DNA from: a virus
Virus record (IMG/VR): IMGVR_UViG_3300042511_000923
Coordinates: 1 to 31,303 of that record
Length of the DNA: 31,303 nucleotides
Strand: one strand, 5' to 3'
Each line of letters starts with the position of its first letter. Positions within the stretch are counted from its first letter, which is position 1. The notes below the pieces were generated by a model, which was given only the letters and a program-made list of their open reading frames with translations, had not been told where the DNA came from and ran no database searches. Both the position numbers and the translations under genes were made by a program. Below are positions 1 through 31,303 of the stretch, one piece after another.

Positions 1-528
1 AATTCCAGTAGAACCAGTTTGTCCATCGTTTCCAGTAGGACCTATTCCACCAGTCATTCCAATAGCTCCAGTTTGTCCATCATTTCCGGTAGCACCTTGA
101 AGGCCATTGTTTCCGGTAGGACCAGTAGCTCCGGCTACACCAGGATTTCCTGTAGCACCAGTAGCTCCAATTTGACCATCATTTCCTGTAGCACCAGTAA
201 GACCGATTTGACCATCATTTCCAGTAGGACCGGTAGGTCCAGTTACACCTGCACCGGTTGGACCGATTTGTCCATTATTTCCAGTAGGACCGGTAGGTCC
301 TTGAATTCCAGTAGCTCCGGTTTCACCAGCACCAGTAGAACCAGTAGCACCTTTATTTCCGTCTACCCCTGTAGGACCGGTAGCTCCTGTTTGACCTCTA
401 CTTGCTTGTAAAGTTATAGGATTACCGAGTCCATCATAATAATTTCCGTTTCCGTCTGTTTGTAAAAGATTACCAAAAGAGTTTGATACGAACTGATTGG
501 TTAAATCAAAATCTTGATTTTGTGGCAT
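1..528 (-). CDS. Collagen-like tail fibre protein (partial, C-terminus outside window)
   Basis: The start is the ATG at 528; the frame stays open to the window edge, so only the first 176 codons are seen. About 45 N-terminal residues (beginning [12 protein letters not shown]) without repeats are followed by uninterrupted Gly-X-Y triplets, mostly G-A-T, G-P-T, G-N-D and G-Q-I/T. Collagen-like triplets of this kind form trimeric shafts in phage tail fibres and bacterial surface proteins; the non-repeat N-terminus probably attaches to the virion. The triplets contain much Thr and Asn and little Pro, as is usual where prolyl hydroxylation is absent. The gene follows the stop of its upstream neighbour by 2 nt, so it is co-transcribed with the lysis-side genes. 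Position in the virion (tail fibre, whisker or head decoration) is inference. Confidence 0.8.
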
Positions 529-530
529 TG

Positions 531-1067
531 TTATCTAATATTAGAAATTCTAACTCCAACTTTTGGTGCGGTCTCAACCGATTCCGTAACCTTAACCGTT
601 ACTTTCTTAGAGCTAGTAGCTACAAAAGTATCTTCCCAAGGATTAAATACCATGTCATCAGCTATAACTTCAAGTTTTATTTTTCCTATCTCATTTTCTA
701 ACAGAAAATTCATTTTACGTAAAGGTATTTCACAATGTCCTTTATCGTCAATAGTACCTTCAAACATATAAGTCATATCCTTACTTTCAATAATAACTCT
801 AGCCTTACTATTTGCTGGATTAGCTCCTGATATTTCCATATCACAAATAAACGTTTCAGTTTTATCTCTAAATACTTTATATCCGGTAACAGGTTCTTCA
901 ACTATAGGTGTGATAGATTCCTGTATTTTTTGAGGTTCTCTGATTGGTGGAGTATTGATTTCCGGCTTTTCATCGATAACAACCGTTTCTAATACAGGTT
1001 CGTTTTCAATGGATTCGGTAGATCTTTCTTTAGCTAATTTAGCCATGAATGTTTCGAAACTTTCCAT
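531..1067 (-). CDS. Hypothetical protein, possible virion-associated beta-rich protein
   Basis: 178 residues. I do not recognise a family. The N-terminus, [14 protein letters not shown], resembles the tag MESFEAFLNE seen inside the protein at 19790-20227 but lacks the L-x-E ending. Residues about 15-60 are acidic and rich in Glu, Pro and Ile, like a flexible linker. Residues about 60-178 alternate hydrophobic and polar residues, as in a beta-sandwich. It lies 2 nt upstream of the fibre gene, which makes an adaptor or fibre-associated role possible but unproven. Confidence 0.6.
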
Positions 1068-1085
1068 TTAGTGTGTTGCTTTTTG

Positions 1086-1454
1086 TTATATATCCTTCCT
1101 ACTAATGTGAGTAAGTTTTACTTGCGGTTTAAGGACTTCTTCAATAGTTCGATCTATTTCAGTCAAAGTCATTACGCATTCAGGATTTCTTTCTTTTAAT
1201 TGATGAGATGTAATACCATTAACTCTACATATAAGATTGACGAATTTCTTATATTCTTTACCGGTTAAGGCTTGCTTTACTATTTCCTGTGGCGGCAAAT
1301 AAACATGCTTAGCTGCCGGATTTGTTAAATTTGCATTTACTCCTCCTAATGCATCACGAACTTTTATCGTAATTGCTACATCATCCCATGTATAATATGC
1401 ACCTATCCATTCCTCATTCAAATTAGACCATTTGAAATATATCTTTTCGTCCAT
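1086..1454 (-). CDS. Hypothetical protein
   Basis: 122 residues without a recognised family. The N-terminal third is rich in aromatic residues (FKWSNLNEEWIGAYYTW); the C-terminal half looks helical. No signal peptide or membrane segment. It sits between the spanin-like gene and the fibre-side genes in the same orientation, 18 nt before the next gene, so it probably belongs to the same late transcript. Confidence 0.6.
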   Translation of the reverse strand: MDEKIYFKWSNLNEEWIGAYYTWDDVAITIKVRDALGGVNANLTNPAAKHVYLPPQEIVKQALTGKEYKKFVNLICRVNGITSHQLKERNPECVMTLTEIDRTIEEVLKPQVKLTHISRKDI

Positions 1455-1484
1455 TTCTATTATATGTTAATAACTTCAAAAAGA

Positions 1485-1958
1485 TTATTTAGGAGTATCG
1501 TATTTTTCGAGAATAGATGTCATCTTTTTTAGTATAGGCTTTTGATTTACAGGCACTATAGTTTTCTTAATTTGTACAATAGGTTCAGGTTCTCGAACGC
1601 TTCTCAAAACTCGAATAGTATCGTAAGGATTGTCTCTTTCTATTTCGTTAACTTCGGGTCTTCGTACTAAAGTTCTTTCGACTAGAGTTTGAGGTTTAAG
1701 TGAGAGCATACTATCTAAAAGGCGTTTTACTTCTAAAATATCTTTTGTCTTTTTATTGCTATCATCCATTATTTGATTATTCAATTTTAGTTGATTAGCA
1801 TAAGTAACCATCATTGAATCATATTGAGTAGATATTGATAAACAATCGTCAGTTTTAAAATACGAAGTACCTATAGCAGTCATCGAACTAAAGATAACTG
1901 CTATGATAAATGCCCATATTCTTTGTTTTGGTGTTAGTGATTTTATAACTTCAAACAT
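1485..1958 (-). CDS. Single-pass membrane protein, candidate inner-membrane spanin
   Basis: 157 residues: a short cytoplasmic N-terminus with KQR, one membrane segment at about residues 14-34 (IWAFIIAVIF core), then a long, charged, helix-prone periplasmic part, with a Pro-rich stretch (PEPIVQ, PVNQKP) near the end. This N-in/C-out layout next to a peptidoglycan peptidase matches the inner-membrane spanin of phages of Gram-negative hosts, which helps disrupt the outer membrane at lysis. No outer-membrane lipoprotein partner with a lipobox is visible nearby, so the call rests on topology and neighbours only. It follows the M15 peptidase by 8 nt. Confidence 0.5.
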   Translation of the reverse strand: MFEVIKSLTPKQRIWAFIIAVIFSSMTAIGTSYFKTDDCLSISTQYDSMMVTYANQLKLNNQIMDDSNKKTKDILEVKRLLDSMLSLKPQTLVERTLVRRPEVNEIERDNPYDTIRVLRSVREPEPIVQIKKTIVPVNQKPILKKMTSILEKYDTPK

Positions 1959-1966
1959 AATTAAAA

Positions 1967-2584
1967 TTATTTGTATGGCGCATATTTAGGTAGGCCCTTA
2001 ACTCTAACGCAACGTAGAATTTGTTTTCTTTGTTTGCCAGTGGATTCGTAACTCACATGAACCCAATTTGGATTTATATCATTACCATATTCCCATATAA
2101 GCTGGTCAAATTCTAAATTATCTTTAATAAAATCAAAGACCATTTTATTAGTAATTCCTGTACCTGCAGAATCTTGGTCTAAATCTAAAGCTTCACCAGT
2201 ACTGTGTTGTGAAGTTAAAGATGCTCCTGGTGTAGCAGCATTTAGGGCTTTGCTTCTATATCCCGAAGATATTAAAATAGGTTTACCAAAATGTAAACGA
2301 ATAGGTTCAAAAACCTTTTCGGCTATTAATTTCAAATTAGCCAAATGTTCAGGAGATGGGGTATTGTCTATTCCAAGGCGTTTTGCTTCACCGGAATTAG
2401 TTACTTCGCTAAGCGAAAGGTGTGCACTTAATTTCATAGGATATATTATTTTTCTGTCTTCTAATTCTTCCGTTATGATTCGATTCATCATAATTTGAGC
2501 ATCATCAGGTTTAACACCGGCACGAATTAACATCGATAGTATCTTCATGCCAAATTCCATTTGGTCATCTGATAATCTTGACAT
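1967..2584 (-). CDS. M15-family zinc peptidase (D-Ala-D-Ala carboxypeptidase/endopeptidase-like)
   Basis: 205 residues. The C-terminal part has the M15 zinc pattern SxHxxGxAxDxD at residues 125-136 (His127, Asp134) and WVHVS at 174-178 with the third ligand His176; SSGYRS at 106-111 is the usual preceding strand. M15 enzymes cut peptidoglycan stem or cross-link peptides, so this is probably a lytic enzyme. Residues 1-50 form an additional helical stretch. There is no signal peptide, so export would need a holin or a virion-bound location. It is the second wall-degrading enzyme of this block, the first being the GH19 endolysin about 3 kb upstream in the transcript; the signalling genes lie between them. 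Confidence 0.85.
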   Translation of the reverse strand: MSRLSDDQMEFGMKILSMLIRAGVKPDDAQIMMNRIITEELEDRKIIYPMKLSAHLSLSEVTNSGEAKRLGIDNTPSPEHLANLKLIAEKVFEPIRLHFGKPILISSGYRSKALNAATPGASLTSQHSTGEALDLDQDSAGTGITNKMVFDFIKDNLEFDQLIWEYGNDINPNWVHVSYESTGKQRKQILRCVRVKGLPKYAPYK

Positions 2585-2590
2585 CGCTAT

Positions 2591-3166
2591 TTAGCTATTT
2601 TTATTCTCGGATGCATATTTTACACCCATAATCGTACCTACGATAGAGAATGCGTTTGTGAGTAGAATACCAAACATATTAGACCAAGTCGAACCTATGA
2701 TTTGAGTGTCTTTACCAGTAAACATTGCAACACTGTACATAATCGTTGTTATTATTCCAACGCTCATAATTACAACTAAAGCTACTTTGACGATTGTTCC
2801 AATTAATTCAGTTTGTGATTTTTTCTGAATAATATCTAAGTCGTTTAAAGCTGCGTCTTTTGCTACTAATGCCTCAGTTTTAGAATTCTCTGCTTCTTGA
2901 AGAGCAATCTTAAGGTCTTCGTTTATACGTATGTTTTCTTCCTCGGATGCTAATAATTCTCGATTTCTTTCTTGTACTTGTTTAGTAACTTCTAATCGTT
3001 TCCTTCTAGCATCTTTGTCCTTTTCTAAAGCCGTTGAAAGATAATCTGAAAATTCTTTATCACCTTCTTCGGGCTCTATAACTTTAAGTAAGTTACCTTC
3101 AATAGCAACTCGTTTAGTCTTTTGAATTTCAAGTAAAAAATCTCGGATTACTTTATTTACTTTCAT
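2591..3166 (-). CDS. Coiled-coil protein with two C-terminal membrane segments
   Basis: 191 residues. Residues about 45-115 form a strongly charged heptad-like coiled coil (KQVQERNRELLASEEE and onwards). Two hydrophobic segments follow at about 122-145 and 160-183, and the tail is short and charged. The start overlaps the stop of the response-regulator gene (TAATG), so the two are translationally coupled. A large cytoplasmic coiled coil on a membrane hairpin could be a holin or antiholin, or a membrane partner of the two-component proteins. No family is recognised; position between response regulator and M15 peptidase is the main clue. Confidence 0.6.
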   Translation of the reverse strand: MKVNKVIRDFLLEIQKTKRVAIEGNLLKVIEPEEGDKEFSDYLSTALEKDKDARRKRLEVTKQVQERNRELLASEEENIRINEDLKIALQEAENSKTEALVAKDAALNDLDIIQKKSQTELIGTIVKVALVVIMSVGIITTIMYSVAMFTGKDTQIIGSTWSNMFGILLTNAFSIVGTIMGVKYASENKNS

Positions 3167-3597
3167 TATTTATAAACTTTGAACGGCGCAGTTCTATTTT
3201 TATAACCTTCAAAATCTTTTTTAAATTCCTCTAGTCTAGGTTCGATGTCGTCAGATTTGATTATCCAGAATTGAGCTCCAGATTTAACGGCTTTTGCTTG
3301 TTCTTCTGGCTCATTAGATGATGAGATGATTCCAATAACCACGTTATTACCATACTCAAAGTTTATCTTACGAATAAGCTCGATACCATCATACGAAGAA
3401 CCTATGATATTAAGATCTACGAAAACACATTCAGGTTTTCCTTCAGGATCTTTTTGCCAACCTGAAAATAGTTTAGCAGCTTCGTCTGAGCTATCTATAG
3501 ACTCAAGAGAAAGTGAAATATCTAAAAGACTGCAAGCGTCTTCGAAAACTAAGTGAAAAAGACTTTCGTCATCTACTAGTAAAATTGAATCAATCAT
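3166..3597 (-). CDS. Single-domain response regulator (receiver domain)
   Basis: 143 residues, all of it a CheY-like receiver domain: acidic pair Asp9-Asp10 in LLVDDE, phosphoacceptor Asp61 in VFVDLN, the conserved Ser/Thr position in ISSS (91-94) and Lys114 in WIIKSDD. There is no DNA-binding output domain, so it probably works through a protein partner. It starts 12 nt after the histidine kinase stop and its own stop overlaps the start of the coiled-coil membrane protein, which makes that protein the most likely output (inference). All key residues for phosphorylation are present, so it is probably active rather than a remnant. Confidence 0.88.
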   Translation of the reverse strand: MIDSILLVDDESLFHLVFEDACSLLDISLSLESIDSSDEAAKLFSGWQKDPEGKPECVFVDLNIIGSSYDGIELIRKINFEYGNNVVIGIISSSNEPEEQAKAVKSGAQFWIIKSDDIEPRLEEFKKDFEGYKNRTAPFKVYK

Positions 3598-3609
3598 TTT
3601 TGTTTTATG

Positions 3610-5535
3610 TTATTTTAATTTGATTTTCATTTGTGTGCCTATCTCTGGCAGTTTATTACATTTAATGGTAAAGCCATGTTCACTTAAAATTGCAATACAT
3701 ATATTAAGGCCTAATCCGGTTCCTGATTCTGCTTGTCCTTCTTTCCTTACATACGGTTTAGATAGATAATCGAAATCTGCTTGACTTAATCCTCTACCGT
3801 TATCTTCAATAAAGAGAGTATCTTCAACTCGATAAATTTTAACAAATTTACTATTACTGTCATTGTATTTCAATCCATTACGAATAAGATTATCAATTGA
3901 TGTACAAAATAAGGCTTCATTAACATCCAATTCTCCTAAGTCTTCTAAAATTACTTGAGGTCGATATGCAGTTGCAGAAAGATAATCCTCTAATATAAGC
4001 TTAAGATTGCAATTAACTCGATCAAGTACAACATCCTTCTTTACCAAATTTGTAAATTCATAAACTCCTTTATAAACTTTTTGAGTGTGTCGCAGACCTT
4101 CTTTAATCATCTTAAGAGGTGCTTCAATCTTCAACTCTTTTATTTGTTCTTCCGTGAGTCTACGTTCTAACGAAGATAAACCTCGAGGCATATATGTGTT
4201 AATTCCACTATGCATATCATGTCGAAGAATTTTAGCAGCATGTTCAAGATAAGTGTTTTTCTTTTCAATCTCTATCTGCTGATTATAGCTTTGAGTAACA
4301 TCAGTAGCAATTTTCATTATTCGATAAGGTTTACCATCAATACCAATAACCGGATTATAAGTTGCTTGTAGATAAATTAAATTTCCATCTTTTTTCTTTC
4401 TGATAATTTCTCCACTAAAGAATTTTCCTGTTCGTAGAGTTTCCCAAAATTTTTGATATTCATTTGATTCGACAAATTCATCCTCTACGAATATGCTATG
4501 ATGTTTACCTACGATTTCTTCGAATTTATCGTATCCCATAGTATTTAAGAAAAGTGAATTAGCAAATATTATATTACCTCCTAAGTCGAATTCAATAACC
4601 GCATTAGATTGATTAATTGCAGTCATTCTATTATGTATTTCGTTCTCTTTGTTTTTTAATTGAGTAACATCTTGTCGGATAGACATAAATCCTAATATGG
4701 TTCCGTCATCGTCGAAATTGCACTTTATAAAAGTATCTACATAATACAATGAGCCATTTTTTGCTCGGTTTGTACAGATAGCATTCCAAATTTTCTTTTC
4801 TTTGACTACTGTCCTATACATATCAGACCAAAATTCCTTAGGATGTTCACCTGAATTTACAACATTATGGTCAAGGCCTATCACTTCATCTATCGTATAT
4901 CCAGAAATATCACAAAACTTTTGATTTACATATGTTATCTTTCCTTTAGAATCAGCCATTGAAATGATTGCTGATGTATCGAGAAATTTTTCTAGTTCTA
5001 TCATTTGACTCGATAACTTTTTAGATTCTTTAACAGAATAAGCAAATGAATACAGAGACGAAAGTATTTGAGCAAAATGAATTTCCTCAGTTTTCCATAT
5101 TCTAGGGGATAGACTTTCAATACAAATAACCCCAATCAACGATCCACTATACCAAATTGGTACATCTAACATCGATTTAACACCCAGAGGTTTTAGATAA
5201 CCTTCAAGAAAACACGATGTGGCAGGATGATTTTCTGCATCATTAGCAACAATGATTGGATTTTCTTCCAGTGATAAAAAATATGATTCGAAATCTTTTT
5301 TATGTAAAATAATATCTTGATAAAAGGCATCTTCTAATTTTATATAAAGTTGTTGAAGGATGATAGAATCTCGGTCCTCGTTAAACAACCATATAGATGT
5401 TCGATCAGCTGAAACACTATCTACAACTTCCTTAACCACCAATTTAGCTCCTTCCATAATATTACCTTTATAAAATAATTCATTTGAAGATTGATGTACT
5501 AATACCTCAGTTAAAATTTCTGAGTATGATTTCAT
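3610..5535 (-). CDS. Soluble sensor histidine kinase (GAF-PAS-PAS-HisKA-HATPase)
   Basis: 641 residues with no membrane segment. In order: GAF domain about 25-170 (TSIWLFNEDRD, GVICIES); PAS with PAC about 185-293 (ITYVNQKFCDISGYT, LGFMSIRQDVT); second PAS about 305-415 (GYDKFEEIVG, IMKIATDVT); helical dimerisation domain about 420-500 with the likely phosphoacceptor His439 in LRHDMHS; ATPase domain about 510-641 with N-box DNLIRNGLKYND (548-559), G1 box DNGRG (578-582) and G2 box GTGLGLN (605-611). The sequence shows a complete, apparently catalytic kinase of the kind that senses small ligands, redox state or light. Its partner receiver gene follows 12 nt downstream. Full-length kinases are rare in phages; here it lies directly after the endolysin gene. 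The signal sensed cannot be told from sequence. Confidence 0.93.
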   Translation of the reverse strand: MKSYSEILTEVLVHQSSNELFYKGNIMEGAKLVVKEVVDSVSADRTSIWLFNEDRDSIILQQLYIKLEDAFYQDIILHKKDFESYFLSLEENPIIVANDAENHPATSCFLEGYLKPLGVKSMLDVPIWYSGSLIGVICIESLSPRIWKTEEIHFAQILSSLYSFAYSVKESKKLSSQMIELEKFLDTSAIISMADSKGKITYVNQKFCDISGYTIDEVIGLDHNVVNSGEHPKEFWSDMYRTVVKEKKIWNAICTNRAKNGSLYYVDTFIKCNFDDDGTILGFMSIRQDVTQLKNKENEIHNRMTAINQSNAVIEFDLGGNIIFANSLFLNTMGYDKFEEIVGKHHSIFVEDEFVESNEYQKFWETLRTGKFFSGEIIRKKKDGNLIYLQATYNPVIGIDGKPYRIMKIATDVTQSYNQQIEIEKKNTYLEHAAKILRHDMHSGINTYMPRGLSSLERRLTEEQIKELKIEAPLKMIKEGLRHTQKVYKGVYEFTNLVKKDVVLDRVNCNLKLILEDYLSATAYRPQVILEDLGELDVNEALFCTSIDNLIRNGLKYNDSNSKFVKIYRVEDTLFIEDNGRGLSQADFDYLSKPYVRKEGQAESGTGLGLNICIAILSEHGFTIKCNKLPEIGTQMKIKLK

Positions 5536-5547
5536 ATTTTGATATTT

Positions 5548-6360
5548 TTATTTTAGTAGGGAGTAATATTCCTTGAAATGTTTTAGCCTATCAGCTAATC
5601 CTATGGTACCACCGTTTACTCTTTTAGTTACTGCAGTAACTGTTGCATCGTCCGCTCCTTTGTCGCATATGGACCATAGTTTATTTGAATCAAAAAAGAA
5701 TGCTGCAGAAGCTAATGGATATTTAGTCGCAACTAAATCTGGAGTAGCAATACAATCTTCACCGATAAATTTAGTAAAGTTAGTGTAGTTAGATTTTCCT
5801 GTTAATTGAATGAAACCTCTTCCTCTGAATTTGAATCCTTCACGAGAAGCCTCATCACCATTACCCATTCTAGATGCATAAACTCTAGAAGCAATTTTCT
5901 CTGGTTGTCTTGCATATAAATCAGACATATTTCCAGGAAAGTACTTTCCAAATATTTTCTTCAAACCATCTGCCGAGTAATTTACATTTTCAGTAACTGC
6001 CTTAAATCCACCTGACTCATGGCCACATTGAGCTAAGAAATGAGCTAATCTTAATGGAGTAGTGATGTTGAATTTTTTGGCAGTATCAGGAATTTGAGCA
6101 ATAACTGAATCTGGTACGTGACCTTTTAATTTGTCTAATTTAAAAGGAGATGTAGGAATTGGTGTAGACGATGTAGTAATTGCTTGGATTTTACTCCAAG
6201 TAGCATCACCAACAAATCCATCTGCAGTTAATCCATTCTTAGATTGAAAGTCTTTAACCGCCTTTTCTGTGCCTGGACCGAAGTCACCATCAGCACTCAA
6301 ACCCAAAGCTTTTTGTAAAGCTATTACGTCTGGACTAGTAGAACCTATTTTAAGTAGCAT
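5548..6360 (-). CDS. Endolysin: peptidoglycan-binding domain plus GH19 chitinase-like lysozyme
   Basis: 270 residues. Residues 1-60 are a PG_binding_1 domain (DVIALQKALGL, DGDFGPGTEKAV, DGFVGDATW). After a Ser/Thr/Pro linker (about 60-75), residues 85-270 are a glycoside hydrolase family 19 domain, with the probable catalytic Glu115 in QCGHESGGF and the family stretch FRGRGFIQLTGKSNY at 178-192. Phage GH19 enzymes cut the glycan backbone of peptidoglycan. No signal peptide is present, so it should depend on a holin. The histidine kinase gene follows by 12 nt. The upstream region contains TATAAATAG, about 45 nt before the start, a possible late-promoter element. Confidence 0.9.
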   Translation of the reverse strand: MLLKIGSTSPDVIALQKALGLSADGDFGPGTEKAVKDFQSKNGLTADGFVGDATWSKIQAITTSSTPIPTSPFKLDKLKGHVPDSVIAQIPDTAKKFNITTPLRLAHFLAQCGHESGGFKAVTENVNYSADGLKKIFGKYFPGNMSDLYARQPEKIASRVYASRMGNGDEASREGFKFRGRGFIQLTGKSNYTNFTKFIGEDCIATPDLVATKYPLASAAFFFDSNKLWSICDKGADDATVTAVTKRVNGGTIGLADRLKHFKEYYSLLK

Positions 6361-6404
6361 AGATAAATTTATTTTAAATATCTATCTCTTATAGGCAATA
6401 AAAT

Positions 6405-6413
6405 CTATTTATA
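6405..6413 (-). promoter_or_regulatory. TATAAATAG element upstream of the endolysin gene
   Basis: On the minus strand this reads TATAAATAG, matching the T4 late-promoter core TATAAATA, and lies about 45 nt upstream of the endolysin ATG. The genome is AT-rich, so a chance match is possible. The same bases also supply the stop of the small candidate ORF upstream. Confidence 0.3.
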
Positions 6414-6545
6414 CATTAGATTAAATGTCTTTGGTTGGGTCCTTGGCTCGGCTGGGCTTTGCCTCGGAATAAACTTCTTCAATTTCCTCGAATCCAAGTA
6501 ATCGTTATATGCATCTTGGATACGGAGAGTTTCGAAATTGAAAAT
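6405..6545 (-). CDS. Candidate 46-residue ORF with ATT start, or downstream extension of the membrane protein
   Basis: Directly after the TAA of the upstream membrane-protein gene, in the same frame, an open stretch of 46 codons begins with ATT and ends at TAG. Its product (FNFETLRIQDAYNDYLDSRK, then a Lys- and Pro-rich tail) looks more protein-like than random AT-rich sequence. No ATG, GTG or TTG lies near its 5' end, so expression would need an ATT start coupled to the upstream stop, or stop-codon readthrough. It fills an otherwise empty gap of 185 nt. Weakly supported. Confidence 0.25.
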   Translation of the reverse strand: MFNFETLRIQDAYNDYLDSRKLKKFIPRQSPAEPRTQPKTFNLMYK

Positions 6546-6893
6546 TTATTTTAGAAAAATTTGTATTGCCAGAATGACAAACGAAAGAAAAACGCAAAGA
6601 CCATTTTTGAAGTCTAGGCCTTGTTTGAGGATGAGGAGAGTAAGAATAAAGAAGATGATTGTTCCAGTGATTGTAGGAATAATTCTCGAAGGCCATATCT
6701 GCGAATCAAATCCTTCGTATAAATGACCTACTCCTAGAATGAATAAGTAAGAAACCGTAGTTCCAAAAACTATTGATATGAGAAGACGATAATCGTTGAC
6801 TTCAGGCCAGATGAATTGTGAATTAGTTTGAAACCAAATTAAGACTTGGCCTATTGCACAATATAAAATTCCTATAAGGATATGTTTATTCAT
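6546..6893 (-). CDS. Small multi-pass membrane protein
   Basis: 115 residues with four predicted membrane segments at about 4-20, 36-57, 70-88 and 95-113. The stretches GFDSQIWPSR and FIWPEVNDYR lie in the loops. No enzyme motif is present. It overlaps the stop of the upstream 39-residue peptide gene (ATGA). It could be a holin given the endolysin gene further on, but four segments are unusual and nothing more supports it. Confidence 0.6.
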   Translation of the reverse strand: MNKHILIGILYCAIGQVLIWFQTNSQFIWPEVNDYRLLISIVFGTTVSYLFILGVGHLYEGFDSQIWPSRIIPTITGTIIFFILTLLILKQGLDFKNGLCVFLSFVILAIQIFLK

Positions 6894-7009
6894 CGTTTTC
6901 TAAAAGTTTCAATTATAGAGACGATTTCTCCCAATACCACGATTATAAATATTGCTATGCAAATAGATACTCCTTGATGATTTTCTATTGAGGTTAATAT
7001 TTCTTCCAT
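6890..7009 (-). CDS. 39-residue single-pass membrane peptide
   Basis: The ATG shares a base with the stop of the upstream gene (TAATG), and the stop overlaps the next ATG (ATGA), so it fits exactly between two genes. The product begins MEEILTSIENHQG, has one hydrophobic segment (SICIAIFIIVVLG, about 15-32) and ends in FRKR. The junctions and the hydrophobic segment are the reasons to call it; the function is unknown. Confidence 0.55.
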   Translation of the reverse strand: MEEILTSIENHQGVSICIAIFIIVVLGEIVSIIETFRKR

Positions 7010-7233
7010 TATTCAGGATTTATGATTTCTACTATTTTCCATCTATCAGTTTTCTGACAGATTACAATTTGTTTTTGTGCTAAAATTTTACCTAACCAAA
7101 TTGATTTTTCTTCGTTAGCTAGATAAGTCTTAACTTCTTCTAGAGTTTTGAATGTCTTATGGGTTTTTAATAACACGGTAAGACCTGAACTATAAGAATC
7201 ATAAGCGTATAATTTGAATTTAGTTTCTTCCAT
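7009..7233 (-). CDS. Hypothetical protein
   Basis: 74 residues, not recognised. Short and mixed alpha/beta in appearance, with TLEEVKTYLANEE as a probable helix. Starts on the stop base of the upstream gene (TAATG), which supports translation from this ATG. Confidence 0.55.
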   Translation of the reverse strand: MEETKFKLYAYDSYSSGLTVLLKTHKTFKTLEEVKTYLANEEKSIWLGKILAQKQIVICQKTDRWKIVEIINPE

Positions 7234-7934
7234 TACAATTGTTGAGCTTTACGTTTGATTTCATCTTTTGTTGCTTCTAATTTCTTCAACGATTTTTTGA
7301 TTTTTTCTAATGCAAAATCATTTGAAATTTCTTTCATCCAAAGTTTATGAGTTTCTTTGGCCTCTTTCGTGGATTCTTCTAGGAATGAATAAACATTAAG
7401 ACCCCAATGAGGCGTGAACTTAACGAATTCCATTTTAAACATTGCCGTTTTGTAAAGACCAAATCTATTTGCATAACGAGGATTTCTTCGAGAATTATAA
7501 TTTTTATATCGTTGTATTATGATTGATGGTGATTTATTTTCGTAATTTTCGAGTTCATTTACATATCGTTCTATGAGCTCGTGGGCTAATGAAAAATCTA
7601 CATACACATCTTTTATTTGTGCATAGATAGGAGATTGTTTATCTTCTGGTGCTATATAACCAAGCAACATATTAGGTCCACCATCCCAACCATTGTTAGG
7701 CTCGAAATTAGAAGAGTATTTATTAAGAATGGTTCGGTCACCCTTTTTGATGTGACATTCCTCATTTTCCATTTCTTTACCAACACTAATAATAAATTCT
7801 TTAAGCGTACTTTCGTAGAAATTTACATTTTCTTTATGAAGACGATATCTTTCAGTTTCAATTTCTTGAGCTTTCTTAATTGCCTCAAGTTTTTTGATTC
7901 GTCGTTTATCTCGGATGAATTGAAATATACCCAT
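7233..7934 (-). CDS. Hypothetical coiled-coil protein
   Basis: 233 residues. The N-terminus (MGIFQFIRDKRRIKKLEAIK) is basic and amphipathic, leading into a coiled coil to about residue 55; the C-terminal 40 residues are again a charged helix (EKIKKSLKKLEATKDEIKRK). The middle has a Gly/Pro-rich segment (NNGWDGGPNMLLGY) and several aromatic residues. No family recognised. It overlaps the DnaA-like gene by one base (TAATG). Confidence 0.6.
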   Translation of the reverse strand: MGIFQFIRDKRRIKKLEAIKKAQEIETERYRLHKENVNFYESTLKEFIISVGKEMENEECHIKKGDRTILNKYSSNFEPNNGWDGGPNMLLGYIAPEDKQSPIYAQIKDVYVDFSLAHELIERYVNELENYENKSPSIIIQRYKNYNSRRNPRYANRFGLYKTAMFKMEFVKFTPHWGLNVYSFLEESTKEAKETHKLWMKEISNDFALEKIKKSLKKLEATKDEIKRKAQQL

Positions 7935-8227
7935 TATTTTAAAGATTTAACTTGTGATTCGATTTCGTTGTACATTGCTTCAACTAATTTGTTTGAACGT
8001 TTGTCGTAGTGAATACAAGTAGATGCATGAATTACTGTGGCATGATTATCTCTTCCGTGTTGTTTAGCAATGGCAAGTAAATTAAGGCCGGTATTAAATC
8101 TTGAAAAGTACATTGACAAATGTCGTGCTTGAACTACGTTAGCTTTCCTTGAAGGAGAATTGATTTGACTGATTGAGATTCCAGTTACTTGCGAAACGAT
8201 AGTTTGAATTTGTGGTACTGTTGACAT
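7934..8227 (-). CDS. Stand-alone DnaA domain IV (DNA-binding) protein
   Basis: 97 residues covering only the C-terminal DNA-binding domain of the replication initiator DnaA. The family signature is clear: VVQARHLSMYFSRFNTG (31-47), then SL-like NLLAIAKQHGRDNHATVIHA (49-68), where cellular DnaA has IG..FGGRDHTTV.HA. The AAA+ ATPase domain is absent and the preceding gene starts a proper transcript, so this is not a truncated fragment. In DnaA this domain binds 9-bp DnaA boxes. Possible roles are phage-origin recognition, occupation of host DnaA boxes, or transcription control. One of the four best copies of the phage promoter cassette stands directly upstream, so the gene has its own promoter. 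Confidence 0.85.
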   Translation of the reverse strand: MSTVPQIQTIVSQVTGISISQINSPSRKANVVQARHLSMYFSRFNTGLNLLAIAKQHGRDNHATVIHASTCIHYDKRSNKLVEAMYNEIESQVKSLK

Positions 8228-8243
8228 AATGTATTTGTTTAAG

Positions 8244-8313
8244 AATTATAAGTAAAACTAATCATTTTTTGCGACATAAAGAAATAAAAACTGTTAAATT
8301 AATGTTAAAGTTT
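8244..8313 (-). promoter_or_regulatory. Phage promoter cassette, copy 1 (DnaA-like gene)
   Basis: On the minus strand it contains AATGATTAGTTTTACTTATA, including TAGTTTTA (a TAnnTTTR box) and TATAATT just downstream, preceded by GTCGC. Further upstream are AACTTTAACA and AATTTAACAGTTTTTATTTC, also found in copy 3 at 24942-25011. The upstream part overlaps the stop codon of the SET-domain gene. Confidence 0.65.
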
Positions 8314-8679
8314 TTCATAATGATGTTGAGCCCAATATGCAGGACCTCCATAATAAGTACAGATTTCTTCACCAATTTCTATATCTCGAATAGCAAAAAA
8401 GGTTACGGCTTTATGGTCTCTAGGAAATTTCCAAGATGCATTATTTTTATCTGCATGATTGTAGATGCAACCATATCCGAAAGGAATAATGTACTCAAAA
8501 TCTCGACCGTTCGTAGGTAATATGAACCGATAATCTAAGAGCAAATCACCATCCTTAGGAATAATCACATAATGGCATTCCTCAATAATTTCATCTTTAA
8601 GGATTTTTTCAGTAGCGAATACACCTAATCCTTTACCTTCGGTATGGTCGATTTTTATTTTTGTAGGAACTTTAAACAT
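8305..8679 (-). CDS. SET-domain protein (putative protein lysine methyltransferase)
   Basis: 124 residues, a compact SET domain. GKGLGVFATEKI (15-26) matches the opening G-x-G-x-G-V-F-A motif, GYGCIYNHADKNNASW (68-83) the catalytic N-H pattern that binds S-adenosylmethionine, and FFAIRDIEIGEEICTYYGG (94-112) the closing D-I-x-x-G-E-E-x-x-x-x-Y-G motif. SET enzymes methylate lysines in proteins; small stand-alone versions occur in bacteria and viruses. The substrate is unknown; a host nucleoid or ribosomal protein would be reasonable guesses. Its ATG overlaps the end of the upstream small Cys-motif gene by 8 nt, and the DnaA-like gene follows behind a separate promoter. Confidence 0.82.
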   Translation of the reverse strand: MFKVPTKIKIDHTEGKGLGVFATEKILKDEIIEECHYVIIPKDGDLLLDYRFILPTNGRDFEYIIPFGYGCIYNHADKNNASWKFPRDHKAVTFFAIRDIEIGEEICTYYGGPAYWAQHHYEKL

Positions 8680-8848
8680 GTCTTAATTTTATTTGATATT
8701 TGTAGGCGAACGTAACGGTTTGACCACGTTCTAAGGCCTTAATAAAATTTGAATATCTCCATGGTAAAAAAATCATATTGAAATAAACAAAGCAATATTC
8801 TAAATTACTTAGTTCTTTATATTTACGGCAACATACACATCTACTCAT
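8672..8848 (-). CDS. 58-residue protein with N-terminal Cys motif
   Basis: Starts on the stop base of the upstream gene (TAATG) and ends 8 nt inside the SET-domain gene. The product begins MSRCVCCRKYKELSN, with Cys4, Cys6 and Cys7 close together, followed by an aromatic stretch (YCFVYFNMIFLPWRY). The Cys cluster could bind a metal, but only one half of a typical zinc ribbon is present. Function unknown. Confidence 0.5.
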   Translation of the reverse strand: MSRCVCCRKYKELSNLEYCFVYFNMIFLPWRYSNFIKALERGQTVTFAYKYQIKLRHV

Positions 8849-9147
8849 TATATCATCGATTTAATTTGTTCTAAAGCATTTTCTCCTTTAATAGCCGCAA
8901 TACCATCTCGGATAAATATTGCTCGGTCATAATATTCTCTTTCGGCAAACCAAGTTTCCATGTTTTTTAGGATTCTTAATTTTTTTTCTTCGGAGAATTC
9001 TACTTGTTTGTTCCAATTTTCTACTCCTGCTTTATATACAATATCATAAGCAGCAATAACAGAAAGTTCCATGTCAATTTCAAATTGTTCTTTTGCTTTA
9101 ACAATGTCTAGTGGATCTAGTTCGTCGTTCATAAAATCGTTTTCCAT
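8848..9147 (-). CDS. Hypothetical helical protein
   Basis: 99 residues, almost entirely helical and acidic at the N-terminus. The segment AEREYYDRAIFIRDGIAAIK (69-88) resembles the UVR-type helical hairpin (E-Y-E-x-A-x-x-x-R-D-x-I) that mediates protein contacts in UvrB, UvrC and Clp proteins; this is a loose resemblance. Located between two small genes, with TAATG coupling downstream. Confidence 0.55.
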   Translation of the reverse strand: MENDFMNDELDPLDIVKAKEQFEIDMELSVIAAYDIVYKAGVENWNKQVEFSEEKKLRILKNMETWFAEREYYDRAIFIRDGIAAIKGENALEQIKSMI

Positions 9148-9149
9148 AA

Positions 9150-9386
9150 TTATATTTTAGTTTGATTATCTACTAATTGAGCTTTAAAGATTGCTCTTAC
9201 CATATAGATGGCAGAGAATAAAAATGCAAAGAAACATGCAGATTCGATAGGATTAAGATATGCAAGATATAAAATTCCAATTGCAAAAATTACAGCTTTT
9301 GAAAATGCAAGTCCGCATATGATTGAAATGGATAATATAGCTATCCATGATAGAGAATTAATCCAATTCGATATTTTGATTTTCAT
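9150..9386 (-). CDS. Small membrane protein
   Basis: 78 residues with two or three hydrophobic segments at about 10-30, 31-46 and 49-68. No recognised family. It is the first gene after a terminator hairpin and a promoter-like element, so it probably opens a transcript that continues toward the SET gene. Confidence 0.55.
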   Translation of the reverse strand: MKIKISNWINSLSWIAILSISIICGLAFSKAVIFAIGILYLAYLNPIESACFFAFLFSAIYMVRAIFKAQLVDNQTKI

Positions 9387-9393
9387 AATTTGA

Positions 9394-9418
9394 AGTTTTA
9401 ATTATAGTGTAAATATAA
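9394..9418 (-). promoter_or_regulatory. Promoter-like element before the small membrane-protein gene
   Basis: The minus strand reads TTATATTTACACTATAATTA, close to TTATATTTGTACTATAAATA at 12182-12210. TATATTTA fits the TAnnTTTR box. GTTAATAAC lies about 50-60 nt upstream, with the terminator hairpin in between, the same order as at the 12.2-kb site. Confidence 0.5.
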
Positions 9419-9449
9419 CAAAAAAACTCGATACTAAAAAATATCGAGT
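9419..9449 (-). terminator. Rho-independent terminator after the glycosyltransferase-like gene
   Basis: On the minus strand ACTCGATA pairs with TATCGAGT across an 8-nt loop, followed by a run of seven T. It lies 10 nt after the stop of the glycosyltransferase-like gene and directly before the next promoter. Confidence 0.8.
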
Positions 9450-9458
9450 CGAAAGTTA

Positions 9459-10538
9459 TTAACAATTGTACTTAAAGAATTCTGAGAACTTTTCTTTATA
9501 GAATTCGATATCCTTAGATAATTTGACATAATCCGAACATTTGTAAATTTCCTTGATTGCTGATTCATAATCGATAGTTTCTATCAAAGATTTAATTCCA
9601 TCCATACTCACTACATATTTATCGAACAATTTCGATAATTCCGGATAGTGTTGAAGTCCTATCTTATATTGAGTTTCTTCATGAATTAAAGGTATCGTTT
9701 TCATTGCCAATGCCTCGTAAAAACGAACTGAACTAAAATGATTTTTATCGTATGATGGAACGATTAAAGTAAACTTAGACTTACATAAGAATTCGTTATA
9801 AATTCTATTGTTTACCATGTTGTCTCGCTTTTTAAATTTGTCTTTTACAAAAACGTTAAATCCTTTGATTGATTGTAGTTCAATAAGCGAATCTGATAAA
9901 TGAGCTCTATCTTTACTTAATACCGTACAACCAAAGGTAAAATCTTCGGTCTTTCTTTCAATCGGTAAGTCCTTCTTAAAAATAAATCCATATTCCACGT
10001 ATGGAAGATATTTTAAGTTAGTTTCTGGCGAATCATAAAAGTAAAAACGATTTTTTATTGCATCATATTCATGAGGATCCGATACTATATGCAAAGCCTC
10101 AATTCCTTTAATTTCGGTAATGTAATAGTTTGTTAGTATTCCTCTAGTCGAATGAAAGACAATATTAAATTTGTTTAAGTACTCATCGTCTTCTAAAGAA
10201 TTTTTGTAATGTAATTCTGATTTTGTATCTCCACCTAATCGATGGTCACCCATTATATTTAAGTAAAAAACTAAATATCTATCGATTGAATATTTTTCAA
10301 TAATAGAATCTATAGAAGCCCAATAGGCTTTCCATGATTTACCCTTTTCGGTTTTAACAATTGTAATATTTTTAACGTTTGCCACATTAGGAAAACTACG
10401 TAAAAATGTACTATCGCTATATCGATTAATAATGTAGTAGTGATTAACTTCGTCAAGCTCAATAAATTTAATATATGAGTTGAATTTGTTTGCCTCAAAT
10501 CGAGACAGTGCTTTATCAAAGTTTAGTAATATGTTCAT
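9459..10538 (-). CDS. Glycosyltransferase-like protein (GT-B / exostosin-like C-terminal region)
   Basis: 359 residues. The best motif lies at 246-286, IYNEFLCKSKFTLIVPSYDK followed by SSVRFYEALAMKTIPLI: this is the sugar-nucleotide-binding part of exostosin-like or GT-B glycosyltransferases, where a Ser/Arg-x-Tyr-Glu-Ala pattern is followed by a small-residue turn and Pro-Leu-Ile. The N-terminal 200 residues match no domain I know but fit an acceptor-binding Rossmann-like half. Phage glycosyltransferases modify DNA, virion proteins or host surface sugars; which applies here is open. Two features give context: an own terminator downstream, and the esterase/phosphatase fusion gene upstream with a 24-nt gap. 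Confidence 0.6.
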   Translation of the reverse strand: MNILLNFDKALSRFEANKFNSYIKFIELDEVNHYYIINRYSDSTFLRSFPNVANVKNITIVKTEKGKSWKAYWASIDSIIEKYSIDRYLVFYLNIMGDHRLGGDTKSELHYKNSLEDDEYLNKFNIVFHSTRGILTNYYITEIKGIEALHIVSDPHEYDAIKNRFYFYDSPETNLKYLPYVEYGFIFKKDLPIERKTEDFTFGCTVLSKDRAHLSDSLIELQSIKGFNVFVKDKFKKRDNMVNNRIYNEFLCKSKFTLIVPSYDKNHFSSVRFYEALAMKTIPLIHEETQYKIGLQHYPELSKLFDKYVVSMDGIKSLIETIDYESAIKEIYKCSDYVKLSKDIEFYKEKFSEFFKYNC

Positions 10539-10562
10539 TTACTCTTCTTTTTTGTTTATATG

Positions 10563-12176
10563 CTAGGATTTAGCAAGAGTTTCTTTCTTTGCTAATGCAA
10601 TTCCTATTTTCTTTCCTTCTTCAACATCTGAAGGATAATGAACTCCTGATAGGATTCTTGAGTTACCTATTTTATCAGCCAATTCACTCAATGAATTAGC
10701 TAAATGAGGATATTTGTTTGCTAACATACAAGCCATATAATGAGCACCACATGAATGCCCAGAAGGAAACGAATATGTGTTTGATGTAGTTCCACTTAAA
10801 GGAACTATGTTATGAGACATATATGGTCTAAGTCTTTGCCAAGCAACTTTCATGTTATTCACTAATTCAATATTGCCGTCATGCTTCCATAAGTCTTTTA
10901 ATTCTTTCATTGAAGGTTTTTCTCCTCTGATGGTTAACCATTGATAGAAAAGTTCAGGTGGCGAATCATTTGCAGCAAGTGCAAATTTTTTATCTTCTTC
11001 GGTAGCTCTCTTCATTTCACTCTTAACTAATCCAATTTCATGATTATCTTCGATTGTAAGATTTCCAGCTGGTGGCATTTTACCTAAGAAGTTATGATGT
11101 AAGGTGTTTGAAATTTCTTCTGGCAAAAATGAATAATCAGCACCAACACCCGGTGCATCAGTAGCCCATTCTTCGTTTATGCTTTCAAATAGAGGAGTTT
11201 CTTCTAATGCAATAAGTAAACCTATTCCATCTTTAGCCATCTTCCAATGAAATCCCGGTTTTATGTTATCTTTTATCAATTCAACATAAACTCTACCTCT
11301 CTTATTTAATTTACCTTCTTCGGTTTCTTCTCCAGGAGAATCAGCACCTACAAAATAAACTGTAACTGAAGGATGGAGATTTAGATACTCTTCGATGATA
11401 GCTTGGATAGTAGAAAAAACTTTACTAACCTCAGTCATAGAAGATAATCCATTACCAGCAGATTTTAATTTATCAGATTCAAAGAAACATAAAGTAGATT
11501 TTAAAGCTAACGCATTAAACTTAACGATGTAATGGTCGCTTGAACCTGAAAATTGAACTCTGGAATTACCATGATTACTAGCTATAATAGTCCATGGATA
11601 TTTAAAATCAGTAAGCTTTCTTTCGTTTAAAGAATTTTTAGTATTTGCCATGTAATTCAATCTCATTCCTTTAGGAATGCCTTGATAAACTCCTTCGTTC
11701 TTTTTAAGGAATTTATTTTCACAATAATTTACCCATTTAGAGAATATGTCAATAGGAGTTCGATGGCCATTATTTTCGTAGTTTTGATAGAATGTACCTA
11801 TTCCGTGTTTTAGGAAATATATGTTACTTTCTTTAGGGACTATGTCATCGTCGTTTCTACCAAATACTATGGTATTGACTGCACGTTTAGTTCCCATTCT
11901 AACTATTGGGTCGAATGATCGACTATGGACTGCCGGATTAAAAAGTAATGTAGGTATTCCGGTTAATGTGCCTATGCAATAAGCAAACCAACCACCCATA
12001 GAAGAACCTATTAGGAGATCGATTTTATTTTTCTTAACTTCGGCTAAGGTTTTTTCGAAAAGTCCGTTGTCGTGATAGTCCATTGGTGGATCGTAAACAT
12101 AATCAAACTTTTCTAAGAATTCGTTTTTGTCAGTTTTAGGTGAGGACTCAAGTCCATGGAAGAATGCAACTCGCAT
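10563..12176 (-). CDS. Three-domain protein: YqiA-like esterase, unknown domain, PAP2 phosphatase
   Basis: 537 residues. Residues 1-155 look like a YqiA-type alpha/beta hydrolase: FFHGLESSP (5-13), the nucleophile elbow GSSMGGWFA (57-65, Ser59), an Asp near 111 and His138. Residues about 190-330 form a domain I cannot name (VYFVGADSPGEE, KRGRVYVELIKDNIK). Residues about 336-537 are a class A acid phosphatase/PAP2 domain with all three motifs: KVAWQRLRP (443-451), PSGH (471-474) and SRILSGVHYPSD (506-517). Candidate prohead-protease sites fall at the two domain junctions: SLNE ending at 185 and SINE ending at 335, so the protein could be cut into three pieces. It has no N-terminal tag of the YEEFLNE type. 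A promoter-like element precedes it, so it begins its own transcript. Confidence 0.8.
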   Translation of the reverse strand: MRVAFFHGLESSPKTDKNEFLEKFDYVYDPPMDYHDNGLFEKTLAEVKKNKIDLLIGSSMGGWFAYCIGTLTGIPTLLFNPAVHSRSFDPIVRMGTKRAVNTIVFGRNDDDIVPKESNIYFLKHGIGTFYQNYENNGHRTPIDIFSKWVNYCENKFLKKNEGVYQGIPKGMRLNYMANTKNSLNERKLTDFKYPWTIIASNHGNSRVQFSGSSDHYIVKFNALALKSTLCFFESDKLKSAGNGLSSMTEVSKVFSTIQAIIEEYLNLHPSVTVYFVGADSPGEETEEGKLNKRGRVYVELIKDNIKPGFHWKMAKDGIGLLIALEETPLFESINEEWATDAPGVGADYSFLPEEISNTLHHNFLGKMPPAGNLTIEDNHEIGLVKSEMKRATEEDKKFALAANDSPPELFYQWLTIRGEKPSMKELKDLWKHDGNIELVNNMKVAWQRLRPYMSHNIVPLSGTTSNTYSFPSGHSCGAHYMACMLANKYPHLANSLSELADKIGNSRILSGVHYPSDVEEGKKIGIALAKKETLAKS

Positions 12177-12181
12177 AAGTG

Positions 12182-12210
12182 GTATTTATTTATAGTACAA
12201 ATATAATCAT
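12182..12210 (-). promoter_or_regulatory. Promoter-like element before the esterase/PAP2 gene
   Basis: The minus strand reads ATGATTATATTTGTACTATA and continues AATAAATACC. TATATTTG is a perfect TAnnTTTG Bacteroidota -7 box; TATAAATA, the T4 late-promoter core, is also present just downstream. It starts within 10 nt of the gene. Confidence 0.55.
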
Positions 12211-12229
12211 TTTCCTATTCAATAGGAAA
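12211..12229 (-). terminator. Palindromic hairpin after the internal-protein array
   Basis: TTTCCTATTGAATAGGAAA is a perfect 9-bp inverted repeat around one G (realistically a 6-bp stem with a 7-nt loop). It lies 24 nt after the last gene of the tagged array and directly before the next promoter, without a strong T-run, so it is either a weak terminator or an operator. Confidence 0.45.
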
Positions 12230-12252
12230 TTAAATTGAATTAATTATTAACA

Positions 12253-12846
12253 TTATGCTCTTGGTCGTCCTAACATAATTTTGTCGTGAGCTCCACCAGC
12301 AATATTTCTAGTGTACCAACCATCACCAGAAGCATCTGGCATAGTACCAATCCATTGAACTTGTTTACCTAAAACTTTAGTAACTACATCAATATCAGTT
12401 ACTACTGGCACATCATATTTGTTGATTAAGATTTCCGCGATTTTACCAGAAACTTCGATATAGAATCCCATCTTTTTAAGGTCGACTCCTCTAGCTTCAA
12501 TGTAAGCACGTTTAGCATCTTTGGTTCCGTCATGTCCTACTCCTGAGAATTTAACTCCAAATTTAGTTCTTTGACCAAACATTACCATATCAAAATCTCT
12601 GGTTCCGTGAATATCTTCACCTTCCCAATAATTCCAATCTGGATCTGCAAACACATCTTCAGGAGATTTTATTTTAATGTGACCTCCAATTTCGGCATAT
12701 GCCGTTTGTATCAAATCGAAAAATTCTCCAGCTAATTCTGGATATTTCTTATGATTGAATAGTAAAGCCTTTCCTCTTGGTGGTTTTAAATCACCAGAAG
12801 AAGTTATTTCGTTTACGTACTCTTCGTATTTTTTAAATGTTGTCAT
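12253..12846 (-). CDS. Tagged internal protein; paralogue of the next upstream gene
   Basis: 197 residues. Tag MTTFKKYEEYVNE (1-13) with candidate cleavage after VNE. The rest is not recognised, but it aligns with the protein of the next upstream gene: GFYIEVSGKIAEILINKYDV with VPVVTDIDVVTKVLGK here, against GWFIEASKRMEEIL and VPVVDDFEVIQNIVGK there. The core WNYWEGEDIHGTRDFDM and the final Arg-Pro-Arg-Ala are specific to this copy. It is the last gene of the array before a hairpin. Its ATG overlaps the upstream stop (ATGA), which confirms the start and hence the tag. Likely packaged in the head and injected (inference from tag). Confidence 0.75.
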   Translation of the reverse strand: MTTFKKYEEYVNEITSSGDLKPPRGKALLFNHKKYPELAGEFFDLIQTAYAEIGGHIKIKSPEDVFADPDWNYWEGEDIHGTRDFDMVMFGQRTKFGVKFSGVGHDGTKDAKRAYIEARGVDLKKMGFYIEVSGKIAEILINKYDVPVVTDIDVVTKVLGKQVQWIGTMPDASGDGWYTRNIAGGAHDKIMLGRPRA

Positions 12847-13400
12847 TTTAATTTACCGTATATTCGTTTTGTAATTCGTTTTCCTGCTTTTGAAAGAAAT
12901 CTAGAGTAATATCCGTCTTCTTCCATTTGTGGTTGTTTATGCTTACCTACAATATTTTGAATTACTTCAAAATCATCTACTACTGGAACTTTAGAATCCA
13001 CTAAGATTTCTTCCATTCTTTTCGATGCTTCGATAAACCAACCTTTAGTATTTACTAAGTCAATAACTTTCGTTATCAATTCTCGTTTAGCACCTTTCTT
13101 TTCGTTAGTACCTAATAGAGCAATCTTGTTTCCATAAGCAGTTTCCTTATAAATAATGAATGCATCTGGTTTGTGATCGGAATCTACGTCTTTTAGATAA
13201 GTAGCTTTATATTTCGTCTTTAATTCATGAGCATCATCAGCAGAAAAATCTAGACCTTCTTTAGAATATGTATCGGTGTACATTTTCCAAATTAAGTCTT
13301 CTGCCTCTTTATCTAATTTAGACATATCAATATTAACCCACTTACCAGTAGGAATCGACATTTCACTTACAAATTCGTTATATTTTTTAAATTGTGTCAT
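12843..13400 (-). CDS. Tagged internal protein; paralogue of the next downstream gene
   Basis: 185 residues. Tag MTQFKKYNEFVSE (1-13), candidate cleavage after VSE. The body is related to the neighbouring downstream protein over most of its length; shared features are a helix near residue 30-45, a beta region ending in ALLGTNEKKGAKRELI, and a C-terminal GWFIEASKRMEEIL helix followed by VPVVDDFEVIQ. The C-terminus is very basic (AGKRITKRIYGKLK), which would suit DNA contact within the capsid. ATGA overlaps at both ends tie it into the operon. Confidence 0.75.
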   Translation of the reverse strand: MTQFKKYNEFVSEMSIPTGKWVNIDMSKLDKEAEDLIWKMYTDTYSKEGLDFSADDAHELKTKYKATYLKDVDSDHKPDAFIIYKETAYGNKIALLGTNEKKGAKRELITKVIDLVNTKGWFIEASKRMEEILVDSKVPVVDDFEVIQNIVGKHKQPQMEEDGYYSRFLSKAGKRITKRIYGKLK

Positions 13401-13867
13401 TTTATTAGTTTTACCGATTTTTTAGGTTCAATTACAACTACATTAGTTGTACGTATATATTTGTTTCCTTTTACTGGATGACTTCCGGCATCCATAATAT
13501 TTTGAAAGACTATTCCATCAAAACCTTTATCTATAGCTGCTCTAACAAAATGGTCAGTCTTTATAGATTTAATTTCAGGATTTGGTTTGTATCTATCGAA
13601 ATCTTCGGGTTTCATTCCTAATTTTTTAGCTTCGGCTTTTGCAGCTATCTCAGGTAACCACCAACCTTCAGCTGAACTAAAATCTAAAGTAACAAATTTC
13701 TTAAGGATGATTTGATATGGTCCAGTAACCTTTCCGTAAGATTGTGCTATTAATAAACTATCAGTAAAATATATTGGTTTGTTAAAATCTACATCTCCAC
13801 CATGATACATCAAATCAAATTTTTCTGATTCGTTTAAGAACTCGTCATATTTTTTAAATGTCGTCAT
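13397..13867 (-). CDS. Tagged ADP-ribosyltransferase-like internal protein
   Basis: 156 residues: tag MTTFKKYDEFLNE (1-13), then a complete small domain with the pattern of phage and toxin ADP-ribosyltransferase folds: MYHGGDVDF (20-28, His22 in the NAD-binding position), PIYFTDSLLIAQSYG (31-45, the Tyr/Ser strand and following helix), GFDGIVFQNIMDAG (115-128) and a closing strand VVVIEPKKSVKLI (143-155). T4 also packages an ADP-ribosyltransferase (Alt) and injects it to modify host RNA polymerase, so a packaged enzyme of this fold has precedent. The catalytic Glu cannot be fixed by eye; Glu147 is one candidate. Overlaps with both neighbours (ATGA and TAATG) support the start. The target is unknown. 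Confidence 0.7.
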   Translation of the reverse strand: MTTFKKYDEFLNESEKFDLMYHGGDVDFNKPIYFTDSLLIAQSYGKVTGPYQIILKKFVTLDFSSAEGWWLPEIAAKAEAKKLGMKPEDFDRYKPNPEIKSIKTDHFVRAAIDKGFDGIVFQNIMDAGSHPVKGNKYIRTTNVVVIEPKKSVKLIK

Positions 13868-14259
13868 TAATCTCCAGTTCCTTTGTATATTATTTTAATT
13901 GCCTTAGCAGGAATATTTTCAAATGTAATTATACGTTTGTCTTTCAAATCAAAATTTGGATCTACGTACCATATATTCTTAAGATTAGTTGTATCTATTT
14001 GATAGATGTCATCATCATAAGTTGAATCCCACCAATCTTTCTTATTATCACTATTAACTGCAAATATAACTTTGCCATCAATATTGGTGTCAGATAACCA
14101 AGTCTCACTTTTACCTTTAGTAATCAATCCTTCTTTAGAAATAATATTTCTATAATGAGGATTTGATGTATGATATAAGTATCTGTTTGGTTTTACTTCA
14201 ATTAAGCGAGAATTAGCACTTTCATTTATCCATTTTTCGTATAGAGGCAAATTTCTCAT
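13867..14259 (-). CDS. Tagged protein with ART/KptA-like fold
   Basis: 130 residues: tag MRNLPLYEKWINE (1-13, cleavage after INE), then YLYHTSNPHYRNIISKEGL (27-45), a match to the first strand and helix of RNA 2'-phosphotransferase-like and other ADP-ribosyltransferase-fold proteins, where H-T-S positions NAD. KVIFAVNS (63-70) and ITFENIPAKAIKII (111-124) fit the later strands of that fold. It is not closely similar to the adjacent ART-like protein, so the two are probably independent recruits rather than recent duplicates. Activity on protein, RNA or DNA cannot be told apart. Confidence 0.6.
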   Translation of the reverse strand: MRNLPLYEKWINESANSRLIEVKPNRYLYHTSNPHYRNIISKEGLITKGKSETWLSDTNIDGKVIFAVNSDNKKDWWDSTYDDDIYQIDTTNLKNIWYVDPNFDLKDKRIITFENIPAKAIKIIYKGTGD

Positions 14260-14657
14260 ATCTTTGCTTTAAGTATTTTCATATTAATAGCCTTGTCTCC
14301 TTTTATGATTTGTGATGCTATTCGATGATGTCCATCAAAAACGATTACTGTTCCATTTTTAAATTGTACACCAGTAGGCATTTCGGTCTTTTTACTTTTT
14401 GAATATAAATTAACCGTAGTTGAATTCAAATAATCTTGATTTGGAACTATTTTGTTTATGTCTATAGATAAAGTTTTAGCTTTATCGAATGCCTTAATTT
14501 TTAAATTTGCGTTATCCTCTTCATCGTATCCTAATTCAGATCTCCAAAAATCCTTCATATCTAAATATGAATCCGTAGTCATCTTTTGTTTGAATACGTT
14601 TAACAATTTCGTATTATCCTCATTAAGCCAGTCTTCATATATAGGCAAATTTCTCAT
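14256..14657 (-). CDS. Tagged protein with ParB/sulfiredoxin-like domain
   Basis: 133 residues: tag MRNLPIYEDWLNE (1-13), a helical region (15-65), then a ParB-type core, IVPNQDYLN (70-78) and the hallmark VIVFDGHHRIASQIIKG (104-120). In ParB-fold proteins the D-G-x-H-R motif binds nucleotides or forms part of a nuclease or kinase site. In a capsid-targeted protein this might act on host nucleic acid. The stop overlaps the next ATG (ATGA) and the start overlaps the nucleotidyltransferase stop (TAATG). Confidence 0.65.
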   Translation of the reverse strand: MRNLPIYEDWLNEDNTKLLNVFKQKMTTDSYLDMKDFWRSELGYDEEDNANLKIKAFDKAKTLSIDINKIVPNQDYLNSTTVNLYSKSKKTEMPTGVQFKNGTVIVFDGHHRIASQIIKGDKAINMKILKAKI

Positions 14658-15739
14658 TACAGAAGATTCTTTTTAGCTCTTTTTATATATTCGGTAACTA
14701 AACCTCGGATTTTGTTCATTGCCGCTATTGCAGCCGGAGTTTCAGCCTTATTGAATTTAGGAGAGTTATAAGCTTCCATCATTCCTTTCTCATATTGTTT
14801 TACTACTGCCTGCATAAATTCTTTTGCCGACTTATATTTTAAAACAGTACCAAATTCTCCTATTTGTTCAAGAGTATCAGCCACCGCTAATATTCCATCA
14901 CACAAATCATCAAATGTAGGAGAATCAGGATTAACACCTTTCCATTGTTGTAATGATTCAGAAGGCACAAAAGGCTTTCCAGGATTAGATTGGTCCCAAA
15001 AGAATCTAGCAATATCCATCATAAAAGTAGACGAACTTAAAGTAATTAATCGATCTTCAACATTTGAACGTTTAGAATAAGGCACCATTAAATCACCTTG
15101 AAATCTTGCTCTAATTCCTCTTGGTTGTATTGAAATTTCTAAAGCCTCACCGAATGACGAGTATAACTTACCAATTACAAATCCTTTAACGTTTTTCTCT
15201 GGAGTAAAACGGAAAACTGCCCATGATGAATATTCTTTATGAGTTACCACTAAGTCCACTTGCACATAACCTATTTCACCAGTTCTTAAAGGAACTGTTA
15301 CTAATAATTTTAGAGATGCATCAGTAGAAATAGATTTTGTTTCTTCTACGTCTATACCTTCAGGTGTTTCAGCTTCTAGCCACATTAGCAGCTCTTGATT
15401 ATACAATTTAACAGTAGCAATCTCATCAGCTCGTGGATCTTTACTTGTAAGTTTAAGTACCGGATATGCGATCATGTAATCTACATCTCCGTATAATTTT
15501 TCAGGTTGATTTTTTAAATCATCTTCCCACCAAGTACCAGATCCTATAGGCTTCAAAAAGTCTAAAGATGGTAATTCCAATTCTCGTAAATGTCCATTGA
15601 AATCTTCGGAAATCCTAGCTACGACCTTCGTTACTTTTTGGATAACGTCTGGAGTTAAAGGAGTTTCCTGAGTTTTAGTAGTTGACCAACCGCCTTCGTT
15701 GATAGTCAACCATTCGTTATATAGTTGTAAGTTTCTCAT
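14657..15739 (-). CDS. Tagged nucleotidyltransferase (DNA polymerase beta superfamily)
   Basis: 360 residues, the largest single-domain member of the array. The tag is MRNLQLYNEWLTINE with candidate cleavage after INE (13-15). The catalytic pattern is visible: IGSGTWWEDDL (65-75, the G-S helix turn), YGDVDYMIAY (83-92, Asp85 and Asp87 as metal ligands) and YVQVDLVV (158-165, Asp162 as third carboxylate). This is the layout of pol-beta-type nucleotidyltransferases, including tRNA-modifying and antitoxin/toxin (MNT) enzymes. The C-terminal 150 residues are helical (EQIGEFGTVLKYKSAKEFMQ), as in those enzymes. It could adenylylate or nucleotidylate host proteins or RNAs after injection (inference). 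Confidence 0.75.
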   Translation of the reverse strand: MRNLQLYNEWLTINEGGWSTTKTQETPLTPDVIQKVTKVVARISEDFNGHLRELELPSLDFLKPIGSGTWWEDDLKNQPEKLYGDVDYMIAYPVLKLTSKDPRADEIATVKLYNQELLMWLEAETPEGIDVEETKSISTDASLKLLVTVPLRTGEIGYVQVDLVVTHKEYSSWAVFRFTPEKNVKGFVIGKLYSSFGEALEISIQPRGIRARFQGDLMVPYSKRSNVEDRLITLSSSTFMMDIARFFWDQSNPGKPFVPSESLQQWKGVNPDSPTFDDLCDGILAVADTLEQIGEFGTVLKYKSAKEFMQAVVKQYEKGMMEAYNSPKFNKAETPAAIAAMNKIRGLVTEYIKRAKKNLL

Positions 15740-15746
15740 AATTTTG

Positions 15747-16112
15747 TTATTCTATTAACTTTTCTACATAAGTGCAGGTTTCTCCTGCATCAAATCCCTT
15801 TTCGATAAGTAGTGATAGTGAGGCCGGTTTACACCAAGCATATACAAGCCAACCTGAATATTTACTTTGTACGTATTCCCATCGAGTATTCCAAAGTTTT
15901 CTAAAGATTCCTTTTCTTCTATGCTCTTCTTGTACCCAGGCATCTAAGAATTTAATCTTCTGATCCTTTTCTCTTTCCATATAGATATGGCCTACAATAT
16001 CACCATTTATCATTGCAATCCAAGTTTCTAATTGCTGGGCATTGCTCTTTAGGTGAATTATTTTTATATCTTCTATAAAAGAATTCGATACTTCATTCAA
16101 AACATTACTCAT
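15747..16112 (-). CDS. GNAT-family N-acetyltransferase-like protein
   Basis: 121 residues. Motif A of GNAT enzymes is present as DAWVQEEHRRKGIFRKLW (57-74), with R-R-K-G-I binding the acetyl-CoA pyrophosphate, and motif B as SLSLLIEKGFDAG (98-110). The N-terminus MSNVLNEVSNS contains L-N-E at 5-7 but lacks the aromatic tag core, so it may be a shortened tag or none. Lies inside the tagged operon, 7 nt before the nucleotidyltransferase gene. Substrate unknown. Confidence 0.72.
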   Translation of the reverse strand: MSNVLNEVSNSFIEDIKIIHLKSNAQQLETWIAMINGDIVGHIYMEREKDQKIKFLDAWVQEEHRRKGIFRKLWNTRWEYVQSKYSGWLVYAWCKPASLSLLIEKGFDAGETCTYVEKLIE

Positions 16113-16128
16113 TATATTTATAAGTTTC

Positions 16129-16425
16129 TCATATTGCAGGTAAAGACAAATCTAATGTTTCTGGTATGTGTTTATATTTGTTGTAAACGTTATTAGACAC
16201 TATGTAGGATTTGATAAATCTTTCCATTTCTGCAATACTACCAAAGGTATGACCTCCGAAATCGATATCAATTCCTTTATAAAATGGAGTATAATTTGCA
16301 ACAGTACGACCAGCTTGTTTTTGCTCTCTTTGTTTTTTCCAAATAATTCCGTCATTACCTTTTACTTCATCTGGCCATTTAGTAGATTCGTTAAGAAACT
16401 CGTCGTATTTTTTAAATTGTGTCAT
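16129..16425 (-). CDS. Tagged internal protein, unknown
   Basis: 98 residues: tag MTQFKKYDEFLNE (1-13), then an 85-residue domain. GIIWKKQREQKQAGRTVANY and FYKGIDIDFGGHTFGSIAEM suggest a small alpha/beta domain, with IAEMERFIKSYI as the main helix. No family recognised. Stop and start positions fit between neighbours with short gaps. Confidence 0.7.
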   Translation of the reverse strand: MTQFKKYDEFLNESTKWPDEVKGNDGIIWKKQREQKQAGRTVANYTPFYKGIDIDFGGHTFGSIAEMERFIKSYIVSNNVYNKYKHIPETLDLSLPAI

Positions 16426-16426
16426 A

Positions 16427-17170
16427 TTATTTAGTATTTCTTTTTAACCACTGATTAAATGATTCGGTTATTTTAGTTAGGGTTGCTTTATACGTAGCCT
16501 TAAAATCTTTTGGTTCTTGAATATAACCTTCGGCAGTTTCGTCATGTAAATCAGAAGTCCATTGCCAATGAAAACATAATTCATTAGGCACATCAAATCC
16601 ATAAAATTTAAGGACTTGCTTTTGTTTTTCTAATTCCGTACCGCCATTCCAATTGTGACCAGTTAAAACAATACCAGCTAATTTACCTTCTAAAATATTA
16701 TTTTCTTCTAGGGTAGTCCATCGATTTTCTAACCAATTTAAGCGTTCGATTAGTTTTTGATAGACTGCGTTAACTGAACCCCATCGAATCGAACCTAAAA
16801 ATATAACGGCATCAGCTTCTAATAAAGGTTTGCTCACTTTCCAAAGTTCATCGTCTTTGTGATTAATAGAAGCCCAACAACGATGACATCCACTCGGATT
16901 TTTAGTTGCATCTTTTAGTATGGAATCTTTTACTCCACATGAATTTCCTTTTGAAGTAGAAACATTACCTTCGCATTGATAGATGTGCAATTTAGTAACG
17001 TCGACAATTTCGCAAGTAGATGAACCTAATTCATCTTGAATCATTTGTGCCAATTGAGAGGACTTAGGAATATCATCACTACCTTCCCATCGAGTCGATG
17101 TGGTAAGTAGGAGTACCTTCTTTCCTCTGAGATGAGTGGTCAATCTTTGTAAATCGTGGTTGCTATTCAT
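16427..17170 (-). CDS. NAD(P)H-dependent FMN reductase / flavodoxin-fold protein
   Basis: 247 residues. The flavodoxin fold is visible: first strand and phosphate loop KKVLLLTTSTRWEGS (17-31), then VIFLGSIRWGSVNAVYQKLI (122-141), the FMN-binding and dimer region typical of FMN_red proteins, followed by RLNWLENR. An insert with Cys66, Cys78, Cys95 and Cys98 (GCHRCWAS) recalls the metal or disulfide region of iron-sulfur flavoproteins, though the spacing is not the canonical one. It carries no YEEFLNE tag and so is probably made in the infected cell rather than packaged; it may serve redox balance or detoxification. It lies between tagged genes with 1-nt gaps. Confidence 0.72.
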   Translation of the reverse strand: MNSNHDLQRLTTHLRGKKVLLLTTSTRWEGSDDIPKSSQLAQMIQDELGSSTCEIVDVTKLHIYQCEGNVSTSKGNSCGVKDSILKDATKNPSGCHRCWASINHKDDELWKVSKPLLEADAVIFLGSIRWGSVNAVYQKLIERLNWLENRWTTLEENNILEGKLAGIVLTGHNWNGGTELEKQKQVLKFYGFDVPNELCFHWQWTSDLHDETAEGYIQEPKDFKATYKATLTKITESFNQWLKRNTK

Positions 17171-17171
17171 A

Positions 17172-17822
17172 TTATTTAGATGTCCAAACTACTCCACCAC
17201 CACCATCTTCGATATGGAATTTAGCTTTTGGATATTTTCTTTTCATGTCTTCGTATTTAGCCGGAATCAAGTCTCGGATTTTAATGTCATTTGATTGACC
17301 AACTACCTTTCCATATTCTAAAGCAACAATAGACCAAGGTCCGTTATCACCAGTTTTTACGCCTTTCATCATCACTGCCCAAACTCCTTCGTTAACAACA
17401 GATTCGTTACGCATATCTGCTAGATATGCATCGGTTAAATCGGTTATTAGGTCTAGCAATTCGTTTTTCTTATTAATATTTAACCCGGCCATATCGATAA
17501 TATCATCGATTTCCTTTGCAACCTCTTTTACCTCTTTATCAGAGTTTCTATAATAATCGGTTAGAGACATTGCCTCATTAATAGAAGATTCATTATAAGG
17601 AATTACTCCTAATTTTTGATCGGCTTTAGCGATCATATCCTCTACCTTTTTACAAGCAGATTGAATGCCTTTTAAAGCAACAATCCATTTAGGAGCTGAT
17701 ATGTCCTTCTTTAATAGCTCATCGATTTTATCTTGAAGGTTAGTTATGTCACTCCCAATTTCATCAAAAATAAAATATTGACCTTCGTTTAAGAATTCTT
17801 CGTATGTTTGTAAGTTTTTCAT
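17172..17822 (-). CDS. Tagged internal protein with three candidate cleavage sites
   Basis: 216 residues: tag MKNLQTYEEFLNE (LNE at 11-13), plus SINEA (INE at 81-83) and VVNEG (VNE at 143-145). Cleavage at all three would release pieces 14-83 (helical, KIDELLKKD), 84-145 (helical, acidic) and 146-216, a compact beta-rich piece beginning GVWAVMMKGVKTGDNGPWSI and ending in GGGGVVWTSK. The last piece looks like a complete small domain. Function unknown. The tag DNA differs from that of the gene at 18220-18759 at only 3 of 39 bases. Confidence 0.72.
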   Translation of the reverse strand: MKNLQTYEEFLNEGQYFIFDEIGSDITNLQDKIDELLKKDISAPKWIVALKGIQSACKKVEDMIAKADQKLGVIPYNESSINEAMSLTDYYRNSDKEVKEVAKEIDDIIDMAGLNINKKNELLDLITDLTDAYLADMRNESVVNEGVWAVMMKGVKTGDNGPWSIVALEYGKVVGQSNDIKIRDLIPAKYEDMKRKYPKAKFHIEDGGGGVVWTSK

Positions 17823-18220
17823 TATTTGTAATTTTTATTTAAGTACCAATTAATATCCTCTTTAGCATAACCTAAAAGCTCGCCAATTCTTTTGCTCTCC
17901 TGTTTAGTAGCCTCATATGATAAATATCCGCCATATTTATTAGCAATCTTTGCTAATTCTTTAGCTTTTTTCTCGGCACCTTTATTAAAATAAATATAAG
18001 CGTCGAATGGATTTCCTGGTAATTTGATTGTTCCTAAGTTGTGAGTCTTAACCAAATCCCAAAATTCATCTATACTTAAATCAACTGTGGTTTTTAAAGT
18101 AATAAATCCTAAATCTCTCTTTCCGTCTATAACAGTTTGTACCGCACTTTTATCTCGGTGGGCTTCTTCTGCCTTAATAGTTTCGTTTACGAATTCGTCG
18201 TATGTAGGAATGTGTTTCAT
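17822..18220 (-). CDS. Tagged internal protein, unknown
   Basis: 132 residues: tag MKHIPTYDEFVNE (1-13, cleavage after VNE), then a soluble alpha/beta domain rich in Lys. DLSIDEFWDLVKTHNLG and EKKAKELAKIANKYGGYL are probable helices. Not recognised. TAATG overlaps at both ends fix the start. Confidence 0.7.
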   Translation of the reverse strand: MKHIPTYDEFVNETIKAEEAHRDKSAVQTVIDGKRDLGFITLKTTVDLSIDEFWDLVKTHNLGTIKLPGNPFDAYIYFNKGAEKKAKELAKIANKYGGYLSYEATKQESKRIGELLGYAKEDINWYLNKNYK

Positions 18221-18759
18221 TATATTTTTCCGGCTTTTACTCTATCTCTAGAAACGCTGTTGATGTATTTTAATTCATCTGCATTTAGTTTAGGAGCAAT
18301 TAGTTTTTTCCATTGACCTTCTTGTTTAGCTCTTGGTAATTGCAAAAATTCAATAACGTCTTGGTCATCTTTTAACTTGCTAATTATCGATTGGACTGCT
18401 TTATCTCGCCAATGTTCTTTCCACCACATTTTCAAATCATCAACTGGGTGAAAATCTACTCTATTAGCTAACAGTGCAATTTGTCCTCCAATTGCAGCAG
18501 CCTGTAACATAAGGATTGCAGTCATTGCATCTTCATTTAAGAATTCTTCGGATTCTTTTAAATATCCTTCGTCACTCCAACCAGCTATAAAAGAGATATC
18601 TCCTTTTGCTCGGCCTTCTAAAAATTTCACCTTTGTATTTTGATTTTTACCTAAATCAATAACTTCAAATTTACCTAATTTAGGGTGAGTGTAAATTTTG
18701 CCAACGATAAAATTAGATTTCTCGTTTAAGAATTCCTCGTATGTTTGTAAGTTTCTCAT
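18220..18759 (-). CDS. Tagged internal protein with a second internal tag
   Basis: 179 residues. Tag MRNLQTYEEFLNE (LNE 11-13) and a second copy of its core, ESEEFLNEDAM (LNE 74-76). Between them lies a beta-rich piece (FIVGKIYTHPKLGKFEVIDL, about 17-60). After the second site comes a hydrophobic segment (AILMLQAAAIGGQIALLA, about 81-98) and a basic helical C-terminus. Two processing sites would separate a soluble piece from a membrane-active or amphipathic piece. Such a hydrophobic piece could help DNA cross the host membrane (speculative). Confidence 0.72.
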   Translation of the reverse strand: MRNLQTYEEFLNEKSNFIVGKIYTHPKLGKFEVIDLGKNQNTKVKFLEGRAKGDISFIAGWSDEGYLKESEEFLNEDAMTAILMLQAAAIGGQIALLANRVDFHPVDDLKMWWKEHWRDKAVQSIISKLKDDQDVIEFLQLPRAKQEGQWKKLIAPKLNADELKYINSVSRDRVKAGKI

Positions 18760-18893
18760 TATCTTCCTTGTCCTTTGTATTTTTTAGGCTTTTCTTCTTT
18801 AGGCCCAAAGTGTTTTTTGGCTTTGCCAGTACTCTTCGTTTTAGTTATCTTAACCGAAGTAGTTGTAGTTGATTTGCTTTTAGTAGCGGCCAT
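18759..18893 (-). CDS. 44-residue Lys/Thr-rich basic peptide
   Basis: Starts at the ATG at 18893 and ends with a TAA that shares a base with the next ATG (TAATG). The product begins MAATKSKSTTTTSVKITKTK and ends KPKKYKGQGR; about one third is Lys or Arg and there are almost no hydrophobic residues. It looks like a histone-tail-type polycation, suited to neutralising packaged DNA, much as T4 internal proteins are basic. It lacks the tag. It lies directly behind a structured 140-nt leader. Confidence 0.6.
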   Translation of the reverse strand: MAATKSKSTTTTSVKITKTKSTGKAKKHFGPKEEKPKKYKGQGR

Positions 18894-18939
18894 GGTGTTA
18901 CATGATATTTTTATTTTTGCGTTTTATTCATTTAGAGTT

Positions 18940-19019
18940 CACCAGATAAACGATTTACTGGTGTTATAATACCTACTAACCAGAGAACAATTTTTAAACG
19001 TGGATTACACGATTTCTCT
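18940..19019 (-). promoter_or_regulatory. Structured leader inside the internal-protein operon
   Basis: The 141-nt gap between two tagged-array genes is the only long one in the operon. It can fold into a 6-bp CACCAG/CTGGTG hairpin extended by TAAA/TTTA with one bulge (18940-18963), and a second element where AGAGAA (18982-18987) pairs with TTCTCT (19014-19019) around an inner CGTG/CACG hairpin. It may be an mRNA processing site, attenuator or small RNA. No T-run follows in the minus direction. Confidence 0.4.
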
Positions 19020-19034
19020 TACTAATCAGTGGTT

Positions 19035-19451
19035 TTATTGTATGTCTTCTTTTCTGTATTCTGGTGCAATTGTTGCAGCCGGTAATTGAGTAGCTAAATC
19101 AGTCGTACCTTCATTAACCGTAGCCTTATAACCAAATTTTGATCGTAAAGCTTTAATTGCGGCAATAGCCTTTGCTTCATCTTCGAAGGAGTCGTCCATA
19201 AAAATAGAAATTTGTTCAGGTGCTAAATCTTCAGCACCGTTTTTCATTTTTAAAGGCGATATAGTAACATTAACAATAGCGGCAAAGTTATTTCTCATTG
19301 TTCCCGCAACTCCACCCTCAACAACTACACATTGATTTTCATCGAAGTGTAGTGCGTCTTTCCAACATGATTTCCATGTCTTATTAGCCGGAGTAGCTGA
19401 TTGAAATTTAGCACCATCAGCTAAAAATTCGTTTAGAGATTCATGTAACAT
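19035..19451 (-). CDS. Tagged internal protein (variant tag), unknown
   Basis: 138 residues. The N-terminus MLHESLNEFLADGAKF is a shifted form of the MLHESLEEFLNE tag, with L-N-E at 6-8 and L-A-D at 10-12. TVNEG near residue 111-115 is a further possible site. The body is not recognised; it has Cys29 and Cys41, and ISIFMDDSFEDEAKAIAAIK suggests an RRM-like or ferredoxin-like alpha/beta unit. Confidence 0.65.
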   Translation of the reverse strand: MLHESLNEFLADGAKFQSATPANKTWKSCWKDALHFDENQCVVVEGGVAGTMRNNFAAIVNVTISPLKMKNGAEDLAPEQISIFMDDSFEDEAKAIAAIKALRSKFGYKATVNEGTTDLATQLPAATIAPEYRKEDIQ

Positions 19452-19454
19452 AAT

Positions 19455-19790
19455 CTATTTAGGTGACCATTCTTTTTTGTCAAAATCTTCGATGTTTAAC
19501 ATGGCTTGTATCGACTTTTCAAAATGAATATTTACTCGACCCCAAAAAAATCCAGTAGTAGGAGCAAATTCCGTATTCCAAAATTTACGATCTCTCAATC
19601 TATCCAAACAATCTTTTGTAACTCCTTTTGGATCGTCATAGACGATATTAAGATAGCCATTTACATCCTCAGTTCTAAACTTAATTTTACTAGAAAATCC
19701 ATGTAAAGCTTGTAAGATGTCAATTAAATCATTTGCAGTTCCTCTACCTTCATTTAAGAAAGTTTCTAGTGATTCGTGTAATGAGCTCAT
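19455..19790 (-). CDS. Tagged internal protein, unknown
   Basis: 111 residues: tag MSSLHESLETFLNEGRG (LNE at 12-14), then an alpha/beta domain with NDLIDILQALHGFSSKIKFR, YLNIVYDDP and WGRVNIHFEKSIQAML. Not recognised. The start shares a base with the previous stop region (TAATG). Confidence 0.68.
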   Translation of the reverse strand: MSSLHESLETFLNEGRGTANDLIDILQALHGFSSKIKFRTEDVNGYLNIVYDDPKGVTKDCLDRLRDRKFWNTEFAPTTGFFWGRVNIHFEKSIQAMLNIEDFDKKEWSPK

Positions 19791-20227
19791 TATTTGATGT
19801 ATTTTTTTCTAATAATTTCCTCAGCCTTTTCAATCTCTTTCGGAGACCAACCATAGAGCTTACCTATCTCGGTGGCAACCTCTAATGGGTCGTCTGAAGT
19901 CTTAAATTGATTGATGTGCATTTTAATGGTTGCATCATTTACCGGTTGTTTGCTCTCATTTAAGAAGGCTTCAAAGCTTTCCATAAGATTACTTGATTCG
20001 CTCACTTCTGCTTCATATACAGTTCCTATTACATCACTAGCATTACTAAATTTCTTAATGTGACTACTCACATCCTTTAGCTTTTTGATAATAGCATCTA
20101 ATTCTTTAGGGTCAACATCATTACCGGAAGTAACTCGATCGGTAAATACATTTAACTTTATGCGAGCTACGAATAGTTCGGTTTTGACTACATCTTTCGG
20201 TAATCGATAGAAAGTTCCTTCGTTCAT
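19790..20227 (-). CDS. Helical protein with internal capsid-type tag (possible fusion)
   Basis: The ATG at 20227 (MNEGTFYRLP) is chosen over an upstream in-frame ATG because the longer form would run into the metalloprotease gene and add an unlike N-terminus. 145 residues: a helical part (KELDAIIKKLKDVSSHIKKF), then the internal tag MESFEAFLNES (82-92) followed by a second helical unit (EVATEIGKLYGWSPKEIEKA). The internal Met and tag look exactly like a gene start, so either two genes have fused or M82 is also used as a start. Cleavage at LNE (89-91) would release the C-terminal 54 residues. Confidence 0.65.
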   Translation of the reverse strand: MNEGTFYRLPKDVVKTELFVARIKLNVFTDRVTSGNDVDPKELDAIIKKLKDVSSHIKKFSNASDVIGTVYEAEVSESSNLMESFEAFLNESKQPVNDATIKMHINQFKTSDDPLEVATEIGKLYGWSPKEIEKAEEIIRKKYIK

Positions 20228-20231
20228 AATA

Positions 20232-20612
20232 TTATTTCTTGCTCCAAAGTAAATCTGAAAAATCCGAGTACATGTACTTGTCAATTAGAGAATTCTCTAG
20301 TTTTTTAAATTTTTGTTGTTGGTCAGCTTTACCTAAATAAGGATTTCCTTCGGTTTGAAGTTTTATCTGATGAGTTAATTCATGTAAGATAGCTTGTTCC
20401 GGATCAACCATTCTCGACAAATCAAATGAGATATAAAGAGCTTGATTTGTCTTAGCATTGTAAGAAGTACATGCACCACCATGAGCAACCTTTTCAAATT
20501 TCAAAGGTAATTCCTTAACTCTCTCAGCTTTACATACCGCAGAATAGTAAGCCTTAACATTAGCTTGACTAACGGCTTCATTAAGAAACTCTTCTAATGA
20601 TTCGTGTAACAT
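20232..20612 (-). CDS. Tagged zinc metalloprotease-like internal protein
   Basis: 126 residues: tag MLHESLEEFLNE (1-12), then a single domain with the zinc-binding motif H-E-L-T-H (77-81) in AILHELTHQIKLQTEG. Glu78 would be the catalytic base, His77 and His81 zinc ligands; Glu88, seven residues on, is a possible third ligand. The upstream strand ALYISFDLSRM fits the edge strand of minimal zincins. A capsid-packaged protease would reach the host cytoplasm with the DNA, making host defence or transcription proteins possible targets (inference). Two tagged genes flank it, with gaps of 2 and 4 nt. Confidence 0.75.
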   Translation of the reverse strand: MLHESLEEFLNEAVSQANVKAYYSAVCKAERVKELPLKFEKVAHGGACTSYNAKTNQALYISFDLSRMVDPEQAILHELTHQIKLQTEGNPYLGKADQQQKFKKLENSLIDKYMYSDFSDLLWSKK

Positions 20613-20614
20613 AA

Positions 20615-20818
20615 TTATTTCTTTTGTTCTAAGCCATCACTATAAGCCCAACGAATAGCTGAAAATACATCAGCAGCTAAAGGAGAATTAAATGTCGAAC
20701 CTTTCATTGACAACCCGAATTTCTTAAATTGTTTAAATGCCTGAATAGCATATTCTCTCGCTTCATCATCACCGGAAGATTCAATTAAATACTCGTCGTA
20801 TGTTGGTAAGTTTTTCAT
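20615..20818 (-). CDS. Tagged small internal protein, first gene of the array
   Basis: 67 residues: tag MKNLPTYDEYLIESSG (LIE at 11-13), then about 50 residues with REYAIQAFKQFKKFGL and ADVFSAIRWAYSDGL as helices. After processing only a tiny helical protein would remain, similar in size to small T4 internal proteins. Preceded by a 54-nt gap in which TCGAT/ATCGA can pair. Confidence 0.65.
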   Translation of the reverse strand: MKNLPTYDEYLIESSGDDEAREYAIQAFKQFKKFGLSMKGSTFNSPLAADVFSAIRWAYSDGLEQKK

Positions 20819-20872
20819 TGTAGCAACTTCTTTTTTATTATGTATCTCAGACTCCCTCGATTAGCTATCGAA

Positions 20873-21241
20873 CTATTTCCCAGTTTTCTTCAAGTCCTGA
20901 GGCCCCGAGGAGGCTTTTTCCGCAGCCAACACCTCAACGGCACTAATCAAATCGACGACCTCTTGACAGTCCTCGTATTCCTCCTCTTCTACTCGATGGT
21001 CTAAAATCTTACCTAAAGCCGTAATAGCATCAGTCAATCGGATAGACACCCATACTGACGAATAAGTTTCAATACACCAGATTTCCAAACACATATCGGT
21101 CGTACTCCGGAATTCTAACATCCGCTTACACCCGAGTACAATTTGACTATGAATAAATGATTTATCTTTAATAGCATTCTCCACTTCATCCAATGTCTTA
21201 CAATAGAGACGAGTCCACTTTTGTTCCTTAGTTATAACCAT
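20873..21241 (-). CDS. Hypothetical protein
   Basis: 122 residues without recognised family, unusually rich in Cys (five) and acidic near the C-terminus (HRVEEEEYEDCQEVVDL). It carries no tag. The DNA is more GC-rich than the tagged array. It is preceded by a small overlapping membrane-peptide gene. Confidence 0.55.
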   Translation of the reverse strand: MVITKEQKWTRLYCKTLDEVENAIKDKSFIHSQIVLGCKRMLEFRSTTDMCLEIWCIETYSSVWVSIRLTDAITALGKILDHRVEEEEYEDCQEVVDLISAVEVLAAEKASSGPQDLKKTGK

Positions 21242-21339
21242 GTTCTACCGATGATTAAACCTGTCAGCAACCCTGCTAGATAGGTAATTAACATGAGCCT
21301 AATCCAGAAAGAAGGCGTTTTTACTTTTATGTGTATCAT
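21232..21339 (-). CDS. 35-residue single-pass membrane peptide
   Basis: Starts at the ATG at 21339 and ends 10 nt inside the next gene. The product MIHIKVKTPSFWIRLM continues into a hydrophobic segment (LITYLAGLLTGLIIG) and ends RTWL. Overlap with the neighbour and a clear membrane segment support it. Confidence 0.45.
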   Translation of the reverse strand: MIHIKVKTPSFWIRLMLITYLAGLLTGLIIGRTWL

Positions 21340-21364
21340 ATTATATGTATCGCATTACAACTGA

Positions 21365-21745
21365 TTAAGATGAGCAAGCGGTGTAGTACATGATACAAAT
21401 AACAACCGCATGTAAGAATTGGTCGAATCCAAATAAAATCCAATGCCATTTAGAGGCTGGAGATTGTACAATTGGAAACCATACATTCATCCGACCTTTC
21501 CATAAGTCAATCAGAAAATGCGATAACAATTGAAACATAACCAAATTAAACCAAAGGGCGAAGGTCATCTGACCAAATGCTAATACAATAGCCATGAGGG
21601 TAGCATGAACGGCAGCATGGGCAAAGATAGGGAGTAGAGGCTTACCGACAGCTTTAGCATTAAGCATCCAAGAGGTCGATAACCAAGTAAAGTCAGCTAA
21701 AAAGTGACAGAAGAAGAGGGCAATAAGTAAGTAGCAATTATCCAT
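21365..21745 (-). CDS. DUF3307-like integral membrane protein
   Basis: 126 residues, four predicted membrane segments. The pattern FFCHFLADFTW (11-21), the H-A-A-V-H motif (43-47), SHFLIDLWK (75-83) and FDQFLHAVVI match DUF3307, a membrane family of unknown function found in phages and bacteria, with conserved His and Asp residues inside the membrane that could be catalytic or metal-binding. It has its own promoter-like element and lies at the edge of the large non-coding region. Confidence 0.65.
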   Translation of the reverse strand: MDNCYLLIALFFCHFLADFTWLSTSWMLNAKAVGKPLLPIFAHAAVHATLMAIVLAFGQMTFALWFNLVMFQLLSHFLIDLWKGRMNVWFPIVQSPASKWHWILFGFDQFLHAVVICIMYYTACSS

Positions 21746-21749
21746 AGAG

Positions 21750-21773
21750 TATTAATTTATAGTAATTATATGA
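21750..21773 (-). promoter_or_regulatory. Promoter-like element before the DUF3307 gene
   Basis: The minus strand contains ATATAATTACTATAAATTAA, sharing ACTATAAAT with the element at 12182-12210. Transcription would start at the edge of the large non-coding region. Confidence 0.4.
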
Positions 21774-22456
21774 AGGCGCCGCGGATGAGTTTCGAGGGCC
21801 ACTCGAATTCCCTGAAAAAAATTTTATGACAGTGATTTTAGGCCGAAAGTTTAACCAGTGTTAGGGTTGGGCTTTAGCCGGCCACAGATCTATTTCCAGA
21901 GCGAAAAGTGCCTGGAATTGCATGCCCACAGGGCCCGGCACAAATCCTCCGCGTCATTAACGCAACTCAGGGATCCTATGACCTGAGGCCTTTCTAGCTT
22001 CTCAAAAAGTCACCTCGGGAAAAGTTGATAGCTAGGTCACTTTCTCCACTCTCTTCGACCTCGAGCTCTCTTAGGCTACTCGCCACCTTCTCTACCCTAA
22101 TCCTCCCTTCTACTCCCTCAAGGTGTAGCACCTCTACTCTCCTACCCTACTTCTACTCTTAAGGCTACCTACCTCTCTACCCCTCTACTCTCTTAGACCT
22201 TCCTCTACTAGCTACTACACTCTTATTGCCTATTTGCCTTTCTACTACGCTACGCTTACTCTATAAAGAGAGCCTACCTATACGTATGTAATGCACTCTA
22301 TACGAGAGCCTCTATCTAGTGTGTAGTGTTAGGTAGTTATAACAGGTGAAGGTGGCAAGGGTAGGGAGTGATGTAGGAGTACGTACACTAGGGTGGTGGT
22401 AGAGCCTCGCTACCCTACGAGTGTTGTGGACTGGTAAGGTTAGAAGGCTGCTGACT

Positions 22457-22619
22457 GGTACGTACCTGAGTGGCTACCTGTCTGGTACGTGTCTGAGGTG
22501 ACTGCCAGGGTCAACCTGGGTGGTCCTAGACAGTCCCTGGGATGACCTAGGAGTGGTCCTGGAGGTACGTACCTGGAGTACGTGTCTAGAAGTGGTCCTA
22601 GAGTGGTCCCTGGAGAAAG
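22457..22619. repeat. Degenerate GTACGTAC / AGTGGTCC repeat field
   Basis: The 10-bp palindrome GGTACGTACC occurs at 22457-22466 and 22564-22573, each followed within 30 nt by GTACGTGTCT. AGTGGTCCTGGAG (22552-22564), AGTGGTCCTAGAG (22591-22603) and AGTGGTCCCTGGAG (22602-22615) form a second repeat. TCCTAG (22524-22529) pairs with CTAGGA (22547-22552) around TCCC-T-GGGA. CCTGGAGAAAG ends the field and recurs at 22646-22656. Confidence 0.7.
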
Positions 22620-22672
22620 TTAATATATGGCCGTCTCGGAATGAACCTGGAGAAAGCCACTAAACCCCTCAA

Positions 22673-22702
22673 AGGCCATATATATTTGACTATATATGGC
22701 CT
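22673..22702. repeat. Perfect 12-bp inverted repeat
   Basis: AGGCCATATATA and TATATATGGCCT are separated by TTTGAC, giving a 12-bp perfect stem with a 6-nt loop, 27 nt beyond the stop of the DUF932-like gene. ATATATGGCC also occurs once more at 22623-22632. It could be a terminator (no clear T-run) or a protein-binding site. Confidence 0.75.
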
Positions 22703-22728
22703 AAGATTCGATCAAATTAAAAAATCAC

Positions 22729-23817
22729 TTAGAATGGTTGATTTAGGACCAAATTAGCGGTATCAAAGTTTTTGGCAAGTATATCACCTGCAACCATTTG
22801 TAAGTGTGTATCAGAATTGGCTTTTTTCTCAAAGCCATAATTATGTGATGCGAAATCAGTTACTCCATTAATGACATCCCATACTGAAACTCCTGTTCTT
22901 AGATTAGCCTTTTGTTTGGCATTTAACTTAGTAGTATCTAAATTAGCACCATGTATTCTATTATATGTGTTTTTATGGCCTTTGAAAAACATCTCTAACT
23001 CATTTTGTTGGATATTAGAGTTATTAAGGAGTAAATTAGCACCTTGCTCTAGCTCTAATAGTGAGGCAGGAGTATTAATAGCTTCAATAACCTTTTGGTT
23101 AAATGCGGTAGGTACGAAATTCATTTTTTCGATACGTTCCATATGCTCATAAAATTCTTGCCATGTTCTTGCATCCATACTACGAAGATTGAAGGACTCA
23201 TCGAATGCTCTTAAGACATTACCATTTGTACATACTAGACGGTCCATATAAGGGTCAGCCTGGAGTCCATTTGCCGTTCTGGCCAAAGATATACCAGTTT
23301 GAAATACCTCATTGGATAGGTTTTCCACTTGGTGTTGATTACCTTGACCATTAATTGCTCTTATATAGATATTACCATTTCCTTTATTGAAATCGGTTGA
23401 GGTAATTTCCAAATTATGAGTATTGGCTAGACGTTCGAAAGTATCAAAGTATGTTTCAGCAGAGATAATGGCTGAAGCACCTTCTTTTTGTATACGTGAG
23501 ATAATACGATCGGGTGTAACTGCTATAGTTACTTGCATAGACTTGTTTTGGCCAATTGCATTTTTTAGGGAATTTAAAAACATTTGAGCTCCATCTTCAC
23601 CTACTGATGAGGTAAGATTTTTTAATCCAGTTGAGGAGAATCCTACTATCTGAAGTAAGTCTTTAATAGCTTGTCGGTCGACTCCTAATTTTAGACCATT
23701 GAATTCTACTAGGTCCATAGTAATAAATCTTAAATCCGTAAGAGCAATAGTTTTTCTTAGGGGTTGATTGCGTAGGCTGGTTTCTTTGAAATTAGCGTAC
23801 TGTGCTTGTGATATCAT
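22729..23817 (-). CDS. DUF932-like protein
   Basis: 362 residues. The segment YMDRLVCTNGNVLRAF (about 194-209) matches the most conserved part of DUF932-type phage and plasmid proteins (D-P-Y-x-x-x-x-V-C-x-N-G). The rest is mixed alpha/beta with a long helical C-terminal region. DUF932 proteins are common on phages and plasmids; their function is not established, with links proposed to replication or host takeover. It starts 41 nt after the stop of the next gene upstream and ends at the inverted repeat of the non-coding region. Confidence 0.5.
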   Translation of the reverse strand: MISQAQYANFKETSLRNQPLRKTIALTDLRFITMDLVEFNGLKLGVDRQAIKDLLQIVGFSSTGLKNLTSSVGEDGAQMFLNSLKNAIGQNKSMQVTIAVTPDRIISRIQKEGASAIISAETYFDTFERLANTHNLEITSTDFNKGNGNIYIRAINGQGNQHQVENLSNEVFQTGISLARTANGLQADPYMDRLVCTNGNVLRAFDESFNLRSMDARTWQEFYEHMERIEKMNFVPTAFNQKVIEAINTPASLLELEQGANLLLNNSNIQQNELEMFFKGHKNTYNRIHGANLDTTKLNAKQKANLRTGVSVWDVINGVTDFASHNYGFEKKANSDTHLQMVAGDILAKNFDTANLVLNQPF

Positions 23818-23858
23818 ATTGAATGAATTTTTTTGTGTCCTGATGGACTAGTTATGTA

Positions 23859-24134
23859 TTACAGTTTCGGTGCTTCAACTTTGGTACTTGGTTTTAACTT
23901 AATAAAGTAGGATGTTTCCATCGTAGATACTCTAATAGATTTCTGACCATTTGTTTCGTCAAATACAACTGCTTTTACCGCTTCATATCCTTTGCATAAG
24001 TCTCTTACAAGGCCGATTGCAATGATAGGTTCTTTCGCATTGTTTTGAACCAATTGTTTGATTTTGAAATACTGATCTTTTCTTAAACGGTTAGTTACTG
24101 GAACCTCATCGTTAACACTTTCTGGTCTTGCCAT
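23859..24134 (-). CDS. Hypothetical protein
   Basis: 91 residues. Basic N-terminal part (VTNRLRKDQYFKIKQLVQ) followed by a helix with Cys and Lys and a beta C-terminus (IRVSTMETSYFIKLKP). Unrecognised; the appearance suits a small nucleic-acid-binding protein. Confidence 0.55.
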   Translation of the reverse strand: MARPESVNDEVPVTNRLRKDQYFKIKQLVQNNAKEPIIAIGLVRDLCKGYEAVKAVVFDETNGQKSIRVSTMETSYFIKLKPSTKVEAPKL

Positions 24135-24173
24135 AGTTTTCTTATTTTATATGATTAATTTGATAATTAGTTT

Positions 24174-24437
24174 TTAGTAAAAGTAGCCATTGTGAACAAT
24201 TTGTATAGCTTGTTCGTATTGTTGACCGACTTTTTCTTGTCCTTCTGAACCTAAGTAAGAAGGAGTAATTTCTAAGATGCATGTTCCTTTAACAGTATCG
24301 ATACTCACTAACTTTGACCTTAAGGTAGCAGAATGATTATCTGGACCGATTTTTCCTATTACGGATTGAAGGTCGTAAGCCATTCTGTTAATAGTTTGTT
24401 GTTGGTACTCAGCGAATTTTGAATCGGACATAAACAT
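24174..24437 (-). CDS. Hypothetical protein
   Basis: 87 residues; a second in-frame ATG two codons in (MSDSK) could be the true start. Helical N-terminus (KFAEYQQQTINRMAYDLQ) and beta region (GTCILEITPSYLG). Unrecognised. Directly downstream of promoter cassette copy 2, so probably strongly expressed. Confidence 0.6.
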   Translation of the reverse strand: MFMSDSKFAEYQQQTINRMAYDLQSVIGKIGPDNHSATLRSKLVSIDTVKGTCILEITPSYLGSEGQEKVGQQYEQAIQIVHNGYFY

Positions 24438-24450
24438 AATATGTGTTTTT

Positions 24451-24524
24451 AATTATAAGTAAATCTAATCATTTTAGGCGAAACTAGGAAATGATTTGTG
24501 CATTATTTTCAAAAAGTTATTAAC
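24451..24524 (-). promoter_or_regulatory. Phage promoter cassette, copy 2
   Basis: Minus strand: CGCCTAAAATGATTAGATTT followed by ACTTATAATTAAAAAC. TAGATTTA fits the TAnnTTTR box. About 70 nt upstream of TATAATT lies GTTAATAACTTTTTGAAAAT, the same spacing as in copy 4. The gene starts about 14 nt downstream. Confidence 0.7.
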
Positions 24525-24525
24525 A

Positions 24526-24587
24526 ATTGAGAGGTGTAGCATATCGATTTAATGCTCTTAATATTTACTCGGTGAGCACCTCTCAAT
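24526..24587 (-). repeat. 11-bp inverted repeat, possible terminator or structured RNA
   Basis: ATTGAGAGGTG (24526-24536) and CACCTCTCAAT (24577-24587) form a perfect 11-bp stem enclosing 40 nt, in which GCAT and ATGC can pair. It stands between the stop of one gene and the upstream element of promoter cassette copy 2. Confidence 0.65.
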
Positions 24588-24630
24588 GTTAATTATCAGT
24601 TTACATATTGTAAGTGTTGAGGTTTACAAA

Positions 24631-24921
24631 TTATTTCACTAAGAACCTTGAAGCTCCAGTTCTTCTTGACTCAACGATTTCAGATAAAATGTTTTTGGTA
24701 TTTACCACTTGTACGTAGTTTTTTCTAGCGTATAATTGAACAAATACTTTTCTAGACATATTAATGGTTTTCTCAACGATTGCGTTGGTAGTAGTCATTT
24801 GGATTGCATTTTCGTTTAAGGCAGTAATCTCGAAAATGTTGTTAGCACCATTACGGATAATTTGACCTTTTGCAATTGTAGCGTTGATTGTTGTTTCTGA
24901 GGTAGTGTTGATTGTTGTCAT
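24631..24921 (-). CDS. Hypothetical protein, Thr/Asn-rich N-terminus
   Basis: 96 residues. MTTINTTSETTINATIAKGQ is polar; the rest alternates strands and a helix (KVFVQLYARKNYVQVV) and ends with RRTGASRFLVK. Unrecognised. Own promoter cassette (copy 3) upstream; the inverted repeat lies downstream, so it appears to be a single-gene transcript. Confidence 0.6.
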   Translation of the reverse strand: MTTINTTSETTINATIAKGQIIRNGANNIFEITALNENAIQMTTTNAIVEKTINMSRKVFVQLYARKNYVQVVNTKNILSEIVESRRTGASRFLVK

Positions 24922-24941
24922 AATGAATAAGTTGTTGTTTT

Positions 24942-25011
24942 TAATTATAAGTAAATCTAATCATTATTGGCGATACTTGAAAATAAAAACTGTTAAATTT
25001 TTGTTAAAGTT
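24942..25011 (-). promoter_or_regulatory. Phage promoter cassette, copy 3
   Basis: Minus strand: AATGATTAGATTTACTTATA then ATTAAAAAC, preceded by TATCGCC and by AACTTTAACA and AATTTAACAGTTTTTATTTT. The far upstream part is nearly the same as in copy 1 and, as there, includes the stop codon of the gene before it. Confidence 0.7.
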
Positions 25012-25120
25012 TTGAAACTTTTTTGGTCAGCCAGATTATCAAAAGGCAGGTAATAACACTAGCTATTACAAAGCCTAAGAATAAGCCCATGACCTGGATG
25101 GCTATAGTAAATGGATCCAT
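25004..25120 (-). CDS. 38-residue single-pass membrane peptide
   Basis: The ATG shares a base with the stop of the upstream gene (TAATG). The product MDPFTIAIQVMGLFLGFVIA continues SVITCLLIIWLTKKVSKL: one long hydrophobic segment and a basic tail. Its stop lies in the upstream part of promoter cassette copy 3. Function unknown; size and layout recall phage membrane peptides. Confidence 0.6.
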   Translation of the reverse strand: MDPFTIAIQVMGLFLGFVIASVITCLLIIWLTKKVSKL

Positions 25121-25494
25121 TAGTAGAAAAGAGATAAAAGGTTATTGTAATCCGCAGGAGTAGACACTCTAAATGTCTTCATATCTGGTACACAAGTTCC
25201 TTTATAATCATCAGTACTGTACTTAGCTTTTGCAAGTTCCATTGCCTCTTCTTTAGTGTGAGCATATTCACTGTTCCAACCTCCACCTTCAAAGTTAAAT
25301 AAGAATTCGTATTTAGCTGAGGTAGCCTTTTCTAATTGGTTGATGACGTCTTGATTTTCAGCCATTTGCTCGAGAATTTCGTTTTCCATTACATCAGATA
25401 ATTCCATTACATTACACATAGCGTGCATATTAATGTTACGATTCTTAAGGATAATAATTCTTTCTAAAGCTGATTGTCTCTGTGCTTGTGTCAT
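25120..25494 (-). CDS. Hypothetical protein
   Basis: 124 residues. Helical N-terminal half (QSALERIIILKNRNINMH, ENEILEQMAENQDVINQLEK), then a small beta-rich unit with FNFEGGGWNSEYAHTKEEA, a pattern seen in short domains that bind other proteins. Unrecognised. Followed by a coupled membrane peptide. Confidence 0.6.
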   Translation of the reverse strand: MTQAQRQSALERIIILKNRNINMHAMCNVMELSDVMENEILEQMAENQDVINQLEKATSAKYEFLFNFEGGGWNSEYAHTKEEAMELAKAKYSTDDYKGTCVPDMKTFRVSTPADYNNLLSLFY

Positions 25495-25496
25495 GA

Positions 25497-25607
25497 TTAT
25501 TTTATTTTGTTAAAGGTTTTATATAGTCGAAAAAAACTCGTTTTTAAGGAAATTCTTTGATTGATATTCAAATTACCGTGAATGGTATAAAAATGCTTTA
25601 ATGCCAT
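25497..25607 (-). CDS. Candidate 36-residue basic peptide
   Basis: ATG at 25607 to TAA at 25497; the product begins MALKHFYTIHGNLNINQR and ends NKIK. It fills the gap between two genes, but there is no overlap with a neighbour and AT-rich chance ORFs of this length are common. Alternatively the gap holds the promoter of the next gene (TATATAAAACC at about 25517-25532). Confidence 0.25.
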   Translation of the reverse strand: MALKHFYTIHGNLNINQRISLKTSFFRLYKTFNKIK

Positions 25608-25618
25608 AATGTATATTA

Positions 25619-25969
25619 TTAGTTAATGAATGATCCGTTTTCGTCGATTAGGTTTAGGTTATCTAGAGTCTCATAACCAAGAGGAGTAATGTGCATGGTT
25701 CCATAAGCATCGGGAGACCAATAAGGATTACGGGTTTTGTTTCCGTCCTTGTCGATGTTAAATTTTTTCTCACCTTCTTGGATATTGACAAGACCTTTAG
25801 TAGATAGTGAAGCGAAAACTCCACCTCTTTTACTTTTAGGTATTGAACAGGCATCGTACACTGAGAAATCCCATAAGATAGATTCTCGTCCATTTTCATA
25901 GAAATCCGAGTAAGTAATAGATTTCAGAGCAAGTAGCTCGAGGTCGGTAAGGGTGATTGGAGTTGTCAT
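25619..25969 (-). CDS. Small winged-helix-like protein
   Basis: 116 residues. LTDLELLALKSITYSDF is a likely first helix; KRGGVFASLSTKGLVNIQEG (48-67) matches the recognition helix and wing of small winged-helix proteins, where a Ser-Leu-x-x-K-G-L-V turn is common; ITPLGYETL near the end is the final helix. It may be a phage transcription regulator. Promoter cassette copy 4 precedes it. Confidence 0.55.
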   Translation of the reverse strand: MTTPITLTDLELLALKSITYSDFYENGRESILWDFSVYDACSIPKSKRGGVFASLSTKGLVNIQEGEKKFNIDKDGNKTRNPYWSPDAYGTMHITPLGYETLDNLNLIDENGSFIN

Positions 25970-25981
25970 AACGTATTGTTT

Positions 25982-26058
25982 TAATTTGATAAGTAAAACT
26001 AATCATTTTAGGCGACAAATGGAAATGTTTCGGCAACTATTTTTAGAAAGTTATTAAC
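25982..26058 (-). promoter_or_regulatory. Phage promoter cassette, copy 4
   Basis: Minus strand: GTCGCCTAAAATGATTAGTT followed by TTACTTATCAAATT. TAGTTTTA fits the TAnnTTTR box. GTTAATAACTTTCTAAAAAT lies about 70 nt upstream, as in copy 2. Confidence 0.7.
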
Positions 26059-26393
26059 AATTTAGAGTGGCCGAAGTTGTGAAAAACCAGGTAGTAGACT
26101 AGCTGATGTTGTACTAGGGTTGATAAAAGCCACAAAAAGCCAGACGGGAGTCTAGCTGGGTGTATAAAGGTGAATCGGATTTCGCTTCGCCGGTATTGTG
26201 GGTGAGCCATTAGGCCTTTCTGGTATTGGAGTACTTTGCATTTTATTGACGACGGCGAGTATCGAACGAGCTCATCTATTACATTTTTGTCTGCTCGGTG
26301 GACTAGGAGTAATAATCTTTCATTGAAATGCTCCTCCTCGCACGGGTGCACGATAGGCACACATGTGCTGGAGTGGCTTACTTACTCGCTACC
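26059..26393. other. GC-richer intergenic stretch with doubtful ORF
   Basis: About 335 bases without a well-supported gene. A minus-strand ORF of 105 codons (26043-26360) spans it, but its C-rich third codon positions differ from all neighbours and a terminator lies inside it. The stretch has several short palindromes (CACATGTG, GTGCAC) and shares CTCGCTACCCTAC (26385-26397) with the large non-coding region (22406-22418). Confidence 0.5.
26134..26155 (-). terminator. Rho-independent terminator
   Basis: Minus strand: CTAGAC and GTCTGG pair across TCCC (one G-U pair), followed by CTTTTTGTGG. It would end the transcript of the 26.4-30 kb genes just before promoter cassette copy 4. Confidence 0.6.
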
Positions 26394-26618
26394 CTACTGC
26401 ATGTTTCTAAAATCATCATCATTAGGTCCTTCTATTAGGATTCTTATTACATGATATACGAATAGGCAGATAGCTATAGGCCATAATAAGATGAGATTGA
26501 TACGTTCACTATTAGACTTGATTTGATATTCTTGTATAGCTGTAGACTTTAATATAAGTTCTGCTATGATAGAGACTATTGAGCCTATTACTAGATAGAT
26601 GGAGATGTTGTATAACAT
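26394..26618 (-). CDS. Two-pass membrane protein
   Basis: 74 residues with hydrophobic segments at about 4-24 (ISIYLVIGSIVSIIAELIL) and 42-61 (LILLWPIAICLFVYHVI), and an acidic C-terminus (EGPNDDDFRNMQ). Unrecognised. Confidence 0.6.
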   Translation of the reverse strand: MLYNISIYLVIGSIVSIIAELILKSTAIQEYQIKSNSERINLILLWPIAICLFVYHVIRILIEGPNDDDFRNMQ

Positions 26619-26667
26619 TTTTATTATTTAGTGGTGGTAGGAATTTTTATTTTGTGGCGAACGGTCG

Positions 26668-27129
26668 CTAGGATGACTTGGTAGCCGCGTTCCTGGAGAG
26701 CATTTCGTTGATAATTTTAACTTCGACTTGATGGTGGATGCTCTTCTTGTATTTAGTCGTTGACCATTTATGAGAACGGTCAACAAAGATGATTGGATTT
26801 GGTAGCTCCTTACCGGTAAATGGTTGATCGATATAATCGTCACCTAAAAACCGGACTGATGTTGGATTGTCCTTCATCCAATTGAGAAATCCTTCTTCGG
26901 TATGATAAACTCCTATCTGGTCAACGGATCTCAATTCTAATAAGATAACAGCTCTCTCTTCGACTGAGAGTACAGGTGCTAATTTATGAGGTCTTTCTGC
27001 GGATGGGTCGACATGTATTAAGACAACGAGTTTTTCGCAATGTGCTTTCGCATCGCCAAATAACTTAATGTAACCAGGATGTATCACATCAAAGGCACCG
27101 GCTACAAAGCCTACTTCGTATTTTTTCAT
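26668..27129 (-). CDS. Cytidylyltransferase-like nucleotidyltransferase
   Basis: 153 residues. GFVAGAFDVIHPGYIKLF (7-24) is the nucleotide-binding start of the TagD/RfaE-type cytidylyltransferase family, although the second His of the H-x-G-H motif is Tyr20 here. LSVEERAVILLEL (54-66) and VRFLGDDYI (92-100) are family regions, and the family's R-T-x-G-I-S-S-T segment appears as RSHKWSTTKYKKSI (118-131). Such enzymes join CTP or ATP to a small alcohol or phosphate, such as glycerol 3-phosphate or a sugar phosphate. The Tyr replacement may alter activity. Possible roles are sugar activation for the phage glycosyltransferase or cofactor metabolism. ATGA overlap with the gene upstream. Confidence 0.75.
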   Translation of the reverse strand: MKKYEVGFVAGAFDVIHPGYIKLFGDAKAHCEKLVVLIHVDPSAERPHKLAPVLSVEERAVILLELRSVDQIGVYHTEEGFLNWMKDNPTSVRFLGDDYIDQPFTGKELPNPIIFVDRSHKWSTTKYKKSIHHQVEVKIINEMLSRNAATKSS

Positions 27130-27332
27130 AGATTTCTAGCTTTTAACATGGCATCGGCTATCTTATAGCTTTCTGCGGCTCGGCTATCGTAGTTTGTTAA
27201 CACTGAGCCATATTTTGCAGTAAATCCTTGCATTGCGGCTGCCGCAAAATAATCTCTTAAGGACATGCCAGAATATTCTTCTTGTACAGTATCAGCTGGA
27301 AATGCGTTAGGGTTAGGTGGTTTTGTTTCCAT
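27126..27332 (-). CDS. Small conserved-type phage protein
   Basis: 68 residues. The pattern GMSLRDYFAAAAMQGF with AAESYKIADAMLKARN at the end is a recurring type in phage genomes, of unknown function. Overlaps at both ends confirm its boundaries. Confidence 0.65.
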   Translation of the reverse strand: METKPPNPNAFPADTVQEEYSGMSLRDYFAAAAMQGFTAKYGSVLTNYDSRAAESYKIADAMLKARNL

Positions 27333-27619
27333 TAAAATTTAATTTGATTGTTAGTAAATAGCTTTTCAGTTTGTCGAACGATGGCTTCTTCATAAGTTTC
27401 TTCTCGGTCCTTCTTCCACCATTTCGTATGTTTAACCATTTCTCGTTTAACGATGTTTTCGTCACCTCGTTGTTCGGTTTCTAATGCGCCAAAGTTGACA
27501 AGTCCAGCTTCTAAATAGCCTAAATGTGCATATAGAGCAGGAGTGCCCATATGGTCTCTTTTGGTTTTGAGTGTATTATAGCAATATTGCAAGTGGCTGA
27601 GAGTAAGTTTATTCTCCAT
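27332..27619 (-). CDS. Hypothetical protein
   Basis: 95 residues, helical, with KLTLSHLQYCYNTLKTKRD at the N-terminus and KHTKWWKKDREETYEEAI near the C-terminus. Not recognised. The stop overlaps the next ATG (TAATG). Confidence 0.58.
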   Translation of the reverse strand: MENKLTLSHLQYCYNTLKTKRDHMGTPALYAHLGYLEAGLVNFGALETEQRGDENIVKREMVKHTKWWKKDREETYEEAIVRQTEKLFTNNQIKF

Positions 27620-27622
27620 AAT

Positions 27623-27832
27623 TTATTTCTTGTTAGCGGGTTCGAATGTTGACGTATACCAATTTTTGTCGTATAAACCTTTTGGCCATTCTTTTGATTC
27701 GATTACAACACCTTGAAATTCTTTACTCGAGTAGTTGCAGGTAGTTTCAGTACACATAATTATAGTGTTACCTGATTTGTTTGTGTATAATTCTCCTTTT
27801 AGGAAAACTTTTCTTTCTATAAAATCTTCCAT
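27623..27832 (-). CDS. Hypothetical protein
   Basis: 69 residues, mostly beta in appearance (KVFLKGELYTNKSGNTIIMC), with two Cys. It resembles small SH3-like domains in length and pattern, but this is a loose impression. Gaps of 3 nt on either side. Confidence 0.55.
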   Translation of the reverse strand: MEDFIERKVFLKGELYTNKSGNTIIMCTETTCNYSSKEFQGVVIESKEWPKGLYDKNWYTSTFEPANKK

Positions 27833-27835
27833 ATC

Positions 27836-28411
27836 TTATTGGTTTTCGTCATAATATCCGTAATCTACTCCTGTGCAATCGACGCATCTATCGCATTGTT
27901 CTAAACATTGTTCGTCATAATCTACCTTATCGCCGCAATAGAAGTTTCTTTTGCGTTTGCTGTTTTCTAGCTTTTCAGTTTCATATTTAGTTAAAATCCA
28001 TCTAACATTCGTTTCCGTATCTTTGCCTTCTAGGCCAGCTTCAACGATATTGTATTGGTTGTAGCCGGCATTATAAGCTCTTCGCATTAACTCTAAAATA
28101 TCTACATTGGTTAGGCTGAAAGTTTTTTGTGCTAATTTATAACCATCAATAAATGATAGTTCATCTCCATATTGATTTCTTTCAACCGATGATAGTAAAT
28201 AATTTTCAGCAAGTTTATCAAGTGTTTCTTGTTTAGGTTCTTCTAATGTAATTTCCTTCAATGATTGTAATTCTATAATACTTCGATTTCCAAAACCTAT
28301 TTGTTTTAATTTTCGAGGTTCTATGTTAATAGCCTCTTCGAAAGTTATATTAAATTGTTTAAAGGAATTTTCTAACCTTGCCGATATTTCTTGTTCGTTG
28401 TTATTTGTCAT
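27836..28411 (-). CDS. Protein with RNA polymerase alpha-CTD-like helix-hairpin and Cys-rich tail
   Basis: 191 residues. Residues about 28-52, INIEPRKLKQIGFGNRSIIE onwards, follow the pattern of the alpha-subunit C-terminal domain of RNA polymerase (L-x-x-I-x-G-F-G-x-x-S-x-x-E-L), a helix-hairpin-helix fold that binds DNA or other proteins. The middle is helical. The C-terminus has six Cys in FYCGDKVDYDEQCLEQCDRC and VDCTG, a likely zinc site. It could alter host transcription by mimicking the alpha-CTD (inference). Overlaps the next upstream gene by 11 nt. Confidence 0.55.
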   Translation of the reverse strand: MTNNNEQEISARLENSFKQFNITFEEAINIEPRKLKQIGFGNRSIIELQSLKEITLEEPKQETLDKLAENYLLSSVERNQYGDELSFIDGYKLAQKTFSLTNVDILELMRRAYNAGYNQYNIVEAGLEGKDTETNVRWILTKYETEKLENSKRKRNFYCGDKVDYDEQCLEQCDRCVDCTGVDYGYYDENQ

Positions 28412-28823
28412 CTTCTATATCTTTAGGTCCACATTCACATGTTGTAGTGTGTCCACAATAGCATTTTATTTCGATTGTATCTTCGATGCAAGTACATGAC
28501 TCTAATGCTGTATTGCAATCATTACATACTTTTGGCAGCCATTTGATGTTGGCAAGTATTTCTCTAGCTCTATCATTACTCTTTTTGAATAGCTCTTGAC
28601 CTTTAAATTTGTCGATGAATTCTTTAAGTTTAGCCTTCTTGTCGTCGTTAAAGACTTCTTCGTGAGTAATTTCCCTTTTAGAAACTTTCGATTCTTCTTC
28701 ATCTACTTCCGTGATAGATGAGATTTTGAAATTGTATCTTTTTATCCAACTAGCTAATTCACTAGATTCCATTGTTGATACTGAACTACCAAATTCGGTA
28801 AAATATCTGACTGCTACTTTCAT
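28401..28823 (-). CDS. Cys-rich C-terminal zinc-ribbon-like protein
   Basis: 140 residues. N-terminal half is alpha/beta (MKVAVRYFTEFGSSV; ASWIKRYNFKIS); then a charged helix (KKAKLKEFIDKFKGQ). The C-terminus has eight Cys (KVCNDCNTALESCTCIED, KCYCGHTTTCECG), enough for two zinc sites. Unrecognised; a second Cys-rich protein follows directly, so the pair may work together. Confidence 0.6.
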   Translation of the reverse strand: MKVAVRYFTEFGSSVSTMESSELASWIKRYNFKISSITEVDEEESKVSKREITHEEVFNDDKKAKLKEFIDKFKGQELFKKSNDRAREILANIKWLPKVCNDCNTALESCTCIEDTIEIKCYCGHTTTCECGPKDIEDDK

Positions 28824-28832
28824 ATTAATTTA

Positions 28833-28928
28833 TTATGACATTATGACATACATTACTATTTCTACAAATATTATAAATAAGGCAAACATACAGATTGCAA
28901 ATTTATCGTCACTACTCAACCGTTTCAC
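28833..28928 (-). CDS. Candidate 31-residue membrane peptide with GTG start
   Basis: From GTG at 28928, inside the end of the upstream gene, to TAA at 28833. The product (M)KRLSSDDKFAICMFALFII continues FVEIVMYVIMS: a charged start followed by one membrane segment. The overlap and hydrophobic pattern resemble the other tiny peptides in this genome; the GTG start is unusual here. Confidence 0.4.
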   Translation of the reverse strand: MKRLSSDDKFAICMFALFIIFVEIVMYVIMS

Positions 28929-29451
28929 TTGTTCTGCGTTTTGGTTGATGCTTAGCTAAACGCATTTCAATTTTGTTGACTAACTTTAGATTTTTGTACA
29001 TTTCTATATTGTCAAGGTATTTTTGATGTCCGGCTTTTGCCACTTTAATTAAATCCGATTCTTCAGCATCGGTAAGTTCATAAACTAAATCACCACATTG
29101 AATTTTTGTTACAAAATTCCATTCTCGTTCACATAATACAATATTCGGACGAAGAAACCTTTTCTTAAAGATTGTTTCCTTTTCGTTAATATTTGTGCTA
29201 GTGTATACTCGAATGTCAGGTTCACCATCAGGAAATTTCAAACTAAAAGAAAGAATGTCTCGTTCAAAATATTCTCTTTTAGGGTAAGCACCATTATCTA
29301 CTGCAATGTCAGTTAACCATTTAGTGCAATAATTACCTTTCCATGTCGGATCACATCCACCAACAATACTATTGATGGTGTCTTTAAATACTGACTTGTC
29401 GGTCATACCCTCAATTTCGAGATGAATTAGTCTTAGTAGTTTTTCTTTCAT
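28912..29451 (-). CDS. Hypothetical protein
   Basis: 179 residues. The N-terminus is helical, followed by GGCDPTWKGNYCTKWLTDIA with two Cys, a beta-rich middle (DILSFSLKFPDGEPDIRVYT) and a basic C-terminus (MRLAKHQPKRRTSETVE). Unrecognised. Confidence 0.58.
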   Translation of the reverse strand: MKEKLLRLIHLEIEGMTDKSVFKDTINSIVGGCDPTWKGNYCTKWLTDIAVDNGAYPKREYFERDILSFSLKFPDGEPDIRVYTSTNINEKETIFKKRFLRPNIVLCEREWNFVTKIQCGDLVYELTDAEESDLIKVAKAGHQKYLDNIEMYKNLKLVNKIEMRLAKHQPKRRTSETVE

Positions 29452-29453
29452 GA

Positions 29454-29798
29454 TTACTTGTTTCTTGATTTTAATAATTCAACTGCTATTTCGATACCAT
29501 CTAACTTAGCTTCGTAATAACCTATGGCATTGTCGTCTGTAGTTTCCTCTTCTCCTTCTTGTAAATAAGAATATACATCGGCAATAAAGGTAGGTTGACC
29601 TTCTAATGTGTGACCTTCATATGTTACTTGAACAATAATATCATGTTCAACTCGCAACCAATCAATGACATTACTCATTTCGATTCGTTTATCGTAGTGG
29701 TCTATTTCAAGTTCATCAAAAGTATTAGGGGTGATATATTCATTTACGAAGATATAACCTAACTCTTCGAGTTCAGTAAATAAGTTTGGATTAGTCAT
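29454..29798 (-). CDS. Hypothetical acidic protein
   Basis: 114 residues, strongly acidic (YLQEGEEETTDD). Beta strands in the middle (HDIIVQVTYEGHTLEG) and a C-terminal helix (AIGYYEAKLDGIEIAVELLK). Small acidic phage proteins often bind host proteins, sometimes as DNA mimics; nothing specific supports that here. Overlaps the upstream gene by 8 nt. Confidence 0.58.
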   Translation of the reverse strand: MTNPNLFTELEELGYIFVNEYITPNTFDELEIDHYDKRIEMSNVIDWLRVEHDIIVQVTYEGHTLEGQPTFIADVYSYLQEGEEETTDDNAIGYYEAKLDGIEIAVELLKSRNK

Positions 29799-30060
29799 GT
29801 AGAATTATTTCTTTAGTTGGTTTAACGTATTTTCTGGATTTTTCAATTGCAATATAATTTTCGGCTTCTTTAAGAGTATAAAATAGAACCTTTGTTAAAT
29901 AACCACCACTATAAGTCGCTACATGTCGATAACAATATTTCCAATATGTTATTCCAAGAAAGCTTTTTCGTTCCTTTATATTGTAGAAAACCTGATTAGG
30001 ATTACCAAACGAGTTATACTCTTGAACTTTGATTATTTTATATTTAGTAGCCTTTGCCAT
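29791..30060 (-). CDS. Hypothetical protein
   Basis: 89 residues, basic and Tyr-rich (FLGITYWKYCYRHVATYSGG). FYTLKEAENYIAIEK matches the loose pattern of small phage proteins in which a strand is followed by a T-x-x-E-A helix. Function unknown. Confidence 0.55.
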   Translation of the reverse strand: MAKATKYKIIKVQEYNSFGNPNQVFYNIKERKSFLGITYWKYCYRHVATYSGGYLTKVLFYTLKEAENYIAIEKSRKYVKPTKEIILHD

Positions 30061-30161
30061 AATTTTATCATTTTAAGTTATATGCTGAATTTTTGACTTA
30101 GTTTTCTAGCGAGGACACCTAGAAGAAATCCCATAGATTCTTCCAGGTCCACCAGGTGTTG
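30061..30161. other. Intergenic stretch
   Basis: About 100 bases. On the minus strand GTGGACCTGGAAGAATCTAT starts a 24-codon open stretch (VDLEESMGFLLGVLARKLSQ) ending in TAA, too short to support as a gene. CACCTGGTGGACCTGG has some self-pairing. No clear promoter match. Confidence 0.4.
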
Positions 30162-30611
30162 TTAATACAAAATTTCAGATAATAATTTCGATTGAGTAAT
30201 TGCAACAATTGCAAGTAAAAATCCAATCAAAATTTGAGTGATTATCATAATGTTAAATCCAACGTATTGATTAACTTTATGATACCAAGTACCTTTGCCG
30301 ACAATTCGATATTGATGGTCTTTGACATTGATTTGTATCATATTACTTTTGTAAGTTTCGTCAACTTTTACTAAAGCACTAATACCATCGGTTTGAAGAA
30401 CTAAGCCGTTATTGACATATTGATTTGATTCCGAACCTATATTTTCATACATCCGGTCAGGTAAAGAAATGTAATCGTATGCTACAATTTTTTGATTTGG
30501 TGAAATATTATCAACAAATTTTGGCTCGCTTGAATAAAATATAAAAATAATAAATGTTAGCATACTTAGCATAAGAGCAAGTAATGCAAATGCAGATTGT
30601 TTCTTTGTCAT
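30162..30611 (-). CDS. Membrane protein with two terminal membrane segments
   Basis: The ATG at 30611 (MTKKQSAFALL) is preferred over an in-frame ATG further upstream, because that form would overlap the neighbouring gene by 131 nt. 149 residues: one membrane segment at about 7-28, an extracytoplasmic part of about 90 residues, and a second segment near the C-terminus (IMIITQILIGFLLAIVAI). The layout resembles DUF3592-type membrane proteins; not certain. Confidence 0.6.
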   Translation of the reverse strand: MTKKQSAFALLALMLSMLTFIIFIFYSSEPKFVDNISPNQKIVAYDYISLPDRMYENIGSESNQYVNNGLVLQTDGISALVKVDETYKSNMIQINVKDHQYRIVGKGTWYHKVNQYVGFNIMIITQILIGFLLAIVAITQSKLLSEILY

Positions 30612-30615
30612 AATG

Positions 30616-30846
30616 TTAGTGTGAAATGGTTGGTATTCCGTGATTGTTACAGATATTTTGAATTGTTTCTTGATTGAAATATGAAGGAACTCCTTGTCCT
30701 TCACTGCCTGGAGTCCAAGCAAAAATATTGTCATCTTCTTGTACAAAGAATCCTCTCTGTCCTGCCCATGTATATCGAGTTTTTTCGTAAATTTCGATTG
30801 TTCCAGGAAAAGCTTTAATTTGCATAATTGCGTTTTGCATATTCAT
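30616..30846 (-). CDS. Hypothetical protein
   Basis: 76 residues; a second ATG two codons in could also serve as start. Aromatic and Gly-rich middle (YTWAGQRGFFVQEDDNIFAW, PGSEGQGVPSYF), suggesting a small beta domain. Unrecognised. Confidence 0.55.
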   Translation of the reverse strand: MNMQNAIMQIKAFPGTIEIYEKTRYTWAGQRGFFVQEDDNIFAWTPGSEGQGVPSYFNQETIQNICNNHGIPTISH

Positions 30847-30853
30847 ATTTGTA

Positions 30854-31294
30854 TTAGTTTTTAAATGAATTACATATTGGTCCTAATCCGGTTTCGATAC
30901 TATGTGCATCGGTTAATTCTCTTCCACATTTTAAGCACTTACCGGTATGAAATACTTCAGCTTGTTCGTTTAATCGATGAGTATTACCACTTTCTATTTG
31001 TCTAAGTAACCAAGAGATTCCTTTTGCAGTATCAGATTCTACAATTGAACCGGACTTAATAACATTACCGTCTTTATAATATCCTAAATGTTTAAATTTC
31101 AAATATTGAGTTTCTACATATACATGAGTAAACCACCTGTCATTAAATTCTGAACGAGATATTCGATATGTAAAATCTTTATTGGTTTTTTTACCTCTCA
31201 ATGTAAAGTTACCACCTTTATTTTTCTTTTCGCTTGTTATAACCGAGATTAAAGATTCAGGTTTGATAAATCCAATTTGTGTATTCATAATCAT
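30854..31294 (-). CDS. DUF6011-like zinc-finger protein
   Basis: 146 residues; the ATG two codons downstream (MNTQIGF) is an alternative start. The C-terminus has CLKCGRELTDAHSIETGLGP (about 120-139) followed by IC: the C-x-x-C-G-R-x-L-T-D-x-x-S-I-x-x-G-x-G-P-x-C zinc-binding motif of DUF6011, common in phage proteins. The N-terminal 110 residues are mixed beta with many Lys and look like a nucleic-acid-binding domain. Function unknown. Confidence 0.68.
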   Translation of the reverse strand: MIMNTQIGFIKPESLISVITSEKKNKGGNFTLRGKKTNKDFTYRISRSEFNDRWFTHVYVETQYLKFKHLGYYKDGNVIKSGSIVESDTAKGISWLLRQIESGNTHRLNEQAEVFHTGKCLKCGRELTDAHSIETGLGPICNSFKN

Positions 31295-31303
31295 ATTAGT
31301 TTA

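Follow-up and report, generated by a model that had tools for sequence, protein, structure and literature searches.

We have found that a giant T4-like phage encodes a run of largely unrelated proteins that begin with the same short peptide, and we consider it likely (probability about 0.84) that this tag serves, like the T4 capsid targeting sequence (CTS), both to address proteins to the capsid and to have them cleaved; it would load the proteins behind it into the head as cargo for injection. The window analysed, a stretch of 31,303 nucleotides, is 100% identical to positions 96352-127654 of contig 3300044568_003163 (G001), a 294-kb T4-like jumbo phage contig, and the run of tagged genes occupies positions 12253-20818 of the window. 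The genes are as follows; a slash marks the end of the tag, and scores are those of a tag-core score matrix.

12253-12846, minus strand: cargo with predicted GNAT fold, 197 aa; tag MTTFKKYEEYVNE/I, score 20.0
12843-13400, minus strand: paralogue of 12253, GNAT-like by homology, 185 aa; tag MTQFKKYNEFVSE/M, score 16.9
13397-13867, minus strand: ADP-ribosyltransferase-like cargo (weak match), 156 aa; tag MTTFKKYDEFLNE/S, score 22.1
13867-14259, minus strand: RNA 2'-phosphotransferase/KptA-like cargo (weak match), 130 aa; tag MRNLPLYEKWINE/S, score 16.3
14256-14657, minus strand: tagged cargo, phrog_17560, 133 aa; tag MRNLPIYEDWLNE/D, score 20.0
14657-15739, minus strand: variant-tag cargo, 360 aa; MRNLQLYNEWLTINEGG; tag MRNLQLYNEWLTINE/GG, score about 6
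15747-16112, minus strand: GNAT acetyltransferase, 121 aa, without full tag (MSNVLNEVSNS); tag score -4.8
16129-16425, minus strand: tagged cargo without assigned function, 98 aa; tag MTQFKKYDEFLNE/S, score 22.1
16427-17170, minus strand: NADPH-dependent FMN reductase-like protein (PF03358), untagged, within the operon; tag score -12.2
17172-17822, minus strand: tagged cargo without assigned function, 216 aa; tag MKNLQTYEEFLNE/G, score 22.8
17822-18220, minus strand: tagged cargo without assigned function, 132 aa; tag MKHIPTYDEFVNE/T, score 22.0
18220-18759, minus strand: tagged cargo, 179 aa; tag MRNLQTYEEFLNE/K, score 22.8
At 18759: basic ORF of 44 aa, without full tag
19035-19451, minus strand: variant-tag cargo, 138 aa; MLHESLNEFLAD, ending in D, score 0.9
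19455-19790, minus strand: tagged cargo, 111 aa; tag MSSLHESLETFLNE/G, score 10.2
19790-20284, minus strand: protein with internal tag-like site; SNLMESFEAFLNESK; LMESFEAFLNE/SK, internal score 16.5
20232-20612, minus strand: tagged cargo with HELTH motif, 126 aa; tag MLHESLEEFLNE/A, score 16.3
20615-20818, minus strand: small tagged cargo, 67 aa; tag MKNLPTYDEYLIE/S, score 14.5

Twelve of the 18 gene calls in this run score 8 or more, 17 of the 18 lie on the minus strand, as does every tagged gene of the window, and the 44 gene calls in the rest of the window all score below 6. The preliminary description had counted 13 N-terminal tags and one internal tag; we count 14 (12 by score and two variants, of which 19035, scoring 0.9, was called by eye alone) and one internal, so the tagging is borne out. 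The product of 18220 has a second, internal tag-like site (ESEEFLNE/DA, score 16.3), and the true start of 19790 is probably the ATG that gives 145 aa (19790-20227). The large operon of tagged proteins described earlier is a real run, but 15747, 16427 and the 44-aa ORF within it lack a full tag; likewise, the bodies behind the tags are unrelated in nearly all cases but not in that of 12253 and 12843, which are paralogues (31% over 108 aa).

The operon is one among several tagged clusters in the contig, where 54 of 459 genes are tagged (score of at least 8) and the tag ends in [LIV]NE/S or [LIV]NE/A. Shuffling the N-termini 50 times yields 1.06 such genes per genome on average and never more than 3, a held-out matrix built from the 27 tags of G003 only also finds 54 (mean 1.8 and maximum 5 in 30 shuffles), and an unsupervised motif search reaches a log-likelihood of 515.8, versus 138.1 +/- 5.1 in 6 shuffles. 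The shared tag is not due to chance. Common descent, by which one expanded gene family would have kept its N-terminus while its bodies diverged past recognition, could account for the two pairs of bodies that are recognisably paralogous (12253/12843 and one other); these 2 pairs, however, are the only matches at E<1e-3 among the 54 bodies, and single-family descent would leave unexplained why the same bodies stand behind different N-termini elsewhere, so that we find this origin barely credible.

The preliminary description likened the tag to that of T4 in length, aromatic positions and cleavage pattern, and the likeness holds in both spacing and residue classes. The unsupervised motif reads aromatic-xx-aromatic-aliphatic-x-Glu, a spacing equal to the functional spacing of the T4 CTS, in which residues 4 and 7 (of IPIII) serve targeting and residues 8 and 10 processing, according to PMC9026906. 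When the 278 genes of T4 are ranked with the G003-trained matrix, gp61.1 comes first and IPII and IPIII are joint second; the matrices trained on these tags put both internal proteins in the T4 top three; IPI and Alt are absent from the best 12 of the 278, and the comparison with Alt is drawn by analogy only. T4, PTm1 and MA9V-1 have an S77 (gp21-family) protease, yet few tags, and in phiKZ, which gave no S77 match, 1 of 377 genes is tagged, which is the level of chance. The retrieval of IPII and IPIII also argues against a general leader, independent of the capsid, that would act in translation, stability or localisation (for example to a membrane or replication compartment). A short N-terminal tag would suit such a leader, but codons of the conserved tag residues differ synonymously, which speaks against one at the nucleotide level, and two further observations set out below, the recurrence of the tag's end motif at the border of the protease and the tagging of four of five annotated internal capsid proteins in phage PAU, make a general leader very improbable.

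A gp21-type protease, on whose presence the preliminary description had made its reading of the tag depend, is missing from the 31-kb window and present in the 294-kb contig, where a 643-aa open frame matches the S77 prohead protease at 246708-247052 (E 4.1e-14, above cut-off). Its GExxHP and SSR regions, which we take to be catalytic, align with T4 gp21. An S77 protease occurs in 5 of the 6 records reached by the tag pattern or by cargo, the exception, G002, being a fragment; among 22 contigs with a 12253 body it was not found in 8, two of them over 100 kb, records that may themselves be fragments. The C-terminal border of the protease reads VNE/S in G001, G003, G005 and G006, VNE/N in G004 and VNE/A in LR756500, so that the motif that ends the tag is present at this border in all six close relatives. 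Aligning ten capsid protein rows, T4 not among them, puts an [LI]xE junction in a single column; once T4, G007 and G009 are added, the T4 cut (after residue 65) falls off that column and MA9V-1 shifts out too, and the column is therefore not reliable. The candidate capsid junction of G001 is LYE/N, not NE/S. In the capsid protein of PAU the [LI]xE site would leave 521 residues, one more than the 520 (of 585) given by published N-terminal sequencing (PMC5646251).

Downstream of the tag, [LIVM]xE is not enriched (29 per 1620 versus 212 per 10980 residues); [LIVM]NE is, clearly in G001 and the pooled data only. [LIVM]NE is also in excess inside the tagged bodies of G001 (24 per 6711 versus 78 per 59031 residues, p 8e-5) and of G003, an excess absent in G004 and G005, and some tagged proteins may accordingly get cut up like core proteins. 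These sites would suit an alternative in which the tag docks and is cleaved at the prohead core but most tagged proteins are core or scaffold parts (compare T4 gp67 and gp68) that are cut to pieces and leave the head before the DNA is packaged, rather than being injected. Consistent with it, some tagged genes of the contig are neighbours of, and interspersed among, the genes for portal, protease and major capsid protein, a gene annotated as scaffolding in PAU bears that phage's own tag, and profile searches place most tagged bodies in no known family, enzymatic families included. Also in keeping with this alternative, conservation in G005 is about equal for tagged and untagged genes (20 of 54 versus 154 of 405), so the tagged genes do not seem to change unusually fast. 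Nevertheless, roughly 120 kb separate the operon of the window from the head genes, 34 of the 54 tagged genes lack a homologue in G005 whereas capsid, protease and portal are present in all retrieved G001-G006 contigs, and bodies with a predicted GNAT fold or resembling adenylyltransferases and RimK-like ATP-grasp proteins look host-acting or metabolic. We therefore judge it unlikely that core parts make up most of the tagged set, and favour packaging for injection. The proposal of a T4-type internal protein system on a larger scale is itself well supported, because the S77 protease, the match to T4 tags, the adjacency to head genes and the tagged scaffolding gene of PAU all point to it.

Beyond what had been described, we observe that relatives use differing dialects of the tag and that the same cargo bodies recur behind more than one dialect, other phages carrying them with a different N-terminus. 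In G005, 16 of 20 homologues of tagged genes bear a tag, versus 2 of 154 homologues of untagged genes; in G007, which uses another dialect, the figures are 8 of 13 (the 8 falling on 6 G007 genes) versus 1 of 32 (p 4.7e-5). PAU has the dialect MKTLxxLYE on 19 of 300 genes, among them 4 of the 5 annotated in its record as 'internal capsid protein'; the PAU tag is absent from gp70, also so annotated, and from the two proteins annotated 'internal capsid vertex'.

The case for an 'injected effector set', as the preliminary description put it, comes from cargo annotation, and part of the cargo fits: tagged bodies include one with a predicted GNAT fold, others with weak similarity to ADP-ribosyltransferases and to KptA, and adenylyltransferase-like and RimK-like proteins. 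The AF2 model of the 12253 product (pLDDT 84.9; residues 1-18 below 50) matches GNAT acetyltransferases over residues 23-197 (VIA; Z 8.2-9.6, rmsd 3.2-4.1, 131-149 residues aligned), nearly all the VIA rows listed having titles of GNAT proteins, and its tag lies outside the predicted fold. Foldseek gave a best E of 4.3e-4 with TM 0.38-0.48 for this model, and a sequence family search (Pfam, NCBIfam) gave no family match. A GVGHDG-type loop is kept in most alignment rows of its homologues, and 28 of 29 homologous loci (this phage and its fragment included) score as tagged. A G007 fusion protein of 911 aa has a domain 56% identical to the 12843 body. That of 13397, which G007 carries at 82% identity with the other dialect in front, matches Pfam ART-PolyVal under cut-off (E 0.0011, 20.2 bits, cut-off 31.2); a PDB sequence search gave no meaningful match, and its AF2 model (pLDDT 41.7) is too low for fold comparison. 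The 13867 product matches phrog_5470 (E 2.5e-4) and, far under the cut-off of 239, an NCBIfam RNA 2'-phosphotransferase (E 0.027, 14.3 bits), and its homologues, 67-78% identical, stand behind other N-termini. Above cut-off are the matches of 15747 to Pfam PF00583 (26.2 bits, cut-off 20.7) and of 16427 to PF03358 (E 3.8e-7). The 14256 product matches phrog_17560, whose function is not assigned (E 3.8e-4). Profile searches (Pfam, PHROG, NCBIfam) gave no family match for 14657; in G003 and G004, the genes most similar to it reach the scores of tagged genes. The 17172 body has a homologue in G005 that is tagged too. Profile searches likewise gave no family match for 20232, the HELTH motif of which is presumably a zinc-peptidase signature.

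We infer the following course. In the infected cell, at a late stage of assembly, cargo would dock on the prohead core or scaffold through the aromatic half of its tag, [FY]xx[FWY], and the S77 protease would then cut after [LIV]-N-E, setting the mature proteins free within the head. They would remain with the DNA and be injected at the next infection, there to act as early effectors (GNATs, ADP-ribosyltransferase-like, KptA-like and nucleotide adenylyltransferase-like proteins, and many without assigned function). Each phage lineage would have its own dialect, with shared cargo genes sitting behind the local one. We also lean, with less assurance, towards a wider view of jumbo T4-like phages, in which core and protease of each lineage read a private dialect, each phage injects dozens of effectors, and effectors circulate but work only behind the local dialect. 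Injected phage proteins are mostly not known because virion proteomics of cultured phages is needed; if our reading is right, the injected set of an uncultured phage would be legible from its genes, and the tag would yield candidate lists for uncultured giant phages and pointers to early anti-defence or host-takeover proteins (GNATs, ADP-ribosyltransferase-like and nucleotide adenylyltransferase-like proteins). The dialects would also supplement the T4 packaging signal with naturally occurring ones that are possibly orthogonal.

The closest known system is that of T4, where IPI-IPIII and Alt carry, on unrelated bodies, a short N-terminal peptide with the same aromatic-x-x-aromatic-[LIV]-x-E spacing, with gp21 as protease (PMC9026906), and G001 has, like T4, an S77 protease and T4-type capsid and portal genes. 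G001 differs in scale, with at least 54 tagged genes against the three internal proteins plus Alt of T4 (PMC12373910 and PMC9026906 report 'at least 10' internal proteins in related phages), in a 471-aa C-terminal region of the protease after VNE, in having several lineage-specific dialects, and in that some cargo is enzyme-like. Sphingomonas phage PAU also has tagged proteins in a head cluster adjoining the S77 protease, but in its own dialect. The giant phages phiKZ and SPN3US, which have ejection proteins, also combine large internal cargo with a prohead protease that cuts after E (PMC5694885 and PMC9026906), but their propeptides far exceed the T4 tag in length, with several of more than 100 residues in SPN3US (PMC5694885). 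Polyvalent and MuF-fused effectors packaged in heads likewise include ADP-ribosyltransferase, GNAT and peptidase domains predicted to be head-delivered (PMC5512222, PMC9503650 and PMC7824862); those effectors are large fusions, whereas the delivery proposed here would use a short tag on separate small proteins, although in G007 fused forms of these occur that contain internal sites resembling a tag or a cut.

We find that 12253-20818 is a co-directional run of genes (17 of its 18 gene calls on the minus strand) in which 12 of the 18 calls carry, by score, a short shared N-terminal peptide, hereafter the tag, against none of the remaining 44 calls in the window. Variant tags on 14657 and 19035 (genes are named by their start) and an internal copy in 19790 bring the set to 15. 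The tagged run claimed in the preliminary description is therefore real, with 14 genes plus one internal copy by the present count where 13 plus one had been reported. Three members of the run are untagged:

15747, minus strand: GNAT gene by Pfam, untagged
16427, in the minus-strand run: FMN reductase gene, untagged
18759, within the run: short basic ORF, untagged

The likening of the tags to the capsid-targeting sequence of T4 is well supported by the sequence evidence, and we judge it highly probable (roughly 0.84) that they constitute an enlarged T4-type system, by which cargo (the body behind the tag) would be loaded, cleaved and injected; the tagged genes are assumed to be expressed late. 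We note separately that a UPF0227-PAP2 fusion (10563-12176) adjoins 12253 and that in the huge phage LR745206 (1171-1596 of locus L180) a gene that appears UPF0227-like by eye likewise follows a GNAT homologue. A PAS/GAF histidine kinase (3610-5535, minus strand) has a T4-tag-like N-terminus, MKSYSEILTE, that scores only 3.1, and is possibly a packaged sensor kinase; the gene after it (3166-3597, minus strand) appears receiver-like by eye.

The window is 100% identical over all 31,303 bases to 96352-127654 of G001, a 294,034-base IMG/VR contig whose T4-like head cluster (~238-257 kb) encodes a major capsid protein (phrog_138), an S77 protease (phrog_207), a portal (phrog_213) and a DNA end protector (phrog_429). 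These head genes have tagged genes adjacent to and among them. Among annotated phage records, the closest portal and protease relatives are the huge uncultured phages LR756500-LR756504 and LR745206, followed by Prevotella Lak phages, Sphingomonas phage PAU, Tenacibaculum phage PTm1 and others such as Chryseobacterium phage MA9V-1, and because of these relatives we infer that the host of G001 is probably a member of the Bacteroidota. Dispersed, apparently intergenic repeat families of ~50-115 bp (~76-94% identity among the matches listed) occur at window positions 9384-9467, 24434-24533, 25961-26067 and 6433-6511, and at many other sites in G001.

With a score matrix built from 38 pattern-picked G001 tags and a threshold of at least 8 bits, 54 of the 459 genes of G001 are tagged, compared with a mean of 1.06 and a maximum of 3 in 50 shuffles. 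The same matrix recognizes 32 of 327 genes in the related contig G005, 19 of 117 in G004, 28 of 707 in LR756500, and 33 of 221 in G003 and 24 of 115 in G006, the last two counts not being independent because many identical tagged genes are common to both; counts are low in PTm1 (1/327), MA9V-1 (3/281), PAU (7/300), T4 (3/278) and cyanophage S-SSM5 (0/219). Because the G001 training peptides were picked by pattern, we also quote unsupervised and held-out tests. A matrix built only from G003 finds 54 tagged genes in G001, 33 in G005, 3 in T4 and a single one each in phiKZ (377 genes) and S-SSM5 (219 genes). An unsupervised search for N-terminal motifs gives log-likelihoods far over shuffles in G001, PAU, LR756500 and the related contigs G007 and G008, and also, against a single shuffle each, in G003, G004 and G005. 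As background, motifs other than the tag place T4, PTm1 and MA9V-1 4-6 standard deviations over shuffles; S-SSM5 does not exceed its best shuffle and phiKZ barely does. Gene calls came from a simple custom caller and some starts are wrong; for example, in L186 and 251259 the tag begins at an internal ATG.

The tag differs between lineages, and we refer to its versions as dialects: MIKLKDLLKE and MKKSELRxLIREE in G007, MKTLxxLYE in PAU, MKHIKLFEQFINE-like in G008 and MKYIxEYEEF in LR756500. In the related contig G009 the motif is little over shuffle and the reading of a tag rests on one gene. Similar bodies recur behind unlike tags. G007 has the ART-like body of 13397 at 82% identity, there preceded by its own tag in an internal position; G001 174159 and G007 13426 have bodies 76% identical and unlike tags; and the KptA-like body of 13867 has four unlike N-termini across four records, the tags at two loci (L158, L160) being assigned by eye only. 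The G007 tag is found on homologues of 8 of 13 tagged G001 genes (6 distinct G007 genes) versus 1 of 32 untagged ones; p-values for the G007 and PAU patterns are optimistic because these were written after the motif lists had been seen. The same test with PAU as target was uninformative (0/1), and in LR756500 neither of two homologues of G001-tagged genes is tagged, despite the 28 tagged genes there. The 12253 body is tagged by score at 28 of 29 loci and at the last by a tag at an internal ATG, a set that includes the phage itself and its fragment and several nearly identical loci; tag codons vary synonymously. We read these patterns as suggesting that cargo genes may move between phages while the address stays the phage's own; for distant pairs, an alternative is that tag and cargo diverged together from an ancient ancestor. 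If cargo does move, the dialects may be read privately within each lineage, with dozens of injected effectors and exchangeable cargo that would work only behind the local dialect, a scheme we favor with distinctly less assurance than the T4-type reading itself. We recognized no description of a tag set of such scale, with lineage dialects and exchangeable cargo, in the open-access literature we searched. We also note two G007 fusion proteins that contain cut-like or tag-like sites internally: 88375 (911 aa), in which an N-terminus that appears nucleotidyltransferase-like by eye precedes a 12843-type body after FMTE/AS, and 10392 (322 aa; in locus L155), a tag-domain-tag-ART fusion.

The window, a fragment, has no match to PF03420, the gp21-family (S77) prohead protease; the protease that the preliminary description proposed to look for is encoded in the G001 head cluster. 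PF03420 is present in 5 of the 6 first records (the exception being G002, itself a fragment of this phage), in 3 of 4 additional records selected by cargo (two over cut-off) and in 14 of 22 others (11 of the 13 that reach 60 kb, one via a short paralogue only). A further set is positive in 7 of 7 records and is no evidence of co-occurrence because its records entered it through head-gene homology or as T4. At its C-terminal edge the protease domain reads VNE/S in G001, G003, G005 and G006, VNE/N in G004 and VNE/A in LR756500, and among distant proteases ISE/S in PTm1, INE/S in MA9V-1, LME/S in PAU, IME/G in S-SSM5 and, across a gap, ITE/S in T4. The G001 protease (245208-247121; 5208-7121 of locus L031) has a 471-aa C-terminal region beyond the VNE at residues 164-166; in PAU and T4 the protease is a short, separate protein, and the MA9V-1 version has 1347 aa. 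An additional short S77 paralogue (132 aa) occurs in LR756500 (154840-155238) and the contigs G027-G030, and is the sole S77 match found in G027.

In a ten-row capsid alignment without T4, an [LI]xE column reads LYE/N in G001, G003-G006 and LR756500, INE/S in PTm1, LNE/S in MA9V-1, LME/N in PAU and LSE/T in S-SSM5. We dropped this column as support, slightly lowering our confidence in the T4-type reading and in the dialect scheme, since it broke once T4, G007 and G009 were added (MA9V-1 shifts, and the known T4 position lies elsewhere, passages of PMC9026906 giving a propeptide of 65 residues); because of this instability we rely on the capsid junction in PAU only. Cutting there would leave 521 residues, and Hua et al. 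(PMC5646251) give 520 of 585 by N-terminal sequencing. In G001 the 30 residues that follow a tag are enriched in [LIVM]NE (10 per 1620, untagged proteins having 20 per 10980; p 0.003, one-sided). The enrichment is also seen when this region is pooled across four contigs (p 8e-5), and in G001 over the whole tagged bodies (p 8e-5). The more permissive [LIVM]xE shows none, and neither does [LIVM]NE in the bodies of G004 and G005. The [LIVM]NE enrichment fits a protease that would prefer [LIV]NE, and it would likewise fit if some of the cargo were partly diced.

A hint from a cultured relative comes from the annotation of PAU, an independent pointer. Read from end to end, the record annotates five proteins as internal capsid protein (gp70, gp142, gp154, gp199 and gp270), four of which have the PAU tag, versus 19 of 300 gene calls (hypergeometric p 6e-5); the tag is absent from gp70 and from two proteins annotated 'internal capsid vertex'. 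The annotated scaffolding protein gp152 has it.

The 12253 family has a confident predicted fold (pLDDT 84.9) except at residues 1-18, the tag and a few residues more. Nearly all of the 50 structural matches listed have titles that name GNAT acetyltransferases (Z 8.2-9.6, rmsd 3.2-4.1, 131-149 aligned residues); the best Foldseek match has an E of 4.3e-4, with modest TM-scores. The operon thus has up to three GNATs: 12253 (fold), 12843 (homology) and the untagged 15747 (Pfam). PAU 146167, a GNAT candidate by eye, aligned poorly and was removed. A sequence match weakly suggests that 13397 is an ART; an AF2 model from two sequences (pLDDT 41.7) was dropped. When four bodies from the window were searched by tblastn in 50,697 phage records, 12253 was found in three huge-phage records and 13397 gave one partial, weak match, with nothing for 14657 or 17172. 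Of the 42 tagged G001 proteins encoded beyond the window, 30 were searched against Pfam and two alone pass a family cut-off: an adenylyl/cytidylyltransferase-like protein (above cut-off for PF01467 and TIGR00125), whose G005 homologue is tagged too, and a RimK-like ATP-grasp protein. A tagged S-SSM5 gene (MKKFSAFLTEA) is annotated as a cytidyltransferase.

Lastly, the tags can be set beside those of T4. The G001-trained matrix ranks IPII and IPIII joint first among 278 T4 gene calls, and the G003-trained matrix ranks them joint second after gp61.1; IPI and Alt are not recognized within the 12 best-scoring T4 genes. We note that gp61.1 (18966-19130), an uncharacterized 54-aa protein with the N-terminus MKTFKEFIKED, scores as tagged and is possibly an overlooked packaged protein. 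According to passages of the review PMC9026906, ten residues of IPIII are enough to have it packaged, residues 4 and 7 weighing most in targeting and 8 and 10 in processing, and gp21 cleaves after L/I-x-E. Our effector reading is modelled on T4 Ip1-3, which are reported (PMC12373910, PMC9503650) to inhibit type IV restriction enzymes, and on Alt, reported there as an injected ADP-ribosyltransferase. The core of the tag has the same spacing as the T4 sequence: aromatic-x-x-aromatic-aliphatic-x-Glu.
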